Source: Vibrio syngnathi (GTDB taxonomy: Bacteria; Pseudomonadota; Gammaproteobacteria; Enterobacterales; Vibrionaceae). Taken from it: a stretch of DNA of 64,000 nt. Where the stretch lies: assembly GCF_002119525.1 (NCBI RefSeq), contig NZ_CP017917.1, positions 1,523,965 to 1,587,964 on the forward strand. The letters run 5' to 3'. Numbering within the stretch: position 1 is the stretch's first letter; every line of letters begins with the position of its first letter. The notes beneath the pieces were generated by a model, which saw only the letters and a program-made list of their open reading frames with translations, had not been told where the DNA came from and searched no databases. Made by a program: the position numbers and the translations under genes. This document shows, one piece after another, positions 1 through 64,000 of this stretch.

Positions 1-320
1 CTTTCTTGTTCCCATTGTCATTAACGGTAGCCGTTACCCCAAAAGACACTTTCAGCCCACCATATAATCTCAGCCCACAAACAATCTCGGCCCACAATGC
101 AATCTCAACCCACAACAAAAAATTGTGGGTTGTTCTGTTTAATCCCTCGAATAGCATACCTGTATGCTCAAGCCTTTGTGCTAAGATGCGCCACCAGCAT
201 ACAAATGGGCTAAACTCAGTTGAGCGGATGTGATACACAGTTCCACCAATTAAGAGCACTTCCCCATTGTTTCGCTAAGCGTAGATTCCCTACCATGAAT
301 AATTGAAAAGGCTTTAAAGC
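1..320. other. Non-coding leader with short direct repeats
   Basis: I see no convincing gene here. A 75-codon open frame over positions 6-233 has low-complexity composition and no ribosome-binding site, so I do not call it. The stretch holds three copies of a 15-bp direct repeat (AATCTCRRCCCACAA) at 66-80, 83-97 and 101-115. The last copy forms a perfect 10-bp hairpin with 123-132. A short dyad, TAACGG-TAG-CCGTTA, lies at 22-36. Confidence 0.6.
66..132. repeat. Three 15-bp direct repeats ending in a hairpin
   Basis: Copies of AATCTCRRCCCACAA start at 66, 83 and 101, spaced 17-18 bp. A fourth, partial unit (CAGCCCAC) lies at 53-60. CAACCCACAA at 106-115 pairs perfectly with TTGTGGGTTG at 123-132 across a 7-nt loop. 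Only a weak T-rich stretch follows on the plus strand, so this is at best a poor terminator. The function is unknown. Confidence 0.7.
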
Positions 321-584
321 ATGAGCAAGTTGACCTCAGCGGAGCGTAAAGCTCGCGACAATGAACGTTTCTCACAACGCGTAAACGACCGCAGAGAAAA
401 AGGCGAAGACGTAGTTGCTTACGCATTGACCAACAAAAAAGCTGTAAAATTCCTGACTAAGTCAGAGAAAAAACGTTTCAACGAAACGAGAGCAACACTT
501 CAAGAAGAGAAACGAGTTAAAGAACAAGAAGAACTGAACCGAATCGAAGACGCGTTCACGACCAAGCAGTTCGACGACGAATAA
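321..584 (+). CDS. Small highly charged hypothetical protein
   Basis: An 87-residue protein with no family that I recognise. More than a third of the residues are Lys, Arg, Glu or Asp. The second half (about residues 42-87) is Lys/Glu-rich and looks like a helix or short coiled coil, ending in an acidic tail (FDDE). There is no signal peptide or membrane segment, so it is probably cytoplasmic. The upstream GAAAAGG is a plausible ribosome-binding site for the ATG at 321. It lies 130 bp before the RRM protein gene on the same strand. Coding-like codon use and a clean start make a real gene likely; the function is unknown. Confidence 0.7.
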   Translation: MSKLTSAERKARDNERFSQRVNDRREKGEDVVAYALTNKKAVKFLTKSEKKRFNETRATLQEEKRVKEQEELNRIEDAFTTKQFDDE

Positions 585-715
585 TCACTTCCGCTCACTC
601 AATAACTCTGGCTCTGCTTAGCAAACCTAAGTAAACGTGATTGTAAATTATTATGTCCGTGTGAGCACGAAAGTGTGCGACAATGCTCGGCGTAAATTCA
701 TATTCAAGGTTTATT

Positions 716-955
716 ATGAAACTTCTAGTTCGTAACCTATCGCGCTCTACTGCAGAGCAAGACATCCGTGTTCTATTTTCTGAGTTCGGCTCAGTAAAAG
801 AGTGCAGCCTAGTTTTAGACCAAGAAACTGGCGAATCTAAAGGCTTTGCTTTTGTTGAAATGCCAGAGCACGAAGAAGCTAAAGCAGCACTAAACAAGCT
901 GAACTTGTCAAAGCTTGGCAAAAACACGATTCGTGTAAAAGTAGCTAACTCTTAA
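716..955 (+). CDS. RNA-binding protein, single RRM domain
   Basis: A 79-residue protein that is essentially one RNA-recognition motif. RNP2 is LLVRNL near the N-terminus and RNP1 is KGFAFVEM at mid-protein, the two beta strands that contact single-stranded RNA in this family. Bacterial stand-alone RRM proteins are usually small, cytoplasmic and often cold- or growth-regulated; the RNA target here is unknown. I chose the ATG at 716 because AAGG at 706-709 is well spaced before it. An in-frame start at 683 would add 11 residues outside the fold. The 130-nt leader after the preceding gene could carry regulation. A strong terminator follows at 1029. Confidence 0.88.
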   Translation: MKLLVRNLSRSTAEQDIRVLFSEFGSVKECSLVLDQETGESKGFAFVEMPEHEEAKAALNKLNLSKLGKNTIRVKVANS

Positions 956-1028
956 TAAGAACTAGCGCTATACAAGAACAGGCAATTGAACTGCCTCGTG
1001 ATCTAGCTTCACAGTAAGCACAGATGAT

Positions 1029-1082
1029 AAAGCCCGTAACGATATGACGTTTTTCAGCGTAATATCGTTACGGGCTTTTTGC
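1029..1082 (+). terminator. Intrinsic terminator after the RRM gene
   Basis: A perfect 17-bp stem (1029-1045 with 1062-1078) and a 16-nt loop are followed by a run of T on the plus strand. The A-run on the other side may let it also stop minus-strand transcripts arriving from 1119. Confidence 0.93.
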
Positions 1083-1118
1083 TGCTCGCAATTCTCTTTT
1101 CACACGATTCGAATACGC

Positions 1119-1463
1119 CTACAGCCCTTCATATTCATCAATGGCACGCCTTGCTTCTGCCATTGAGCATCCAGATTCCATCACCAGCTGAGCCACCGTT
1201 ATTGAGGGTGTCGCGGCCAACAGCGAAGCCAAACACACCACAGGTTTAGGCAGCACTTTGTCGATTGCGATTGCTATCCAATCGTCTTTTTCGTGAGTTA
1301 ACATCGTTTTAAATTCAACGAGTTGATGCTCTTGAGCGACCAAAAGCCAATTACGCGAACGACGAACTCGTTTCAACTGACATCCACATTCTGCAGCATG
1401 CGCCATCACTTGGCTTTTATCACTCACACGATGTAAAAAACTATTCAGTGGGACGCTAAACAT
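1119..1463 (-). CDS. RRF_GI-like small protein (ribosome recycling factor family)
   Basis: A 114-residue protein with no signal peptide. The N-terminus (FSVPLNSFLHRV) and the central SRNWLLVA resemble a small gammaproteobacterial family annotated as ribosome recycling factor family (RRF_GI). That name is historical: the protein is shorter than true Frr (about 185 residues) and I see no direct evidence for a role in ribosome recycling. The C-terminal third (SITVAQLVMESGCSMAEARRAIDE) looks like a small helix-turn-helix or UBA-like helical unit. GAGAG precedes the ATG at 1463. It is a monocistronic gene convergent with the RRM gene across a shared terminator. Confidence 0.6.
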   Translation of the reverse strand: MFSVPLNSFLHRVSDKSQVMAHAAECGCQLKRVRRSRNWLLVAQEHQLVEFKTMLTHEKDDWIAIAIDKVLPKPVVCLASLLAATPSITVAQLVMESGCSMAEARRAIDEYEGL

Positions 1464-1580
1464 AACTCTCTGCTAACCAATATCTACCCATCATTTAAGT
1501 GCTCCCTAACTACCACTCAACAACTCAAAATTCTCTATCAATAACTCAATGAAATCATGCTTAGGATTACACAGACACAA

Positions 1581-1620
1581 AAAAACCGCCAGTGATGCAC
1601 TAAGCAGCCTCGCGGTTTTT
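1581..1620 (-). terminator. Bidirectional-type terminator after osmC-like gene
   Basis: AAAAACCGC at 1581-1589 pairs with GCGGTTTTT at 1612-1620. Read on the minus strand, it ends the OsmC gene with a T-run. Confidence 0.85.
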
Positions 1621-1639
1621 GGATGTTAACGTGTGTGGT

Positions 1640-2107
1640 TTACGCTTTAGTTTCTACCACAATGTCCGTTTTTACCGAGTTCGCGATAAAGCAGTTTTTG
1701 TGTGCCAAGTGATGTAACTTATCAAGCTGCGCACTGCTTGGAACCTTACTGCCTACAAATTCAATCCTAGGTCTTAGTGTCACTACAGTAACCGACGAAC
1801 GGCCTGATTCATCTTCCTCAAGCACACCAATCGCATCATCGACATAAGAGTCGATCACATACTTCTGCTTTGACGCAATGCCCAAAAAAGTCAGCATATG
1901 ACAGCTAGAGAGCGCAGCAATAAAGGCCTCTTCTGGGTCAACATTCGCTTCCACTGAAAATGGGAGTGGCACCACATGAGGAGAAGATGAAGCTGACACA
2001 GTAACTCCGCCATCAAATTCCCACGTATGACCGCGGCTGTATTGATTATCACTAAAGGCTTCATCTTCCGCTTTTTGCCAGCGAATGACCGCTCCATATT
2101 CAGACAT
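1640..2107 (-). CDS. OsmC/Ohr family peroxiredoxin-like protein
   Basis: A 155-residue protein of the OsmC/Ohr superfamily. Known members are cytoplasmic dimers that reduce organic hydroperoxides with a thiol pair. The N-terminal half has HVVPLPFSVEANVDPEEAF followed by the helix motif ALSSCHMLTFL, which carries the first reactive cysteine. The second, C-terminal cysteine is in HKNCFIANS. The length is normal. The sequence is closer to the broad OsmC-like group than to Ohr or OsmC themselves, so the peroxide substrate is not predictable. It lies 29 bp downstream of the GFA-family gene on the same strand, so the two may be co-transcribed, and ends at a terminator at 1581-1620. Confidence 0.88.
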   Translation of the reverse strand: MSEYGAVIRWQKAEDEAFSDNQYSRGHTWEFDGGVTVSASSSPHVVPLPFSVEANVDPEEAFIAALSSCHMLTFLGIASKQKYVIDSYVDDAIGVLEEDESGRSSVTVVTLRPRIEFVGSKVPSSAQLDKLHHLAHKNCFIANSVKTDIVVETKA

Positions 2108-2136
2108 AATTAATTCCTTTTATATTATGTAACGAC

Positions 2137-2529
2137 TTAGCGGTCAGCAGGGTGATTAACGCCATCGTTGGTCACCACATCACCAATATCAAAAGGGTTT
2201 ACCCCTTCCAAACAACCGATGTTAAAGCCATATTCATTCGGGCTAGAACGGCGTTGATGATGGGTATAGATACCGCAGTTCGAGCAGAAGTAATGCTTCG
2301 CGGTGTTGGTATTAAACTGATAAAGCTTAAGATGCTCAGCACCTTTCAGGATCTTAATCCCATCTAACGCCACAGAGCCAACTATCGCGCCTCTACGACG
2401 ACAGATAGAGCAATCGCAGCGACGTGGCTTTTCTATCCCGTTAGGTAGGCTGAGCTCTAATTCCACCGCACCGCAGTGACAGCTTGCCTTGTGAAAAGGT
2501 TGGATAATCGTATTGCCAACTACTTTCAT
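2137..2529 (-). CDS. GFA family zinc protein (CENP-V/GFA fold)
   Basis: A 130-residue protein with the GFA domain (glutathione-dependent formaldehyde-activating enzyme / CENP-V). Zinc-ligand cysteines are visible in order: CHCG near residue 18, CDCSICRRRG near residue 38 and YFCSNCGIYTHH near residue 82, ending with the family's GFNIGCLEG. Members bind structural zinc. Glutathione-formaldehyde chemistry is established only for a few, so the reaction is not assigned. It is upstream of, and probably co-transcribed with, the OsmC-like gene, which would pair two thiol/electrophile-stress proteins. Confidence 0.87.
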   Translation of the reverse strand: MKVVGNTIIQPFHKASCHCGAVELELSLPNGIEKPRRCDCSICRRRGAIVGSVALDGIKILKGAEHLKLYQFNTNTAKHYFCSNCGIYTHHQRRSSPNEYGFNIGCLEGVNPFDIGDVVTNDGVNHPADR

Positions 2530-2771
2530 TTTTCTCTCCAGTCACGTCCTTGTATTCGAACTATTTTAACGAGAACCATTTACGTTGTCCGCAATGAAGC
2601 TTTAGATTTTGCACTTTCAGAACAATCAACTGATCGAAAAAATCCATCAACAATTCTCAGTATTTCAACGACATCGCCCTACATTAATAATCGTTAATCT
2701 AAGCACAATCCGCCCTTAATCCTTGTGCAAGTAAGCTTCCAGTATTAATCGAAATATAGAGAGAATGAACA

Positions 2772-4250
2772 GTGAATATACTCGGATACTTACAAAAAAT
2801 AGGTAAAGCACTGATGGTGCCGATCGCGGTGCTGCCAGCCGGTGGTTTAATGTTGGGATTAGGTTATGCCATTGACCCAACAGGCTGGGGAGCCAACAGC
2901 CCGTTGGCAACCATTTTGGTTTATGGCGGTAAAGGCATCATGGATAACCAAGCGTGGTTATTTGCCGTTGGTGTCGCTTATGGTTTAGCAAAAGATAACA
3001 ACGGTGCCGCAGCACTCTCCGGCTTATTAGGTCTGTTGATCATTGAGATGATTGTCGGTGATGTGAATGTTATTTCACAAATTACAGGCGTGCCTGTTGC
3101 TGACATGGGTGCACCTGAGCTTATCGCATCGAAAGCAGCTGTCAGTGCCTTTACTGGTATCGTGATGGGTATAGTTGCAGCCTCACTTTATAACCGCTTC
3201 CACACCATTAAGCTGCCCGCCGTTCTTGGTTTCTTTGGTGGTAAACGATTCGTTCCGATAGTGACGTCAATCGCCGCTATCGGTATCAGTTTGGTCATGG
3301 TTTATGTGTGGCCTGTTGTTTATGGTGCACTTGTTAACTTTGGTATCGCAATTTCTGAAATGGGTGCGGTGGGAGCTGGGCTTTATGGCTTCTTTAACCG
3401 ACTTCTAATTCCTGTCGGTTTGCACCATGCTTTAAACCAAGTATTCATCTTTGATTTAGTCGGTATTAACGATATTTCGAAGTTCTGGTCAGGTACGGGT
3501 GAGCTCGGCGTGACGGGTATCTATCAAGGTGGTTTCTTCCCCGTAATGGGCTATGGATTACCTGCCGCTTGTTTAGCGATGTACCACTGTGCAAAACCAG
3601 AAAACAAAAAGAAAGTTGGCGGTATTCTAGGTGCTTCAGCACTAACCGCTATCTTAACGGGCGTAACAGAACCTATTGAGTTCGCCTTCATGTTTGTGGC
3701 ACCGGTGCTTTACGTTATTCATGCGTTCTTGGCCGCTATCTCACTTTACCTTGCAGCAAGCATGCAGTGGATCGCAGGCTTCACCTTCAGTGGTGGTTTG
3801 ATTGATTTCGTGTTGTCTTACAACCTACCACTCGCCGTTAAACCATACATGCTTGTACTCCAAGGCTTATGTTTTGCTGCGATTTACTACTCAATTTTCC
3901 GATTCGCTATCCTAAAATTCGATTTAAAAACACCAGGCCGCGAAGATGCTGAAATCGCAGAAGTAAACCAAGCGTCATCGAATGAAAAAGCCGCTCAATA
4001 CTTAAAAGCGCTTGGTGGTCATGCCAACCTAACCAGTATCGATTCATGCATCACACGATTACGCCTAACACTTGAAGACATCAGCCTTGTTGAAGAAGCG
4101 ACACTGAAAGCGATTGGCGCAATGGGCGTTGTTAAGATTGGTTCAAACAACCTACAAGTCATCATCGGGACAGAAGCAGAAGAAATTGCGCACGCAATGA
4201 AGCAGATTCCTGAAAGCCAAGATCTAACATCGGTCCCACTTCCGGGTTAA
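2772..4250 (+). CDS. nagE: PTS transporter subunit IIBC, GlcNAc/glucose family
   Basis: A 492-residue inner-membrane sugar permease of the phosphotransferase system, glucose/N-acetylglucosamine family. Residues about 1-380 are the IIC domain: ten or so hydrophobic segments, the conserved start PIAVLPAGGLMLGLGY, and the substrate-loop motif ILTGVTEPIEF. Residues about 405-485 are the IIB domain with the phosphorylated cysteine in SIDSCITRLRL. There is no IIA domain, so phosphate must come from a separate IIA such as Crr. The start is a GTG at 2772 with GAGAG upstream. The NagE-type order and wording of the domains favour N-acetylglucosamine, but glucose cannot be excluded. A strong terminator follows. 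Confidence 0.85.
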   Translation: MNILGYLQKIGKALMVPIAVLPAGGLMLGLGYAIDPTGWGANSPLATILVYGGKGIMDNQAWLFAVGVAYGLAKDNNGAAALSGLLGLLIIEMIVGDVNVISQITGVPVADMGAPELIASKAAVSAFTGIVMGIVAASLYNRFHTIKLPAVLGFFGGKRFVPIVTSIAAIGISLVMVYVWPVVYGALVNFGIAISEMGAVGAGLYGFFNRLLIPVGLHHALNQVFIFDLVGINDISKFWSGTGELGVTGIYQGGFFPVMGYGLPAACLAMYHCAKPENKKKVGGILGASALTAILTGVTEPIEFAFMFVAPVLYVIHAFLAAISLYLAASMQWIAGFTFSGGLIDFVLSYNLPLAVKPYMLVLQGLCFAAIYYSIFRFAILKFDLKTPGREDAEIAEVNQASSNEKAAQYLKALGGHANLTSIDSCITRLRLTLEDISLVEEATLKAIGAMGVVKIGSNNLQVIIGTEAEEIAHAMKQIPESQDLTSVPLPG

Positions 4251-4301
4251 ATCCTGCATAGCTAAAACACAGCACACGTTACTGTGCACATTAATACACT
4301 C

Positions 4302-4331
4302 AGGCCAAAGCGATTCGCTTTGGCCTTTTTT
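4302..4331 (+). terminator. Intrinsic terminator after PTS gene
   Basis: AGGCCAAAGCG (4302-4312) pairs with CGCTTTGGCCT (4316-4326), with a 3-nt loop and six T residues after it. Confidence 0.95.
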
Positions 4332-4581
4332 GTACTCGCAGCACAAAGAGAACGACCAACAACTTTTAAGACTTCCAAAGGCCATTTCAGTGTGATAACG
4401 AGCCTTATGTAGGCGGTAATGTGTGCTTGCACGGTTACTCACTTAAAATTTAGGATGACTATAGATTATGTGCATAGCATTCAGTTGGTTATAAACAATA
4501 ATCTTGATATGTTAGACGGATAGATTCGTGCTTGCGCGATATTAAAAAGTTATGTGTTACTCAGAGTGTAAGGATATATCG

Positions 4582-5223
4582 ATGAATTCATTTCCAAGAA
4601 TGAGACAACCAGAAGGAAGTTTAGTGTGTGGTCCATATTGTCTTGTTGCATGTTTGCAGGCATTGGAACTGTTACCTTTAGAGTCACCAATTGAGCTCAA
4701 TAAATACAATAAGCTGGGTAAAAAGTTTAATGGTGATGTTGTTACTTTAAGTCACAAGCATAACTTATTAGAGCTCGCTTCTGAACTTTATAAAATTACT
4801 GGAATTATCACTCCTGGGCAAAATCCAGATTATATTGAACACTCTGGGTATAACTCCTTAGGTGCAATGCTTTACGTGCTTGGGAAGTTGGGTTTGAATA
4901 GTGAAGTTGTTATAAAAAACAATAGAGCCTTGATGGAATTAAATTGTGCATTTCCAATTGAATTTGAGTTAATTAACGCACTAAATATTCCAATTTGTAT
5001 TCTTAACGAACAAGAATCTACTCCTAGTGGAACAATGTTAATGTCTGTAATATCAGCCAATGATTCACTTCACTACGTTATAAATAACAGTCTTGGTGAG
5101 TGGCTTGATACAGATATAGAAAATGGTAATACTAATTGGGACTTCATTGAAAATTGGAATTCTACTAATAACAAACGTGATGATGCTACTTGGGTTGGAG
5201 TGTCCATCAGAGTTTCGCAATAA
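4582..5223 (+). CDS. Orphan protein with C39/papain-like cysteine-peptidase signature
   Basis: A 213-residue protein with no family that I recognise. The N-terminus reads MRQPEGSLVCGPYCLVACLQ, resembling the Gln...Cys-Gly active-site helix of C39-type peptidases (here Q9 and C16, seven apart; family spacing is usually six). A plausible catalytic His-Asp follows in SLHYVINNSLGEWLDTD (H164, then N168 or D176), the order expected for the fold. There is no signal peptide or double-glycine leader. I chose the ATG at 4582 because TAAGGA at 4569-4574 fits it; an upstream in-frame ATG at 4552 lacks a site. The gene is visibly more AT-rich than its neighbours and stands alone, suggesting transfer. Peptidase activity is inference. 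Confidence 0.62.
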   Translation: MNSFPRMRQPEGSLVCGPYCLVACLQALELLPLESPIELNKYNKLGKKFNGDVVTLSHKHNLLELASELYKITGIITPGQNPDYIEHSGYNSLGAMLYVLGKLGLNSEVVIKNNRALMELNCAFPIEFELINALNIPICILNEQESTPSGTMLMSVISANDSLHYVINNSLGEWLDTDIENGNTNWDFIENWNSTNNKRDDATWVGVSIRVSQ

Positions 5224-5276
5224 ACACATAACGAATAAGGATGAAGGTGTTAGGCAACCAACAAAGTCCACTAAAA

Positions 5277-6566
5277 TTAACGCTCAAAATAGAGGCGCGC
5301 TCTTAACCCTGGGGTGTTGTCTCTTAAGATAAGGTGAGCATGGTGACGCTTTACTACGGCATCAACCAGAGACAATCCAAGTCCATTGCCAAGCTCAGTG
5401 CGGCTTTTGTCAGCACGGAACATAGGGCGACAAACATTCATCTTATCGCTGTCTGAAATTCCAATGCCATTGTCTGCCACCGTGACACCAAAATAATCAA
5501 CCACCACTTCAATTTCTCCCTTTTCAGGCGTGTACTTCACTGCATTTTCAACCAAGTTGAAAACAGCCCTGAACAGTAGACTTTTATCGCCTAATACTTC
5601 GCACTCTTGGTCTAGACGACAAACCAATTTTTGCTGTTTCATCTCAGCGATGGGGCTAATAAATTCGATGGCATCTTGGGCTATTTTCCCAAGGCCCACG
5701 CGCTCTGTGGCAATCGGCGTTTGGCCGCTATTTAACTTGGTGATCTCTAACATGCTGTTGAACAGAGATAAGATAAGCTCAAGCTCGTCGTGACAAGCAG
5801 AAAACTGGTCTTGATGTGCTTCGGTGAGCGTTGGGTCTGAAAGCACCTCTTCCAATCGCAATTTCAGTCGAGCCATAGGAGTGCGCATGTCATGTGCCAT
5901 GCCGACCGTTAATGATTTTAAAGACTCTTCATTTTTGGCCATCTGCTCAATCATGAAATTGAGATGGATCGCCAGAATATCGAATTCATCATCTTGCTTA
6001 GATACTGGGATTTTTACGCGTTGTTCGCCACACAACACTCGATTCATCGCTTGGTTGACTATTTCCAAGCGCTTTAAGATAAGTACAGTGAAAAACAGAG
6101 CCGCAATCAACATCACAGCGATCGGTAATACGATTCCAGAGAAGACAATGGGAATCAGGGTGTTGCGGTATTCTTCTACCGCCCTTTGATCAATACCGAT
6201 AACAAGACGATGCGTGTTTCCGACTGGAATGTCAGCCGTCTCTGATACGACAGAACTCACAGGGTAAATAGGAAGAGTGGCAGGGGTATTTGAGCGCTCT
6301 ACCAAATGATAGTAAAAGTTGGTGTCAGAGGTCTGTTTAGCGGCTAGTAGCTTCTCAACATCGGCTTTGCTCTGTTTTGCGACATAGCTAAATTCAGAAG
6401 ATTCATCTTGCAGTTGCTTGACCAATTGTTCTCGATGAAAAGCCTCGGAGTCTTTGTATACCTGCCTAATCACGATGACATTAATCACCGTCACCAACAC
6501 AAACAACCCAACTAAGGTTTTAAATACCGAGGAACGAGTGAGGGAGTAATCATCGACGAAGGACAT
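5277..6566 (-). CDS. Sensor histidine kinase, OmpR-partner type
   Basis: A 429-residue inner-membrane histidine kinase. Transmembrane segments at about residues 16-34 and 137-164 bracket a periplasmic sensor of about 100 residues with no recognised domain. A HAMP-like linker follows, then the phospho-acceptor box VGMAHDMRTPMARL with H225. The ATP-binding domain is intact: NLVENAVKYTP (N box), VADNGIGI (G1) and GNGLGLSLV (G2). The ATG at 6566 overlaps the end of the response-regulator gene by 17 bp, so the two are translationally coupled. The stimulus is unknown. Its HDMRTP box and cysteine-free sensor do not identify it as PhoQ, CpxA or EnvZ. Confidence 0.92.
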   Translation of the reverse strand: MSFVDDYSLTRSSVFKTLVGLFVLVTVINVIVIRQVYKDSEAFHREQLVKQLQDESSEFSYVAKQSKADVEKLLAAKQTSDTNFYYHLVERSNTPATLPIYPVSSVVSETADIPVGNTHRLVIGIDQRAVEEYRNTLIPIVFSGIVLPIAVMLIAALFFTVLILKRLEIVNQAMNRVLCGEQRVKIPVSKQDDEFDILAIHLNFMIEQMAKNEESLKSLTVGMAHDMRTPMARLKLRLEEVLSDPTLTEAHQDQFSACHDELELILSLFNSMLEITKLNSGQTPIATERVGLGKIAQDAIEFISPIAEMKQQKLVCRLDQECEVLGDKSLLFRAVFNLVENAVKYTPEKGEIEVVVDYFGVTVADNGIGISDSDKMNVCRPMFRADKSRTELGNGLGLSLVDAVVKRHHAHLILRDNTPGLRARLYFER

Positions 6567-7224
6567 AACCTGCCCCTCTCACCGTATGAAGTAGATCCGG
6601 GCATCCAGCTTCCTCAAGCTTCCTTCTCAGGTTCGCAACATGAACATCGATGACATTGGTTTTCGGATCGAAGTGGTAACTCCAAATCGCCTCAAACAAG
6701 CGCATTCTTGATACCACTTGCTCGCTGTGCTCCACGAAATACTGAATCAATTGAAACTCTTTAGGCTGAAGTTGAAGCTCTTGATTCATGCACATCACAC
6801 GGTGTGCTCGTAAATCTATTTTTAGGCAATCGTACGCGAGGCCGTTATCGCTAGAGCTTTGACGTTTAGTTCGATTGATAATGATATCAACCCTTGCGAT
6901 AAGCTCGGCGAGCGCAAAAGGCTTTATCAGATAATCATCACTTCCCGCTTGTAGGCCATTCACGCGATCTTCCACACTGTCCATGGCACTTAAAATCAAA
7001 ACCGGTAAGTTTTCTTCTGTGGCTTTAATGGCAGAAAGCACCTTCATGCCATCCAAGTAAGGCAGCATGCGATCAAGAACAACCAGTTGATATTCCGAGC
7101 TCAGCGCCATCATCAAGCCTTTCTTGCCATCTTCCGCTTGGTCGACCGCATAGCCATGCTCTTCAAGGCCTTTGGCAATAAATTCTCTGGTGGTGGTGTC
7201 ATCTTCGATGATTAGTATTTTCAC
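6550..7224 (-). CDS. OmpR/PhoB-family response regulator
   Basis: A 224-residue DNA-binding response regulator. The receiver domain (residues 1-115) has the acidic pair EDD at 7-9, phospho-acceptor D51 in VVLDRMLPYLDG and K101 in LIKPF. The C-terminal winged helix (about 130-223) is OmpR type, with PKEFQLIQYF, VIDVHVANLRRKLE and the final VRGAGYVLRR. It is first in an operon with its kinase and overlaps that gene by 17 bp. Its closest look is to the CusR/QseB group, but no target operon lies beside it, so I give no name. Confidence 0.94.
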   Translation of the reverse strand: MKILIIEDDTTTREFIAKGLEEHGYAVDQAEDGKKGLMMALSSEYQLVVLDRMLPYLDGMKVLSAIKATEENLPVLILSAMDSVEDRVNGLQAGSDDYLIKPFALAELIARVDIIINRTKRQSSSDNGLAYDCLKIDLRAHRVMCMNQELQLQPKEFQLIQYFVEHSEQVVSRMRLFEAIWSYHFDPKTNVIDVHVANLRRKLEEAGCPDLLHTVRGAGYVLRR

Positions 7225-7283
7225 TGGTAGCCCTCTTTATCGAAGATAAATTCTATCGCAAACAAAATATTTATCGTCAGAAA

Positions 7284-7335
7284 AAAGAAAGGCTCGCGTG
7301 ACTAATGCGAGCCAGATGCAGTTTAGGGGGTAAAC
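7284..7335 (-). repeat. 52-bp terminator-bearing repeat, copy 1
   Basis: Nearly identical (49 of 52 positions) to 12799-12850. On the minus strand it reads a GTTTA-CCCCC-TAAAC dyad, then a GGCTCGC / GCGAGCC stem with a 9-nt loop, then TTTCTTTTTT. The second part is a good intrinsic terminator for the LysR gene ending at 7473. Confidence 0.9.
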
Positions 7336-7343
7336 GGCAATTC

Positions 7344-7391
7344 GGTAACTTGATAAATTGATAAATTGGTAAATTGGTAAATTGGTAACAA
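7344..7391. repeat. Octamer tandem repeat, six units
   Basis: Six consecutive 8-bp units: GGTAACTT, GATAAATT twice, GGTAAATT twice, then GGTAACAA. They lie in the 3' untranslated region of the LysR gene, directly upstream (in minus-strand sense) of the 52-bp repeat. This simple-sequence tract could change length by slippage. Confidence 0.9.
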
Positions 7392-7472
7392 AGCTTTATT
7401 TCATCAATAAAGCTTCAATGACAATATAAATCCATCGGCATTGAGGTTTGATTTCCAATAGATTAACAATAA

Positions 7473-8408
7473 TTAATCTCTGCCAGGTTTCTCGATCAAG
7501 CCACTAAACCTTTCGAACAGAAAGTCCAAAAACAATCGGATACGTTTTGGCTGATACTTCTTGCTGATGTACACCACATTCAAATCGGCACTGGACACCG
7601 ACATCGCGGTATTGAAGTTCTTCATGTAGCCGTTAAGTAACGTCACGAGGCGCTGGTTATTGATATCGTCTTGCACATCCAACACTGATTTAAGCGCAAT
7701 ACCCTCGCCTTTTAATGCCCAGTATCGAATCACTTCGCCATCATCCGAGAACCGCTTAGGAACGACCGTGACAGCTTTCTTCATATCATGATCTTGGAAG
7801 TGCCAAGTTTTGAGTTCTTCATTGCTGCGGAGCATGGCCAAACAGTCATGTTCTGCTAAGTCTTGTGGCTTTAAAGGCGTTCCATGCTTGGCAAGGTATT
7901 CCGGTGAGGCACACAACACTCGTCGGCTTGGCGATAAGCGTCTGGAGATAAGGCTGCTGTCCACTAAGTCTCCATAGCGGATCACAATGTCCAAACCCGA
8001 TTCGGCAATGTTCGATAAGTGATCGTCCAAATATAAGTAAGGGATAACATCTGGGTATTGCTGACAGAATTCAGACAAGATCGGAAGAATGTACTGCTTA
8101 CCAATATCCTTCGGCGCCGCTATTTTTAGAGGGCCTTTGACCTCTTTGACACCGTTTTGAATCAGGTTTTCAGCTTCACTGACGTTATCTAATATCTCCA
8201 GACACGCTTTGTGGTACAGCTCCCCCGAATCGGTCAAAGACACATGACGCGTGCTTCTATTCAACAACTTCACACCATATCGCTCTTCCAGCGCCTGAAG
8301 CCTTGCTGTCATGGTTGCAGGGGAGAGACCCAGTTCGCGCCCTGCAGCGGCTAAACCTTGATGCTTCACGATGCTTACGAACATCGCCATGTCTGAAAAC
8401 TTATCCAT
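7473..8408 (-). CDS. LysR-family transcriptional regulator
   Basis: A 311-residue LysR regulator. The N-terminal winged helix-turn-helix (residues 1-60) includes the signature GLAAAGRELGLSPATMTARL. The substrate-binding domain runs from about 90 to 300. It belongs to the large CrgA/AaeR-like group that often governs neighbouring redox or efflux genes. It is divergent from the SDR-MFS-reductase set, and the shared 160-bp intergenic region contains an inverted repeat at 8463-8485. Regulation of that set is the natural inference; the effector is unknown. Confidence 0.93.
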   Translation of the reverse strand: MDKFSDMAMFVSIVKHQGLAAAGRELGLSPATMTARLQALEERYGVKLLNRSTRHVSLTDSGELYHKACLEILDNVSEAENLIQNGVKEVKGPLKIAAPKDIGKQYILPILSEFCQQYPDVIPYLYLDDHLSNIAESGLDIVIRYGDLVDSSLISRRLSPSRRVLCASPEYLAKHGTPLKPQDLAEHDCLAMLRSNEELKTWHFQDHDMKKAVTVVPKRFSDDGEVIRYWALKGEGIALKSVLDVQDDINNQRLVTLLNGYMKNFNTAMSVSSADLNVVYISKKYQPKRIRLFLDFLFERFSGLIEKPGRD

Positions 8409-8462
8409 ACTCTTCGCGCTTCCGCCCCTTCGTCTTAGTGCTCGATCTTAATGCCTAGCCAC

Positions 8463-8485
8463 ATTATTCAGATTAACCGAATAAT
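8463..8485. promoter_or_regulatory. Candidate LysR operator (ATTATTC-N9-GAATAAT)
   Basis: A perfect 7-bp inverted repeat, ATTATTC and GAATAAT, with a 9-nt spacer sits between divergent genes. It contains the T-N11-A geometry typical of LysR sites. Its position 55-80 bp from both starts fits control of both the LysR gene and the SDR gene. Confidence 0.6.
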
Positions 8486-8568
8486 GAATTCATATTTTAA
8501 CCAATTATCAAATTTAGTCGAATAAATATAATAACAACCATCAGCAGAACAATGCAGGAATTCAGAAC

Positions 8569-9267
8569 ATGAAAAAAGAACTTACAAACCAGAATCTTAT
8601 AAAACAAGAGAAGAGCACATTCGTCATCATTGGTGGCACGTCAGGTATCGGTAAAGCATTGGCGATGCAATTGAGAAACGAAGACAACACAGTACACATT
8701 GCCAGCCGACACACAGGCGTAGATATCAATAATGAAAAGTCGATTTGTGAATACTTTGAATCCATCGGTGTGTTTGATCACCTAGTGGTGACTGCAGGCT
8801 CTTTCGCTCCAGCAGGCAAAGTCACAGATGTTGCCGTTGAAGATGCAAAATCAGCCTTTGACACCAAGTTTTGGGGAAGCCTAAACGTTGCGAAACATGC
8901 TGCGCGCTACATGACATCAAATGGCTCAATCACTTTCACCACTGGCATGTTGTCACGCAAAGTCGTTGCAGGCACTTACGTTAAAACCGCGATTAACGCC
9001 GCGCTAGAAAGCGTCACAAAAGTGTTAGCAAAAGAACTGTCACCGATTCGAGTCAACGCAGTGAGCCCCGGCTTAACCATGACAGAAGCGTATAAAAACA
9101 TGGACGATTCCGCTCGTACAAACATGTACGACAACGCCAAAAACAACCTACCCGCAGGCAAGGTTGGCGAACCTTCAGAGATAGCCATGGGTTACCTGTT
9201 CGCGATTAATAACCCGTACGTAACTGGGTCAATCATCGACATCGACGGCGGCGCTCTACTCAATTAA
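8569..9267 (+). CDS. SDR-family protein with altered catalytic YxxxK
   Basis: A 232-residue short-chain dehydrogenase/reductase fold. The cofactor-binding glycine motif GGTSGIGKA is near residue 25, LVVTAG stands in place of NNAG, and the C-terminal RVNAVSPG and IDIDGG motifs are present. The usual catalytic YxxxK is not in register: the segment that aligns before ALESVTKVLAKEL reads KTAIN, placing K and N where Tyr and Lys normally sit. A Tyr two residues earlier has no Lys four after it. It may use another mechanism or be non-catalytic. It is first in a run of same-strand genes (MFS transporter 101 bp on, ene-reductase after that) facing the LysR regulator. Confidence 0.85.
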   Translation: MKKELTNQNLIKQEKSTFVIIGGTSGIGKALAMQLRNEDNTVHIASRHTGVDINNEKSICEYFESIGVFDHLVVTAGSFAPAGKVTDVAVEDAKSAFDTKFWGSLNVAKHAARYMTSNGSITFTTGMLSRKVVAGTYVKTAINAALESVTKVLAKELSPIRVNAVSPGLTMTEAYKNMDDSARTNMYDNAKNNLPAGKVGEPSEIAMGYLFAINNPYVTGSIIDIDGGALLN

Positions 9268-9368
9268 GCCCTCATCACTAAGCCCATCAGAAACAGTAAT
9301 ACACATTAAAGCGAGGGCGCCCAACATCGCGCCCTGTGCTGCCAAAGTTTGAAAATAGGTACATCGTC

Positions 9369-10577
9369 ATGAAACAAGAAACCGTCCATAAAGAAAAGAT
9401 GCCATTCCAAGTTTGGATACTGACACTCGCAGCGTTTGCAATCGGCACGGCTGAGTTTGTTATCGCAGGCATTCTTCCACAAATCGCCACATCACTTTCG
9501 ATCACCGAAGGTCAAGCCGGATACCTAATCAGTGCCTACGCGTTGGCTATCGTTATCGGCGGTCCGATCTTAACCATCTACCTTGCGCGCTTTAACAAGA
9601 AGATGGTGCTGATTGGCTTAATGGCACTGTTCATCATCGGTAACGTGTTGTCGGCCTTAGCGCCAAGCTACCCATTGCTGCTGGCAAGTCGCGTTATCGC
9701 AGGCTTAGTTCAAGGTCCTTTCTATGGCATAGGTGCAGTTGTTGCAACCAACTTAGTGTCTGAAAAAATGGCAGGTAGGGCCGTTGGCCAGATGTTCGCG
9801 GGCTTAACACTCGCTAACGTTCTTGGCGTTCCAGCTGGTACATGGGTCAGCTTGCAATTCGGCTGGCACACCACTTTCTTTACCGTGGCAGCACTTGGCA
9901 CTATCGCGATGCTTGCCATTCTGACTTCGATTAAATCGGCCGGTCACAGTGAAGCGAAAGACATCAAAACTCAGCTTCTAGCGTTCAAAAATCCAATGTT
10001 ACTGATCAGCTTAGCAATCACCGCTTTTGCTTGGTCTGGCTTCATGACGCTTTACGGCTACCTTGCGCCAATTGCCATGCACATCACAGGTTACAGTCAA
10101 GAATCTGTAACTTGGATCTTAGTGATTGTGGGTGTTGGCTTAATCATCGGTAACACCTTGGGCGGGCGTTCTTCAGATAAAAACCTAGGCAAAGCTTCAA
10201 TGTTTTGGGCTGTCGCGATGATCATTTCATTGGTGGTGGTTGGCCTTGTGGTAGACAACAAAATCCTCTTCGTTGCCGCTGCATTTGTCTTTGGTATTGC
10301 GTCATTTGCGAACGTTCCTGCCATGCAGCTTCGAGTAATGAACCACGGTGGCGAAGGGCAAGAGCTAGCAGCAACCGCGAATATCTCAGCGTTTAACTTA
10401 GCCAATGCCTTTGGTGGATTCCTTGGCGGCATGGTACTCGACAGCCAACTAGGCGCAGGAATGATTCCGTTCGCAGCCATTGTGGTTCCTATCGTCGGCT
10501 TGTTCTTAATCGCTAAAGCTAACCGAAACGAGAAACCACAAAGCAACTCAATATTTGCACCAACAGAAGCTAAATAA
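9369..10577 (+). CDS. MFS drug/metabolite efflux transporter (AraJ-like DHA1 group)
   Basis: A 402-residue inner-membrane transporter with twelve predicted helices. The first carries FAIGTAEFVIAGILPQIA, the hallmark of the AraJ/YdhP/PbuE-like DHA1 efflux group. The cytoplasmic loop after helix 2 (YLARFNKKMVLIG) is the MFS motif A region. Members export drugs, sugars or purines by proton antiport; the substrate is not predictable. I chose the ATG at 9369 with AATAGGT just upstream; a GTG at 9336 would add 11 residues. It lies between the SDR and ene-reductase genes and probably shares their LysR control. Confidence 0.88.
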   Translation: MKQETVHKEKMPFQVWILTLAAFAIGTAEFVIAGILPQIATSLSITEGQAGYLISAYALAIVIGGPILTIYLARFNKKMVLIGLMALFIIGNVLSALAPSYPLLLASRVIAGLVQGPFYGIGAVVATNLVSEKMAGRAVGQMFAGLTLANVLGVPAGTWVSLQFGWHTTFFTVAALGTIAMLAILTSIKSAGHSEAKDIKTQLLAFKNPMLLISLAITAFAWSGFMTLYGYLAPIAMHITGYSQESVTWILVIVGVGLIIGNTLGGRSSDKNLGKASMFWAVAMIISLVVVGLVVDNKILFVAAAFVFGIASFANVPAMQLRVMNHGGEGQELAATANISAFNLANAFGGFLGGMVLDSQLGAGMIPFAAIVVPIVGLFLIAKANRNEKPQSNSIFAPTEAK

Positions 10578-10662
10578 TTTAAGAATTCCGTAACTTCAAA
10601 GTGCCAATTCATTATCAAACTGGAATTGGCACAGCACTAAAAAATTCATAAAGGTAGAGACC

Positions 10663-11751
10663 ATGAACAAGTTATTCGAAACATCAGAACTGAAAGGCCT
10701 AGAGCTGCAAAACCGCGTGGTTATGGCACCCATGACTCGCGCTCGCACTAGCCAACCTGGAAACGTGCCAAACGACATGATGGCGACTTATTACCAACAA
10801 CGAGCAAGTGCAGGGCTAATCATCACTGAAGCCACACAGATTTCAGATGACTCTCAAGGTTACTCATTCACACCCGGCGTTTATACCGATGCTCAAATCG
10901 AAGGTTGGAAATCAGTAACAACAGCAGCAAAAGAGCAAGGTGCCGCGATATTCTGCCAACTATGGCACGTGGGTCGGGTGTCTCACCCTACCTTTCAAAA
11001 AGGCGAGTTGCCGATTGCACCTTCAGCACTGGCACCTATAGAAACGCAGGTTTGGATCTCTGATGAGAATGGAAACGGCAACATGGTGGATTGCATCCAA
11101 CCAAGAGAGATGACCCAAGCCGATATCGACCGTGTGGTTCAAGATTTTGCGAACTCAGCGAAGAAAGCCGTCGAGGCAGGGTTCAACGGAGTGGAGATCC
11201 ACGGCGGCAATGGTTACCTCATCGACCAGTTCCTAAGAACCAATTCGAACAAGCGCACCGACAACTATGGCGGCAGCCGCGAGAGCCGACTTCGCTTTCT
11301 AATCGAAGTGGTGGACGCAGTCATTGAGGCAATTGGTGCCGACAAAGTGGGCGTACGTTTAGCTCCCTTCATCACCTTCAAAGACATGAACTGCCCAGAC
11401 ATCGTGCCAACGATTTTAGAAGCGTCAAAGGCGCTACAAGCGCGTGACATCGCTTATCTGCACCTATCAGAAGCCGATTGGGATGACGCACCTGTTATCC
11501 CTGAAAGCTTCCGTGTGGAGTTAAGAGAATTGTTCTCTAACACCATCATCGTTGCTGGCAGCTACACACCAGAACGCGCCGAAGAAGTGTTAAGCAAAGG
11601 CTACGCCGATCTCGTCGCATTTGGCCGCCCATTCGTTGCTAACCCAGACCTAGTTTCACGCCTACAAAATGGCAGCGAACTATCCGATCTTGATGGCGCA
11701 ACGCTATTCGGCGGAAACGAAAAGGGCTATATCGATTACCCAGCGTTGTAA
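10663..11751 (+). CDS. nemA: Old yellow enzyme family ene-reductase (NemA-like)
   Basis: A 362-residue FMN-dependent alkene reductase with a TIM barrel. Visible family motifs are VVMAPMTRAR near the N-terminus, CQLWHVGRVSHP (active-site/FMN region), EIHGGNGYLIDQFLRTNSN (the substrate-binding HxxN-type segment), RTDNYGGSRESRLRF and the FMN-phosphate loop region LVAFGRPFVANP. Known members reduce N-ethylmaleimide, nitro-esters, quinones and other electrophiles with NAD(P)H. It is last in the LysR/SDR/MFS neighbourhood, which together looks like an electrophile-detoxification set. The length and motifs are standard. The symbol reflects the family, not proven orthology. Confidence 0.92.
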   Translation: MNKLFETSELKGLELQNRVVMAPMTRARTSQPGNVPNDMMATYYQQRASAGLIITEATQISDDSQGYSFTPGVYTDAQIEGWKSVTTAAKEQGAAIFCQLWHVGRVSHPTFQKGELPIAPSALAPIETQVWISDENGNGNMVDCIQPREMTQADIDRVVQDFANSAKKAVEAGFNGVEIHGGNGYLIDQFLRTNSNKRTDNYGGSRESRLRFLIEVVDAVIEAIGADKVGVRLAPFITFKDMNCPDIVPTILEASKALQARDIAYLHLSEADWDDAPVIPESFRVELRELFSNTIIVAGSYTPERAEEVLSKGYADLVAFGRPFVANPDLVSRLQNGSELSDLDGATLFGGNEKGYIDYPAL

Positions 11752-11775
11752 CGAGTAAGTACCAAAACAAACATT

Positions 11776-11800
11776 AAGCCTGCATGACTCCTGCAGGCTT
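11776..11800 (+). terminator. Hairpin after the ene-reductase gene
   Basis: AAGCCTGCA (11776-11784) pairs perfectly with TGCAGGCTT (11792-11800). The following bases (GACTGTCT) are not a strong T-run, so termination efficiency may be modest. Confidence 0.6.
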
Positions 11801-11960
11801 GACTGTCTAGAAACGTGACCGATTCGATACCTTTTCACACTCAAAAATCTACTTGCATATTTTGACTTAAACCACTGTTATATTTGAACTTTACATAAAA
11901 TTTAAATTATAAAAATATCAATAATAATTAAAATTTAAACAGATAAATGAGGACTCTCCA

Positions 11961-12782
11961 TTGTTCAACGTAGGACAGGTTTACAATCGACGCTCAGATA
12001 TACACGCTCATTACAAAGGTCAGCAATATGGTGGTATCGCTACGCCTGCAGCCCACCCATATGTATTTATCTTCACTAGCGATGCTGGTGAAGAATTTGG
12101 CTACTCTGATGGTTTTAGTGCAGACGGCACTTTCCGATATACGGGAGAAGGGCAAGAAGGTGATATGCAGATGGTTAAAGGAAACTTGGCCATCTTTGAA
12201 CACCAAAACAACCTCAAAGAGATTCTCTTATTTGAATCTGTCTCAACTGGTTTTGTTAGATTCGTCGGAGTCTGCAACTACATCTGTCATCATATTGAGC
12301 AACGCCCCGACAAGAACGACCAACTTCGTGATGCAATAGTTTTCCATCTAGATATCGTCCCACAAAGTGTCGGCAATACCATTCAAACACCAAAAGCTTC
12401 ATACCTAACGAAGCCAACTAAAAGTAAATCCTTGAAGCAATTACGAGACATCGCTTTAGCTTCAACGCCACTTCAAGCTGACCCTAAAGAGCAACTCACG
12501 CACGTGAAGTATCGTAGTGAAGCCATTAAGCTTTACGCAAAAAAGAGGGCAAATGGTATCTGTGAAGGTTGTGGAGTACCCTCACCTTTTGAGACCAAGT
12601 CAGGCCCTTACCTAGAAGTACATCACCTGACACGGTTAGCTGATGGCGGCGCTGATTGCCCCGAAAATGTGATTGCACTTTGTCCGACTTGTCATCGTGA
12701 AGCGCACTACTCGGTGGGAGCTGCAGATTTCAATGCAAAACTCATCGAGAAAGCACTAAAGATTGAAGAGCAACTGTTGTAA
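11961..12782 (+). CDS. McrA-like HNH endonuclease with SRA/YDG-like N-terminal domain
   Basis: A 273-residue solitary nuclease. The N-terminal domain (about 1-135) has the YDG/SRA-like pattern seen in ScoMcrA-type enzymes: NVGQVYNRR, QQYGGIATP, FGYSDGF, FRYTGEGQEGDMQM and GNLAIFEH. The C-terminal HNH domain (about 190-260) has zinc-type cysteines C201, C204, C241 and C244, the catalytic HH at 221-222 in LEVHHLTRLADGG, the Asn at 236 and HREAH at 245-249. Related proteins cut DNA carrying modified bases (type IV restriction), so a role in phage or plasmid defence is likely; the modification read is unknown. The start is TTG at 11961 with GAGG upstream. Its AT-rich promoter and isolation suggest acquisition. 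Confidence 0.85.
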   Translation: MFNVGQVYNRRSDIHAHYKGQQYGGIATPAAHPYVFIFTSDAGEEFGYSDGFSADGTFRYTGEGQEGDMQMVKGNLAIFEHQNNLKEILLFESVSTGFVRFVGVCNYICHHIEQRPDKNDQLRDAIVFHLDIVPQSVGNTIQTPKASYLTKPTKSKSLKQLRDIALASTPLQADPKEQLTHVKYRSEAIKLYAKKRANGICEGCGVPSPFETKSGPYLEVHHLTRLADGGADCPENVIALCPTCHREAHYSVGAADFNAKLIEKALKIEEQLL

Positions 12783-12798
12783 AAATTTCCGACAGGCA

Positions 12799-12850
12799 AA
12801 AGAAAGGCTCGCGTGACTAGTGCGAGCCTTATGCAGTTTAGGGGGTAAAC
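12799..12850 (-). repeat. 52-bp terminator-bearing repeat, copy 2
   Basis: The second copy of the element at 7284-7335, differing at three positions, all in the loop or spacer. On the minus strand the GGCTCGC / GCGAGCC stem is followed by TTTCTTTTG. It lies 200 bp beyond the end of the RlmJ-family gene and 16 bp after the HNH gene's stop. Confidence 0.9.
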
Positions 12851-13051
12851 CACAATCTGATATTAATTTGGGATAATTATTTAACTTATGAGCCAGTATG
12901 CACCTGTGCGCATTGATGTACTATTTTTATATGATTCATCGCGATAAATCAATCGATAAAAGTTAGAGTTTGGTCAATTTAAACCATACAGATTGAAATA
13001 ATTTAGCGATCTAGATCTCGAAAATCATCATAAAACCCATAAAAATCAGAT

Positions 13052-13918
13052 CTATAGGCTTCTCATTTGCCAGTAGCCTTCACCATTGGTCGAGAGTTGG
13101 CTGTGTAAATAATCAAGCGTATCTGCGACCGTTCCTGCTATGCCTTGTGGTGGGTTAAATAACAACAAACCGCTGCCGATGAGGCGATCATCCCCTTTCG
13201 GGTCTCGAAGGCGAAGCTCCGACTTCATCGGACTTGGCAGCAAACCATCTTTCACGGCTGTCACACAGTGGTTCAAAATCAGTGAGCTCTTGTCATCTGT
13301 ATAAAGCGGATACCAAATCAGGGCTGATACTTTTTCAGATTGCTGATACGCCTTAACCAAAGCATCAATCACCGCAAGATATTCAGCATCGGTTTCATAG
13401 GGAGGGTCGATAACAATCAGGTGGTGGTTTTCGTGCTTAGCTACGTCATCAGGCAACGCTTTGAGCCCGTCACCTGCGGTAATGGTGAGCTTGCTTGAAA
13501 CATCAAGGTCACGTTGTAACTTCTCAATATTGGTTTGCAGTAAATCAGCTTCGTCTTGCTGAATATCTGAAAAATAGAAGCTATCTTGGCTGCGGCCTTG
13601 TTGATATGTAATGGCGGCAGAACCGGGATACAAAGAGATAAGTTGATTCGGATTGTAGCATTCCAGCACCGACATAAAAGAAGCGAATGACTCTGGAAGG
13701 TAAGCCTTATTGCGCCACAAGTACCCAACCCCTTCAGCGAACTCGCCTGCATGATTGCTTGGTGCTGTGGTGAGGTCATAACACCCTGTACCTGAGTGCG
13801 TGTCGATAACATTGAGACGTGAATGCTGCTGCATTAATGACTGAACCAGAGCACTCAAAACTGGATGCTTTAACGCATCACCGTGATCGCCTACATGACA
13901 TTGATGTCGATATTCCAT
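13052..13918 (-). CDS. rlmJ: RlmJ-family (DUF519) 23S rRNA adenine-N6 methyltransferase-like
   Basis: A 288-residue SAM-dependent methyltransferase of the RlmJ family, whose E. coli member methylates A2030 of 23S rRNA. The start EYRHQCHVGDHGDALKHPVL corresponds to the family's YRHxFHAGNHADVLKH, the SAM motif reads DTHSGTGCYDL, and the catalytic IDPPYE is intact. Several normally invariant N-terminal positions differ (QCH for the usual SFH, GD for GN). This may be a chromosome 2 paralogue rather than the main rlmJ. Monocistronic, minus strand. The methyltransferase fold is sure; the exact target is not. Confidence 0.8.
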   Translation of the reverse strand: MEYRHQCHVGDHGDALKHPVLSALVQSLMQQHSRLNVIDTHSGTGCYDLTTAPSNHAGEFAEGVGYLWRNKAYLPESFASFMSVLECYNPNQLISLYPGSAAITYQQGRSQDSFYFSDIQQDEADLLQTNIEKLQRDLDVSSKLTITAGDGLKALPDDVAKHENHHLIVIDPPYETDAEYLAVIDALVKAYQQSEKVSALIWYPLYTDDKSSLILNHCVTAVKDGLLPSPMKSELRLRDPKGDDRLIGSGLLLFNPPQGIAGTVADTLDYLHSQLSTNGEGYWQMRSL

Positions 13919-14042
13919 TCCCTTGCCTCATTTCTACTAACGTCATATAAACATACTTCATATCATGTGTGCTTGCTTGTTCAATCCATTGTTTTTTGAA
14001 ATAGCCTCTCTTTTAACTAACTGACTGACTCTTATAAAAAAT

Positions 14043-14076
14043 AAAGCCCTTCGTCTTGCTACAAACGAAAGGCTTT
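14043..14076 (-). terminator. Terminator of the secDF operon
   Basis: On the minus strand, AAAGCCTTTCGT pairs with ACGAAGGGCTTT with one mismatch, followed by ATTTTTTA. It lies about 75 bp after the secF stop. Confidence 0.8.
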
Positions 14077-14150
14077 GCTGAACTCACTCGTTAGTCAATG
14101 AGGACTAAGGCTGAGCGCTATCTAATTAGAAAACTTAAGCAATCAGGAAA

Positions 14151-15089
14151 CTAAGGATACTCACCCTCAACTTCGATTACTGGTTTCACCTGATAGTGAC
14201 AAGGCTGCAATCCAAGTAATTTAGGTAGGGTGATGCCTACTGAAATAGAGGACCACGTACCGCTGACAATACCAACAACGAGTGCAATAGCGAAACCTTG
14301 CAGTGCCGCACCACCAAGTAGCCAAAGCGCAGATACGGTGATCAGCGTCGTTCCTGACGTCACCATGGTGCGTGAGAAGGTCGCTTTAACTGATCCGTTA
14401 AGCAGGTTGTCAGTATCACCGTTTGGATTGCCACGAAGCATTTCACGGACACGGTCGGCAATGATGATCGAGTCATTCAATGAATAACCGAGAATCGCTA
14501 ACACGGCCGCCAATACGGTCAGATTGAACTCAAACTGAGTAAAGGCGAACAAACCTAAGATAAGCGTCACGTCGTAAATGATTGCAGCAATAGCACCAAG
14601 TGCCAAACGCCATTCAAATCGTACACTCAGGTACAGCATGATCATTAGGAAACACACCAATACCGCCAAGCCACCTTGGTCAACCATGTCTTGACCCACC
14701 TGAGGGCCAACCACGCTGCTGTTCAGCACTTTTACTTGGTCACTTACAGAAGACAAAGCATCCACTAAGTTTGGCTGTGGCGCGTCTGTCAGTTGGCTGT
14801 AACGAATCGTCCAGCGATCCTGCTCTGCCATACCAACCACTTGTACGTCTTGTTGGAAAGCCGTATCAAGTTTGGTTTTTAACGCATCTTTGGTTACTTG
14901 ATCAGAGAGTTGAACTTCAGCAACTACACCGCCAGTAAAGTCCAAGCCCCAGTTAAAACCTTTCACTGCCACCAGCATCACAGAGCTCATGAACAGCACA
15001 ATAGAAATCACAGACATCACCTTACGAAGGCGAGTCATATTGCTGTCTGAAATATAGCGGTCTGAAATAGTCATATTTGAAGTACTCAT
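14151..15089 (-). CDS. secF: Protein translocase subunit SecF (SecDF2)
   Basis: A 312-residue inner-membrane subunit of SecDF, which uses an ion gradient to help pull secretory proteins through SecYEG. There are six transmembrane segments: one N-terminal (about residues 22-44) and five after the periplasmic P4-like domain. Family motifs are KGFNWGLDFTGG near residue 44, YDVTLILGLFA, LNDSIIIADRVRE and FSRTMVTSGTTLITV. The gene starts 2 bp after secD ends, so the pair is coupled. With vemP upstream this is the SecDF2 type of marine Vibrio, known in V. alginolyticus to be induced when the sodium-driven SecDF1 is inadequate. Confidence 0.95.
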   Translation of the reverse strand: MSTSNMTISDRYISDSNMTRLRKVMSVISIVLFMSSVMLVAVKGFNWGLDFTGGVVAEVQLSDQVTKDALKTKLDTAFQQDVQVVGMAEQDRWTIRYSQLTDAPQPNLVDALSSVSDQVKVLNSSVVGPQVGQDMVDQGGLAVLVCFLMIMLYLSVRFEWRLALGAIAAIIYDVTLILGLFAFTQFEFNLTVLAAVLAILGYSLNDSIIIADRVREMLRGNPNGDTDNLLNGSVKATFSRTMVTSGTTLITVSALWLLGGAALQGFAIALVVGIVSGTWSSISVGITLPKLLGLQPCHYQVKPVIEVEGEYP

Positions 15090-15091
15090 GT

Positions 15092-16885
15092 TTAAATCCT
15101 TACATCGTGGCGTTGGTCACGCCCCCAAACCAAATTGATGATCGCTCGTGAAGCAAAAATGCCCGTAAACATACTGGTTAGAAGACCCAAGCCCAGTGTC
15201 AGAGCGAAGCCCTGAATCGGTCCATTACCAATGGTATATAGAGCCACAGCAACAATCATGGTGGTGACGTTAGCATCAAAAATAGACGAGAATGCGCTAT
15301 CGAAACCACGGTCGATAGAGCTCGCAAAGCTGCGTCCCTCTTTCATCTTGTCTCGAATACGTTCGAAGATAAGCACGTTAGTATCCACCGCCATACCGAC
15401 GGTCAGTACTAAACCAGCAATACCCGGCAGAGTTAATACCGCACCCGGTAGCAGCGCAATCAAACCAAACAATGTGGTCATGTTAACCACCAACGCGCAG
15501 TTCGCGACCCAACCAAGACGGCGATACCATAGCGCCATAAACGTTAGCGTAAGGCCAAGGCCAAGTGCCAAAGCAGCAAAGCCGTTAGTTACGTTTTCGG
15601 CACCCAGAGATGGGCCAATAGTACGTTCTTCAATGATGGTCACTGGCGCAGTCAATGAACCCGCACGCAGCAGTAACGCCAGCTCTTGCGCTTCAGCCAA
15701 GCTGCCAGCACCAGTAATTCTAAAACGGCTACCCAGTTGAGACTGGATGTTTGCCACACTGATCACTTCACTGTCTTGCTTGCTGTTGCCCGCTCTATCA
15801 CGGCTGTATTCGCTGTACACCGTTGCCATTGGCTTACCGATGTTATGACGTGAGAACTCAGACATCTTCTTACCACCAGAAGAATCTAGGGTAATGTTTA
15901 CTTCTGCGCTGCCCATCTCACCAATACCACTGCGAGCATCGATAATGTGCTCACCGCTCAATACCGCTTTACGTGCGACAACGACACGGTTGCCGTCTGA
16001 ATCTTTTAGCGTTTGAGTATTGCGAGTTGCATTGTCGTACACAGAATAGAATGCTAATGAAGCCGTAGCACCAATCACGTCTTTCGCCGCTGCAGGGTCT
16101 TGTACACCTGGCAATTCGATACGAATACGGCTTTCACCTTGGCGTTGAATCGATGCTTCTGTGATGCCTAATTCTTCAATACGGCTGCGCATGATTTGCA
16201 GGTTTTGTTGAACCGTAAGGTTGCGTAGCGTTCTTTGTTCTTCTTCAGACTGAGTTAACGTTAGCGACTTGTCTGAGCGGTTACGTAGCCATTGTGGGAA
16301 CTCTTGACGAATCAGGTTCTGTGCTTTTTCGAAATCGGCGTCGGTACGGAAATCAAACTGAACTTGGTTGTTGACCACTTTACCGCGTGCATAACGCACC
16401 TCGCTGGTGATCTCGTCGACCATCGCTTGAGCTTGCGCGTGATAAACCGGCTCCATATCTACTTCTAATAAGAACTGCACGCCACCACGTAAATCAAGGC
16501 CTAACTGAATCGGCGCAAAACCCATGTCAGTCAGCCATTTTGGCGCTGCTGGCTCCATAGCAAGAGCAACCGTCGCGTTGTCGAGGAAGCGCTCATTAAG
16601 CACCTCTTTGGCTTTCGCTTGTTGCTCGGCATCTTCTAAGATCACCACTAAACGTTTGTCTTTTTGAAATGCAGATTTGGCTTGAATGCCCTCACTAGCA
16701 AGGTATTGCGTCACTTGAGTAGCGTCGATTGTCTGCTCAGAGCGATTGCTGATTTGAACCGATGCATTCTCGCCATACCAAGAAGGTAAGGCACTTAGAA
16801 TCATGATGATGATGGTGGCGATAAGCACCACGTATTTCCACTTTGAGTAGTGGTTAATTTGTTTTCTTGGAATGCGTTTTTTCAC
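15092..16885 (-). CDS. secD: Protein translocase subunit SecD (SecDF2)
   Basis: A 597-residue inner-membrane SecD. Visible are an N-terminal membrane segment, the D1 motif PIQLGLDLRGGVQFLLEVDM, the large periplasmic P1 domain ending near ITGAGSLAEAQELALLLRAG, and five C-terminal helices with the D5/D6 motifs AVDTNVLIFERIRD and FDANVTTMI. The start is either TTG at 16891 or GTG at 16885. I prefer GTG because the ribosome-binding site AAGAAGAG lies 9 nt before it but only 3 nt before the TTG. That site is just downstream of an 8-bp RNA helix described separately, expected to be opened by stalling on vemP. Works with secF. Confidence 0.95.
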   Translation of the reverse strand: MKKRIPRKQINHYSKWKYVVLIATIIIMILSALPSWYGENASVQISNRSEQTIDATQVTQYLASEGIQAKSAFQKDKRLVVILEDAEQQAKAKEVLNERFLDNATVALAMEPAAPKWLTDMGFAPIQLGLDLRGGVQFLLEVDMEPVYHAQAQAMVDEITSEVRYARGKVVNNQVQFDFRTDADFEKAQNLIRQEFPQWLRNRSDKSLTLTQSEEEQRTLRNLTVQQNLQIMRSRIEELGITEASIQRQGESRIRIELPGVQDPAAAKDVIGATASLAFYSVYDNATRNTQTLKDSDGNRVVVARKAVLSGEHIIDARSGIGEMGSAEVNITLDSSGGKKMSEFSRHNIGKPMATVYSEYSRDRAGNSKQDSEVISVANIQSQLGSRFRITGAGSLAEAQELALLLRAGSLTAPVTIIEERTIGPSLGAENVTNGFAALALGLGLTLTFMALWYRRLGWVANCALVVNMTTLFGLIALLPGAVLTLPGIAGLVLTVGMAVDTNVLIFERIRDKMKEGRSFASSIDRGFDSAFSSIFDANVTTMIVAVALYTIGNGPIQGFALTLGLGLLTSMFTGIFASRAIINLVWGRDQRHDVRI

Positions 16886-16894
16886 AGTCAAGAT

Positions 16895-17005
16895 CTCTTC
16901 TTTTTACCAATCACCGTAAACACAAGCTCAAAAATTGCGCTGAAAAAAAGCAGTGATCGAGCGTTTTAACCAGCTAGGATGGCCAGTTATTTACTACGAT
17001 TGGTA
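16895..17005 (-). promoter_or_regulatory. RNA switch upstream of secD (vemP-controlled)
   Basis: In the vemP-secD transcript, UACCAAUC (17005 down to 16998) is perfectly complementary to GAUUGGUA (16912 down to 16905). The second arm ends 2-3 nt before the secD ribosome-binding site AAGAAGAG. Such a helix would hinder initiation on secD. In V. alginolyticus, a ribosome stalled on vemP disrupts a stem-loop here and frees the site. The 85-nt apical region can form additional weaker pairing. Confidence 0.65.
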
Positions 17006-17164
17006 TGTCTAATGTTTTGCGAACACGAACGTCAACTAGTCACAACCAGAACAAGCTAATTGAGTAATAGTGTGGCTAATAATTGTGTGTCGCTATATTT
17101 GGTTAATTGGCGAGATCAACGGACACAAGGCGACCATCGATACGACCAATTTAGGGTCAAATGA

Positions 17165-17677
17165 TTAGCTAAGAAGCTCTCGGAAATGCGAGTATTGGAT
17201 GTTGCCCTCTTTCCACCCCGAAAGCCGGGAGGACGGAGAACTCACAATACTGGTCCAGTGCTGCTTGGAATCCAACAATGGTGTGTTGAAAAGCAGAGAA
17301 GCCAGTAATGAAGGGGGAGAGAAGTCGATCAATAAGTGGTAAGCAGGCTCTAGGTCAGCCACGCTTTCTTGCTCATTACTGAGTATGCGTCTGAAGTTTG
17401 CAGCTTGGAGGCTCGACTCGGTGTCATGATAGTTGGAACTGTCACCATAAGGCACGGCACCAAACTGAACTTTGTCGCACTCTAAGTAACTAGACGCGTT
17501 ATCCGTAGTGGCTTGTTTACACTGTTTTTTCGAGGAAGATTGTTCACTCTGCGAAGATTGCTCTTGAGCCGAGTATATTTGAAACGGCTTAGAAGGAAAC
17601 GAATAGCCGTTAGAATTCACTAAGCCAAAGCTCAGTAAAAACAACATTAAGACTAATCGGGTACCTAGTTTAAGCAA
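17165..17677 (-). CDS. vemP: VemP secretion-monitoring arrest peptide
   Basis: A 170-residue exported regulatory peptide. The N-terminus (LGTRLVLMLFLLSFGLVNSNG) is a Sec signal peptide, the middle is Ser/Gln-rich and featureless, and the C-terminus contains RLSGWKEGNIQY. This matches the SGWKE...Y core that I recall from the VemP arrest sequence of V. alginolyticus. VemP stalls its own ribosome unless pulled by the Sec machinery, and stalling switches on secDF2. Location 280 bp before secD on the same strand supports the call. The start is a TTG at 17677 with a poor ribosome-binding site; an in-frame ATG lies ten codons on, but would remove the basic residues of the signal peptide. Confidence 0.85.
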   Translation of the reverse strand: MLKLGTRLVLMLFLLSFGLVNSNGYSFPSKPFQIYSAQEQSSQSEQSSSKKQCKQATTDNASSYLECDKVQFGAVPYGDSSNYHDTESSLQAANFRRILSNEQESVADLEPAYHLLIDFSPPSLLASLLFNTPLLDSKQHWTSIVSSPSSRLSGWKEGNIQYSHFRELLS

Positions 17678-17833
17678 TTAACAACAATCCTGAATGGTAA
17701 ACACTGCGACAATATATAACAGCCATGAAAGTTACAATTGATTTAGAAACACAACCGAACACATTTGACACTACGCTGACAATTTCTGACCTCCTAGCGC
17801 TGTATTCACGCATCCACAATCGCCAGAAAACAA

Positions 17834-17860
17834 AAAGCCAAGCAGTGGCTGCTTGGCTTT
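17834..17860 (-). terminator. Terminator after the first M16 gene
   Basis: A 12-bp perfect stem (17834-17845 with 17849-17860) and a 3-nt loop, with a T-run on the minus strand. It lies about 110 bp past the M16 stop codon, beyond the heptamer array. Confidence 0.88.
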
Positions 17861-17910
17861 AGTTTGGTCGCGTTAACAACGATTTAAACTGTCTTTTTCA
17901 CGTTCTACTC

Positions 17911-17984
17911 TAGGCTTTAGGCTTTAGGCTTTAGGCTTTAGGCTTTAGGCTTTAGGCTTTAGGCTTTAGGCTTTAGGCTTTAGG
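17911..17984. repeat. Heptamer tandem repeat (TAGGCTT), 10.6 copies
   Basis: A perfect 7-bp tandem array of 74 bp. On the minus strand the unit is CCTAAAG. The array begins inside the last codons of the M16 gene (CCT AAA GCC TAA), so the stop codon itself lies in the repeat and the rest is 3' untranslated region. Copy-number change by slippage would leave the protein unchanged. Confidence 0.97.
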
Positions 17985-20741
17985 ACGCATGATGTTCTTA
18001 ACCTTACGGCTGTTCTCACCAAAAACACGCTGTATTCGATCATTCATATCTTCAGTGGATATCGATCTCGCCACGCGCTCAACTTGAGACAAAGCTTCGA
18101 TATCGTAACCATGAAGTAGATAACGAGACACATACCACGCTTGGTCAATAGAGCTCATCTCGAGAGGCGTGAAGTCAGCTTCAAACTGTTTCACAACCGC
18201 TCGCATTTCCTCTTCAGAAACGCCTTGCAGAAGGTCAGTAATCACCTTATCGATCGCCACTTCGACTTTATCAACGTTCTCTGGCGCTATCATCGCACCG
18301 ATAACCCACTCATCACTCAACTCACTATCTGCAGACGCTGAATACGTATAAGGCGAGTAATCTAAGCTTAACTCTTCACGAATATAAGTATCTAAACGAG
18401 CCGCCAGCAAGCGTTGCAGTAAGTCTTCCATGAAAACATCTTTTGCCGACACTTTAACTTCAATACTAGGCTCAGAGATAACTCTTAGGATGTACTCTGC
18501 GCTATTCACGTTGTTGATGGCTAGATCAATGCGAGACTCTGATGATGGTTTGTAAGCCACCTTAAAGTCAGGCACTACCGCTTTTTCCAATGGAATCGAA
18601 GCCAAATATTGCTGAACCAAAGGCTTGAGTACGCTTGGGTCAATATCACCAACGATCACCAATTGGTTATGCCTCATTTGACCAAACAGTTGCTGATGAA
18701 GATGACTGATATCTTCCACAGAAACGGCTTCAACACGCTCTTTATCAACAAAGAGGTGACGACCGTCAAGATGATAGAGATTCTGGTTTATCGCGCGTTC
18801 AAACTGTCCAACAGAACTGCTCAAGAAAGACTCTCGACCTTGTACAAACTCTTGCTTCACCGCCTCTAACTGCTCGGGATTAATTTTAGGCGCAGTTATG
18901 AAAGTATAAAGTGCAGCAAACGTATCTTTAAGCCCATCTTTTTGGATATTAAATTCAATACCGTGACGAGTGCTGCCTATAAAAGAGTCGGCTTGAATAT
19001 TTTCACGGTCAAAGTACGCGTGAAGTTCAGAGCCGGTCAATTCCCCCACACCACTTCGCGCGAAAGTAGGTAGTGCTATCTCAACTGCTGGGTATAAGCT
19101 TGGATCCAAAGCGGCCTTTCCACCCAAGCTCATGTACATCACGCCAACATCATCATTCGCCTGTGAATCGCGCAGGTACCACATATCAATACCATTACTT
19201 AGCGTCCATTTTTGAATGTATGGATCGATAGATATCTGTTCAACCAGCACAATATCGCCTTGCGAACTCGGCACAGCAAAAGCACTCCCCGCCGATGCAA
19301 CCAACGGCGCTGTACCCGTTTCGCTATAAGTGGCTTTCAAGCTATCTAAAGAGTTATTGATAGCTGCTCTGTTTTCAGTCTCATTCATGCCAATGATCAT
19401 GAAATAATCACCAGAAAGTATGCTTTTTATGTTGTCATTAATAGCTTCAAGACTGACGTTGGAAATGAAAGCTTCCATACTTGCCTGAAAATCTTTCTGT
19501 GATTGAACGATTCGACCCGTCACTAAGGCACTTGCCTTATTGTTCGCGTGATCGACACCGTCCTCTTTATCCCAATCATGCTCAATATTATCGAGCAAGT
19601 TTTGGTAGTAGTGCTGTTCACCAACAATCTCCGCTTCCGAGACACCGTAATCACGCAATGATGCCAACGTCGAGAGCATCTTTTGCTGAGTCACTTCACG
19701 GCTTCCAACAGGGAATCCAATACTGGTTGATGAGTAAAGCAGAGCACCCATTTCAAGACTGTCTGACGCTATCCATTGAGTCGGCAAAGCCGCATCATTA
19801 AATACCGCCTCAAGTCGTTGTTGAATCAATAACTGAGAGGTTTCATCCAACCAACGTTGATGCTGTTGATCGTGAGTTTCAATGATGTTTGAGCCTCGGT
19901 TAAACGTCAGTGAGATACTTGGGGCTTCTCTCTTCGTATACTCAACATAGTCACCTTCGTTGAAAGTGGTGATTTTCTGTTTGACTGGTTTCGGTGTTTC
20001 ACCACGCTGCCAACTAGAAAACTTCGCTTCGATTAATGGGATCACAGTTTCGATATCCACATCACCAGAAACAACGAGCTCTGCGATTTGAGGTTGATAC
20101 CAAGTCTGGTAAAAGTCGGTTAGGGTTTGAGAAGTAGCATTTACAACCGATTCTTTGGTTCCCAATGCATCTTGAGATTCATACGGGCTACCTTCAATAA
20201 AGTGGTCATAAAACACTTCAGGGAATGATTTATCGTCAAGGCGAGCCATACGAAACTCCCCAAGAACCACACCTTTTTCTTTTTCAACTTCTGAACTGGC
20301 GAGATCCAACCCATCACCAATGTCACGCATCCACTTCAAGGCAGACTGTAATTGGACATTATCGGGTAAATCTAGCTGGTATACCGTCTCTTCATAAGAA
20401 GTGTAGGCATTAATATCAGCCCCAAAACTAGCACCTGCATCTTCAAATAGGCGAATCACGTCGTTTTGAGAGAAGTTCTTACTGCCATTGAATGCCATGT
20501 GCTCGACGAAGTGTGCATAACCTTCTTGTTGGCGAGTTTCTTGAATCGAGCCTGCATGTACGACTAAACGAACAGACACCGGCGCTTCATGATCAGGGTA
20601 AACATGGTAGGTAAAGCCATTCTCTAGCTGGCCTGAAGTCCAAGCCGGATCTGGTTGGATGAAGGTTTCCGTCGTTTTCGATGTAGAACTACAGCCAACT
20701 AAGGTAAGGCATAATGCCGTCGCTAAATAATTTGTTTTCAT
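17973..20741 (-). CDS. M16-family zinc metallopeptidase lipoprotein, copy A
   Basis: A 922-residue M16 (pitrilysin/insulinase-like) peptidase. The N-terminus is a lipoprotein signal with lipobox LVGC (Cys17), so it is membrane-anchored in the periplasm or outer membrane. The zinc motif HFVEH is at 77-81, with the downstream acidic helix EKEKGVVLGEFR completing the site. A second, inactive M16 half fills about residues 480-922, as usual for the long forms. GAGGTT precedes the ATG at 20741. The gene is clearly paralogous to the next gene upstream (21089-23851), with the same domain plan and many identical blocks such as QGYAHFVEHMAFNGSKNFS, and is separated from it by a terminator and 347 bp. 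Confidence 0.93.
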   Translation of the reverse strand: MKTNYLATALCLTLVGCSSTSKTTETFIQPDPAWTSGQLENGFTYHVYPDHEAPVSVRLVVHAGSIQETRQQEGYAHFVEHMAFNGSKNFSQNDVIRLFEDAGASFGADINAYTSYEETVYQLDLPDNVQLQSALKWMRDIGDGLDLASSEVEKEKGVVLGEFRMARLDDKSFPEVFYDHFIEGSPYESQDALGTKESVVNATSQTLTDFYQTWYQPQIAELVVSGDVDIETVIPLIEAKFSSWQRGETPKPVKQKITTFNEGDYVEYTKREAPSISLTFNRGSNIIETHDQQHQRWLDETSQLLIQQRLEAVFNDAALPTQWIASDSLEMGALLYSSTSIGFPVGSREVTQQKMLSTLASLRDYGVSEAEIVGEQHYYQNLLDNIEHDWDKEDGVDHANNKASALVTGRIVQSQKDFQASMEAFISNVSLEAINDNIKSILSGDYFMIIGMNETENRAAINNSLDSLKATYSETGTAPLVASAGSAFAVPSSQGDIVLVEQISIDPYIQKWTLSNGIDMWYLRDSQANDDVGVMYMSLGGKAALDPSLYPAVEIALPTFARSGVGELTGSELHAYFDRENIQADSFIGSTRHGIEFNIQKDGLKDTFAALYTFITAPKINPEQLEAVKQEFVQGRESFLSSSVGQFERAINQNLYHLDGRHLFVDKERVEAVSVEDISHLHQQLFGQMRHNQLVIVGDIDPSVLKPLVQQYLASIPLEKAVVPDFKVAYKPSSESRIDLAINNVNSAEYILRVISEPSIEVKVSAKDVFMEDLLQRLLAARLDTYIREELSLDYSPYTYSASADSELSDEWVIGAMIAPENVDKVEVAIDKVITDLLQGVSEEEMRAVVKQFEADFTPLEMSSIDQAWYVSRYLLHGYDIEALSQVERVARSISTEDMNDRIQRVFGENSRKVKNIMRPKA

Positions 20742-21088
20742 AACAACCTCTTAATGTCATCTGTCGACAATATACATGCAGAGTTAATGATTATTATTTA
20801 ATACTGAACCGAATGAGTATCTTTGTGATCTAGATCTTTATTTTATAAATTATAACTAGATTATATAAGATTCGAATTACTAGCATTTAAAAGTCACTAC
20901 CTAGTTTAAAAGTCAGTCACTAGTTTAAAAGTAGCAAGCTTGAAAGTGATAAATTAAAAAGTGACAAGCTTGAAAGACTAACCCTAACCCAAATAAAAAA
21001 GCCAAATGACTGTGCATTTGGCTTAGATTCGACATCATATATTCAGGGTGCAAGCGACTTTTCTAAAAAGTCACTTTACTCAATCAGC
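20742..21088. other. Spacer between the two M16 genes
   Basis: No gene seen. It holds short direct repeats: TAGTTTAAAAGT at 20902 and 20921, and CAAGCTTGAAAG at 20935 and 20965. It also holds the terminator of the upstream M16 gene (20999-21024). The A+T-rich part at 20770-20890 must contain the promoter of copy A. Confidence 0.7.
20994..21024 (-). terminator. Terminator after the second M16 gene
   Basis: AAGCCAAATG (20999-21008) pairs with CATTTGGCTT (21015-21024) across a 6-nt loop. The A-run on its left becomes the T-tail on the minus strand. Confidence 0.9.
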
Positions 21089-23851
21089 TTAACTTTGTGG
21101 CCTTAACAAATTCTTCAACTGATAGCTGTTATCTCCAAAAATTTCTTTAGCATACTCAGTCATATCTTCACTAGAAATTGAATCTGTCGTTCCCTGTAAG
21201 TCAAACAGCGCCTCAACACCATAGTCATGAATTATGTAACGTGAAATAAACCAAGCTTGTTGCGTGGGCTTATATTGAAGTGGCGTGAGGTCGGCCATTA
21301 ACTGCTTAGCTGCCGTTCTAGTCTCGTCTTCAGAGATCCCTTTAACGGCTTCAGCAATAACTTTATCAATCGCCTGTTCAACCTGATCTAAGTTTTCAGG
21401 GGCTGTTAAGGAGCCCACAAACCAGTCATAACTTGGCTCACTATCTTGAGCGACCGAATACACATAAGGTGCATAATCCAAACCTAACTCTTCACGAACG
21501 TAAGCCGTTAGGCGACTCGACAATACGCGCTGCAGCATATCATCCATAAACACATCTTTTGCTGTTTTATCCCGAGCTTGCTGGGAAATAATACGCAATA
21601 AGTACTGGCTGCTGTCTTCATTGTTGATCGATACATCAATTCGCTCTTCTGAATCCGTTTTATAAGCTACCTCATAATCAGGAGATTCAACCGCTTCTAG
21701 TGGCAATGAAGCAACATATTGGCGTAGGAGAGGCTTAATTTCAGAGGGCTTAATATCAGCAACGATGACAAGCGTATTGTCTCTTAACTTCTGAAAGAGT
21801 TGATGCTGTAGGTCAAGTATATCTTGAGGTTTAACCGCTTCAATATCTTCACTTTCCAGCATGATATGACGACTACTTGGCTGGTAGCTGTTGCGATTCA
21901 CCATCTGGGTAAACTGCCCCATTGGCGTTTCTAGATAGGCAGTACGACCTTGTGCAAATTCAGATTTCACAGCCTCAAGCTGATCGCTGTCAATTTTAGG
22001 TTCGGTCACAATGGTATACAGTGCAGCCAAGCCTTCTGCGAGCGTCTTCTTCTTAGTGTTTATCTCCAACCCGTGATGAGTAAAGTTAATGAAAGGGTAA
22101 ATTTGAATGTCTTTGCGTTTCAAATGGGCATTTAATTCCGAGCCACTGAATTTACCAACTCCACTGCGATTCGAAGCTGGAATAGCCACCTCTAGCGCAG
22201 GATATAAAGAAGAATCAAGGGCAGCTTTGCCACCTTCACTCGCATAATAAACACCAACATTGTTGCCCGCCTCAGGGTTTCGTAAATACCAAACTTCGAT
22301 GCCGTTACTCAATGTCCATTGCTGTAAGTTAGGCTCCTCACTCACCTGAACTTGTTTCACAATTTCGCCTTGAGACGCTGGCACGCTAAAGGCAGAACTG
22401 GCGGTTACGAGCAGTGGTTTATTACCCGTCTTTTTATAGGCTTTTCTAACATCTTTTAGCTCGTTATCCATTGCTAACATGTCTTCCTTAGAAGATAAAC
22501 CTAACCCCAAAATATAAGGGCTAGAAAGCAAATCATCTAAGTTATCATTCACGGCCTCGAGATCCGTATTCGCAAGAAACGCTTTCAAGCTCGACTTATA
22601 ATCGAGCTGTGATTGAACGGGTTGGTTAATCACCAATGCCGTCGACTTACCGTCAGCATGAGTTACGGCATCCATTTGATCCCAGTTAACTTGAATATCA
22701 TCAAGGTTCGCTTGGTATTGCTGTAGCACACTCGCCAACTCATATTCGCTTACGCCATAATCACGCAAAGAGGCGAGAGTAGAAACAAACTGCTGCTGAC
22801 TTTGATCTCGGCTATCAACAGGAAAACCGACGGTAGTAATCGAATACCTTTGGTACTCTAATAAGTAGGGAGTTGAAGCAACCCATTGCACGGGCAACGC
22901 AGCGTCAACAAAATCAGAGTTCAATCTTTGTTGGATAAGTTGTTGAGCAATATCATCTAACCAAAGCTGATGTTGTTGCTCATGGCTCTGTGTCACTCTT
23001 TCCCCACGATCAATCACTATCCCGATGCTCGGTGGCTCGACCCCAGATCCATACGCCACAAAATCTTGAGTATTGTAATCCGTTGATGTGTTCTTCACGG
23101 GAACCGGTGTTGCGCCTCTTTGCCAGCCAGAGAAACGTTCTTCAATCAAAGGGATCACTTCTGCCAGTGTGATATCGCCAGAGACAATCACTTCGGTTAA
23201 CTGAGGTTGATACCAGGTTTGGTAAAAATTCTTTAATTCTTGAACATTCGCATTGGAAACGGATTCTTTATTACCAATGGGATCGTTACTTTGGTAAGTC
23301 GTCCCTTCAACCAGATGATCGTAGAACTTAAACGAGAGAGGTTTATCTTCAACTCGCGTGTATCGAAACTCTCCAAGTATCACACCTTTCTCTTTTTCGA
23401 TTTCAGCTTCGGACAGCAATAAACCATCGCCAATGTCTCTAAACCAAGCCAGCGCTTTGTCTAGGTTCTTATTGTCGGGTAGATCTAACTTATAGAGGGT
23501 TTCTTGGTAAGAGGTGTAAGCATTTAAGTCAGCACCAAAGCTGGCACCAGATTGCTCAAATAGCTCGACCACATCATTTCCAGAAAAGTTCTTGCTGCCA
23601 TTAAACGCCATATGCTCAACAAAATGGGCGTACCCTTTCTGTTGTTCGCTCTCTTGCAAAGATCCGGCATGCACAAGTAAGCGTACCGAAACCGGTTGTT
23701 CTTGGTCAGGGTAAACATGGTAGGTTAATCCGTTATCTAACTCTCCTTTGACCCAGTACGGATCGGATTTCAATAACGTTTGTTGCTGAGGAGTAGAGCT
23801 GCAACCTAGCAATGTGGAGCTCAATACGACGACTAAATAGTATGCTTTCAT
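21089..23851 (-). CDS. M16-family zinc metallopeptidase lipoprotein, copy B
   Basis: A 920-residue paralogue of copy A. Signal MKAYYLVVVLSSTLLGC has the lipobox LLGC (Cys17), the zinc motif HFVEH is at 76-80 and the helix EKEKGVILGEFR follows. The C-terminal M16 half lacks HxxEH. I chose the ATG at 23851 because it gives a proper lipoprotein signal and has GAGA upstream; an in-frame start at 23896 would add 15 residues before the signal. The role of these lipoprotein peptidases is unknown; degradation of exported peptides is a reasonable inference. It has its own terminator and probably its own promoter, so duplication was followed by independent expression. Confidence 0.93.
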   Translation of the reverse strand: MKAYYLVVVLSSTLLGCSSTPQQQTLLKSDPYWVKGELDNGLTYHVYPDQEQPVSVRLLVHAGSLQESEQQKGYAHFVEHMAFNGSKNFSGNDVVELFEQSGASFGADLNAYTSYQETLYKLDLPDNKNLDKALAWFRDIGDGLLLSEAEIEKEKGVILGEFRYTRVEDKPLSFKFYDHLVEGTTYQSNDPIGNKESVSNANVQELKNFYQTWYQPQLTEVIVSGDITLAEVIPLIEERFSGWQRGATPVPVKNTSTDYNTQDFVAYGSGVEPPSIGIVIDRGERVTQSHEQQHQLWLDDIAQQLIQQRLNSDFVDAALPVQWVASTPYLLEYQRYSITTVGFPVDSRDQSQQQFVSTLASLRDYGVSEYELASVLQQYQANLDDIQVNWDQMDAVTHADGKSTALVINQPVQSQLDYKSSLKAFLANTDLEAVNDNLDDLLSSPYILGLGLSSKEDMLAMDNELKDVRKAYKKTGNKPLLVTASSAFSVPASQGEIVKQVQVSEEPNLQQWTLSNGIEVWYLRNPEAGNNVGVYYASEGGKAALDSSLYPALEVAIPASNRSGVGKFSGSELNAHLKRKDIQIYPFINFTHHGLEINTKKKTLAEGLAALYTIVTEPKIDSDQLEAVKSEFAQGRTAYLETPMGQFTQMVNRNSYQPSSRHIMLESEDIEAVKPQDILDLQHQLFQKLRDNTLVIVADIKPSEIKPLLRQYVASLPLEAVESPDYEVAYKTDSEERIDVSINNEDSSQYLLRIISQQARDKTAKDVFMDDMLQRVLSSRLTAYVREELGLDYAPYVYSVAQDSEPSYDWFVGSLTAPENLDQVEQAIDKVIAEAVKGISEDETRTAAKQLMADLTPLQYKPTQQAWFISRYIIHDYGVEALFDLQGTTDSISSEDMTEYAKEIFGDNSYQLKNLLRPQS

Positions 23852-24100
23852 AACGATCTCTTTGAAGGGCTTCCCTCCAATATATCTGATCGTCAAAGTG
23901 TAATAATTTCATATAAATTCAGTTATTTAAATTTTGAGAGACAATCTAAACATGCGTGAAACTGTCAACTTTATAAATTACACAAGCTGAGCGTCATAGG
24001 TTGTAGATCGAGGTATCAGGTCCTCTTAGATTCACTTCATCTCCAAGCTTATGATTAGATTCTTTTAAACTAATTTATTGGATTCCTTTAAACAGGTTTC

Positions 24101-24967
24101 TCACATCCCTTTAAAAAGAGCTTGCGAGGCGCGACTGATCGGTAGCTTCTCACCTGACACATAAGCCGACATCTGACCGGAGAGCCCTTTCTTCACCTTA
24201 TCAATGGCAGACACTTTAACCACCACCGAGCGGTGGATCTGCCAAAACTCATCTGGGTTAAGCTGCGCAATCAACTCTTTTAGCGACACGCGAAGAATAA
24301 ATTCCTCTAGCAAACTGCCTTGGCCTTTTTTGAATATCGAGACGTACTTGTCTTCCGCTTTGAAGTAAGCGACATCATCGACGGCGATAAGGTGGATGTC
24401 TTCCCCAACACTGGCTTTGAGCCAAGTAAGATGTTTCTTCTGCTGTTGATAAAGGGGCTGAGATTGAGAAGGAGACTGCATTTGCTGTGACGTCGATTGT
24501 GATAACTGTTGAAGCTGAGCCATTAACTCCGTGATATCCGGTTGTTCTGGCGTAATACCTGATTGCGCTTGGTTGCTCGACAGACGAGCTTGCACCTTCT
24601 GACAGGTGGCGAGTAAGCGCTCTTCATTGATCGGTTTAAGTAGGTAATCCATCGCATTGTGCTCAAACGCTTTAACTGCGTATTCATCATAAGCGGTAAT
24701 GAAAACCACCAAGGGCGGCGAATCTAGCTTGTTCAATTGTTTAGCCAGCGAGATACCATCCAGCTCCGGCATACGAATATCAAGAAAGACCACATCAGGC
24801 TCAAACTGCTGAATACTCTGCATCGCCTCCAATCCATTTGTTGCCTTGCTGACAATCTCTAGCTCAGGCCAAACCTCAGCAAGGCTCTTGTCGAGATGGT
24901 GTCTTAACAGTGCTTCATCGTCTGCGATAATTGCCGTTACGTTCGGCTTTACTGCTGGGTTAATCAT
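24101..24967 (-). CDS. LytTR-family response regulator
   Basis: A 288-residue regulator. The receiver domain (about 8-125) has the acidic pair at D16-D17, D63 in VVFLDIRMPELDG and the Lys in LLKPI. A Gln/Ser-rich linker follows (about 140-180, including SQSTSQQMQSPSQSQ), unusually long for this family. The C-terminal LytTR DNA-binding domain (about 185-288) has VAYFKAEDKYVSIF and WQIHRSVVVKVSAI. It is last gene of the seven-gene operon from 30902, 51 bp after its kinase. LytTR proteins bind direct repeats; the target is most simply its own operon. Confidence 0.93.
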   Translation of the reverse strand: MINPAVKPNVTAIIADDEALLRHHLDKSLAEVWPELEIVSKATNGLEAMQSIQQFEPDVVFLDIRMPELDGISLAKQLNKLDSPPLVVFITAYDEYAVKAFEHNAMDYLLKPINEERLLATCQKVQARLSSNQAQSGITPEQPDITELMAQLQQLSQSTSQQMQSPSQSQPLYQQQKKHLTWLKASVGEDIHLIAVDDVAYFKAEDKYVSIFKKGQGSLLEEFILRVSLKELIAQLNPDEFWQIHRSVVVKVSAIDKVKKGLSGQMSAYVSGEKLPISRASQALFKGM

Positions 24968-25018
24968 TATTATTCCTTTAAATTCACACTGTAAATCGTC
25001 TGTTTGTAGTCACTGTTC

Positions 25019-26077
25019 TTAGAGTTTCGGCTCATCGTTCTCGGAGCCAGTTTCACTGATGAGCGGTAATAAGATAGTTGATACCACCCCGCCCTCAGCT
25101 TGTTCAGTAATCGTGAGGCTAGCCTTATCACCATAAAGGGTTTCGATTCTCTGACGAATATTGCTTAACCCAACACCATGCCCCGTATTCGCAGAAGGCG
25201 TTTTCAGCCCCGCGCCATTATCTGAAACTTCAATTTTTAGCTGTTGTGCCTGTTGAGCAATGTGGATATTCACTTGGCCACCCGCGGCTTTAGGCTCAAT
25301 ACCGTGAGTTAATGCGTTCTCGACCAAGGGTTGAATCAAGAACGGTGGAATCACCTGCAAATCACTAATCTCGTGTGTTTCAATCGAGAACGTTAAGCGC
25401 TCTCCCAAGCGTATCTTTTGGATATTAAGATAAGCGTCTAACAAGTCGACCTCTTGTGCGATGGTCGATTGCTCGTTGCGGCTGTTTTTCAAAGTCACAC
25501 GCAATAAGTCAGTCAGTTTTTCGAGCATCAACTTGGCTTTCGCGCTGTCACTCTCAATCAATACATTGATGGTCGCAAGCGTGTTGAACAGGAAGTGCGG
25601 CTCAATTTGGCTCTGCAGTTGCTTAAGCTGACTCAGCACCACCACCTTTTCTTGATCAGCTTGGCGACGCTTGGCCACTTCTAATTCATTGTCGGCACGT
25701 AACTGCTGCTCTCGTGTGTAGAAATAGTAATAGCAAACCGAACAGAAGATCACACCGAGCAAGACTACAGATTTAAGGTCCGAGATATTGGCCCCAAAAT
25801 ATCCGTTCAACCAATAGTGCGCGTTCAAGGTACCAAAGGTCATCGCGATCACCATTGAGATACCCACATCAAACACCTTTGATTTCCTCTTAAACACCTC
25901 AACCAAGATAAAAGAGGATCCCACCGCGCTGTAACCAAAACCAAAGCTTATCGCGAGATTGACCACAAGACCGCCGCCCCAAATTGTCTGTGTGGTGACG
26001 GCAATGATAAAACAAAACAAGGTCGTCAGCGTGAAGCTCTTAATCCATGAAAACTGACTGTTTGAAGAAGTGTTCAT
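25019..26077 (-). CDS. LytS/YehU-type sensor histidine kinase
   Basis: A 352-residue membrane kinase. There are four hydrophobic segments in residues about 13-118, then a short coiled coil (120-155) and the His_kinase domain with QSQIEPHFLFNTLATI (H161), the hallmark of the LytS/YehU group. The C-terminal ATPase domain has PLVENALTHGIEP and SDNGAGL. There is no periplasmic sensor domain, so it probably senses within the membrane. Its ATG at 26077 shares the last base of the barrel gene (stop/start overlap), indicating coupling. It partners the LytTR regulator just downstream. Confidence 0.93.
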   Translation of the reverse strand: MNTSSNSQFSWIKSFTLTTLFCFIIAVTTQTIWGGGLVVNLAISFGFGYSAVGSSFILVEVFKRKSKVFDVGISMVIAMTFGTLNAHYWLNGYFGANISDLKSVVLLGVIFCSVCYYYFYTREQQLRADNELEVAKRRQADQEKVVVLSQLKQLQSQIEPHFLFNTLATINVLIESDSAKAKLMLEKLTDLLRVTLKNSRNEQSTIAQEVDLLDAYLNIQKIRLGERLTFSIETHEISDLQVIPPFLIQPLVENALTHGIEPKAAGGQVNIHIAQQAQQLKIEVSDNGAGLKTPSANTGHGVGLSNIRQRIETLYGDKASLTITEQAEGGVVSTILLPLISETGSENDEPKL

Positions 26078-27369
26078 TAAAATCGTCCTTTGATATTTAA
26101 AAGAATCATATGACTATCGGGTAAGTTGGCGTAAGCAGAATCACTTTTACCGCCTAGAAAGCGTGCAGCAAGTTCCAAATCCAACGATGAATTGCCATTA
26201 TCTAAAGCCTGATAGTTGAGCCACTGCGTTGCAATGAAACCACCGTCTTGAGGAGACAACATGACGTCGAATGTCGGCGTGATATCTTCAAGCCAGCCAT
26301 GTGTCGAATCCAAAGACCAGTGAAACATGATGTTGTGTTGAACCAAATTGGCGTGTTGATAACCTTGCGCGTAAGAACCTGCCAATGATGCTGTCATCGG
26401 ATTAACCGACAAAGACTCAGCACTCCCTATTGCGCTTTGCCACTCAGAGTTACTCCACGCTCGGCTATCAAACCAGTATTCCAGAACGACATTATGGCCA
26501 GTGTCATTCGCCCATGTTAAGCCGGCTAACGCTTGATAGGCCTCGCCCTGTTCTTCGAGATAAACAGGTTTAAGCATTGAATTAGGCTGGCTGTAGCCTA
26601 AGCTTTGTCTTTGATAGACCGCTGAGCCATGAAACTCCCAAGCGAGATTGAGCACCGATACTAAACTCGCTCCAAGCAAGCCATGGCGCACATCGTCATA
26701 ATAAGCGACCCATTGAACTTCGTGATCGCCCACTAGGTTGTAACGACGTAAGCCAATCCCTTGTTGTTGGTTCTGCTTTTCGAATTTATTCACGTTTTGG
26801 GAAGTCCACGAAGAATCGCTATAAAGCAGCGTCCACTCGCCCGTCATATCGAACAGTGACGCCGACACAATACCCGCGCCCTCTTCTGCGACAATACCGA
26901 CTGGATTCTGGCGATAAGGCTTGATTATGTCTAAAGGTCGGTAGCCATAACCCACGCCCCAATCAAGGCGAACCTTACCGAGCGTGACATCGAGGTAGTG
27001 GTCACCGATTAACGAATTCGACAGCTCAACACCACCTTGCCAAAACAACTCACGCACAATGAATTCCGATTCAAAGCTCGCCTCATTCCCCTGTGGGTCG
27101 TTGCTCAAAATATCGTTGGCTTTCACGGCAAACAGACCAAGCCAATTGTTATAACCAATCTCAAGATCCAGCAAGCCATTCAACGACTGACGCTGATCTG
27201 ATGCCAAAGGAGTGAATGGCGACTCTCTCGATTCAACCGCTTCTGCACTCAGTTGCCAATCCCACGCTAAGCTCAGGTCGTTCGCTTGAATCGTGTTACT
27301 CACACAAGACAAGGCAAGCAAAGTAGCGATTGAAGACTTGATGTGGAATAGGCGATTGGGCACTCTCAT
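26077..27369 (-). CDS. Predicted outer-membrane beta-barrel protein
   Basis: A 430-residue protein with an N-terminal signal peptide (SSIATLLALSCVSNTIQA). The rest alternates polar and hydrophobic residues with many Trp, Tyr and Gly, and the last residue is Phe (LLNIKGRF), the usual signal for barrel insertion by BAM. DWGVGYGYRPLDII near residue 140 is the most conserved-looking block. I recognise no named family; DUF-level proteins of this kind accompany LolA-like and MacB-like genes. It is fifth in the operon: 8 bp after the LolA-like gene and overlapping the kinase by 1 bp. A role as the outer-membrane component of this export system is inference. Confidence 0.75.
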   Translation of the reverse strand: MRVPNRLFHIKSSIATLLALSCVSNTIQANDLSLAWDWQLSAEAVESRESPFTPLASDQRQSLNGLLDLEIGYNNWLGLFAVKANDILSNDPQGNEASFESEFIVRELFWQGGVELSNSLIGDHYLDVTLGKVRLDWGVGYGYRPLDIIKPYRQNPVGIVAEEGAGIVSASLFDMTGEWTLLYSDSSWTSQNVNKFEKQNQQQGIGLRRYNLVGDHEVQWVAYYDDVRHGLLGASLVSVLNLAWEFHGSAVYQRQSLGYSQPNSMLKPVYLEEQGEAYQALAGLTWANDTGHNVVLEYWFDSRAWSNSEWQSAIGSAESLSVNPMTASLAGSYAQGYQHANLVQHNIMFHWSLDSTHGWLEDITPTFDVMLSPQDGGFIATQWLNYQALDNGNSSLDLELAARFLGGKSDSAYANLPDSHMILLNIKGRF

Positions 27370-27377
27370 AAGCTCAC

Positions 27378-28178
27378 CTACAGCCCAGACACGCTGTTAC
27401 GCGATAGGTAGGCAGGGTTGTAGTATTTGTCTTCCAAGCTTTGTTCAATCACTTCGCGGTACTCAATCACGGTTTTCTTACTCGGCTGAATCTTATCAAG
27501 CAAGGTCATCGACACCACTGTTGGTAATCCATCTCGCACGCCTTCAGTAAACCACGCTTGTTTCGCCAGTTTTCCAGAACGCAGATACAGATCCGCTTTA
27601 ACTGGGAATGCACGGTCTGCTGTTAACCACAGATCAATCGACTGGTAACTCGCCCCCTTGGTTTTCGCCGCGAGCTTTAAGTGATGGGTATCGAGTATTT
27701 CGCCAGTCGGCATCTCAACTTGTTGCTCGGCAACCCACTCCCCTTGGTAGTCTTCGCTCCACGTCAGCGTCGAGATGTCCCCAACCGAGGCTTCACCCAA
27801 TAGTTTTTGCATCGGTGTAATACGAATTGGTCGACGAGATTTCGGCATCAACAACCAATAGTTATCTTCTATCATCAGCATCTTTTGACCTGCCTCAACG
27901 GCTGATTTAAAGACCACTAATGACTCTCGATTTGGTCTTGTGTAGACGTTGTATTTACGGGTTTTGTCCAGTTGCTCGTCTTGATATAGCGCCACCAGAG
28001 AAACCACTTTAGACGCCTGTTCGCTGTTCAAACGATAGCTGTCAGCCTTGGCGATCATCTCTGTGACTTGTTGTGAATCGACTGCCCAGCTTGGCGCCGA
28101 TGCTAGAAGCGAAGCCAAAACAGAGCCCAACGCGAAAGCCAAACCCAAGGTATTGAATGAACGAGTTAATCTAGACAT
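27378..28178 (-). CDS. LolA-like outer membrane lipoprotein-sorting protein
   Basis: A 266-residue periplasmic protein. The signal peptide is about residues 1-32 (LGLAFALGSVLASLLASAPSWA), followed by a LolA/LolB-like half-barrel of the type annotated as outer membrane lipoprotein-sorting protein: NVYTRPNRESLVVFKS, NYWLLMPKSRRPIRITPMQKLLGEASVGDI and FPVKADLYLRSGKLAKQAWF. It is a separate family from housekeeping LolA. Its gene overlaps the permease gene by 8 bp. Such proteins are usually encoded with MacB/LolCDE-like ABC proteins, and probably carry a hydrophobic ligand or lipoprotein between the membranes. The ligand here is unknown. Confidence 0.87.
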   Translation of the reverse strand: MSRLTRSFNTLGLAFALGSVLASLLASAPSWAVDSQQVTEMIAKADSYRLNSEQASKVVSLVALYQDEQLDKTRKYNVYTRPNRESLVVFKSAVEAGQKMLMIEDNYWLLMPKSRRPIRITPMQKLLGEASVGDISTLTWSEDYQGEWVAEQQVEMPTGEILDTHHLKLAAKTKGASYQSIDLWLTADRAFPVKADLYLRSGKLAKQAWFTEGVRDGLPTVVSMTLLDKIQPSKKTVIEYREVIEQSLEDKYYNPAYLSRNSVSGL

Positions 28179-29469
28179 AAACCAGTGCCTCCGTGATTGG
28201 CTTATTCACGCCTTTGCGAGCAGAGAAATAAGCAGCCAGCAAACATATCGTCAGCACACCCAAAGTGGCGTAACCAACCAATTCCAATGAGAAGTAAATG
28301 TTGAGTGGGTAGCCCTCGGTTCGACCCGGAGGTGGTGGCATTTGTATATCAACCACCAGCAATAACACCGACACTAAGCCACTCACTAACGCACCGATCG
28401 CACTGCCAATCACCGCCAGCAATCCCGCCTCTTTTAAAAAGCCTGCGACAATTTCAGAGGGGTAACTACCCAGTGCCGACAAGGTGCCGATTTCACGAGT
28501 ACGTTCTGTCACCGACATGGTCATGGTGTTAAACAAAGACACGAACACCACCAATGCCATAACAGCACCCATGATGCCGAAGATCCGGTCGTAAAGATCT
28601 TTAACCTTGGTGTAGAAAAACGCGCGATCTTGCCACGGAGTGATCTCGATCTCTGTGCCTTGATCGTTTTGGCTAGCGCTATTTCGATCTAAAGCAGTTT
28701 GAATACGCTGTTGAACAGTCGAGGTCTTGTTGGTTTCAAATAGGAACACCGACAAGGTACTGACTTTGTCTGAGGCCAAAAGTTCTTGAGCAGTGGTGAT
28801 ATGAACATAGAGCTGACGCTTATCCAGCTCAGGAACACCCGTCGAGTAAATACCCTGCACCTTAAAATCAAAGGCATTCAAAGCGCCATCACTGGTGGTG
28901 GCTAGCAGCGTTACCCAATCACCAACCGCAACTTTGAGGTTACGAGCCAGATCAGTTCCCAGCATCACTTGTGGCTCTTGGCTGTCGTATCTTGGGGATT
29001 TTACATCCGAGAGCGTTTGCCCGCTGCGTACATCTAAGAAAGGACCTTTCATGTCAAACTCGCGCTCATTAACGCCCGTTCCCATAAAAATGGTCGACTT
29101 ACTGCCATTAGAAACCAAGCCACTAAAATAGACTCGCGGTTGCACACCACGCACGTCATTGTCACCAATAATGCTCTTGGTTAGCGTTTGCACGTTATCC
29201 AGACCATTGCTCAGCGGCATGTCTTCATCTTGTTCAAAATATCCCGGCGAGCTCAACGTGAGATGGCCAGTATCACGCGCGGTCGACTCACGTAGAGACT
29301 CATAAGTATAAAGCCCGTAGCCTCCTGCCGACGTCAACGCAAATACCGCAATCGCGATAATCAACACCGAAAGCAGGCTGCGTCGACCGTTTCTTAATAA
29401 ATTAAGCCACGCTAAACGCACCGAAGTTGGAAATAAAAACGTGCTCATTCTTTGTGTTAACTTGCCCAT
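28171..29469 (-). CDS. MacB/FtsX-type ABC transporter permease
   Basis: A 432-residue permease with the MacB/LolC architecture. One N-terminal helix (about 33-57, LLSVLIIAIAVFALTSAGGYG) is followed by a large periplasmic domain (about 60-300) and three C-terminal helices in the FtsX domain (MGAVMALVVFVSLFNTMTMSVTERTREIGTLSALG, then LLAVIGSAIGALVSGLVSV and LVGYATLGVLTICLLAAYF). Type VII ABC proteins of this kind do mechanical work on periplasmic substrates rather than moving them through the membrane. Its start at 29469 overlaps the ATPase gene by 13 bp and has GAGGCGAG upstream. It works with the neighbouring ATPase. Confidence 0.92.
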   Translation of the reverse strand: MGKLTQRMSTFLFPTSVRLAWLNLLRNGRRSLLSVLIIAIAVFALTSAGGYGLYTYESLRESTARDTGHLTLSSPGYFEQDEDMPLSNGLDNVQTLTKSIIGDNDVRGVQPRVYFSGLVSNGSKSTIFMGTGVNEREFDMKGPFLDVRSGQTLSDVKSPRYDSQEPQVMLGTDLARNLKVAVGDWVTLLATTSDGALNAFDFKVQGIYSTGVPELDKRQLYVHITTAQELLASDKVSTLSVFLFETNKTSTVQQRIQTALDRNSASQNDQGTEIEITPWQDRAFFYTKVKDLYDRIFGIMGAVMALVVFVSLFNTMTMSVTERTREIGTLSALGSYPSEIVAGFLKEAGLLAVIGSAIGALVSGLVSVLLLVVDIQMPPPPGRTEGYPLNIYFSLELVGYATLGVLTICLLAAYFSARKGVNKPITEALVYV

Positions 29470-30155
29470 GAGCTCGCCTCCGTGGTTGTATCTTGTGGCG
29501 CCAGTTGACCGTCGATAAGTTCAATGACTCGATCGCAGCGCTGTGCCATTCTTGGGTCGTGCGTTGCGACAATAAAAGTCGTGCCCATTTCGTGGCCGAG
29601 CTCTTTCATAATGTCGATCACAAGGTTGGCAGTGTGACTGTCTAGGCTCGCGGTCGGCTCATCGGCAATCACCAAGCTTGGGTTGTGAATCAACGCTCTG
29701 GCTATCGCGACACGTTGCTGTTGGCCTCCAGAAAGATTATCTGGGCGATGATGAACATAATCCCCCAATCCAACACGCTCCAGCATATGTTGTGCTCTGG
29801 TCTGCTGTTCTTGTTTCGAACATTGGTTCAACATCAATGGATAAGCGACGTTCTCAAGCGCGGTCATCACAGGAACCAGATTGAAGCGTTGAAACACAAA
29901 ACCCAACGACTGACGACGAAAGCGCGCAGCGGTGATCTGCTCTGTTGGATACGGTTGGTCATCAATATTGATTTGCCCTCGATAATCCATATCCAACAAA
30001 CCAAGAACATTCAAAAGTGTACTTTTTCCAGACCCAGACGGCCCACACAAGGCCACCATTTCACCGCGTTGGATGCGTCCATCGACCCCGTTTAATGCAT
30101 CAACCCGTTGACCGCCAGTCACATACGCTTTGCCGATACCTTTAAATTCAATCAT
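29457..30155 (-). CDS. ABC transporter ATP-binding protein (LolD/MacB type)
   Basis: A 232-residue ATPase. Walker A is GPSGSGKSTLLN, the Q-loop is FVFQRFNLVPVMTALEN, the signature is NLSGGQQQRVAIARAL, Walker B is LVIADEPTASLDS and the H-loop is IVATHDPRMA. The sequence belongs to the LolD/MacB/FtsE group that pairs with FtsX-type permeases. It overlaps the permease gene by 13 bp and follows the first operon gene by 66 bp. It energises the adjacent permease from the cytoplasm. Confidence 0.95.
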   Translation of the reverse strand: MIEFKGIGKAYVTGGQRVDALNGVDGRIQRGEMVALCGPSGSGKSTLLNVLGLLDMDYRGQINIDDQPYPTEQITAARFRRQSLGFVFQRFNLVPVMTALENVAYPLMLNQCSKQEQQTRAQHMLERVGLGDYVHHRPDNLSGGQQQRVAIARALIHNPSLVIADEPTASLDSHTANLVIDIMKELGHEMGTTFIVATHDPRMAQRCDRVIELIDGQLAPQDTTTEASSWAS

Positions 30156-30221
30156 TTCGTTGTCCTTTGATTACCCATCATTCTTAAGCGTTCGCAGTTG
30201 TTAATGAGCTTTAGTAAAACG

Positions 30222-30902
30222 TTATTTGGCTTTCGCTATTAGGGCCTTCGCAGTCATAGTTTCGATATTGCCAGCATCGGCAGTTTCCATTTGTTCTAGC
30301 CACGCTTTTGCTTGCTTTAGATCTTCAGCACGAATCGACGCCGTGATTGCGTAACGGTAAATCCACGAGGTTGCAGCGAAGTGTTGTTGCTGGAAATCAT
30401 CTTCCGCAAGTAACGAGAGGAACAGGTCATAACCACGATCGAAATGGTTAAACATGTCTGGCAGAGAAGTGTAAGTCACCGCAGCCATGGCGCGAGTTAG
30501 GTAAGAATCTGGCAGCCCTTGAACACGAGGTTGCTCATGAATCGGTTGGTCTTCGTCTTTAAGCAGCACCAGTGATTTATCAATGGTTGATAAGCCTTTC
30601 TCCACATACTTCATCTTGTTCCAAGGTAAGAACGCATCACGCCCCATCAGGGTTTCTGTGCTTCCGAGGTAAACCAAAGTCAGTGGCGTAGCGCCGTCTT
30701 GTTGCAGCGTATCGTTAAGGCGTTCGTAAGCCACCTCAACCAGATCTTCATTGCCTTGCGCGGCTTGATTATAGATATCAAGAACGTCTGAACTTGGGTT
30801 AGCCTGCGCCAAAGTGGGTGCGAATGAAACAAGTGCAACCAGTAATGAACGCTTAAGCACAGAAGTGGTAGAGCCTGAATTAAATGAGTGTGAAGTAGTC
30901 AT
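30222..30902 (-). CDS. Exported helical repeat-like hypothetical protein
   Basis: A 226-residue protein with a signal peptide (about residues 18-34, LLVALVSFAPTLAQA). The mature part is alpha-helical and resembles TPR/SEL1-like solenoids without a clear consensus: NEDLVEVAYERLNDTL, LTLVYLGSTETLMGRDAF, and a final AKAWLEQMETADAGNIETMTAKALIAKA that looks like a degenerate TPR. I recognise no named family. It is the first gene of the seven-gene operon. It has a ribosome-binding site (GAAAGG) lying in one arm of a perfect hairpin at 30914-30938. A periplasmic adaptor for the ABC system is a plausible role. Confidence 0.75.
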   Translation of the reverse strand: MTTSHSFNSGSTTSVLKRSLLVALVSFAPTLAQANPSSDVLDIYNQAAQGNEDLVEVAYERLNDTLQQDGATPLTLVYLGSTETLMGRDAFLPWNKMKYVEKGLSTIDKSLVLLKDEDQPIHEQPRVQGLPDSYLTRAMAAVTYTSLPDMFNHFDRGYDLFLSLLAEDDFQQQHFAATSWIYRYAITASIRAEDLKQAKAWLEQMETADAGNIETMTAKALIAKAK

Positions 30903-31228
30903 GATTTCTAATCCCTTTCAAATGTTGACGTTGAAAGGTTAACTAGAATTTGTCATGCCGTTTTATCAATGCGACGAATGGTAGTAACGAGGAGTGAATG
31001 GTTTAGATAGGGTGTGAGTGGTGGGAGCTGCAAACAAAAAGCACGAGTAGGAAAGGATAAAATGAGTGGGCAAAAACGTATCTGACATTTCCCACTTCAG
31101 GCCTTGATCTGAGCTGACTCATTTCTGCCCCATTCTGAGTCAGTGCTGGAATTTATTCACATCCTATCAATGCTAGTTTACCCTACTAAAAGTTATCCGA
31201 TTGACAGGTCTTAGGCACAGAGGAAAAA
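30903..31228. other. Divergent promoter region of the ABC operon and GNAT gene
   Basis: No gene seen. It contains the hairpin at 30914-30938. AT-rich stretches near 31150-31210 precede the GNAT gene; I cannot place -35/-10 elements confidently. Confidence 0.6.
30914..30938 (-). promoter_or_regulatory. Hairpin covering the ribosome-binding site of the operon's first gene
   Basis: CCTTTCAA and TTGAAAGG form a perfect 8-bp inverted repeat with a 9-nt loop. In the minus-strand transcript the 3' arm (UUGAAAGG) contains the Shine-Dalgarno sequence, 12 nt before the ATG at 30902. It could act as an RNA hairpin limiting translation, or as a DNA operator for a dimeric regulator. Confidence 0.6.
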
Positions 31229-31717
31229 ATGGAACTAAAGCAGGTAAATATAAACCAGCTTCATCAATTGATCAGTACTGCAAGTATCGGTATGGAACTT
31301 GAGTTCTGTGTTGGATCAATTCCACCTAAGCATGTACTTTATCGTTCTGTTCAACACGCTCAAAGCGCAAGAGCTGAGATATGGTCACTGCCTTACATGA
31401 TGTTAAACCAAAACCATGTTGTTGGTTTTTGTGGTTTTAAAGGTGAACCTAAAGCTGGTGAGATTGAAATTGGGTATAATGTTGCAGAGCAGCAACAAGG
31501 TCGTGGGTTAGCAAAGTCCGCGGTCAATAAACTTTGCAAAGTAGCGTTTAACTCGGGTTTGGTCGAAAACGTAGTTGCATTGATTTCATCAACTAACGTA
31601 GCTTCACTCAGTGTTGTAAAAGCGAACAATTTCGTGTTTCTAGGGGAAGTTGTTGATGACGATAACGAAGAACTAGAAAAATGGGTTCTAAATCTAATTT
31701 CGGTAAAGATGACTTAA
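31229..31717 (+). CDS. GNAT-family N-acetyltransferase
   Basis: A 162-residue acetyl-CoA-dependent acetyltransferase. The core beta4-alpha3 region is clear: VVGFCGFKGEPKAGEIEIGYNVAEQQQGRGLAKSAV, where QQQGRGLA is the acetyl-CoA pyrophosphate-binding motif A. It is followed by VVALISSTNVASLSVVKANNFVFLGEV typical of the RimJ/RimL-like branch. GAGG precedes the ATG. Monocistronic. The substrate (small molecule or protein N-terminus) cannot be told. Confidence 0.88.
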   Translation: MELKQVNINQLHQLISTASIGMELEFCVGSIPPKHVLYRSVQHAQSARAEIWSLPYMMLNQNHVVGFCGFKGEPKAGEIEIGYNVAEQQQGRGLAKSAVNKLCKVAFNSGLVENVVALISSTNVASLSVVKANNFVFLGEVVDDDNEELEKWVLNLISVKMT

Positions 31718-32021
31718 AAAAAAGTTGAAAACTAATTAATCGATTTATCAGATACGTAACGCGTTGCACTTCGCATCGTGAAAGTATTTGCAACGGTCAC
31801 GTGCGGTCTAGCTGCGCGTGTTAACCCAATACATTAGCTAATCGGAGAGCCCATAGACTTGCAAATTTGCTAGCTCGGAATTGTCCACAACTTGGATAGA
31901 CCGATTTTTAGCTCGTGGCACCTTATGACTCAAAGTGCCCTAAACGAGTTCATAATAGATAGCTCATCAAGATAAATACTTCTATAGCCTGATAAATTCA
32001 TCCCAATAAAGTATCCATTTT
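31718..32021. other. Intergenic region without recognised features
   Basis: I see no gene, strong hairpin or repeat here. An attC-like stretch (GTAACGCGTTGC ... GTTAACC) near 31756-31825 was considered and rejected. Confidence 0.5.
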
Positions 32022-32921
32022 TTAGTACGCTGATTTGTTTATATAATAATCAGCGACCTTGATGATCGATTTTTTTACCTGAGCAATTTGTTTTGAATGT
32101 GGACACCAAAGGGATATAGGAACCATTATTTCTTGTTTGATCTCGTCACATTTTATCTCTACCAAATTTTCAGTCACATATTCAGAGTCAATTATCGATT
32201 TTGGTAAAAGAGCCCAGCCAAAATCATCTTGGACAAGCTTAACAATGACTGCTAATTGATCAACATATTCATGTTTCGAAGAAACAACAGCCTTCTCTGT
32301 CATGTTATCGTCGACCATAGATTTCAGTACAAATTGGCGTAAAGACTTCATCGTTGAGAGCGTTTCGTTTGAAGGCTTAGCCGATAATTCACTTCCTGCA
32401 TGAGCAAATGGAACAAAAGGCATATTCCCTAAAAAAGTAAAATCAATACTATTGATCACTTTGCTTTCGTATATGTTCACAATCCCAAAATGGATGCTTC
32501 CATCTTCAATTCCTGCTTTTATTTCTGGTTTCGTCCTGACCAAAAAATTAACGCGCATGGATGGGAAGTCTTCATAAAGCTGTCGACGAATTTTAGAAAC
32601 AACGTGATGAGGTAAAAAGCTCGCATAAGCAATCGTCACCGACTCTAACCCGCCAAATGAAAGACTCAATGCAAATCTATCAAAAGTTTTAGCCTGCTCT
32701 AGTATTTGCTTTGCGTAATGATAAAGGAGTACAGCATCTTCAGTGGGTTCGACACTGCGGCTCAACCTATCGAATAAAGAGATCGCTAACTGGTCTTCTA
32801 AACTCGTGATGACTTGTGCAACCGTTGTTCGGTGCTTATTTAATTTTATCGCCGCTTTACTAAAAGCTTGTTGTTCATATACCGCAACGAAAGTATTTAA
32901 TTGTTCAAGACTAAAGTTCAT
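32022..32921 (-). CDS. LysR-family transcriptional regulator
   Basis: A 299-residue LysR protein. The N-terminal helix-turn-helix (1-60) reads FVAVYEQQAFSKAAIKLNKHRTTVAQVITSLE, with an unusual KHRTTV recognition helix. The effector domain follows from about 88. It is AT-rich relative to neighbours. It is divergent from the small outer-membrane protein gene at 33245 with 323 bp between, so it may regulate that gene; there is no other hint of its target. An in-frame extension past the ATG at 32921 exists only as short non-family sequence. Confidence 0.9.
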   Translation of the reverse strand: MNFSLEQLNTFVAVYEQQAFSKAAIKLNKHRTTVAQVITSLEDQLAISLFDRLSRSVEPTEDAVLLYHYAKQILEQAKTFDRFALSLSFGGLESVTIAYASFLPHHVVSKIRRQLYEDFPSMRVNFLVRTKPEIKAGIEDGSIHFGIVNIYESKVINSIDFTFLGNMPFVPFAHAGSELSAKPSNETLSTMKSLRQFVLKSMVDDNMTEKAVVSSKHEYVDQLAVIVKLVQDDFGWALLPKSIIDSEYVTENLVEIKCDEIKQEIMVPISLWCPHSKQIAQVKKSIIKVADYYINKSAY

Positions 32922-33244
32922 ATCATGCCCTGCGAGCCCTCATATTCGATAATAAATATTACCACCAGAGTCTACATTAGCCAATACAGCGTCTGCTTCT
33001 CTTATCAAACAACACATTTCTATCACCACGATCTAACTTTAATTCAAGATATCTTCCCAAATACACTTTAATCAAACGAACTAATATATTTTTATCACGA
33101 GAAACCCAGCTCCCCCTTTGCCGACGCTGTTTGGATGACAATGATGGTTTGAGCCCATCGCTAGCGAGTTAATGAGTCTAAAAACCTTATGTAAAGTTGC
33201 GTCATTGCTTCAGCAACTTAACTTAAATAACTCAGGAACTTCCC
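32922..33244. other. Intergenic region between LysR and small OMP gene
   Basis: No gene or clear operator recognised. It presumably contains the two divergent promoters. TCAGGAA at 33231-33237 is the likely ribosome-binding site of the plus-strand gene. Confidence 0.5.
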
Positions 33245-33994
33245 ATGACCACACTCAAAATGACCGCTTTATCTACAGCTTTACTTGCTACCATTTCTAT
33301 TTCAGCATTTGCTGATGACACTCAAAAAGTTGACCCGTCCGATATGACTCGTGCTAGTACTAATATGTATGTGGCAACCAACAACATTGGTGATCTAAAG
33401 TTATCGGGCGCTCTATCATATACTTATGACAACGGGCAGATGTCTATGGTCACATTGGAAGGTTCTATGAATAATGAAGGTAAATATAAAGACAGCCGAG
33501 CTCAATATTTCCATGTATTCAATGTAAATAATGCCATGACACCTCGTGTAGCCGCATCATTAGATATCATTGATAATGCAAACTTTACTACAGCTGCAGT
33601 CGGTGGTATTGCTATTTTTAGAACTCCAATAGACTCCCTGACCTTTTTTGGCCGCGCAGCAGTGATGGGCGGTGAATATTCAGACAGTACGACTAGTGCC
33701 TTCGGTGTGACAGACAATAGCATCGTAGGTGGTATGGCTGCTGCTTATGCAGTTTGGAAGCCGGGCGCCGATGGTACTTATTTTGCAGCCTACCCAGAAT
33801 TTACGTACATGGATGGTGATATTGAAACGAGTACTGTTAAAACTACCCTACTCGCAGCAACTCCTTTTTCGGCAGACAAAACACGTTGGGGACAAGTCAA
33901 AGTTGAGAATACTTATGGAAGCATGGAATCAACCAATCAAAAACTAGACATTGACGACACCGTGGTTTGGTTCCAATACAAAGTATTCTTCTAA
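33245..33994 (+). CDS. Predicted small outer-membrane beta-barrel protein
   Basis: A 249-residue protein. The signal peptide is residues 1-23 (ALLATISISAFA), and the mature part consists of short amphipathic beta strands (for example LKLSGALSYTYDNGQMSMVTLEGSM and TYFAAYPEFTYMDGDI), ending with aromatic residue pattern FQYKVFF, a BAM recognition signal. The size suggests a barrel of about 8-10 strands. I do not recognise the family, though similar Vibrio proteins are annotated as hypothetical or porin-like. It is followed by a strong terminator at 34021 and is monocistronic. Confidence 0.75.
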   Translation: MTTLKMTALSTALLATISISAFADDTQKVDPSDMTRASTNMYVATNNIGDLKLSGALSYTYDNGQMSMVTLEGSMNNEGKYKDSRAQYFHVFNVNNAMTPRVAASLDIIDNANFTTAAVGGIAIFRTPIDSLTFFGRAAVMGGEYSDSTTSAFGVTDNSIVGGMAAAYAVWKPGADGTYFAAYPEFTYMDGDIETSTVKTTLLAATPFSADKTRWGQVKVENTYGSMESTNQKLDIDDTVVWFQYKVFF

Positions 33995-34020
33995 AACGTT
34001 AAAAAACCACCATACGTTAA

Positions 34021-34048
34021 AAGGTGAATCGAGAGATTCGCCTTTTTT
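34021..34048 (+). terminator. Terminator after the small OMP gene
   Basis: AAGGTGAATC pairs with GATTCGCCTT (one G-T wobble) around GAGA, followed by six T. Confidence 0.92.
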
Positions 34049-34583
34049 AGTTTTGTTTTCCTTACACTCTCTCACTCTTCTTGATTAAAATAGCCACGAT
34101 TTACTATTCAGTTCGACCTTACCTTGAGCTCACTCTCTGTCTCTATCAAGTTACGTCTACATCCCATATTGATTCAACACTCAAAACCTTATTCCAGCGA
34201 GCGAATTCGATGCTTCTATTGATTGATATCTAACTGTTTACGTTTGCTAGTGCATACCTAAACCCATCAAGATAAGTGAATTCAAACGAAGCCCCTCTTG
34301 AACTTACACTGCATCCTAACCCTATGTGTATTGCCAATGAGTAGAAGGCAAGGAGAGCGAATGTATCGTCTGAATGCAATGAGTAACGAGAAGAAGCTCA
34401 AACAAGTCGTATCTATATGATGACGTAAACTTATTTAGGCTCTGACATCGGTGTTTAACCACGAGCCTAAAGCACATAAAAGCGTTAACACAAGCGATAA
34501 TGGATAGTGGTGTTGAGATGACCCAAAGATATCGTGGTACTTAATCACCCGATCACAGGGAATCAATAACCAAGTTCAACAAA

Positions 34584-34613
34584 CAAAAAAACGCCAGTCA
34601 AGCGACTGGCGTT
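34584..34613 (-). terminator. Terminator after the serine hydrolase gene
   Basis: A 10-bp perfect stem AACGCCAGTC / GACTGGCGTT (34590-34599 with 34604-34613), followed on the minus strand by a run of seven T. Confidence 0.92.
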
Positions 34614-34675
34614 ACAAAAAGATAAAACTCTATTCAATGATTAATCACATCAAGTAGCAATCACCGATTGCATAA

Positions 34676-35959
34676 TTAGCGGCTAAAATATTTCGCAATC
34701 TCACGAGCATAAGTTTCTTCTTGGTTTTTACCGTTACTGGTTGAAAAGAAAGATATAACTAAGTCTTTTTCTGGTGAAATATACACCCCTTGACCGCCAA
34801 CACCTGCCTTAAATAAGTCGCCATCCTCAAAGATTGCATCAAATTGATAACCATTCTTGATGTTTGTGTCGTTGTAGAAAGAGTTTTCCATCATCTTGCC
34901 AACATAACCACCACCGTAAGCTTCTGAGTTACCAGAGTCTTGAATTAACGTAATGACTTCTTTGCTAACTCCACCATTACCCAACTTTATGGCGGACGGA
35001 GTAAGTAACATGCCGAATTTAGTCATATCTTCAATTGTGGTATTCATTGAGAAAAACATTAAAGGGTATCCCCCTTGTGGAGAAACGACAGAATAAGCAT
35101 CATTATTAGCCCCCATCTTCTGCCACATATCACGACTGACAATCTCATTCATGGGTAAATTACGAACGTTCTCAATAAGCCGAGCTAGAACAAACGTATT
35201 AATTGAATTGTATTCGAATGTTTTTCCGCCCGGTGCTCTTCGCTTCATTTCAGCAAGTACTTCAAGTGGGCTTTGGTTGCCTTGACCTTCAAACACGCCA
35301 ATGGAAACCGCCCATTTAAACCAAGGTTGTTCTGGATTTATACGTGAGTCAGCCTCTGGCTCATCGTGCTCTGTTGCGTTCAAGCCTGTCGCCATATTTG
35401 CAGTATCAGAAACGGATACTGTATCCCAGTCAGACCCCTTTAATTCAGGAATGTATTTAGAAATAGGATCACTCGGGTTAACTTTACCCTCGTTGACCAA
35501 TTTAGCCAGCTCGATACCTACTGTGATTTTTGAATTTGAAAACCAATTATGCTTGTCTGTTTTTCGCATCGTGTTGTAACGCTCAAAGACAACTTCTCCA
35601 CTCTTAACAACAAGAAAAGCATCGACAGGATAAGAATCTAGGTGTTCGTTTAGAGTCTTACTCTCACCGTGTACAGTCGCTGATATTTCACCAATATTTT
35701 GATCAATTTGATATGGGAATTGATAAACAGGTCCATCACGTTCAATTTGAGCGGTAGGGTAGAAACGACTTAGGTTCTGCCAAGCAAACTTGGATTGCTC
35801 GATAGGAAACTGAAGTTTAACGCGATTGCCTTTTTTCAAGAAAAAGTCATGAGTGTTGTAAACATCAACGTTTGTGGATGATTCATTAATGCTCTCATTA
35901 GCAAACGCTGAGCCTGCAGATAGAGCCGTTACTATGGATATAGCGATTAAGCTTTTCAT
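34676..35959 (-). CDS. Beta-lactamase-fold serine hydrolase
   Basis: A 427-residue exported protein of the class C beta-lactamase / esterase / 6-aminohexanoate-dimer hydrolase superfamily. Residues 1-20 are a clean signal peptide ending AFA. The nucleophile motif SxxK is S141-N-S-K144 in WFSNSKITVGIEL, and the second motif is Y250-N-S in FEYNSINTFV. A Gly-rich third motif, GVGGQGVYISPEKDL, replaces the KTG of true beta-lactamases. This pattern favours an esterase or amidase rather than an antibiotic-resistance enzyme. It is monocistronic with its own terminator. Confidence 0.87.
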   Translation of the reverse strand: MKSLIAISIVTALSAGSAFANESINESSTNVDVYNTHDFFLKKGNRVKLQFPIEQSKFAWQNLSRFYPTAQIERDGPVYQFPYQIDQNIGEISATVHGESKTLNEHLDSYPVDAFLVVKSGEVVFERYNTMRKTDKHNWFSNSKITVGIELAKLVNEGKVNPSDPISKYIPELKGSDWDTVSVSDTANMATGLNATEHDEPEADSRINPEQPWFKWAVSIGVFEGQGNQSPLEVLAEMKRRAPGGKTFEYNSINTFVLARLIENVRNLPMNEIVSRDMWQKMGANNDAYSVVSPQGGYPLMFFSMNTTIEDMTKFGMLLTPSAIKLGNGGVSKEVITLIQDSGNSEAYGGGYVGKMMENSFYNDTNIKNGYQFDAIFEDGDLFKAGVGGQGVYISPEKDLVISFFSTSNGKNQEETYAREIAKYFSR

Positions 35960-36213
35960 ATTGGTTTTCCTATTGGTATATAAGTGCTGTAGTGCGAACT
36001 GTATGCAAAAGCTGCGAGCCAGTTGCCTTTGTTAATACAGACACGTTACAAGGAAAACGGAATAACGCCTCATCGCCTCCGATGGGTTGCCCCCATCAAA
36101 GATCGAAGTGGGGAGCATGAAGATAAGTGAGTTAGACGGTACATAGTGAGCCGATTGAACCTAACGATTCCCCCGTTAGTCACCATTTTATATTCTAAAT
36201 TATTTGATCAGAT

Positions 36214-36822
36214 TTAATGATAAAGCTCAATATCCGACGCATCAATGACGTATCCAGTTTGAATATCTTGATTGCCATCAGAAAGTGCAACCGACGTATC
36301 AACCGCCCCTGTTTTAATATTCCCTGTCACCCATACTGGTGTGTATAAACTTTGTAATTCATGGCCTTCGGGAAATTCGACTAAAATCGTTTGGTTTACA
36401 GGTGGGGGAGGTGTGTGAATGCAAGCCCCTGCAGTTGGCACTAAAATGAACTGCGTTCCTATTAAGCCTTCCATTTCGAGCGGGACTAAAAACCCGGCCA
36501 GTTTCATATCGTTAATACTAAGGTCGGGAACAATATCGTTCGTTTGTTGTGTTCTTTGTACAAGCAGCTCACGTACGTTTAAGCCAAATTTTTCAGCCAA
36601 TACCACGCGTTGATTGTATCCATCTTTTTCCATTGGACTTAACTGACGCGTTTTTTGAACAGCTTCGTAGGCGTAAATCTCAGAAAGTAGCGCCTTATTC
36701 CCAGGAGAAAGAACCTGATACTGATTCTGCACAGGTCTTAACGACTCCCAAGATATCGTTTCAGCAGCTTGTGTGAACAAACTAAAACAACAAGCCATAA
36801 TCATCAATAGTGTATTTTTCAT
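36214..36822 (-). CDS. DUF3299-family exported protein
   Basis: A 202-residue protein with an N-terminal signal peptide (MIMACCFSLFTQAAE). The motif GACIHTPPPPVNQ and the preceding MKLAGFLVPLEMEG are the hallmark of DUF3299, small periplasmic proteins often found near ABC or metal-related genes. The single cysteine in that motif and its adjacent His could bind a metal; this is speculation. It lies 93 bp downstream of the M20 peptidase gene on the same strand, and the two could be co-transcribed. Confidence 0.82.
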   Translation of the reverse strand: MKNTLLMIMACCFSLFTQAAETISWESLRPVQNQYQVLSPGNKALLSEIYAYEAVQKTRQLSPMEKDGYNQRVVLAEKFGLNVRELLVQRTQQTNDIVPDLSINDMKLAGFLVPLEMEGLIGTQFILVPTAGACIHTPPPPVNQTILVEFPEGHELQSLYTPVWVTGNIKTGAVDTSVALSDGNQDIQTGYVIDASDIELYH

Positions 36823-36915
36823 GTCAATATTTTCTAATTAGAACAAGGGCTAATGAAAAAATGGCTAAGAAAATCTTAGCCATCGTCTCGTTTATATCAG
36901 TCAATAATATTTGAA

Positions 36916-38436
36916 TTACAGATTTTCGAGGTTATCCATTAGTTGGTAGAAGAACCCAATAGAGCGGCCGTATTCTTCAACTAAGATACGTTCGTTCACG
37001 CCGTGAAAGCCTTCGAATTCTTTTACGCTTTCTAATTGTATCGCCGTCATTGTATATACATCAGGGGCAAAATCTCGGGCTTGGAAGTGCTTAGAGTCTG
37101 AACCACCAATAACAAAGAATGGTGAGACAATCAGGTCATTACCCCAAGTTTGACGAATGGTCTTCTCTAACATGGAATAGCCAGCGCCACTTGGATCCGC
37201 AACATTCGTTGCAGGCGTTGATGCTGATATATCACGAATGGTCATTCTTTCATCGCCTATCGCTTTCTTCACATGTTCAATAATCACCTCAGGAGTGTCA
37301 CCCGGCATCGGTCTAAAGTTTACAACTGCAGTAGCTGCTGGCGGTAATACGTTGTCTTTAATACCAGCATTAAACATAGTAACCGCCGTTGTAGTGTGTA
37401 GCATGGCGCGAGTAACCTGATTTTTAGACATCACATCAATAAATTTTTTCTCTAAGTCCGTCACCGTGTCGTTTTCGCCATAAGCTACGGCTTTGTACAG
37501 TGGTTGCTGCGCTTCTGGAAGTTCCGGCCCCATGTATCGATATTGGTATCTCACCGCATCGTGAATTTTGTAAGGGAATTGCGCAGCTTCAACTTTCTCA
37601 ACTGCTTTTGCTAACGCGACAATATTCGATTCTTCGCCCGGTTGTGATGAGTGACCACCAACACCATTGATAGCAATCTCTAGACTAACGAAGCCTTTTT
37701 GGGCAATACCGATTAATGCTGTATTTTCACGAATGCCAGGGAATATTCCAGGGACCAATGGAGCAGATTCGTCCATAACAAACGCGATTTTTTCATAACG
37801 TTGTTCAATGATATCAGCAGCGTGCTTCGCGCCTTCAGGCCCACCTACTTCTTCATCGTGACCAAAAACAAACAAAATGGTACGTTCAGGTTGGAAGCCT
37901 TCTTTTAGCTTCATTTCAGTAGCTTCTAAAAGTGCCTGAAGTTGGTTTTTATCATCTAAAGAGCCGCGTCCCCAGATATAACCGTCTTTAATCACTCCTG
38001 AAAACGGCTCTTCTTTCCACTCATCGCGAGACTCTTCTGCAATTGGTACAACATCTTGGTGCGCCATAAAGATAGCGGGAGCAAGTGATGGATCTTTACC
38101 TTCCCAAGTGTAAATTAAGCTGAAAGGACGCGGGTCACCGACTTCTTCTCGCTTGAGCGTTTTGTGCACTAATGGGTACGATTCTTCAAGAAACTGGTGG
38201 TAGTCACGAAAAGCCTGCTCATCAAAATCACTGCGATCTTGGTTAGAGATAGTTTGAAACTGAACCGCTTGCGATAAACGTTGCGCAGCGCCTGCTACAT
38301 CAACTTGAATGTCGACTTTTTCGACACCTTGCATTTGCATCGAACTAAAGTCTTGCTCATCAGCCCACGCTGAAATGCTAGCGGTCAATGCCAAAGCGGA
38401 AGCGATACCGGTAAAGAGTTTTGATGGTTTTGTCAT
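36916..38436 (-). CDS. M20-family metallocarboxypeptidase, exported
   Basis: A 506-residue dizinc peptidase of the M20 family, in the long branch that includes yeast CPS1 and mammalian PM20D1. The signal peptide is residues 1-25 (ASALALTASISAWA). Zinc and catalytic residues are visible: H126 and D128 in FMAHQDVVPI, D161/D162 in WGRGSLDDKNQ, E195/E196 in FVFGHDEEVGG, and a C-terminal His in GGSDSKHFQ. The dimerisation domain carries GVGGHSSQPG. It acts on peptides or N-acyl amino acids in the periplasm; the substrate is unknown. It is upstream of the DUF3299 gene. Confidence 0.92.
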   Translation of the reverse strand: MTKPSKLFTGIASALALTASISAWADEQDFSSMQMQGVEKVDIQVDVAGAAQRLSQAVQFQTISNQDRSDFDEQAFRDYHQFLEESYPLVHKTLKREEVGDPRPFSLIYTWEGKDPSLAPAIFMAHQDVVPIAEESRDEWKEEPFSGVIKDGYIWGRGSLDDKNQLQALLEATEMKLKEGFQPERTILFVFGHDEEVGGPEGAKHAADIIEQRYEKIAFVMDESAPLVPGIFPGIRENTALIGIAQKGFVSLEIAINGVGGHSSQPGEESNIVALAKAVEKVEAAQFPYKIHDAVRYQYRYMGPELPEAQQPLYKAVAYGENDTVTDLEKKFIDVMSKNQVTRAMLHTTTAVTMFNAGIKDNVLPPAATAVVNFRPMPGDTPEVIIEHVKKAIGDERMTIRDISASTPATNVADPSGAGYSMLEKTIRQTWGNDLIVSPFFVIGGSDSKHFQARDFAPDVYTMTAIQLESVKEFEGFHGVNERILVEEYGRSIGFFYQLMDNLENL

Positions 38437-38813
38437 GATTTAAAGCCTTAATTAGATGAAAAGTAAATCTGTGTTTTGGTTTATGCGGTAATTATAGACC
38501 AACAATGTAGAGCAAACTAATCTCTAATGAAGGACTCTACCCATCAGAAGACGTCAATAACAATTTGTAGTGGACAAGTAAAATTAAGCATGATTTTGTA
38601 GAGGGAGAAAGGCTTTTACAGTCGCGGAAATGATCAGATCTCACCCTACAACATGAGATTCGTAACAAGATTTTGTGCAATGGTGAGTTTCAGAACAAAC
38701 TCTTTCACGTATTTCTAAGTGGGTACAAATAAAAATAGCCGCTAATCAGCGGCTATTTTTAGTTATCTAAACGAAGCTTCAATTACTTCGATCTTGCTAC
38801 TTCTTTGCCTCTT
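38437..38813. other. Intergenic region with one terminator
   Basis: No gene recognised in 376 bp. The only clear feature is the terminator at 38731-38760; the promoter of the M20 gene should lie near 38440-38520. Confidence 0.6.
38731..38760 (-). terminator. Terminator after the beta-hydroxyacid dehydrogenase gene
   Basis: A 13-bp perfect stem (38731-38743 with 38748-38760) with a 4-nt loop, A-run and T-run on both sides. Confidence 0.93.
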
Positions 38814-39689
38814 CTACTTCTTCGTCTCTTCAACGACAGCTTTCATCAATACTGATGTATCCATGCGGCCTTGTCCTTCGGCAGACAGCGCCTTGTAAGC
38901 ATTGTTAGTCTTTTCAGTCAGTGGAAGCTGGATACCTTGGCGCTCAGCTTCATCTAGGCAGAAACCTAAGTCTTTGATCATCCAATCAATGGCGAAGCCG
39001 AAATCGAATTTATCTTGCGCCATTGTGGTAGCGCGGTTTTCCATCTGCCATGAGCCAGCAGCGCCGTTTTTAAGACAATCAACCAGAGTTGGGATATCCA
39101 AACCTGATTCTTCAGCAAGTACCAAGCCTTCAGATAAGCCGTTCAATACACCCGCGATGCAGATCTGGTTAACCATTTTCGCGCGTTGGCCTTGGCCGAC
39201 TTTCCCCATCAGAACCGACGATTTTCCGTAAGCTTCGAATACAGGTTGAAGGTCGTTGAATAGCGCTTGTTCACCACCACACATGATGGTTAACACGCCG
39301 TTTTCTGCGCCCGCTTGGCCACCAGACACTGGTGCATCCATAAAGCGAATACCTGCTTGCTTCGCAGCCACTTCAAGCTCTTCAGACAGAACTGCCGACG
39401 TTGTGGTGTGATCGACAAGAATTGCGTTTGGCTTCATCGCTGCCAATGCGCCTATTTCGCTGGTTGTCATGCTGCGAACGTCGTCATCGTTGCCCACACA
39501 AACCAATACCACGTCAGCTTCTTCTACACACTCAGCCACAGATTCTGCTGCTTTACCTTGGTGTTTATCAGCCCAGTCTAGCGCTTTGCTGTGAGTGCGG
39601 TTAAATACCGTTACTTCAAAACCGGCTTTGACTAGGTGGCCTGCCATTGGAAAGCCCATAACGCCTAGCCCGATAAAACTTACTTTCAT
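38814..39689 (-). CDS. Beta-hydroxyacid dehydrogenase family (GarR / HIBADH-like)
   Basis: A 291-residue NAD(P)-dependent dehydrogenase of the 3-hydroxyisobutyrate / 2-hydroxy-3-oxopropionate reductase family. The Rossmann glycine motif FIGLGVMGFPMAGHLVKAG starts at residue 5, with the substrate motif DAPVSGGQAGAENG in mid-protein and the catalytic Lys region GQGQRAKMVNQICIAG. AGGAGAAAG precedes the ATG. Tartronate semialdehyde, 3-hydroxyisobutyrate and succinic semialdehyde reductases all look alike here, so I give no symbol. Just upstream are the remains of a LysR gene on the same strand. Confidence 0.9.
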   Translation of the reverse strand: MKVSFIGLGVMGFPMAGHLVKAGFEVTVFNRTHSKALDWADKHQGKAAESVAECVEEADVVLVCVGNDDDVRSMTTSEIGALAAMKPNAILVDHTTTSAVLSEELEVAAKQAGIRFMDAPVSGGQAGAENGVLTIMCGGEQALFNDLQPVFEAYGKSSVLMGKVGQGQRAKMVNQICIAGVLNGLSEGLVLAEESGLDIPTLVDCLKNGAAGSWQMENRATTMAQDKFDFGFAIDWMIKDLGFCLDEAERQGIQLPLTEKTNNAYKALSAEGQGRMDTSVLMKAVVEETKK

Positions 39690-39701
39690 TTCTTTCTCCT
39701 T

Positions 39702-39845
39702 TTATTTGACCAAGTCATCGCTATGAAAAGATCGAACACTCTCAATCAATGCATCAATAAGCAGGGTCAAAGCCTTTGGCTGATATTTTCTTTCTTTGTA
39801 CACTAAATACGCTTGGCGATCACCCCGATGATACTCAGGCAGCAC
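39702..39845 (-). pseudogene. Decayed LysR regulator, C-terminal fragment
   Basis: On the minus strand, 47 codons before the stop at 39702 read VLPEYHRGDRQAYLVYKERK and continue YQPKALTLLIDALIE, the last helix of a LysR effector domain. Immediately upstream the frame is broken: codons for PDMSLI are followed by TAA, and the preceding SLIP is one base out of phase. No DNA-binding domain remains. It ends 12 bp before the dehydrogenase ATG. Confidence 0.75.
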
Positions 39846-39974
39846 TTAAATCAGACTCATGTCGGGATAAGACTAACAATAACATGATGCTCAGCGACAA
39901 ATCACGATCAGAGAGCGCTCTGTCACCGAACATAATGGAACGATGATCAAGGAAAAATCAGGAATTATGTCCAT

Positions 39975-40004
39975 AAAAAAACCGAGCACTAGGCTCGGTT
40001 TTTT
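39975..40004 (-). terminator. Terminator after the yebC-family gene
   Basis: ACCGAGC (39981-39987) pairs with GCTCGGT (39993-39999), extended by A/T pairing on both flanks. The T-run on the minus strand ends the YebC-family transcript. Confidence 0.92.
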
Positions 40005-40027
40005 AATAACTGTTGTTACTGTAAAGA

Positions 40028-40744
40028 TTACAGCTCAGCGTTGTGGTAAACCTGCTGAACGTCATCACAGTCGTCAAGCATGTCTAAGAACTTCTGGAAT
40101 TTCTCAGAATCTTCTTCAGCTACTGGCGTAGTTGTTTGAGGAACGAAAGTGATTTCCTCAACGTCTAGCGTTAGGTCTGGGAACGCAGCGTTTAGTGCTG
40201 TCTTCGTTTTGAAGAACTCAGTCGTTGGAGCGAATACAGTGATAACACCGTCTTCTAGCTCAACGTCAGTCACGTCTACGTCTTCCATCATTAGCGTTTC
40301 TAGGATGATCTCGTCATCTTCGCCTGCAAACTGGAATACAGCTTGGTGAGCGAACATGTGAGAAACAGTACCTTCAACACCGATTTTCGCGCCAGTTTTA
40401 ACGAAACATTGGCGAACGTCTTGGAAAGTACGGTTACCGTTGTCTGTTAAACAGTCAACGATTACGCTTGTGCCACCTGGGCCAAAACCTTCGTAACGAG
40501 CTGGTTGGAAGTCTTCACCGCCGCCGCCGTTCGCTTTATCGATCGCTTTGTCGATAACGTGAGCGGGTACTTGGTCTTTCTTCGCTTTAGCAATCAGGTG
40601 CTTAAGAGGTAGGTTCATGTCTGGGTCAGAGCTGCCGTTCTTAGCCAGTACGTAAATCTCTTTACCGTATTTAGAATAAACTTTAATTTTTGCGCCTGCA
40701 GTTTTCGCCATTGAGGCCTTGCGCACTTCAAAACTTCTTCCCAT
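40028..40744 (-). CDS. YebC/PmpR-family regulator or translation factor (YeeN branch)
   Basis: A 238-residue protein of the YebC/PmpR family. The start [31 protein letters not shown] resembles the YeeN branch rather than YebC itself (MAGHSKW...). Family blocks include [39 protein letters not shown] and [14 protein letters not shown]. Members were described as DNA-binding regulators; recent work on YebC-type proteins shows a role in translating proline-rich stretches. Which applies to this branch is not settled. Monocistronic, with a strong terminator. Confidence 0.9.
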
Positions 40745-40840
40745 CGGGATCTTCTCTCTGATTCAATTAACGGTGCAAATTCTAGCAAATTACTGCGTCA
40801 TTTCAATTCGACAGCCTTGCTGGGTAAGGTTTGTCTGCGT

Positions 40841-41050
40841 TTATGCGACACCCATTACTCGTTTGTATTTTTCTACAGACTGATCAAACCAAGCCTTTTC
40901 TTCTGGATCACCTAGCTTCATTGCTTCTTCAACAATGGCTTCAGGGCCACATTTCGCTTGCTTCAGTTTCCATACAAGAAACGATGCTTGCTTATCCAGT
41001 TCGATTTTATTTTTCTCGCCGGGCGGAAGGAGTGAAAGGTTGATAGACAT
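40841..41050 (-). CDS. DUF3283-like small protein
   Basis: A 69-residue cytoplasmic protein beginning MSINLSLLPPGEKNKIELDK. It resembles the DUF3283 family of short Vibrionaceae proteins; the function is unknown. The ATG at 41050 has GAAGG at the right distance. A longer in-frame reading to 41260 would prepend 70 residues that look non-coding, so I reject it. It is helical, with Lys/Glu-rich ends. Confidence 0.75.
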   Translation of the reverse strand: MSINLSLLPPGEKNKIELDKQASFLVWKLKQAKCGPEAIVEEAMKLGDPEEKAWFDQSVEKYKRVMGVA

Positions 41051-41281
41051 TATTAGCCTTCGTCTGTAATACACTTGGCCGAGAAATATATCATAGAGCA
41101 GCCTCATAAAACCAATACTATGAGCAATAGTGGGGGTTGTCGGACGAGAAAGCAGCAAGTCACTGATGCAGGTCAAGCTAGTTTGGGAGAAGTTGCGCCC
41201 TATGATACGAAAGTATCGCTTATTCCACTCATTCCATGAGTCGTTTAAGCAGTTATTCAACTCACATTATGAGCCGAATAA

Positions 41282-41611
41282 TCAGATAATCGCATCACAG
41301 CGTGAGGCGCAGATGAAATCATTCTTGTGGAGGCCTTTGATTGAGTGGCTCCACCAGGTTACAGTCACTTTGCCCCACTCCAATAAGATCGAAGGGTGAT
41401 GGAACTCTTCTTCTGCTAACTCTGACACTTTGTTGCTGAATGCCCATGCTTGTTTGTAGTTCTTAAACTTGAACACCTTCTCAAGCTGCGGGATGCCGTC
41501 TCTTTCGATGATCTGCCAGTCTGACAACTCCAACAGTAAAGATTGTTGTTCATCTTTACTTAGGGCAATCGCGTCGATACTGCAGGCTTCGCATTTTTGT
41601 TCATTCAACAT
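41282..41611 (-). CDS. phhB: Pterin-4a-carbinolamine dehydratase
   Basis: A 109-residue enzyme that dehydrates 4a-hydroxytetrahydrobiopterin, recycling the pterin cofactor of phenylalanine hydroxylase. The active-site block is visible as [41 protein letters not shown], including the EExxHHP core and the later His. The ATG at 41611 overlaps the end of phhA by 11 bp, so translation is coupled. The N-terminal CEAC pair is a common variable feature. Confidence 0.94.
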
Positions 41612-42395
41612 GTGTTGGTTCCTTGGGTTCAAAAAGTGGTGGTAGTAACCCCGCGTCGATGGCGAGATCAGCTTGCTGTAATAGGTTTTCCTGACTGATT
41701 TTGAAGAGCTCAGACAGCTCGTCGATTACATAATACTTCGGCTGCATGATGTCGATGCGATAAGGAGTTCTTAATACTGTTTGCAGATCGAACCGCTCAC
41801 GAACCGCCAAATCACCACCCAATGCATACATGGTTTCCGCCGGAGACGAGAGAATGCCACCGCCATAAATTTTCAGTTTTTGTCCCTCTTTTACTAAACC
41901 GAACTCAACCGTAAACCAATACAAACGGGCCAGATAAGCGCGCTGTTTAGATGTAGCGGCTTGGCCTAATTTTCCATAGTGCTCAGTAAAAACCGCGAAA
42001 TCGGCATTGGTGAGCATGGCACAATGGCCGAAAATTTCATGAAAGAAATCAGGTTCTTGTAAATAATCGAACTCATCTCGCGTTCTCAGAAATGTCGCCA
42101 CTGGGAATTTCTTATTGGCGAGCAAATCAAAGAATCGGTCGAAATCGATCAATGCAGGCACAGGCTGAACCTGCCAACCGGTTGTTTCCATTAGCACTTT
42201 GTTTACCTCTGGAAGCTGGGGAACTCTGTCTAATGGCAGATCCAGCAGGGTCAAACCGTGCAAATAGGCACCGCATGCGCGGTCATTAATGACGTCCAAT
42301 TGCCTTTTCACTAAATCGTGCCAAATGGCGTCTTCTTCGAGGCTCCACTCAACCCATCCCTCTTGGCTCACGGGCTTAGAATGATATTGAGTCAT
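41601..42395 (-). CDS. phhA: Phenylalanine 4-monooxygenase
   Basis: A 264-residue iron- and pterin-dependent hydroxylase converting phenylalanine to tyrosine. The bacterial short form lacks the regulatory ACT domain. The iron ligands are in [14 protein letters not shown] (two His) and WFTVEFGL (Glu), and the pterin-binding region is in [25 protein letters not shown] precedes the ATG at 42395. It forms an operon with phhB and is divergent from the acetoacetyl-CoA synthetase gene; a TyrR-box match lies at 42484-42501 in the shared promoter region. Confidence 0.97.
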
Positions 42396-42483
42396 TACAC
42401 ACCTCCTTTCGAATGTCTCACTTTAAGCCTATCTCCACTCGTTATATCCGCCAATTTGCGCGACTTTTCGAAATAGGCGATCG

Positions 42484-42501
42484 TGTAACATTTTATTTAC
42501 A
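42484..42501. promoter_or_regulatory. Candidate TyrR box between phhA and aacS
   Basis: TGTAAC-ATTTTA-TTTACA matches the strong TyrR box consensus TGTAAA-N6-TTTACA at 11 of 12 positions. A weaker partner, TGTAAA-N6-ATACCA, lies at 42541-42558. The position is about 90 bp upstream of both genes. Confidence 0.75.
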
Positions 42502-42594
42502 CAATTCCAGCGACCCCTTATTTTGCTGATCTTTTGACTTTGTAAAACCTAAATACCAGACTGAAATCGTTAACTTTTTGTTAAAGGTAAAGGA

Positions 42595-44598
42595 ATGCAC
42601 GAGAGCAATAAGCCAATTTGGCAACCCAGCGACCAGCGTATCGCACACGCCAACGTAACCCGATTTATGGATAGCCTCGATCAACAAGACATATTCGAGC
42701 GGAAATTGAAAAACTACACGGAGCTTCATCAATGGTCTGTGGAGCATCCAGAATTATTTTGGCAGAACGTGTGGCAGTTTTGTGGAATGGTGGGTTCGCA
42801 AGACTGTATTAACAAGGCAGAAAGCGAGCACATCAAAACTCAAGGTGAAAGTCGCTGGCAGCAGCCGAAATCGAATCGCGATGCGGTGTGGTTTCCGAAT
42901 GCTCAAGTTAACTACGCCGAAAACTTGCTGCATTCAGCAAAAACGTTGCCAAACGAACTTGCGATTTGGTTTGAAAATGAACGTGGCGAGCAGCAAAGCT
43001 ACACATGGCAAACCTTGTGTGAGGAAGTCTCTCGTTTTCAACAATGGCTCGTAGGTTGTGGCGTTCAACAAGGTGATGTGGTTGCTGCGTATACGCCTTA
43101 TCTGCCACAAACCGTAATAGCGATGCTAGCGACCACCAGCTTAGGCGCGATTTGGACATCGACCTCTCCCGACTTTGGCGTAGAGAGTGTGATTGAACGA
43201 TTTGGCCAAGTGAAACCCAAGGTGCTGTTCACCTGTGATGGTTATACCTTCAATGGCAAAACGTTCGATATGACGGACAAGAACCGTGAAATCATCGAGC
43301 ACTTAACCGAGCTAAAACAGGTGTGTCAGATCGGTTACTTGGGAAGGAATGACTTTGAAAATGATGTGTCGACCCGAGCCTGGCACAGCATCATTAATCA
43401 CTATCAGCCACAACCTGTTCGATTTGTGTGTATCGGATTCAATGAACCACTGTTTGTGCTCTACTCTTCCGGTACGACAGGCAAGCCGAAGTGCATTGTT
43501 CACTCGGTTGGTGGCACTACCATCAACCACCTAAAAGAACATCAGCTTCATTGCGATATCAAACCAAGAGATCGCGTGTTCTATTACACCACCTGTGGTT
43601 GGATGATGTGGAACTGGCACGTATCTGCGCTCGCCAGTGGTGCGTGTTTGGTGATATTTGATGGTAGCCCAGTTTATCCGCAACCTAACGTTCTGTGGGA
43701 TTTAGCGCAGCGAGCTGATGTATCGCTGTTTGGCACCTCAGCCAAGTATTTAGAGGCGATTGAGAAAACCGAACTCTCGCCAATCGACAGTCACTCACTT
43801 CCTCACTTAAGAACACTGTGCTCAACCGGTTCGGTGCTCTACCCAGAGCAATTCGATTACGTCTACAAACACATCAAACAAGACCTGCATTTGGCGTCTA
43901 TTTCTGGCGGTACAGATATTTGTGGCTGCTTTGTATTGGGCAATCCTATCTCCCCTGTTTATCGTGGTGAATGCCAACAGGCCGGGCTTGGCGTCGACAT
44001 CAAGGTGTTCAATTCGTCTGGTCACAAGGTCGATCACGAACGTGGTGAACTGGTGTGCACAAATTCCCTCCCCAACTTCCCTGTTGGCTTCTGGAATGAC
44101 ACCGGAGAGCGTTATCACAGCACGTATTGGGATAGATTCGATAATGTGTGGCATCACGGTGACGAAGTCGCACAGAGCGTTCATGGGGGCTATCTGTTCT
44201 ATGGGCGAGGCGACACCACACTCAATCCCGGTGGCGTGCGAATTGGTACTGCCGAGATCTATCAGCAATTGAACACCATTGACGGCATCATCGATTCCAT
44301 CGCCGTCGGTAAAGATGTCGACCGCAATGAGCAGATTTGGTTGTTCGTTCAGTTGCAGCAAGGTGTAAGTCTAGATGAAACGTTGCTGACAGCCATAAAA
44401 AGTAAACTCAAATCATCCTGCTCGGCAAGGCATGTGCCTAGCCAGATATTTGCTATCAGTGACGTACCGAAAACACGCTCAGGAAAACTGGTGGAGTTGG
44501 CTGTGAAACAGGTGGTGAATGGCAAACCCGTTGAAAACATAGGAGCAATCGCTAACGCCGAGGTTTTGGAAGAGATAAAGCGCGTTTTTTCGCCTTAG
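42595..44598 (+). CDS. aacS: Acetoacetyl-CoA synthetase
   Basis: A 667-residue acyl-CoA synthetase (ANL family) activating acetoacetate, the end product of tyrosine breakdown, to acetoacetyl-CoA. Motifs seen: LYSSGTTGKPKCIVHS (AMP-binding P-loop), YYTTCGWMMWNWHVS, the typical acetoacetate-CoA ligase block GGTDICGCFVLGNP, GRGDTTLNPGGVRIGTAEIYQ (hinge) and KTRSGKLVELAVK with the catalytic Lys. The length is normal for the family. AAAGG precedes the ATG. Divergent from phhAB and sharing a TyrR-like site, it is the outlet of the phenylalanine/tyrosine pathway here. Confidence 0.95.
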   Translation: MHESNKPIWQPSDQRIAHANVTRFMDSLDQQDIFERKLKNYTELHQWSVEHPELFWQNVWQFCGMVGSQDCINKAESEHIKTQGESRWQQPKSNRDAVWFPNAQVNYAENLLHSAKTLPNELAIWFENERGEQQSYTWQTLCEEVSRFQQWLVGCGVQQGDVVAAYTPYLPQTVIAMLATTSLGAIWTSTSPDFGVESVIERFGQVKPKVLFTCDGYTFNGKTFDMTDKNREIIEHLTELKQVCQIGYLGRNDFENDVSTRAWHSIINHYQPQPVRFVCIGFNEPLFVLYSSGTTGKPKCIVHSVGGTTINHLKEHQLHCDIKPRDRVFYYTTCGWMMWNWHVSALASGACLVIFDGSPVYPQPNVLWDLAQRADVSLFGTSAKYLEAIEKTELSPIDSHSLPHLRTLCSTGSVLYPEQFDYVYKHIKQDLHLASISGGTDICGCFVLGNPISPVYRGECQQAGLGVDIKVFNSSGHKVDHERGELVCTNSLPNFPVGFWNDTGERYHSTYWDRFDNVWHHGDEVAQSVHGGYLFYGRGDTTLNPGGVRIGTAEIYQQLNTIDGIIDSIAVGKDVDRNEQIWLFVQLQQGVSLDETLLTAIKSKLKSSCSARHVPSQIFAISDVPKTRSGKLVELAVKQVVNGKPVENIGAIANAEVLEEIKRVFSP

Positions 44599-44601
44599 TA
44601 T

Positions 44602-44760
44602 TTAGACCAAGAACGTGGCGAGCTATCTCCAATTTTCACTTGGCTGTCAGATAACATCTAAAGTAAAGGCAGCCGATTGAAAACCGATAACTTCGTGAAG
44701 CAAGCAACGGAAGAAACACTAAATGCTGAACACTTTAAGCAGCCCTTGATTGGCCAATAA
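44602..44760 (+). pseudogene. Decayed M32 carboxypeptidase, C-terminal tail
   Basis: Reading in one frame from 44602: LDQERGELSPIFTWLSDNI, a TAA stop, then SKGSRLKTDNFVKQATEETL, then NAEHFKQPLIGQ and stop at 44760. This resembles the C-terminus of M32 (Taq-type) carboxypeptidases (SPLLGWLRENIH..GSRY...ELV.RATGE.L....F...L). Only the last 50 codons survive, interrupted by a stop, directly after the aacS stop codon. Confidence 0.65.
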
Positions 44761-45206
44761 AAACCGAATCAAGACCACTATTTAAGCTCGTAAACCCTCG
44801 CCTCAGTTTGACCCCTTACCTTTTCTAAAGTTCTTAATGCGATCTGAGCGTCATATTTAAAACAAAAGTGTTAAATTATTCATTTTTTTGGCTGAGATAA
44901 TATTCACTAAAGACGAATCATTTATACAAAAAAAGAGTCTACCACTGGACTGTATCCAAGCTTATGGATATTTAATCGAATTATAAAAAAACCCGTTTCC
45001 ACTGCTCTATTTCTAGTGAAATGATAATTTGATGGCTATCACATTTAGAAAGATTATTTTCCCATACTATCTCGGCATGTTAATTACTTAAGAGTAATTA
45101 AAAAACCTAGTCATTGTTATTAATAAGCTTGAATGTAATTAGAAACAAGCGGTTAATCCCTACGTAAAATAAATAAAATCATTATTAAATGATCGGAGAC
45201 ATTATC
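44761..45206. other. Upstream region of the carbamate kinase gene
   Basis: No gene seen. It is AT-rich, with one good CRP-like site at 45025-45046 and the ribosome-binding site GGAG at 45195-45198. A long A/T tract lies at 44860-45000. Confidence 0.6.
45025..45046. promoter_or_regulatory. Candidate CRP site before carbamate kinase
   Basis: TTTGA-TGGCTA-TCACA within AATTTGATGGCTATCACATTT matches the CRP consensus TGTGA-N6-TCACA at 9 of 10 core positions, with good A/T flanks. It lies about 160 bp upstream of the ATG. Confidence 0.5.
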
Positions 45207-46136
45207 ATGCGCATAGTATTAGCTTTAGGCGGTAACGCTCTTTTAGCAAGAGGCCAAGCATTAACGGCTGAGAACCAACGTGAAAATATCATCAAATCAG
45301 CGGTGAGTATTGCTGCGATAGCACGCGAGCATGAGATTGTTATCGTTCATGGTAATGGCCCACAAGTAGGTTTGTTGATGGAACAAAACGCGGCTTATAG
45401 CGAATATTCGCCAGAGACGACACCATACCCAATGGATGTACTCGGCTCTCAAACCTGTGGCATGGTGGGCTACATGTTACAACAAGAGCTCAGAAACATT
45501 GACCCTGAATTAGACGTAGCGACGCTAGTCACGCAAACTGAAGTATGCAAAAAAGACCCTGCGTTTGCTAACCCGACTAAATTTGTTGGCCCTGTATATA
45601 CAGAACAACGAGCTAAAGAGTTAATGGCTCAAAGCACAATGCAGTTTAAAGCTGATGGCGAGTACTACCGACGCGTTGTGCCTTCTCCTATGCCAAAAAG
45701 CATTGTTGAAATTCAGCAAATTGAAACACTTCTAGATACAGAAAACCTTGTTATCGCTTGTGGCGGCGGCGGTGTTCCCGTGAGTATTGAGCAAGGTAAA
45801 AGTAGTGGCGTAGAGTGCGTCATTGACAAAGATCTTACGGCTGAATTACTGGCTGAAAAAATCCATGCTGACTTATTTATAATCTTAACTGATGGTTCGA
45901 TTTTCCGTAACTACGGTAAAGAAGACCAAGCAGAAATGAAGCAAGCAACGCCTGCTGGTTTAGCAGAATTTTCATTCCCTGCTGGTTCTATGGGGCCAAA
46001 AATTGATGCCGTGTGCAAATTCGTTGAAGCTGGATTAGGTAATGCGGCGATTGGTTCATTATTTGATTTAGATAAAATAATTACCAATGAAGCTGGCACT
46101 CTGATAACGAAAGGCGAGGGTATTGTTTATTACTAA
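45207..46136 (+). CDS. arcC: Carbamate kinase
   Basis: A 309-residue enzyme of the amino-acid kinase family that makes ATP from carbamoyl phosphate. Seen: VLALGGNALL (start), IVHGNGPQVGLLMEQNAAY, VIACGGGGVPV and ECVIDKDLTAELLAEKI, all characteristic of ArcC. I chose the ATG at 45207 with GGAG upstream; an ATG at 45189 lacks a site. No arginine deiminase or ornithine carbamoyltransferase gene is adjacent, so its carbamoyl phosphate must come from enzymes coded elsewhere. A terminator follows at 46178. Confidence 0.94.
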   Translation: MRIVLALGGNALLARGQALTAENQRENIIKSAVSIAAIAREHEIVIVHGNGPQVGLLMEQNAAYSEYSPETTPYPMDVLGSQTCGMVGYMLQQELRNIDPELDVATLVTQTEVCKKDPAFANPTKFVGPVYTEQRAKELMAQSTMQFKADGEYYRRVVPSPMPKSIVEIQQIETLLDTENLVIACGGGGVPVSIEQGKSSGVECVIDKDLTAELLAEKIHADLFIILTDGSIFRNYGKEDQAEMKQATPAGLAEFSFPAGSMGPKIDAVCKFVEAGLGNAAIGSLFDLDKIITNEAGTLITKGEGIVYY

Positions 46137-46177
46137 TATTATCGAGTGATAAACACCACTAATATAAATACTATTAC

Positions 46178-46209
46178 AAGCCTCTTATTTAATTATAATG
46201 AGGCTTTTT
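46178..46209 (+). terminator. Terminator after carbamate kinase
   Basis: AAGCCTC (46178-46184) pairs with GAGGCTT (46200-46206), with extra A/T pairing inside and a T-run after. Confidence 0.85.
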
Positions 46210-46368
46210 ATTAGGGCCGTTTAATGCTAGATGAGATAAATATTCATAAAATTTGAAATTAAACCTGAAAAGAATGAATACATAATATCTTTAAATATAC
46301 CCAATCGTAATTATAACGTGATTTAAGCAAAATAACGTTTCCAGTTTTTAAAAAACAGTTCAATACGT

Positions 46369-47073
46369 TCACATCGGTGCATTCGCATCCGCTTGGTTCT
46401 CTGGCATCGCCCCAATAAAAGCGGGTAACTGGTTACACGCTTCGACAATCGAATTAATCAGCGGATAAGGTGACATATCAACATCAAAGCGCAACGCGTT
46501 ATACACCTGCGGCACTAAGCAGATATCGACGATACAAGGCGAATCGGTGAGGCTATACACCAAGTCGCCGTGTGTTTTTCGGTGTTTGGCCAGCTTCTCT
46601 TCTAACGCTGAAAACCCTTGGCTCATCCAATAGTGAAGCCAATCCATTTTGGCTTCTTGCTCACACGACAATTCCCGCTCCAAATATTGCAACACGCGCA
46701 GATTATTAAGAGGATGAATTTCCATCGCAATATCCTGAGCCATTGCCAATGCTTGATAGCGCAATGGTGTTTGCTCAGGAATCAGCGAGACTTCCGGACT
46801 ACTCTCACAAGAATAGTGCTCATCGAGATATTGCAAAATAACCAGCGACTGATTGAGTTGAACTTCACCATCCACCAGCACGGGAACTAATTGGCTGGCA
46901 TTGAGCTCGCGATATTGTGGATCATGTTGCTCGCCGCCATTACGCACCAAGTGCACCGATTTCGACTCATAGTTGAGTTGCTTTAGGTTCAATCCAATAC
47001 GCACTCGATAGGCTGCGGACGAGCGCCAGTAACCGTAAAGTATAATGTTCTTGTTCACGATGCTCTCGCTCAT
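46369..47073 (-). CDS. maiA: Maleylacetoacetate isomerase (zeta-class GST)
   Basis: A 234-residue glutathione transferase-fold enzyme isomerising 4-maleylacetoacetate to fumarylacetoacetate. The zeta-class signature YGYWRSSAAYRVRIGLNLK with its catalytic Ser-Ser is near residue 14, followed by NASQLVPVLVDG and the glutathione-binding QSLVILQYLDE. The C-terminal helical domain includes CIVDICLVPQVYNA. It is last gene of the hppD-hmgA-fah-maiA operon, 21 bp after fah. Confidence 0.95.
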   Translation of the reverse strand: MSESIVNKNIILYGYWRSSAAYRVRIGLNLKQLNYESKSVHLVRNGGEQHDPQYRELNASQLVPVLVDGEVQLNQSLVILQYLDEHYSCESSPEVSLIPEQTPLRYQALAMAQDIAMEIHPLNNLRVLQYLERELSCEQEAKMDWLHYWMSQGFSALEEKLAKHRKTHGDLVYSLTDSPCIVDICLVPQVYNALRFDVDMSPYPLINSIVEACNQLPAFIGAMPENQADANAPM

Positions 47074-47094
47074 ACTGAAACCCTATTACGTGAA

Positions 47095-48132
47095 TTATAC
47101 CGCTCGATACTGGCTCACTTTTTGGTCTATCGCACCAAAAATGGAATCACCCACCTCATCAAACATCTCAAGCTTGATCGAGTCACCAAACGACATAAAT
47201 TGAGTCGACGGCTTACCATCGCGAATCGTCTCAATCATACGAACTTCAGCTATGCATGAATAACCCACTCCGCCCTCGGCAATTGAGGTGCCGTGGTCAG
47301 TGCCTTGCTTATTCGATACCGTACCTGAGCCTATGATTGCACCGGCCGATAGTGGGCGAGTTTTCGCAGCATGGACTATCAGTTCAGCAAAGTTGAAAGT
47401 CATATCGACGCCCGCATTCGGACAACCAAAAGGCTGGTCGTTGTAGGTCGATATCAACGGTAGATGTACCTTGCTGCCTTTCCATTGCTCGCCAAGCTCA
47501 TCAGGTGTTACCGCAACCGGGGAGAACGCCGAAGACGGTTTAGATTGGAAGAAACCAAAACCCTTAGCGAGCTCTGCCGGAATCAAGCCACGAAGCGACA
47601 CATCGTTCACCAACATCAGCAAGCGAATCGACTCGTGCGCCTGTTTAGCACTTGCGCCCATAGGGACGTCACCGGTCACAATCGCGACTTCTCCTTCGAA
47701 ATCTATACCCCACTCATCGCTGGCAAATTCGATGTTGTCACGAGGGCCGATAAACGCGTCAGAGCCGCCTTGATACATTAATGGATCGACCCAGAAGCTT
47801 TCTGGCATTTCAGCACCACGAGCCTTACGCACCAACTCAACGTGGTTGACATATGCACTGCCATCGGCCCATTGATATGCACGTGGCAGAGGCGATTCAC
47901 AATGCTGAGGTGCAAACACTTCACTGCCAGTCACATGCCCGTTGTTTAACGAGGTGTATAACTCTTCTAACTGAGAAGCAACGCTATCCCAGTTATCCAA
48001 AGCCACCTGCATAGTGGGTGCAAGGTGCATCGCATGAAAGATTTCAGTGGCAGCCACACACTGTTTGAGATCTTTACTCACGACCATCAATAGACCGTCG
48101 CGAGTGCCATTTTTCTTGGTTGCTAATTTCAT
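47095..48132 (-). CDS. Fumarylacetoacetate hydrolase family protein
   Basis: A 345-residue FAH-fold hydrolase completing tyrosine breakdown to fumarate and acetoacetate. The metal-binding acidic residues appear in WGIDFEGEVAIVTGDVPMG, with the family block LVNDVSLRGLIPAEL and the later LSAGAIIGSGTVSN. It is shorter than mammalian FAH (about 420) and belongs to the FahA-like bacterial branch. It starts 9 bp after hmgA ends, third in the operon. Confidence 0.93.
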   Translation of the reverse strand: MKLATKKNGTRDGLLMVVSKDLKQCVAATEIFHAMHLAPTMQVALDNWDSVASQLEELYTSLNNGHVTGSEVFAPQHCESPLPRAYQWADGSAYVNHVELVRKARGAEMPESFWVDPLMYQGGSDAFIGPRDNIEFASDEWGIDFEGEVAIVTGDVPMGASAKQAHESIRLLMLVNDVSLRGLIPAELAKGFGFFQSKPSSAFSPVAVTPDELGEQWKGSKVHLPLISTYNDQPFGCPNAGVDMTFNFAELIVHAAKTRPLSAGAIIGSGTVSNKQGTDHGTSIAEGGVGYSCIAEVRMIETIRDGKPSTQFMSFGDSIKLEMFDEVGDSIFGAIDQKVSQYRAV

Positions 48133-48141
48133 CCTTGTCCC

Positions 48142-49317
48142 TTATTTCTTATCGTCAGCCATTTCTTGCTGGCCCGTATCTTGCGAACCAGAATCTTGCC
48201 AACTGTAGACATACTCTTTGTTTTCAACGCTATCGAGTTCGTCAGAGAACTGCAGCGCATGGCGAGTATCGATCATCACAGCCACTTCGTCGGTAAACTT
48301 CTTCTTATGCGCCTGACCCGCTTTAAAAGCCTTTGGGTGAGGCCCATGCGTGAACCCCGCGGGGTGGAAAGTCACCATGCCTGCTTCAATATTGTCGCGA
48401 CTGAAGAAGTCACCAGCGTGATAGAACAGCACTTCGTCGTAGTCATCATTGTTGTGGTAGAACGGCACTTTCAATGCACCTGGGTCGCTCTCAATCGGGC
48501 GTGGTACAAAGGTGCACACTACAAAGCCTGCGCCAACAAACGTCGTATGCGCAGAAGGTGGCAAGTGGTAGCGATGTGACATCAGCGGTCTGATATCGCG
48601 CCAATTCACTTTCACCACCGCTAAGTCGCCATGCCAACCAATCGCATCCAATGGATTGAACGGATAGGTGATCACGCTGACTTTGTCGTGGCGCTTCACC
48701 TGAACCTGAGTCTGGTTTTCAGAATACTGAGCGCGAAATTGATCATTGATTGAAGGAATGTCGAGCACCGCAGGATCAAACACCGCGTGATTACCGACCA
48801 TGCCTTTCTCTGGCAAGGAGTAAGCCGCGTCTGTGTTCTCAATCATCAAGATAAACATCGGCTCGCTTGGCTCTAAACGCCAGTTGGTCGAGCGCGGGAT
48901 CATCACGTAATCCCCTTCACTCACCGCTAGATGACCATAGTCACAATAGAGATCGGCGCTGCCTTGATGAATGAACAGCAGCTCATCGCCATCGGAGTTA
49001 CGCACCAAGAAATCCATCTTCTCATCCATTCGCCACACACGAATTTTGCAGTCCGCATTGTGCAAAAGATGAGGCACCGCCCAAGGGGTTATCTGGCTGG
49101 CTTTCTCCACCAGAGTAAAATCAAAAGCGTGAGGACGTAAATCGCCCTCCCACTCCGACCAACCTGTTGGGGCATGTTGGTGATGAAAGTGAGCAGCAGG
49201 GCCGAAGAAACCACTTCGACCCGCCTCTCGCTCATAGATTGCCTCTTCGGGAAAATCGGCGTGCGCTTGTTTAGAGCACACCCCTTCCCGATGAGGAAAC
49301 GAGATCCATTTATGCAT
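48142..49317 (-). CDS. hmgA: Homogentisate 1,2-dioxygenase
   Basis: A 391-residue iron dioxygenase that opens the homogentisate ring to give maleylacetoacetate. The C-terminal cupin carries the iron-binding residues in FYHNNDDYDEVLFYHAGDFFSR and MVTFHPAGFTHGPHPKAF. This is the shorter bacterial form (about 385-390 residues). GAGGAG precedes the ATG, which overlaps the hppD stop by 8 bp. Loss of hmgA in vibrios is known to give brown pyomelanin colonies; the gene appears intact here. Confidence 0.95.
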   Translation of the reverse strand: MHKWISFPHREGVCSKQAHADFPEEAIYEREAGRSGFFGPAAHFHHQHAPTGWSEWEGDLRPHAFDFTLVEKASQITPWAVPHLLHNADCKIRVWRMDEKMDFLVRNSDGDELLFIHQGSADLYCDYGHLAVSEGDYVMIPRSTNWRLEPSEPMFILMIENTDAAYSLPEKGMVGNHAVFDPAVLDIPSINDQFRAQYSENQTQVQVKRHDKVSVITYPFNPLDAIGWHGDLAVVKVNWRDIRPLMSHRYHLPPSAHTTFVGAGFVVCTFVPRPIESDPGALKVPFYHNNDDYDEVLFYHAGDFFSRDNIEAGMVTFHPAGFTHGPHPKAFKAGQAHKKKFTDEVAVMIDTRHALQFSDELDSVENKEYVYSWQDSGSQDTGQQEMADDKK

Positions 49318-50383
49318 CGTCTAACACTCCTCGACGAATCTGGTCCTCTTCAATCGATTCAAACAGCGCCTTGAAGTTACCTTCGCCAAAGCCTTCATTG
49401 CCTTTACGCTGAATGATTTCAAAGAACACAGGCCCGATTACCGTCTGCGTGAAAATTTGCAGCAAGATGCCGTCTTTGGTCGGTGCGCCATCAATCAGAA
49501 CACGCAGGTCGCGCAGCAGATCAGTGTCTTCACCATGGCCTTTCACACGATCGTCAACTTTCTCATAGTAGGTATCTGGGGTTGGCATAAAGTCCATGCC
49601 GCGATCACGCAGAGTCTTCACGGTTTTGTAGATGTCATCCGTTGCGAGTGCAATGTGTTGGATACCTTCGCCGTTGTATTCGCGAATAAACTCTTCGATT
49701 TGTGATTTGTCGTCAGAAGACTCATTGATAGGAATACGGATTTTGCCACACGGTGAGGTCATGGCGCGGCTCACAAGGCCTGTCAGCTTGCCTTCAATGT
49801 CGAAGTAACGAATCTCACGGAAGTTACCAAGACGCTCATAGAACCCAGACCACACATCCATATTGCCTTGCTTCACGTTGTGCGTGAGGTGGTCGATTTC
49901 ATACAAACCAACATTAGCTTCGGCCATGCGCTGTTCCGCATCGTCATAGAACCGGAAGTCGACGTCGTAGATGCTCTGCTTGCCATAACGATCCACAAAA
50001 TAGAGCAGGCTTTCACCGATGCCATAAATGGCAGGAATGCTCAGTTCCATCGGCCCTATTTCTGTCTTGTACTCTTCACCACCGCCCTTAAACGCTTGCT
50101 CCATTGCCGCCGTTGCTTCGTTGACACGAAAAGCCATACCGCACACCGATGGCCCATGCACTTTAGCGAACGCTTCCGCTTGGCTGTGAGGCTGTTCATT
50201 GACGATAAAGTTGATGTCACCTTGTCGATACAGCCAAGCCTCTTTTGAACGGTGCTTGGCGATCTCAGCAAAACCAAGTGACACAAACAGCGCTTTAAGT
50301 TGCTCAATTCCCTTGTGGTCAACGGCCGTGTATTCAACAAACTCGAATCCATCCGTGCCAAGCGGGTTGTATGTATCCACCAT
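49310..50383 (-). CDS. hppD: 4-hydroxyphenylpyruvate dioxygenase
   Basis: A 357-residue non-haem iron enzyme converting 4-hydroxyphenylpyruvate to homogentisate. It has two VOC domains. Iron ligands are in LYEIDHLTHNV (His), EGIQHIALATDDI (His) and GPVFFEIIQR (Glu), with the C-terminal GFGEGNFKALFESIE typical of the family. It is the first gene of the operon, with AAGGAGAAAG before the ATG at 50383. The leader of about 200 nt contains 15-bp repeats, and a TyrR-box match lies at 50584-50601. Confidence 0.97.
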   Translation of the reverse strand: MVDTYNPLGTDGFEFVEYTAVDHKGIEQLKALFVSLGFAEIAKHRSKEAWLYRQGDINFIVNEQPHSQAEAFAKVHGPSVCGMAFRVNEATAAMEQAFKGGGEEYKTEIGPMELSIPAIYGIGESLLYFVDRYGKQSIYDVDFRFYDDAEQRMAEANVGLYEIDHLTHNVKQGNMDVWSGFYERLGNFREIRYFDIEGKLTGLVSRAMTSPCGKIRIPINESSDDKSQIEEFIREYNGEGIQHIALATDDIYKTVKTLRDRGMDFMPTPDTYYEKVDDRVKGHGEDTDLLRDLRVLIDGAPTKDGILLQIFTQTVIGPVFFEIIQRKGNEGFGEGNFKALFESIEEDQIRRGVLDDA

Positions 50384-50411
50384 GAACTTTCTCCTTGTAC
50401 CTATTGGTTTT

Positions 50412-50483
50412 GTATTACGTGTTTTTTATTTACGTGACTTCTTATTGCGTGCTTTCTATTACGTGACTTTTTCTTACGCGAAA
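50412..50483. repeat. Five 15-bp tandem repeats in the hppD leader
   Basis: The core TTACGTG (variants TTGCGTG, TTACGCG) starts at 50415, 50430, 50445, 50459 and 50474, spaced 15, 15, 14 and 15 bp, each followed by a T-rich stretch. Confidence 0.85.
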
Positions 50484-50583
50484 GATGCTGTATGTTTTTT
50501 GTCCTTAATTAAATTTGGCCCACAAGCCGAGATAATGGAATGGGTGGAGGAAAATGGGCAATTACGATGAAACCCTGTCAATT

Positions 50584-50601
50584 TGTAAAATATTTGTTAC
50601 A
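50584..50601 (-). promoter_or_regulatory. Candidate TyrR box upstream of hppD
   Basis: TGTAAA-ATATTT-GTTACA matches TGTAAA-N6-TTTACA at 11 of 12 positions. It is the only strong match in this leader and lies 200 bp upstream of the hppD ATG. Confidence 0.7.
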
Positions 50602-50746
50602 CACAAATCATCAAGACAAGAAAGTGAGTGCTATCAAGGGATTGAAAGATGGTTGTTTGATTTACATCAGAGTAATAGATGTTATTGAATTGTTACATTC
50701 ATCCTTTTATCAGCTAAGGTAATAAATCGAACATTAGACTGATGAT

Positions 50747-50774
50747 GCAAAAAAGCCGCTGTAGTCAGCGGCTT
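50747..50774 (-). terminator. Terminator after the HAD phosphatase gene
   Basis: AAGCCGCTG (50753-50761) pairs with CAGCGGCTT (50766-50774), followed by a T-run on the minus strand. Confidence 0.92.
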
Positions 50775-50816
50775 GATGAGTTCTAGAGCGAACCTAATTC
50801 GAATATAAAATTTGCG

Positions 50817-51476
50817 TTAATCCCAGTTGAGGATCGACCAATTCGGTTGATCAGACAGTGCTTTCAAACGCGGGCATGGATTCACCAAGTAAGCAAAGTC
50901 AGCGTGTTCGCACAAAGGTAAGTCGTTGATTGAATCCGTATAAAAATGAATGTCTGAGTAGTTAGTTTCTTGATTGTCTAACCACTCTTTTAAACGGGTG
51001 ACTTTGCCTTCACGGTAGCTTGGCACACCTGATATTTGAGAAGTAAAACGGCCTTGGTTTTCAATCAAATCAATACCGAGTGCATTCTCGATACCAATCT
51101 TGCGACCGACCGCTTCCACCAAGAAAGTCACGCTGGCAGAGATGATCAACATATCGATATCATCATTCTCAAGCTGCTCAATCAAAGGTTTCGACTGCTT
51201 GAACTGTCTAGGCAAAATATGCTGTTCAACACACTCTTCCACCAAAGCGGTAACTTGCTCTGTTGGCATATCGGCTAAAGGCTGCATGGAAAACGTGAGG
51301 TAATCTTCCATGTTCAGTTTGCCTTCCGAATATAAACCCATTAAGCGCTTATCTTCTTCAATAAAGTTGGGCGCAGTGGCAATGCCCTTTTCAACCAAGA
51401 ATTCATTCCAGAGCATCGCTGCATCGGCATTGATCAGCGTTTCATCCATATCAAATACATACAAAGGTTTGAACAT
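50817..51476 (-). CDS. HAD-superfamily phosphatase, subclass IB (SerB-like)
   Basis: A 219-residue haloacid-dehalogenase hydrolase. Motif I is VFDMDETLIN with both aspartates, motif II is LIISASVTF, the motif III Lys is in YREGKVTRL, and motif IV is FYTDSINDLPL. The helical cap between motifs I and II, and the D-x-D-E-T start, place it in subclass IB with SerB and phosphoserine-type phosphatases. The substrate is unknown. It is monocistronic with its own terminator. Confidence 0.9.
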   Translation of the reverse strand: MFKPLYVFDMDETLINADAAMLWNEFLVEKGIATAPNFIEEDKRLMGLYSEGKLNMEDYLTFSMQPLADMPTEQVTALVEECVEQHILPRQFKQSKPLIEQLENDDIDMLIISASVTFLVEAVGRKIGIENALGIDLIENQGRFTSQISGVPSYREGKVTRLKEWLDNQETNYSDIHFYTDSINDLPLCEHADFAYLVNPCPRLKALSDQPNWSILNWD

Positions 51477-51660
51477 CTTAGGCTCTCACGGGTTGAATTT
51501 CGTTAAGGTTAAAACTAAACCATAGTTCTAGTTGGCTGCATGCTATAACGGGATTGTGACATTAAGAGCATATTTTCGTGGCAGTTGTATTTCACGGCTA
51601 TGACAATCACCACATGCTTGTTTTCTTAAATACAACAGCTTATGGATTCAATCAGTATTG

Positions 51661-51706
51661 ATACACATAGTTATTTAACTATATGTATTTAAATAACTAT
51701 GTGTAT
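51661..51706. repeat. Perfect 18-bp AT-rich inverted repeat
   Basis: ATACACATAGTTATTTAA (51661-51678) is exactly reverse-complementary to 51689-51706, with a 10-bp spacer. The stem is AT-rich and lacks a T-tail, so it is not a usual terminator. Confidence 0.93.
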
Positions 51707-51747
51707 TTAGCTAACGAGATGTATTGGCTAACCAAGTGCTCATTAGC

Positions 51748-51786
51748 AAAAAAAAGAAACTCCGACTGATTCTGTCGGAGTTTCTT
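51748..51786 (-). terminator. Terminator after the hybrid kinase gene
   Basis: A 13-bp perfect stem (51754-51766 with 51774-51786), followed on the minus strand by eight T. Confidence 0.95.
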
Positions 51787-51828
51787 ATAGAGTTGGATAT
51801 GCTTTAGCGAGACATCAGCTAATTGAAC

Positions 51829-54255
51829 CTAAACGATTTTCTGCTCATGTTCCTTGCTCGACTCAGTTCCTTTCGACAAGAAACTGGCAACGATCTCTCT
51901 CAGTTTCCCTTGATTGACGGGTTTTGGTAAAAATTCATCCATACCCACATCGAAGCACAAATGCTTATCTCGTTGCACGACGTTGGCCGTCAGCGCAACG
52001 ATCGGAATGTGTTTAGAGGTTCCTTCTTCGAGCGCTCGGATCTGCTTGGTCGCTTCGAAACCATCAAGAACTGGCATCTGGCAATCCATGAAAATCATCA
52101 CATAGTCATTGGCCTTAAATTTCTCGACACCAATTTCACCGTTGTCTGCAATATCCACCTCAAACCCCAGCTTCTTAAGCATCATTTTGGCGACTTGTTG
52201 ATTCACTCTAGAATCTTCAACGACCAAAACCTTACCACTAAACGGAGCAGCCACTGGTTTTGGCTCTTCTTTGATTGGAGCTTGTTTGTCTATTTGTGTC
52301 GTTCTAACAGAAGCAGATGTTGTAGCTTCAACAGAACTCGATGATTTGGTTAATGGCACGGGTTGATTATCTTTAAACGCTACCTCACCTCGATTTGGAT
52401 AGGTAAAGGTTGAGGTATCAGCCGCTCTCGCCAGAACTTCACTCAGCGTCCATTTAAGTTGGTTATCTTGATAAGGGCGAGCAATGTAGGCAACAAAGCC
52501 CACTTGTTTGGCACGCGCTTCATCTTGTTTTCGAGGGTCGGCAGAAATCATCACTAGCTTAGGACAAGCTTTGTCAAAACGCTCAATCAAGCTTTTCGCT
52601 AACTGGAACCCATCAATAGACGGCATCACTTTATCAATCAGTACCAAATCATAAGGCGACGACTTCGCCACAGACTCCGAAACAAGCTCTAACGCTTGGG
52701 TGGCGGTTTCACAACACTCGGACTTAACGCCGAATGATTGAAGTTGTGTTGAGGTAATACGCATGTTCAACTGGCTGTCATCAACCAGAAGTACCGAGAC
52801 TTTATTAAAATCGATGTTACTCTCATCAACATCCAGACACGGGTCAAAGTCAGCAGTAAAGTAGAATGTACTCCCTTTGCCTAAGACACTGGTTAGTTCA
52901 AGCTTACTGCCCATCAAGGTCACTATCTTGTCACAGATAGTGAGGCCAAGCCCGGTGCCTCCGTAAATGCGCGTCGTGCTGCCGTCAGCTTGTTGAAACT
53001 TGTCAAACACCGATTGTTGTTTGTCTTCTGCGATACCGATACCACTGTCGGTCACCTCAAATTTCACTCTGAGTTTTTGTTCTGGCTCTATGACTTCTTC
53101 CAAGCGAAGTGAGAGCATGACATGACCATGTTCGGTAAATTTGATGGCGTTGCCGACTAGGTTGTTCAACACCTGTCTTAACTGAGTGCCATCGCCAATC
53201 ACCATGGTTGGGATCTTAGGATCAATCGCCAGTTGGAATTTGAGCCCTTTTTGCTCGGCTTTAACTCTGAAGGTCGACTCTACATCGGCAGCAATACCCA
53301 TCATTTTCATCGGCTCTTGTTGAAGCTCTAAACGACCCGCTTCAATCTTCGAGTAGTCGAGAATGTCATTGATTAAATCGAGTAGAGTAAGCGAAGAGGT
53401 GTTGAGCATGTCGACATACTCTTTTTGCTCTTTAGGCATATCCATTTCAGAAAGCAGTGATGAAAGCCCGATAATCCCGTTCATTGGAGTGCGGATTTCG
53501 TGGCTCATGTTGGCAAGAAATTCACTCTTGTTGCGGTTCGCTACCTCTGCAATATCTTTGGCTTTTTCCAATTCTTGGTATTGTTGGCGAATACGTTCAA
53601 TCGACTGATTGTAGCTACTCTCTAGTGTCGAGATCTCATCACTGTACGTAGAGTTAGTGGGTGTTAAAAATCGCGGTTTGTTGTCTTCAACCTGTTGATG
53701 GTTGATCTGAGAAGACATGGTCATTAAGCGCTTGACTACAAGGCGGTAGACGATGGTTAAACATACCAGAGACAATAAGAAGATTTTAACTGCTTCGAAG
53801 GCGAGCAATAATAAGACCCGATCTTCAAAGTCGTTGAGAATCATACTCAGATCAGACTGCACCGTGAGCGTCGCCAGTTGGAACTCAGAGCCTCCCATCT
53901 GATGCACCATATCCCAAGATTGAGAATAAGACTGACCGGACGTCTGTTGACCTAATTCTAAAATTTTTTCATCGGGGCTTTCTATTAACAGATAACTGAC
54001 CGAGGGTAAGCGGGAGATACCTTCAGCTTGCACAAACAGTTGCTCTCGGTCTTCAACCCACAAACTGGCGGTTAAGCCGGAAAGATAACCAGCCTTAACC
54101 TGTTCGATCTGAGAACTGATAAAAGAAACTCGATTTTGGTACTCCACATACAAACCTAGACCTGTCACTATGACTGTGAATAAGGTACTGATTGCGATGA
54201 TTACCCCGATCAACTGTCGGGAGAGTCCAATATAGCGTTTTCCTTTATTCACCAT
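51829..54255 (-). CDS. Hybrid sensor histidine kinase with two receiver domains
   Basis: An 808-residue membrane kinase. Transmembrane segments at about 15-37 and 147-175 enclose a periplasmic domain of about 110 residues. A HAMP-like linker and coiled coil follow, then the H box [15 protein letters not shown] with H252. The ATPase domain has [24 protein letters not shown] and GGTGLGLTI. Two receivers follow: one at about 490-610 (phospho-acceptor in [13 protein letters not shown]) and one at about 670-795 ([12 protein letters not shown]). There is no Hpt domain, so an Hpt protein elsewhere should finish the relay. It is divergent from the periplasmic binding protein gene, 88 bp apart. Confidence 0.95.
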
Positions 54256-54343
54256 ACAAAAATTACCATTATTGTTATCCTAGCAAACTACAATTACTCA
54301 ACTAGTATAATAGTAGTCATTCATCAAATAACTAGGGAAGGTT

Positions 54344-55102
54344 ATGAAAAAACATCTAATAGTTGCATCCATAGTCAGTTTGTTTTCAAGCAGTTATGCT
54401 TTTGCAAGCGAACCTGTTCACTACTACATTATTGCAAGCCAAGCGCAACCTTTTCAGATCGAAACTGACGGGTCATCTCACAGAGGAATGGTTTCGGATA
54501 TTGTTGAAGCCGTATTTGACAACAGCCAATACGAGATCGATTACCACACCTACCCTTTCAACCGAATGATCGACAAGCTCGATGCGAGAGAGAACCCAAA
54601 CTGGGTCACCTATGGCAGCCCAAGTTGGGGAAATATCCAATCTGTAAACCTGTCTAAAGATCCGATTTACAATGTAAAACATGTGTTACTCAGCAGCGGC
54701 AAGAAACCATTTGAGTTCAACACTATCGATGATTTAAACGGAAAAGCGGTAGTATTGCTGGTGGGGTTTGAATATCCAAATCTAGAGCCTTATATCCAAC
54801 AAGGTAAGCTTAACGAGATTCGAGTTAAAGATTACAGCGCGGCTTTTCGTGTATTAAACCGAACTCCGGGTGATACCGTTTTTGTTGAAATGGAATCTCG
54901 AATCAAATACAACCTAAATGAGCAGAAACTCAGTATTGATGACTACCAGATGCAAGAGTTTGGCTCAGTGATCAATAACTACCCCATCCATTTAGCATTT
55001 GACCCAGAGATGGATCCTAAACTGCAAAGCTTCATCGACCAGCGCCTCGACCAAATGAAAGACGATGGTCAGCTCAACGACATTGTACAAAACTATCTAT
55101 AG
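54344..55102 (+). CDS. Periplasmic substrate-binding protein (SBP_bac_3 type)
   Basis: A 252-residue exported protein. The signal peptide is residues 1-22 (LIVASIVSLFSSSYAFA), followed by the two-lobed type 2 periplasmic binding fold: FQIETDGSSHRGMVSDIVEAVF, FNRMIDKLDARENPNWVTYG, INNYPIHLAFDPEM and the last helix LDQMKDDGQLNDIVQNYL. Its length suits amino-acid-type binding proteins, but no permease or ATPase gene is adjacent. It shares an 88-bp promoter region with a hybrid kinase gene, so it may deliver a ligand signal to that kinase instead. This is inference from context. Confidence 0.87.
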   Translation: MKKHLIVASIVSLFSSSYAFASEPVHYYIIASQAQPFQIETDGSSHRGMVSDIVEAVFDNSQYEIDYHTYPFNRMIDKLDARENPNWVTYGSPSWGNIQSVNLSKDPIYNVKHVLLSSGKKPFEFNTIDDLNGKAVVLLVGFEYPNLEPYIQQGKLNEIRVKDYSAAFRVLNRTPGDTVFVEMESRIKYNLNEQKLSIDDYQMQEFGSVINNYPIHLAFDPEMDPKLQSFIDQRLDQMKDDGQLNDIVQNYL

Positions 55103-55198
55103 CACTTGGCTAGCTCTAACTTGATTAGCCAATTACTCATGAATGACTTCGCGACACGTTTTTGTTCTTTGGGTCAAGCTTAGAAAACTGACAATCAA

Positions 55199-55230
55199 AA
55201 GGCCGCTCTGTAAGCTTACAGAGCGGCCTT
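55199..55230. terminator. Perfect 32-bp palindrome terminator between convergent genes
   Basis: The 32 bp are a complete palindrome (AAGGCCGCTCTGTAAG and its complement). It follows the binding-protein gene and faces the NADAR gene. The short flanking T/A runs allow termination in both directions. Confidence 0.9.
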
Positions 55231-55282
55231 AATTTATTAGTAATAGCTCAAAAACGTATTAATAGAGCGCGAGTCGATTCAT

Positions 55283-55768
55283 TTAATGCGAAGCGATCAA
55301 ATTCAGCTGCTGAGTACGAAGTTCTTGTCGTACTGCCATCAGAATCTTTCCTAAATGGTTCTCGCCGGTTCCATCGCCACCATCCCCCCAGAAGTGATCT
55401 TTGTGCGAATGCTCTTTGATCACCGAATCTCCGGTATTAGTAAGAAACAACGCAAACTGTGGGTTCTGCCTGAACTTCTCAGTGACAATGAACTGCATCA
55501 CTTCAACACGAATGTCATACCAATCTTCCCGAACTTGGTCTTCATAATCACGGCTTAAAGAGAATGCTTCAGCAGGAGTCGAGGCTTCGAGAATGGTGTT
55601 GCGCAGCGCTTGAGAGGCAAACTTCATCGCTTGATAATAATGCTCGCTGGTTGCCCAAACTTGATCGTCGATTTTGATAGGACAAGCGGCAAAATTTGAC
55701 AGGTACCCGTTTGGATCTTCAGGTTCATAGAACAGCACTTCTTTGGCTTTCGCCACCGAATTACACAT
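55283..55768 (-). CDS. NADAR-domain protein (YbiA-like N-glycosidase family)
   Basis: A 161-residue protein of the NADAR/YbiA family. Motifs: FYEPEDPNGYLSNFAACPIKIDDQVWATSEHYYQAMKF near the start and NHLGKILMAVRQEL at the end, with HFWGDGGDGTGEN between. Characterised YbiA-type proteins cleave N-glycosidic bonds of riboflavin-pathway intermediates, and other NADAR proteins remove ADP-ribose from guanine. I chose the ATG at 55768 because AAGGAGAAGG lies just before it; the frame remains open to 55843. Confidence 0.92.
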   Translation of the reverse strand: MCNSVAKAKEVLFYEPEDPNGYLSNFAACPIKIDDQVWATSEHYYQAMKFASQALRNTILEASTPAEAFSLSRDYEDQVREDWYDIRVEVMQFIVTEKFRQNPQFALFLTNTGDSVIKEHSHKDHFWGDGGDGTGENHLGKILMAVRQELRTQQLNLIASH

Positions 55769-56033
55769 AGCCTTCTCCTTACCAACAACATCGCATATTT
55801 TTGCTTTAACTTTAAAATTAGTGGCGTTGCATATAACTGTCAAACAACTTAGTTAAAGAGTATACCAAGGGCATGTTTTTAGCCGAGAACAAGTAATGTA
55901 GAGGAAGGACAATGGATTTAAATGGTGAGAGGCAAGGAGCATGGTTTACTTATAAAAAGCACAAGTTTCTTTAAAAAAGGCATATAAATCAAAGGGTGGT
56001 GGTACGCCACCCTTCTAAATGCAATGGGGATTG

Positions 56034-56228
56034 TTAATGAATTAGACCTAGCTCCCTCGCTTCTTCCAGACTAAAACCGCTTTCTCTAATTTCTCTTAGA
56101 GCTTCAATACGACGACGAGCTTCAGCAGACTTCATTTTCTTTTCTGGTTTGAAAGATACTTCTTCTTCAGCATCCCACTTATTTGCAATATTTGTCATTT
56201 CATCATGGTTGATAGAATTAATGGACAT
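56034..56228 (-). CDS. PA3496-like small envelope-integrity protein
   Basis: A 64-residue protein. The C-terminal half, KMKSAEARRRIEALREIRESGFSLEEARELGL, has the basic-acidic helix of the family annotated as PA3496 putative envelope integrity protein. There is no signal peptide or membrane segment. I chose the ATG at 56228, which has GGAGG 8 nt upstream; the longer open frame to 56357 is not supported by any ribosome-binding site. The function is not established. Confidence 0.72.
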   Translation of the reverse strand: MSINSINHDEMTNIANKWDAEEEVSFKPEKKMKSAEARRRIEALREIRESGFSLEEARELGLIH

Positions 56229-56589
56229 GTTTTCCTCCGAAAAGCACCATGTAATGGACAGGTAATCTGTAGCAAATGCTATTTCGCTTGTTAAGCAATT
56301 CTGTACTGAAATGTGATGATTCCGACGCTTCACAAAGCTAATTAATAAATGCCTCATTTAAACTTTGCCAAAGCCATTTTCTGCCATTACATTTAAAAGA
56401 TTACCCATAAGAAATGTGGTTTGATCCACCTCTCATTTTCCTCGTTCTCATTTCCTATTTCCCACTGAAACTTCATGAAATAATCAAAAAATAATTCGAG
56501 TCACTTCATTCTTTTTGTGCTCTTCTCTTTCACTAAATTCAACACATGTTAATGATAATAATTATCAATATCATAACTGAGTGTTTATC
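56229..56589. other. Promoter region with Fur box
   Basis: No gene seen. The right end holds the Fur-type box at 56553-56567, upstream of the ABC ATPase pair. Confidence 0.7.
56553..56567 (+). promoter_or_regulatory. Fur box
   Basis: TGATAATAATTATCA is an exact 7-1-7 Fur motif (TGATAAT-N-ATTATCA), 22 bp before the ATG at 56590. At that position it would block transcription when iron is replete. Confidence 0.85.
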
Positions 56590-57414
56590 ATGTCTAGGGA
56601 AAATTCAGAGACACCTCTTCTCGAAGTGAAGAATCTATGTGTCGATTACATTACCGATGACGGCGATTTTAATGCCGTAAAATCCGTAAGCTTTAACATA
56701 GGCCAAGGCGAGATTTTTGGTTTAGCGGGAGAGTCAGGGTGTGGCAAAAGTACCATCGCATTTGCCATTAACCGCCTGCATAAGCCACCGGCTTTTATCT
56801 CTGGCGGGCAAATACTGTTTGGCGGGCAAGATCTGCTGAGCTTATCGGACAGCCACTTGAACACCTTACGTTGGAGTGAGATCGCAATGGTGTTCCAGAG
56901 CGCGATGAACTCGCTTAACCCTGTACTGACCATTGAAGAACAGTTTGCCGATGTATTGCGCCACCACAAGGGCATGAACAACGAGCAAGCAAAAGATCGC
57001 GCCGAAAAGTTACTCGACCTAGTCAATATCCCTCGCCACCGTCTAACCGAGTACCCGCACCAGTTTAGCGGTGGGATGCGTCAACGTTTGGTGATTGCGA
57101 TAGCTCTCGCGCTCAACCCTAAGTTAATTATCATGGATGAACCGACCACGGCACTGGATGTGGTTGTACAGCGCGAAATTCTGCAGCAAATACACCAACT
57201 CAGAGAAGAGTTTGGTTTCTCAATATTGTTTATCACCCACGACCTCGCACTAATGAGCCAACTGTGCGATCGAATTGCCATCATGCGTCATGGACAGATA
57301 GTTGAAGTCAACCAAGCCCATGAGATTCGCAATAACCCTCAGCACTCCTATACCCAAAAGCTATGGAGTTCCTTCCCCAATATTCACGAACACGCTCACG
57401 CAACTGCGTGCTAG
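56590..57414 (+). CDS. Oligopeptide/nickel-type ABC ATPase (DppD-like)
   Basis: A 274-residue ATP-binding protein of the Opp/Dpp/Nik D group. Walker A is GESGCGKSTIAF, the Q-loop is MVFQSAMNSLNPVLTI, the signature is QFSGGMRQRLVIAIAL, Walker B is LIIMDEPTTALD and the H-loop is LFITHDLALMSQ. The C-terminal extension is shorter than in DppD and lacks the usual cysteine-rich segment. The ATG at 56590 follows a Fur box. It is 9 bp before its partner ATPase. No permease or binding-protein gene is present in this cluster. Confidence 0.92.
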   Translation: MSRENSETPLLEVKNLCVDYITDDGDFNAVKSVSFNIGQGEIFGLAGESGCGKSTIAFAINRLHKPPAFISGGQILFGGQDLLSLSDSHLNTLRWSEIAMVFQSAMNSLNPVLTIEEQFADVLRHHKGMNNEQAKDRAEKLLDLVNIPRHRLTEYPHQFSGGMRQRLVIAIALALNPKLIIMDEPTTALDVVVQREILQQIHQLREEFGFSILFITHDLALMSQLCDRIAIMRHGQIVEVNQAHEIRNNPQHSYTQKLWSSFPNIHEHAHATAC

Positions 57415-57423
57415 GAGAGCTCC

Positions 57424-58356
57424 ATGTCACAACCTATTTTTCAAGTAAAAAACCTCGTTAAAGAATTCACTGTTGGTGGTGGATTTGGCAAAGAAGAGAT
57501 CTTTAGAGCACTGCATGGGGTGAGTTTTGATTTACATGCAGGTAAAACATTGGCACTGGTTGGCGAATCAGGCTGCGGGAAAAGCACCTGCGCTCGACTG
57601 ATGACCAAAGTGTATCCGCAAACAGAGGGAGAAATACTGTTCAATGGCAGAGATATTTCTACCTTAAAAGGTCGTAAAGATATCTTGGATTACCGAAGCC
57701 GCGTGCAAATGATATTTCAAGACCCATTTGGCTCACTCAATCCAACCCACACCATTGAACACCACTTAACGCGACCCCTTAAGATCCACAAGCAAGTTGC
57801 TACGAAACAAGCTCTCGCAGAGCGTCTTAACGAGTTATTAACGCTGGTGGAGTTGCCCATCGAAACTCTCACTAAATACCCTCATGAGCTCAGTGGAGGC
57901 CAAAGACAGCGCATAAACTTAGCCAGAGCACTCGCAGTCGGTGCTGAGGTTATCCTTGCCGATGAACCCACCTCGATGTTGGATGTTTCAATACGACTCG
58001 GTGTTTTGAACCTAATGCAGAGGATGAAGAAAGAGTTAGGGATAGGTTTTTTGTACATTACGCATGATCTCGCAACAGCACACTACATCGCAGAAGAGAC
58101 GGCTGTGATGTACAAGGGACAGATCGTTGAGTGGGGATCAACCCAGTCGATCTTAACCAACCCACAACACCCATACACTAAGTTATTGATCTCTGCTGTG
58201 CCCGATCCTGATCTACCATTTGGCGAACTCGTGAAAAATGAGCCAAACTATTCAATAGACGCTGATCGTATTCGTGAACAAAGCAGTGAAATACAGCATG
58301 AGATCAAGCAAGTTTCAGATAATCACTATGTTAAACAGTGGGATAACGTTGCATGA
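57424..58356 (+). CDS. Oligopeptide/nickel-type ABC ATPase (DppF-like)
   Basis: A 310-residue partner ATPase of the OppF/DppF group: Walker A GESGCGKSTCAR, Q-loop MIFQDPFGSLNP, signature ELSGGQRQRINLARAL, Walker B VILADEPTSMLDVS and H-loop FLYITHDLATAHY. The C-terminal tail includes AVPDPDLPFGEL. GAGAGC precedes the ATG. The next gene overlaps its end by 4 bp. Together the two ATPases would drive import through two permeases encoded elsewhere; the Fur box suggests an iron-related solute. Confidence 0.92.
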   Translation: MSQPIFQVKNLVKEFTVGGGFGKEEIFRALHGVSFDLHAGKTLALVGESGCGKSTCARLMTKVYPQTEGEILFNGRDISTLKGRKDILDYRSRVQMIFQDPFGSLNPTHTIEHHLTRPLKIHKQVATKQALAERLNELLTLVELPIETLTKYPHELSGGQRQRINLARALAVGAEVILADEPTSMLDVSIRLGVLNLMQRMKKELGIGFLYITHDLATAHYIAEETAVMYKGQIVEWGSTQSILTNPQHPYTKLLISAVPDPDLPFGELVKNEPNYSIDADRIREQSSEIQHEIKQVSDNHYVKQWDNVA

Positions 58357-58829
58357 ATGAACTAGACACTTGGTTAGATCGGATCGGAAATTGGTACAAA
58401 GACCGAAAGCATGATCAAGTGGAGAAGTTAGAGCCTTTGATCTTAACGCCTCCAGATGCACTCTGGGGGCCTTTGATCACGGATGAGCAGAGCAAAGGCA
58501 TCGCATGCTGGTTAGACGGGTGCTTGCGTATCTTCGACCATTCACGCTACGATTCACCAAATAAGGCATACCAATTCTTACAGCTTGCTTACGGTAAGCT
58601 GCAACAAGTGGTGTCTAATCCAGCAAGCGAAATGGAACTTAAAGATTGGTGTATGAAACGAATGCAGCACCTTGCGGTACTAAGCCTGGAGTTTTGCAAC
58701 CAGCAAAGTCATAGCGGTTGGCAAGAGCAGTCCCATCAACTAATTAATGCCCATGTCCAGTTTATGGCTGCGCATGCTTGGAATGAACCTCGGAACAATG
58801 ATCAAGGAGCTTGGGTTGCTTCACATTAA
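58353..58829 (+). CDS. Hypothetical protein coupled to the ABC ATPases
   Basis: A 158-residue protein with no recognised family. It is alpha-helical and Trp-rich, with no signal peptide or membrane segment. Blocks include LDTWLDRIGNWYKDRKHDQVE, GCLRIFDHSRYDSPNKAYQFLQLAYGKLQ and DWCMKRMQHLAVLSLEFC. Its ATG (58353) overlaps the stop of the second ATPase by 4 bp (ATGA), so it is almost certainly co-translated and belongs to this Fur-controlled unit. A cytoplasmic accessory role is inferred from context only. Confidence 0.75.
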   Translation: MNELDTWLDRIGNWYKDRKHDQVEKLEPLILTPPDALWGPLITDEQSKGIACWLDGCLRIFDHSRYDSPNKAYQFLQLAYGKLQQVVSNPASEMELKDWCMKRMQHLAVLSLEFCNQQSHSGWQEQSHQLINAHVQFMAAHAWNEPRNNDQGAWVASH

Positions 58830-58898
58830 GATCTGCTCAGACAACCAATGCGCCCTCAAACCAATTTGAAATATGAGGGCACAAGCTTAAGCTTTGTA

Positions 58899-60455
58899 TC
58901 AGATATCAATATCCGCCACATACTTAAAGTCAGAAGTATTTAGACATGTTGTATCTAAAGTAAGCATATTCTCGGGTTCATTGATCGAGCTAAGAATCAA
59001 ATTTTTCAGGCAAGGAACCCAATCTTGGGCATCCGTCAAAATACCATGAGAACCTTGATCGTAGGTCAAACTAAGCATGTTCGAGAATTTCTTAGCAGAA
59101 ACATCTGCCAGTCCAGGTGGTGTAATACCATCATTCGCACCGTTGAGAACGAGTACTGGATAATCAACCTTCTCCATAGAGGCATAAGAGCTGCTAGATA
59201 CAAGCTCAATACCCAAAGCTTGGCATGCTTCAAGAGTCAACCCAAAATGAGTACTATTATCTACTACATTTTGTACATCCGTTCCCCACTTTGCACGACT
59301 CTTATGATAGCTTGTGTAGTACTTCTGTTTAACTGGCTCCTCAGCACAAATATTTGCTAACCCCATGGCAGCAAATTGACTTGGATTAGAAGAGTCATAA
59401 GCATTTGCCTTAAGAGCAATCAATGCGTCTAACCCAGTTTCTATTTCTTCTTTGGTTAATTTCACCAACTCAACTGGGTTGAATTTACCAGCTGCAGGTA
59501 TACTGTCATCACGACGCATGCTTCTTGTGGTCAAGTAGTTGACAAAAAAATCATGGTACTTCTCATCAATCTGAGCAAATTTTGTATTTAGATCAGATTT
59601 AAATTTCGTTTCATCGCAGTACCCAGTACTACGCGCGCACACTTCTAGGATCCTATCTAACGCTTCATAGTTTGACCAAGGCATATCCTTGATGCCATTC
59701 ATTTCGATGGGAAATACGCCGTCTAATACCATCATTTGAATTGTATTGGATGCCTGATAACCTGCTTTAATCTGTTTTTGCTCTTCACGAGCCATTGTCA
59801 TAGCTAGACGTGTTCCATATGACACACCATAAAGCTTCCACCCTCCGTCTATTTCTTTAACTTCAGAGAGTTTCATCTCTAACAACAGTAAGTCTAATGC
59901 ATTATTTATATTCGTATATTGGCTCAAATCCACGCCATCGTTGACATATTTATCCTTGCAACCTTTAATCTGCTGAGCAGTACCAGAGTCTTCAAATTCG
60001 CAGCTCAAAGAGGGAGTAGAATACCCGGTACCACGTTGATCAACAAAATAGATGTCATGATTAGCCGATAAAACAGAAAGATCATTTTCAATTTCTTGGG
60101 CCCAATCAATAGACATGCCGCCCGGACCACCATTAAGGTGTAAGAAGGCGCCTTTTTTGGGTCCCTGCGAAAGAGTTTTAGCAACCGCAACTTTAATTTT
60201 TTTCCCCTCTGGCTGCATGTAGTCTTCTGGCACCTCTAGAAGCCAACAACTATCAACCGTCCTGGGCTTTACATAGTTCTTGTCAACCAATTGTAGTTGA
60301 TTACATTGCACCGTCTGCAGTTGAACCGACACATTTGATAGCGTTGATAAGTTTACTAGGCTAGTACCGGTTACTGATGGAGTACTGCCTTCATCCCCTC
60401 CTCCACATCCAGCAATCGCTGTTGCAATCACTAATACTGCTAATTTTCTATTCAT
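58899..60455 (-). CDS. Secreted lipoprotein alpha/beta hydrolase (TAP-like peptidase family)
   Basis: A 518-residue lipoprotein (signal MNRKLAVLVIATAIAGC, lipobox IAGC) with an alpha/beta hydrolase fold. The oxyanion segment is LNGGPGGMS, followed by DQRGTGYS, the nucleophile elbow YGVSYGTRLA, a cysteine-rich lid (ARSTGYCDE and others), and the C-terminal TAP-like part with the acid in LVLNGANDGITPP and the His in YDQGSHGIL. Family members remove N-terminal residues or tripeptides, or hydrolyse esters. I chose the ATG at 60455 because it gives the lipoprotein signal. It is convergent with nothing and monocistronic. Confidence 0.88.
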   Translation of the reverse strand: MNRKLAVLVIATAIAGCGGGDEGSTPSVTGTSLVNLSTLSNVSVQLQTVQCNQLQLVDKNYVKPRTVDSCWLLEVPEDYMQPEGKKIKVAVAKTLSQGPKKGAFLHLNGGPGGMSIDWAQEIENDLSVLSANHDIYFVDQRGTGYSTPSLSCEFEDSGTAQQIKGCKDKYVNDGVDLSQYTNINNALDLLLLEMKLSEVKEIDGGWKLYGVSYGTRLAMTMAREEQKQIKAGYQASNTIQMMVLDGVFPIEMNGIKDMPWSNYEALDRILEVCARSTGYCDETKFKSDLNTKFAQIDEKYHDFFVNYLTTRSMRRDDSIPAAGKFNPVELVKLTKEEIETGLDALIALKANAYDSSNPSQFAAMGLANICAEEPVKQKYYTSYHKSRAKWGTDVQNVVDNSTHFGLTLEACQALGIELVSSSSYASMEKVDYPVLVLNGANDGITPPGLADVSAKKFSNMLSLTYDQGSHGILTDAQDWVPCLKNLILSSINEPENMLTLDTTCLNTSDFKYVADIDI

Positions 60456-60575
60456 CGACAAAACATCCCTACAAAAATACAATTAGGGGAGAGTATTATT
60501 GATTTTGACAATTAAACATGAAAAGAATGGTCTTGATAATTGCGCCTTTTATATTTTAAGAAGCAATAAATACGG

Positions 60576-60610
60576 AACTATGATCAAAGGGCTATGCCTT
60601 GATCATAGTT
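60576..60610. repeat. Hairpin with two ATGATCA sites downstream of rctB
   Basis: AACTATGATCAA (60576-60587) is perfectly complementary to TTGATCATAGTT (60599-60610). Each arm contains the ATGATCA core seen in the ori2 12-mers, in opposite orientation. It lies just beyond the rctB terminator. Confidence 0.85.
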
Positions 60611-60644
60611 ACAGGGTGAGTATGTTATTCGATGAATTTCAGGC

Positions 60645-60673
60645 AAAAAAAAGCGAGTCCCCTAGGAACTCGC
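60645..60673 (-). terminator. Terminator of rctB
   Basis: On the minus strand, GCGAGTTCC pairs with GGGACTCGC (one mismatch) around TAG, followed by eight T. It is 200 bp after the rctB stop. Confidence 0.9.
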
Positions 60674-60872
60674 GAAAATCTATTCAGTATGATGTAACAA
60701 AATATGAGCCAATCTATTAATCATAAGAAAGGACAAAGGTTGTCTATTCGGGATAAATAATAATCAACTAGGTGCTCTATATTGTCATCACATTGTCAGC
60801 ATTAGGTGCGGTTATTATCAACACCTAATGATGTTCAGATCATCCATTCAGCAACGATTATAGGACTCACGG

Positions 60873-62852
60873 TTAGTGGCCGATCGCCATTTCATCGAGC
60901 GCTAAGAACACATTCTCGTCTAAGTGACCTTCGTGAACTTGTTTGCATACCTTGCGACGCACGGCCAAGCCAGAGATAAGACGCTCGATTGAAAGGTGTC
61001 GATTACTGGTACTATCGCGGTCGTTGTAGAGTTCGATCAGCTTACTCAATGTTTCGTAAGGAATCACATCCTCTCCAACTCTTAACCAATCAAGCTTCTC
61101 AATGAGCTCTGAGCACTCTTCTTTGATTGAAGCATGAGAGTGCCCGGTCATTGCTGATAAAGCCGTTATACTGCGTTCTAGGGCCTCTGAAGAGGTATAT
61201 TTAGATAGGGTTATCATGATCTCGTCAGCATTGATCTCAACAGAGTGCTTACGTTGTTTAACTCTGCGCCCTAGCTTGCCTCTTGGTGAAGGGGCTTTGC
61301 GCTGAATTGGCTCAAACTCACCATCGATAATCTCAGATAATTCTTCCAACTTCTGCTTAGACACCATTTCGTTACGCAATGGGTTCGGTAGCGTTGGTGC
61401 CATATTACGTTTGCCTGCGTTGGTGGTGCGTGCTCTTGAGTAACGTAAGACTTCTTCCACATTACATTTGATATCAACCTGATAATCAGTCGTTTTGCCT
61501 TTTTCGATCAACGCGGTGATCGTCAAGTGATAACCCCAAAGGTTAACCAGGAAAGTATCTTCTTGCTCCCCTACCTCACCTAGCTTTCTGAGCTCGCGGA
61601 TCAGATCCATAGAAAAACGACGCCAATCAATGTTACGAGCTAACTTCTGGTTGAGCTCGCTGAGCAGCATACAATCTGAATGGCGACGTGCCATACGGCT
61701 TCTAAAGTACGAATACATTTGGAAAACCAAGGTATGTTGCTTCAGGATTTCTGGCGGGAATAGGAAGAAATAATCACGCGTCAGCAGCTCTTCGTAGAAC
61801 GAAGGTTCCCAAACCAGGATGTATAGGTTCGGTTTAATGCGAATTTCGCCGTCAGAGCCTTCTGTAGGCGCTTCTTCCGATGCGGTAATGGTTCTAGCTA
61901 GGAATCGGAAACGATCACTCTTAAAGCCTTCTGGCATGTTCTCGCTAAGCCAACGGCCTGTGAGCTCATGCAATTGGAAGTCGGTAAATTCGATACGATC
62001 AATACTGTCACGGATCGAATCACGTGCCGGCCCGCTGTCTTTCTTGCCACGCAAAGACAAAATATCCGTGATGTACAGAGGGGTTTTGTTCGGTGTGTGT
62101 TTAGCGTCTAAATGATAATCATCTTGGTGATGATCATGATATTGAACAGTAAGCGTGAATAACGCGAACAACGTCATTAGATCGTCAACCGTCATGATAT
62201 TTTTAGAAGATCGTGTCTCGATCACTGCTCGAGTGCCTGAGATCGAAACCATAGATTTCTGGTAACTCTTACGCGTTCTAGGTGGCGCCAAGGCTTGATC
62301 AATAATACCCGCCCAATTGGTTGGTGACACAATAAATTGATCGGCTTCGTCTTTCATCGTTGGTGGGGTATTGAGTCCGTGTTCATTCAATAAGCGCTTG
62401 TTGACTTTGGTTTGAGCTAGAGCTTTAGATCGCTTTTGCTTCTCATTTTGCTTCACGCTTTCTGTCACTAAGCTAGTAGCACCCAGTACCGATATCAATT
62501 GGTTTGGGTTCACAAAGCGATGCAGCATAGTTTTACCGGCAAGACCTTCTTCAAAGCGAACCGGAATTTGTCTGAAAAGACCTATACTTACCGCAGCTCT
62601 TAACCTTTGCTGTAAGGCTGCACGAGTAACTTGGCCATCGGTTGATTCAATAATCTCGGTAGTGGAAACGTAACCGTCTTTGCTGCTAAACCCACGAAGT
62701 GAAATTAGGTTGAGAAGCTCAATGATGCTTTTGGTGACACCTTTGAAGTGTTGATATTGTTCTATCCATTCAACGGCTGTTTCAGATACCTCAAATAAAT
62801 GACCATCTTTGTGGCTTCGTGCCTTAATTAACAATTTCTCTTCTGGTTTCAT
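60873..62852 (-). CDS. rctB: Chromosome 2 replication initiator RctB
   Basis: A 659-residue protein matching RctB, the initiator unique to the second chromosome of Vibrionaceae (658 residues in V. cholerae). It has the family N-terminus (KPEEKLLIKARSHKDGHLFEVSE), central winged-helix regions (about 150-360) and a basic C-terminal region around RKAPSPRGKLGRRVKQRKHS. It binds methylated 12-mers in ori2 to open the origin, and 39-/29-mers that limit initiation and repress its own promoter. A copy of the 29-mer-like motif lies 14-28 bp upstream of the ATG at 62852. The ribosome-binding site (ACGGATC) is weak. Transcription runs away from the origin. Confidence 0.97.
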   Translation of the reverse strand: MKPEEKLLIKARSHKDGHLFEVSETAVEWIEQYQHFKGVTKSIIELLNLISLRGFSSKDGYVSTTEIIESTDGQVTRAALQQRLRAAVSIGLFRQIPVRFEEGLAGKTMLHRFVNPNQLISVLGATSLVTESVKQNEKQKRSKALAQTKVNKRLLNEHGLNTPPTMKDEADQFIVSPTNWAGIIDQALAPPRTRKSYQKSMVSISGTRAVIETRSSKNIMTVDDLMTLFALFTLTVQYHDHHQDDYHLDAKHTPNKTPLYITDILSLRGKKDSGPARDSIRDSIDRIEFTDFQLHELTGRWLSENMPEGFKSDRFRFLARTITASEEAPTEGSDGEIRIKPNLYILVWEPSFYEELLTRDYFFLFPPEILKQHTLVFQMYSYFRSRMARRHSDCMLLSELNQKLARNIDWRRFSMDLIRELRKLGEVGEQEDTFLVNLWGYHLTITALIEKGKTTDYQVDIKCNVEEVLRYSRARTTNAGKRNMAPTLPNPLRNEMVSKQKLEELSEIIDGEFEPIQRKAPSPRGKLGRRVKQRKHSVEINADEIMITLSKYTSSEALERSITALSAMTGHSHASIKEECSELIEKLDWLRVGEDVIPYETLSKLIELYNDRDSTSNRHLSIERLISGLAVRRKVCKQVHEGHLDENVFLALDEMAIGH

Positions 62853-62866
62853 TTTTGATCCGTATC

Positions 62867-62880
62867 ACACTAACCGTAAT
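62867..62880. promoter_or_regulatory. 29-mer-like RctB site in the rctB promoter
   Basis: ACACTAACCGTAAT, identical to 63805-63818 but without the complete second half of the dyad. The position fits the autorepression site of rctB. Confidence 0.7.
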
Positions 62881-63063
62881 TTCACTATAGTTCCTGAATG
62901 ATAAAGAAAGAATGATCATAAATAAAGAGAATTTATTGGCTTTTAAATAACTGATCTTTCTGATTAATATGATCTTAAATGATTAAGTGATCTAATGATC
63001 TGGGTGAATATTTGCTTTTAAGTTGCTGAATTTAAAGTGTTAAAAAAAATCCGCTTGGAAAGC

Positions 63064-63184
63064 ATGATCATAAAGATAGCGAAACGATGATCATAAAAGA
63101 TAAGAAAGCATGATCACAGAACATCAGAACGATGATCATTAAGTCATTGTAAGCATGATCATTATTGGTTCGAAAGCATGATCA
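63064..63184. repeat. Six phased RctB 12-mers (oriCII-min)
   Basis: ATGATCA starts at 63064, 63087, 63110, 63132, 63155 and 63178, all in the same orientation and 22-23 bp apart (about two helical turns). Each contains a GATC Dam site. The base before the motif goes C, G, C, G, C, C. Confidence 0.96.
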
Positions 63185-63199
63185 TTATACTTATACAGC

Positions 63200-63208
63200 T
63201 TATCCACA
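63200..63208. promoter_or_regulatory. DnaA box
   Basis: TTATCCACA, an exact strong DnaA box, 16 bp past the last phased 12-mer. An imperfect opposite copy (TGTGGATAT) is at 63242-63250. Confidence 0.93.
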
Positions 63209-63803
63209 GTCCAGAATTGATCGACGAGTTTTAAATCACAATGTGGATATTTTCGTTAGGTATTCTATCGGAACAATGATCAAGTAATGGGGCTTTTATA
63301 TCGTTCCTCCCCTTTTATGTTTAAAAATTAGTCGAGATTGGTCGCACAGTCAGTGGTTGGGCACTTTTAGCTCGCAGCACAATAAATCAGGAAGCATGAT
63401 CATGAAATTGTCATGTTTCTGCATTTCCATTCTGTGTCTATTGAATTTCCAACCAATCAGGCCTTATAGAGCTTGAATCCCCATTACAAAAGCATTTGTC
63501 CGTAAGTTAGCTCTTAAATTATATGCTTCCGGAACGATATTTACTTGATCATTTTTCCGGAGGTTGATCATTCCTAATGTGCAGTTGCTCGGATCAATAT
63601 TGCTCAGTTTACGCCTTGATCATGCTTCATAATTTGGTGTTACTAATTCTCATACATTAGATGTGTTCCTTGATCATTCTTCCGTTCGGGTTAGAATTCT
63701 CTGTTGTTTTTTTGCATCTCTTCTTCTCTTCTGTTTTTAATTTTTTGTCCATTGAGCGTTTTTTAATTTTTTTATTTGAAAACCTGTAAATTCTAATGCA
63801 AAT

Positions 63804-63831
63804 AACACTAACCGTAATCTATGGTTGTGTT
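63804..63831. repeat. 39-mer-like dyad in the incII side of ori2
   Basis: AACACTAACC (63804-63813) and GGTTGTGTT (63823-63831) form an imperfect inverted repeat with a 9-nt spacer. The half TGGTTGTG recurs at 63921-63928. It is probably an inhibitory RctB site. Confidence 0.7.
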
Positions 63832-64000
63832 TCAATCGTTCCGAAGGTTTTTAGTTGTAATTACATTTACATTGTAAATAAGTGATGCTGTAACATTTTA
63901 AATGTGCGATAGAAATAACATGGTTGTGCATGATGAAAATGATGACTTTTAGTATTACTCTGAGGCGAAGTTTCATCAAATTGTAAAAACACTGTCTATT

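Follow-up and report, generated by a model that had tools for sequence, protein, structure and literature searches.

Apart from LPS, phospholipids and lipoproteins, it is poorly understood how greasy molecules are delivered to the surface of Gram-negative bacteria. The closest described system to the one analysed here is a seven-gene candidate export cluster of Borrelia, BBJ23–BBJ29, proposed in 2026 (PMC13078400). In the available text of that paper, the cluster resembles our locus in having a separate ATPase, a homodimeric MacB-like permease, a LolA-like carrier, exported TPR proteins and an outer-membrane barrel. The same text describes an Omp85-type domain for the barrel, two TPR proteins and Rrp2-dependent expression, with no kinase or regulator, whereas the window (the whole 64,000-nucleotide stretch of Vibrio syngnathi DNA that was analysed) holds a predicted 18-strand AlgE/Occ-like barrel, a single TPR-like protein and a kinase/regulator pair. 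A similar ABC/LolA-like/TPR/barrel set is thus already proposed in Borrelia, and the window has a different barrel and the kinase pair. At the sequence level, the permease of the window matches 25 Borreliella/Borrelia plasmid records, each a candidate BBJ27. Its LolA-like protein has a match (E 2e-4) in a plasmid protein of Borreliella valaisiana that is encoded next to an FtsX-like permease gene. A sequence-only reading of the window had put the operon forward as an undescribed system. No paper naming the exact seven-gene set was found in the open-licence literature, and the claim stands in that sense, but it is narrowed by the close Borrelia set, as far as the available text of PMC13078400 describes it. 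The accessible portion of PMC11767970 holds nothing on this operon, while that of PMC12419801 deals with other LolA-like contexts and likewise holds nothing on it.

We read the locus as a trans-envelope exporter that is dedicated to an acylated amphiphile, either a lipid or a lipid-like metabolite, and that controls its own expression, with a probability of roughly 0.56. In the ORF list of the window, seven ORFs, all on the minus strand, span 24101–30902, exactly as the sequence-only reading had placed them. In 5'→3' order, they encode a TPR-like protein, an ATPase, a permease, a LolA-like protein, a barrel, a kinase and a LytTR regulator, with intergenic distances of +66, −13, −8, +8, −1 and +51 bp. 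The description of genes that overlap or abut throughout is thus restricted to the middle four junctions, because the first and last are short gaps. A promoter scan returned 9 hits against 9.2 expected, and terminator-like signals numbered 14 against 7.0 expected (sd 3.0), those listed all falling within the seven ORFs; neither set of signals enters our reading. An M16 peptidase gene located 204 bp downstream was rejected as an operon member; apart from the window, it was seen next to the operon in just four close relatives, L069–L072 (L123 is a duplicate of L071). A defence system was also rejected, as PADLOC gave ATPase-type matches, partial LolE-TM matches and one weak regulator match.

The LolD/MacB-type ATPase (232 aa; 29457–30155, minus strand; ABC_tran) carries a Walker A (GPSGSGKST), an LSGGQ signature and a Walker B motif, recognised by eye. 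The single permease (432 aa; 28171–29469, minus strand) is encoded by a separate ORF overlapping that of the ATPase by 13 bp, and its FtsX and MacB_PCD domains (Pfam) bear out the assignment to MacB-like ABC transporters. It has the layout of a type VII ABC permease, with four hydrophobic regions of which the first two lie about 245 residues apart; the hydropathy profile itself shows five windows, two of them overlapping. ABC transporters with permeases of the MacB and LolCDE kind are exporters or extractors, and export would therefore be the expected direction here. Compared with MacAB-TolC, the permease shares the MacB periplasmic core and FtsX domains, whereas the ATPase is unfused and neither a MacA nor a TolC domain occurs among the seven proteins.

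The locus shares with LolABCDE (and LolF/LolD) the transporter class, a LolA-fold carrier and the logic of a relay from the inner to the outer membrane. LolD and LolCE are the best or near-best NCBIfam models for the ATPase and permease, and the PDB matches of the permease are YtrF, LolE, MacB, LolF and LolC. However, both proteins score under the curated cut-offs: 229.2 bits for the ATPase against the 307.75 equivalog cut-off of TIGR02211 (LolD), and 93.5 bits for the permease against 362.45 of TIGR02212 (LolCE). The locus further differs in its PF17131 carrier, a barrel instead of LolB, its own kinase/regulator pair and the TPR protein. The Lol-like models and structures, together with the LolA-like carrier, would suit a second Lol-like pathway dedicated to the surface delivery of a single lipoprotein or a small number of them, in which the barrel would take the role of LolB and turn the cargo outward, and the available text of the Borrelia paper lists lipoproteins as a possible ligand (PMC13078400). 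We consider this unlikely, given the missed Lol cut-offs and the small-molecule acyl enzymes that accompany cluster-borne cousins of the locus. Moreover, the operon has no regular further gene, an extra co-operonic gene of any kind being present in only 18 of the 57 kinase-bearing loci and varying in length, although a lipoprotein could be encoded elsewhere.

The secreted carrier (266 aa; 27378–28178, minus strand) matches PF17131 LolA_like at 124.3 bits (Pfam, cut-off 30), in agreement with the periplasmic LolA-like protein first proposed. With regard to LolA proper, Pfam gave only PF17131 and one chance-level match at E≤1, and no NCBIfam family was obtained at E≤0.1; the match to PDB 3buu (NE2245) has an E of 2.9e-19. 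The same carrier family, next to a predicted outer-membrane protein, is found in operons of the MMPL/RND + LolA_like + outer-membrane protein type, which use an MMPL engine where the window has an ABC transporter. One such operon, L202, is present in the same genome as the window. Its outer-membrane protein is at most a possible homologue of the window's barrel: an iterated HMM search gave 54 bits, and hhalign gave no alignment between the two.

The exported periplasmic TPR-like protein (226 aa; 30222–30902, minus strand; signal peptide ending in AQA by eye) and the predicted outer-membrane β-barrel (430 aa; 26077–27369, minus strand) match no Pfam family, in the case of the barrel none at E≤1. 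Their AlphaFold2 models agree with the exported helical protein and the barrel that had been suggested from the letters. The former contains ten helices in a TPR-like arrangement (pLDDT 86, pTM 0.80), and the latter 18 strands, counted from the strand list (pLDDT 87, pTM 0.81), with a helical-hairpin insertion at residues 307–338 and a conserved low-confidence loop at about 134–164. Among the matches listed for the barrel model, the closest folds are AlgE and OccK, and no Omp85 rows occur; the strand count and these two folds make an Omp85-family barrel less likely. The predicted model shares its 18 strands with the AlgE alginate exporters, whereas the protein lies outside the AlgE sequence family, at 11% identity. 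Since polysaccharide or small carboxylates, rather than lipids, are the substrates of AlgE and OccK, the case for a lipid cargo is weakened. Profile comparison showed strong homology across 370 columns between barrels of the window's class and a mostly kinase-less set, whose profile has nine members, two of them (L165 and L174) from kinase-bearing loci. As a single sequence, the window's barrel matches the barrel of an E. coli plasmid weakly (E 0.0042, prob 8). A homologue of the window's barrel is also listed for Vibrio natriegens.

The membrane histidine kinase (352 aa; 25019–26077, minus strand) combines PF06580 with HATPase_c, and the response regulator (288 aa; 24101–24967, minus strand) combines Response_reg (87.9 bits) with a LytTR DNA-binding domain (67.8 bits, Pfam). 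LytTR has one other match in this genome. Four N-terminal hydrophobic windows suggest three to four membrane segments and no sizeable extracytoplasmic domain (Pfam, hydropathy); among 56 kinases, 27 have three windows and 18 have four. The pair had been named LytS/LytTR, which is correct for the PF06580 kinase type and the LytTR regulator, but Pfam reported no 5TMR_LYT domain, so the kinase is not LytS proper. The lack of this input domain, as defined in the available text of PMC5552118, also separates it from BtsSR and YpdAB, which in the accessible parts of PMC5552118, PMC4847170 and PMC10653868 resemble our pair in joining a His kinase and a LytTR regulator with a tandem direct-repeat operator. 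According to these same parts, the YpdB site is a GGCATTTCAT direct repeat, LytTR sites generally have 11–13-nt spacers, and BtsSR and YpdAB are tied to pyruvate-linked carriers, whereas the putative operator of the window precedes a transport operon.

This putative LytTR operator, identified by comparison, is the direct repeat ACCATTC-N13-ACCATTC with a 20-bp period (30976–31002, minus strand), located 74–100 bp 5' of the first start codon, with the pair beginning at −100. A third, imperfect half-site, ACCACTC (31016–31022, minus strand), lies 20 bp farther upstream; the resulting pair at −120 (d=20) matches at 11 of 12 positions, and the 40-bp pairs expected of a triple array occur in 11 of 35 loci. 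Tandem ACC[A/G]TT with an exact 20-bp period was observed upstream of 23 of the 29 kinase-bearing Vibrionaceae/Plesiomonas loci and of none of 18 loci without the kinase/regulator pair (4 from Vibrionaceae, the majority of 14 from other groups). The reverse strand gave no pairs with a 20-bp period. Because of this distribution, self-regulation of the operon through its LytTR regulator is likely. The regulator would thus most likely act on its own operon, contrary to the case, considered in the sequence-only reading, of action on unrelated genes only. Outside Vibrionaceae/Plesiomonas, just 3 of 28 kinase-bearing loci have the box. In the window's own genome, the strict pattern is rarer than its reversed control (3 occurrences versus 8) and is therefore unable to define a regulon, so a genome-wide regulon built on it was rejected.

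The pairing of an FtsX-family ABC transporter with a kinase that lacks an extracellular sensor domain (Pfam, hydropathy) also recalls the Bce-type flux-sensing modules, whose BceB permease has ten TM segments, against four hydrophobic regions here. By analogy, the kinase could sense an external membrane-active compound, such as an antimicrobial peptide, a bile-like detergent or a foreign lipid, and the exporter could clear it. We find such a detoxification role distinctly improbable, since the permease departs from BceB, a LolA-like carrier with its own barrel is unusual in efflux, and none of the seven proteins has a MacA or TolC domain. It would nonetheless suit the likely autoregulation, the patchy distribution (58 of 150 Vibrionaceae genomes) and the listing of VPA0021, the regulator in V. 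parahaemolyticus, with the TCS genes that are differentially expressed during infection of THP-1 cells (available text of PMC10469919).

Under the preferred reading of an amphiphile exporter, a homodimeric MacB/LolE-type permease and two ATPases would, judging from their family, pull the molecule out of the inner membrane. The LolA-like protein, by its fold family, would hold the cargo in a hydrophobic cavity and ferry it across the periplasm, possibly with the TPR protein as adaptor or chaperone. The 18-strand barrel, in LolB's position, would take the cargo and release it either to the outer membrane or across it. The kinase, which has no large sensor domain, would presumably sense, within the inner membrane, the cargo or the state of the transporter. 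Comparative footprinting suggests that the regulator would bind the tandem 20-bp-spaced ACC[AG]TT boxes and raise transcription of the operon and of its own gene.

The gene content of the locus is kept far beyond close strains. The identical seven-gene order was observed in 24 of the 28 strong Vibrionaceae loci examined, and 45 of 134 classified loci contain all seven families, some of these loci being from betaproteobacteria or distant gammaproteobacteria, so the idea of one unit spanning cytoplasm to outer membrane survives a check of conserved order. Gene orders are rearranged in Gynuella, Rheinheimera and Oceanospirillum, and the kinase/regulator pair is divergent in 8 betaproteobacterial loci; because these keep the same content, the linkage survives shuffling. 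A chance neighbourhood was rejected, as the content persists despite altered flanks and order. Across the 45 loci, the distance matrix of each of the six partner families is correlated with that of the permease (Spearman 0.74–0.85; 0 of 500 permutations as high), as it is within the 20 non-Vibrionaceae loci (0.48–0.85), although plain shared descent would yield these correlations too. The core of ATPase, permease, LolA-like protein and barrel is present in several phyla. Among 80 loci, the LolA-like protein was undetected beside the permease in 13 and the barrel in 17, counts that mix thresholds, contig ends and true absence. On the tree, the state of the kinase pair changes 11 times when all 69 kinase-less rows are used, at least 8 of these changes being forced, whereas shuffled labels give 41.5; the kinase label is therefore clustered, with gains and losses not distinguishable. 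When the kinase-bearing rows are set against only the 7 cluster-borne rows, 3 changes are obtained, and contig ends add false absences.

A dedicated one-substrate relay or exporter of Lol type, as first proposed, remains the best reading, with the qualification that an acylated amphiphile as cargo is suggested solely by kinase-less relatives in acyl/polyketide clusters. One kinase-less core, on a plasmid of a commensal E. coli strain, is accompanied by SDR, ACP, KS, FeeM N-acyl amino acid synthase and crotonase genes, and another, in Desulfocapsa, by sulfotransferase, AMP-binding, SDR, FeeM and KS genes; PKS-type proteins adjoin L091 and L112. A biosynthetic marker lies within 6 kb of 9 of the 77 kinase-less loci and of none of the 57 kinase-bearing loci. 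Three of the nine were the source of the marker queries, and without the query-source loci the counts are 6/74 versus 0/57 (Fisher p = 0.035, uncorrected for relatedness). Because no kinase-bearing locus has a marker nearby, the cargo of the window could differ from that of its cluster-borne cousins.

An import or retrieval route, by which the barrel and the LolA-like protein would take up a lipid or alkane-like nutrient from outside, seems very improbable, as MacB/LolCDE-kind permease ABCs work as exporters or extractors and the core is carried in acyl-synthesis clusters. Inward transport would nevertheless fit a kinase-less Vibrionaceae copy (L089) with thiolase and 3-hydroxyacyl-CoA dehydrogenase genes downstream of it, and a Thalassolituus MMPL protein with a LolA-like domain that, with the adjacent predicted porin, is up on long-chain alkane (available text of PMC6304351). 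Export of an acylated amphiphile finds a parallel in aryl polyene/xanthomonadin-type clusters, where a LolA-family protein and an exporter-like protein serve an acyl/polyene product and xanthomonadins are outer-membrane pigments; the accessible part of PMC3949708 describes no set in which ABC, LolA and barrel genes are joined by a LytTR pair.

More tentatively, the ATPase–permease–LolA-like–barrel core may represent a general and largely undescribed class of Gram-negative secretion machine for lipids and lipid metabolites in several phyla, in which a LolA-fold carrier would hand over to a dedicated barrel and not to LolB. In a large beta/gammaproteobacterial branch, a TPR adaptor may have been added, along with a kinase that would monitor the system's own cargo in the inner membrane and switch on the operon by way of a LytTR operator, which in Vibrionaceae would be the tandem 20-bp-spaced boxes. 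Such a compact, widespread four/five-gene set with its own switch is a directly testable candidate. Gene clusters for lipid metabolites would thereby be tied to a concrete export route, and the inducers of the operon offer a route to finding the cargo.

Extra co-operonic genes were found in 44 of the 77 kinase-less loci. Those of at least 110 aa numbered 109, of which 89 were run against Pfam; the other 20 were omitted as too long, cut by contig ends, transposases or merely to shorten the list. The 89 genes gave 103 Pfam families, the commonest being adh_short (4), followed by Acyl_transf_1, KR, ACPS, DUF2141, M20 and M28 (3 each), so that acyl enzymes are top but a minority among them. Among the kinase-bearing loci, the related L147 and L148 have one extra gene in common, of about 888 aa.

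The operon (24101-30902, minus strand) is patchy even inside the Vibrionaceae, as a strong permease ortholog (best E ≤ 1e-100) was present in 58 of 150 genomes drawn evenly across the family. Among 28 strong Vibrionaceae loci compared (the window together with 27 out of 58 further strong places), 24 carried the complete seven-gene set in unchanged order; the TPR gene was missing from L087 and L088, and the kinase pair, that is the histidine kinase and LytTR regulator, from L086 and L089, both in one genome. Vibrio sp. HDW18 and Plesiomonas plasmid records held six of the seven genes each. A large, co-directional M16-family peptidase gene (21089-23896) lies 204 bp downstream of the regulator; outside the window, only four close relatives were found to have it beside the operon.

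In a class-wide search, the permease profile matched 76 of 369 genomes at E ≤ 1e-30, some matches being weak and without the N-terminal part, and all seven families were found in 5 of 20 loci taken from it. A contig scan with one peptide pattern gave at least 80 loci; among the matches listed, with the duplicates L123 and L124 dropped, 15 contained all seven families, while the LolA-like gene was not detected in 13 of 80 and the barrel gene in 17 of 80 listed matches. Together with four further plasmid loci, 134 loci were classified, the peptide-pattern part being again those among the matches listed: 45 contained all seven families, and 103 the core (ATPase, permease, LolA-like protein and barrel) inside 6 kb. 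The single unit proposed by the sequence-only reading thus extends beyond close strains, and both its unity and its component types are established or well supported. The arrangement is not fixed: Gynuella, Rheinheimera and Oceanospirillum show the order barrel-kinase-regulator-TPR-ATPase-permease-carrier, and the kinase pair is divergent in eight betaproteobacterial loci. Distances of the partners correlated with those of the permease across the 45 seven-family loci (Spearman 0.74-0.85; 0 of 500 permutations as high) and across the 20 of them outside Vibrionaceae (0.48-0.85), which would be expected from shared vertical descent alone. In L106, L109 and L110, also in L117, L178 and other loci, two permease genes belonging to one family lie in tandem; in three loci of this variant, the LolA-like gene is encoded on the other strand. 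Barrel homologs including P0002, P0028 and P0034 bear the source name "Beta-lactamase", yet the window's barrel has no Pfam match, so the name is likely a propagated misannotation.

In a quick tree built from 126 permease rows (57 kinase-bearing, 69 kinase-less), 52 of the 57 kinase-bearing rows came together in one group of 73 with support 99. The remaining five were divided between a group made up of two Gallionellaceae and one gammaproteobacterial MAG and a pair from Nitrospirota. Set against the full 69 kinase-less rows, the kinase label required 11 changes, at least eight of them forced by starred branches, compared with 41.5 in shuffles. By this sequence-based tree, the kinase pair is clustered but was gained or lost repeatedly; contig ends and long branches leave its deep history unsure.

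A putative LytTR operator precedes the first gene: two ACCATTC copies at an exact 20-bp period (30976-31002), with a third, imperfect copy another 20 bp upstream. Published LytTR sites comprise two repeats of 9-11 nt with spacers of 11-13 nt, for example the GGCATTTCAT repeat of YpdB (available text of PMC4847170). When a pair of ACC[AG]TT boxes had to match at 11 or more of 12 positions, 23 of 35 kinase-bearing loci showed the 20-bp period; other spacings occurred in 0-2 loci, except 40 (11) and 43 (7), and no pair at spacing 20 was found on the reverse strand. None of 18 loci without the kinase pair had the box, a weak control since just four are Vibrionaceae. By kinship, the box occurred in 23 of 29 kinase-bearing Vibrionaceae/Plesiomonas loci versus 3 of 28 elsewhere; the 23 are not independent events because the loci are related, though their spacer sequences differ. 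The strict box occurred at three places in the genome, this promoter included, versus eight for a reversed control, so the case for autoregulation rests on position and conservation and not on the genome-wide count. On these sequence grounds, the operon is likely autoregulated through the putative operator. Apart from this promoter, the strict pattern ACCRTT-N14-ACCRTT occurs just twice in the genome, at 1239018-1239043 and 2906347-2906372 of contig C1; these may be further targets of the regulator.

Kinase-less relatives give clues to the cargo. In the E. coli G8 and G6/7 plasmids, TPR, ATPase, permease, carrier and barrel genes are flanked by the gene of a FeeM-type N-acyl amino acid synthase on one side and that of a crotonase on the other, and SDR, ACP, KS and PfkB genes lie upstream. 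Of 5426 complete E. coli genomes, only 2 had this cluster (L121 / L005, NZ_CP060058.1, about 11878-23074). In Desulfocapsa (L164), sulfotransferase, AMP-binding, SDR, GCV_T, FeeM and KS genes come after the core. Elsewhere the core runs on into an AMP-binding/ACP/KS/AT protein (L091), has a PS-DH/ACPS protein upstream (L112), or is adjoined by acyltransferase and SDR/KR genes (L175) or a phosphopantetheinyl transferase gene (L182). Biosynthetic markers inside 6 kb were found in 9 of 77 kinase-less versus 0 of 57 kinase-bearing loci (Fisher p = 0.010, kinship ignored), a count of few markers that leaves L164 outside the 6-kb limit; without the three query-supplying loci, the values were 6 of 74 versus 0 of 57 (p = 0.035, kinship ignored). 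Barrels of the window class and of a mostly kinase-less set are homologous over 370 columns (probability 98.8, E 1.1e-16). Because of these acyl-enzyme neighbors and homologous barrels, we infer that the core handles acylated amphiphiles, and by extension that the window's own operon may do so. One Vibrionaceae genome carries a second copy, which lacks the kinase pair (L089:3596-5681); thiolase and 3-hydroxyacyl-CoA dehydrogenase genes come directly after it in the listed order, a hint of fatty-acid traffic.

In the favored reading, of moderate confidence, the operon would be an autoregulated exporter of an acylated amphiphile: a permease homodimer would extract the cargo, and the LolA-like protein would carry it and hand it over to the barrel; the TPR protein may act as an adaptor, and the kinase may sense cargo or transporter state. 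Surface lipoproteins as cargo, detoxification and import are rival readings of the operon.

No paper naming the seven-gene set was found in a search of mostly open literature. The sequence-only statement that no named system is known to have this exact set holds to that extent, and is tempered by Borrelia BBJ23-29, the nearest described set, which the available text of PMC13078400 proposes by combining published expression data with predictions from sequence and structure. The window's LolA-like protein matched a B. valaisiana plasmid protein (E 2e-4), and its permease matched 25 Borreliella/Borrelia plasmid records. Compared with the Borrelia set as described in that text, the Vibrio operon has another predicted barrel type, the kinase pair and the tandem box. 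In V. parahaemolyticus, VPA0015-VPA0021 appears to correspond to the operon, judging from STRING-based remarks in the available text of PMC10469919. On B. valaisiana lp28-8 (NZ_CP116877.1, 13762-26334), FtsX-permease/LolA-like genes sit two genes upstream of what is annotated as a TOMM-type peptide cluster. The window's own genome also encodes an MMPL (RND-type) protein, followed by a PF17131 LolA_like protein (224 bits) and a 410-aa product, likely an outer-membrane protein (L202:3944-8562; contig C1, about 1800943-1805561); this set follows the same logic as the operon with a different engine.
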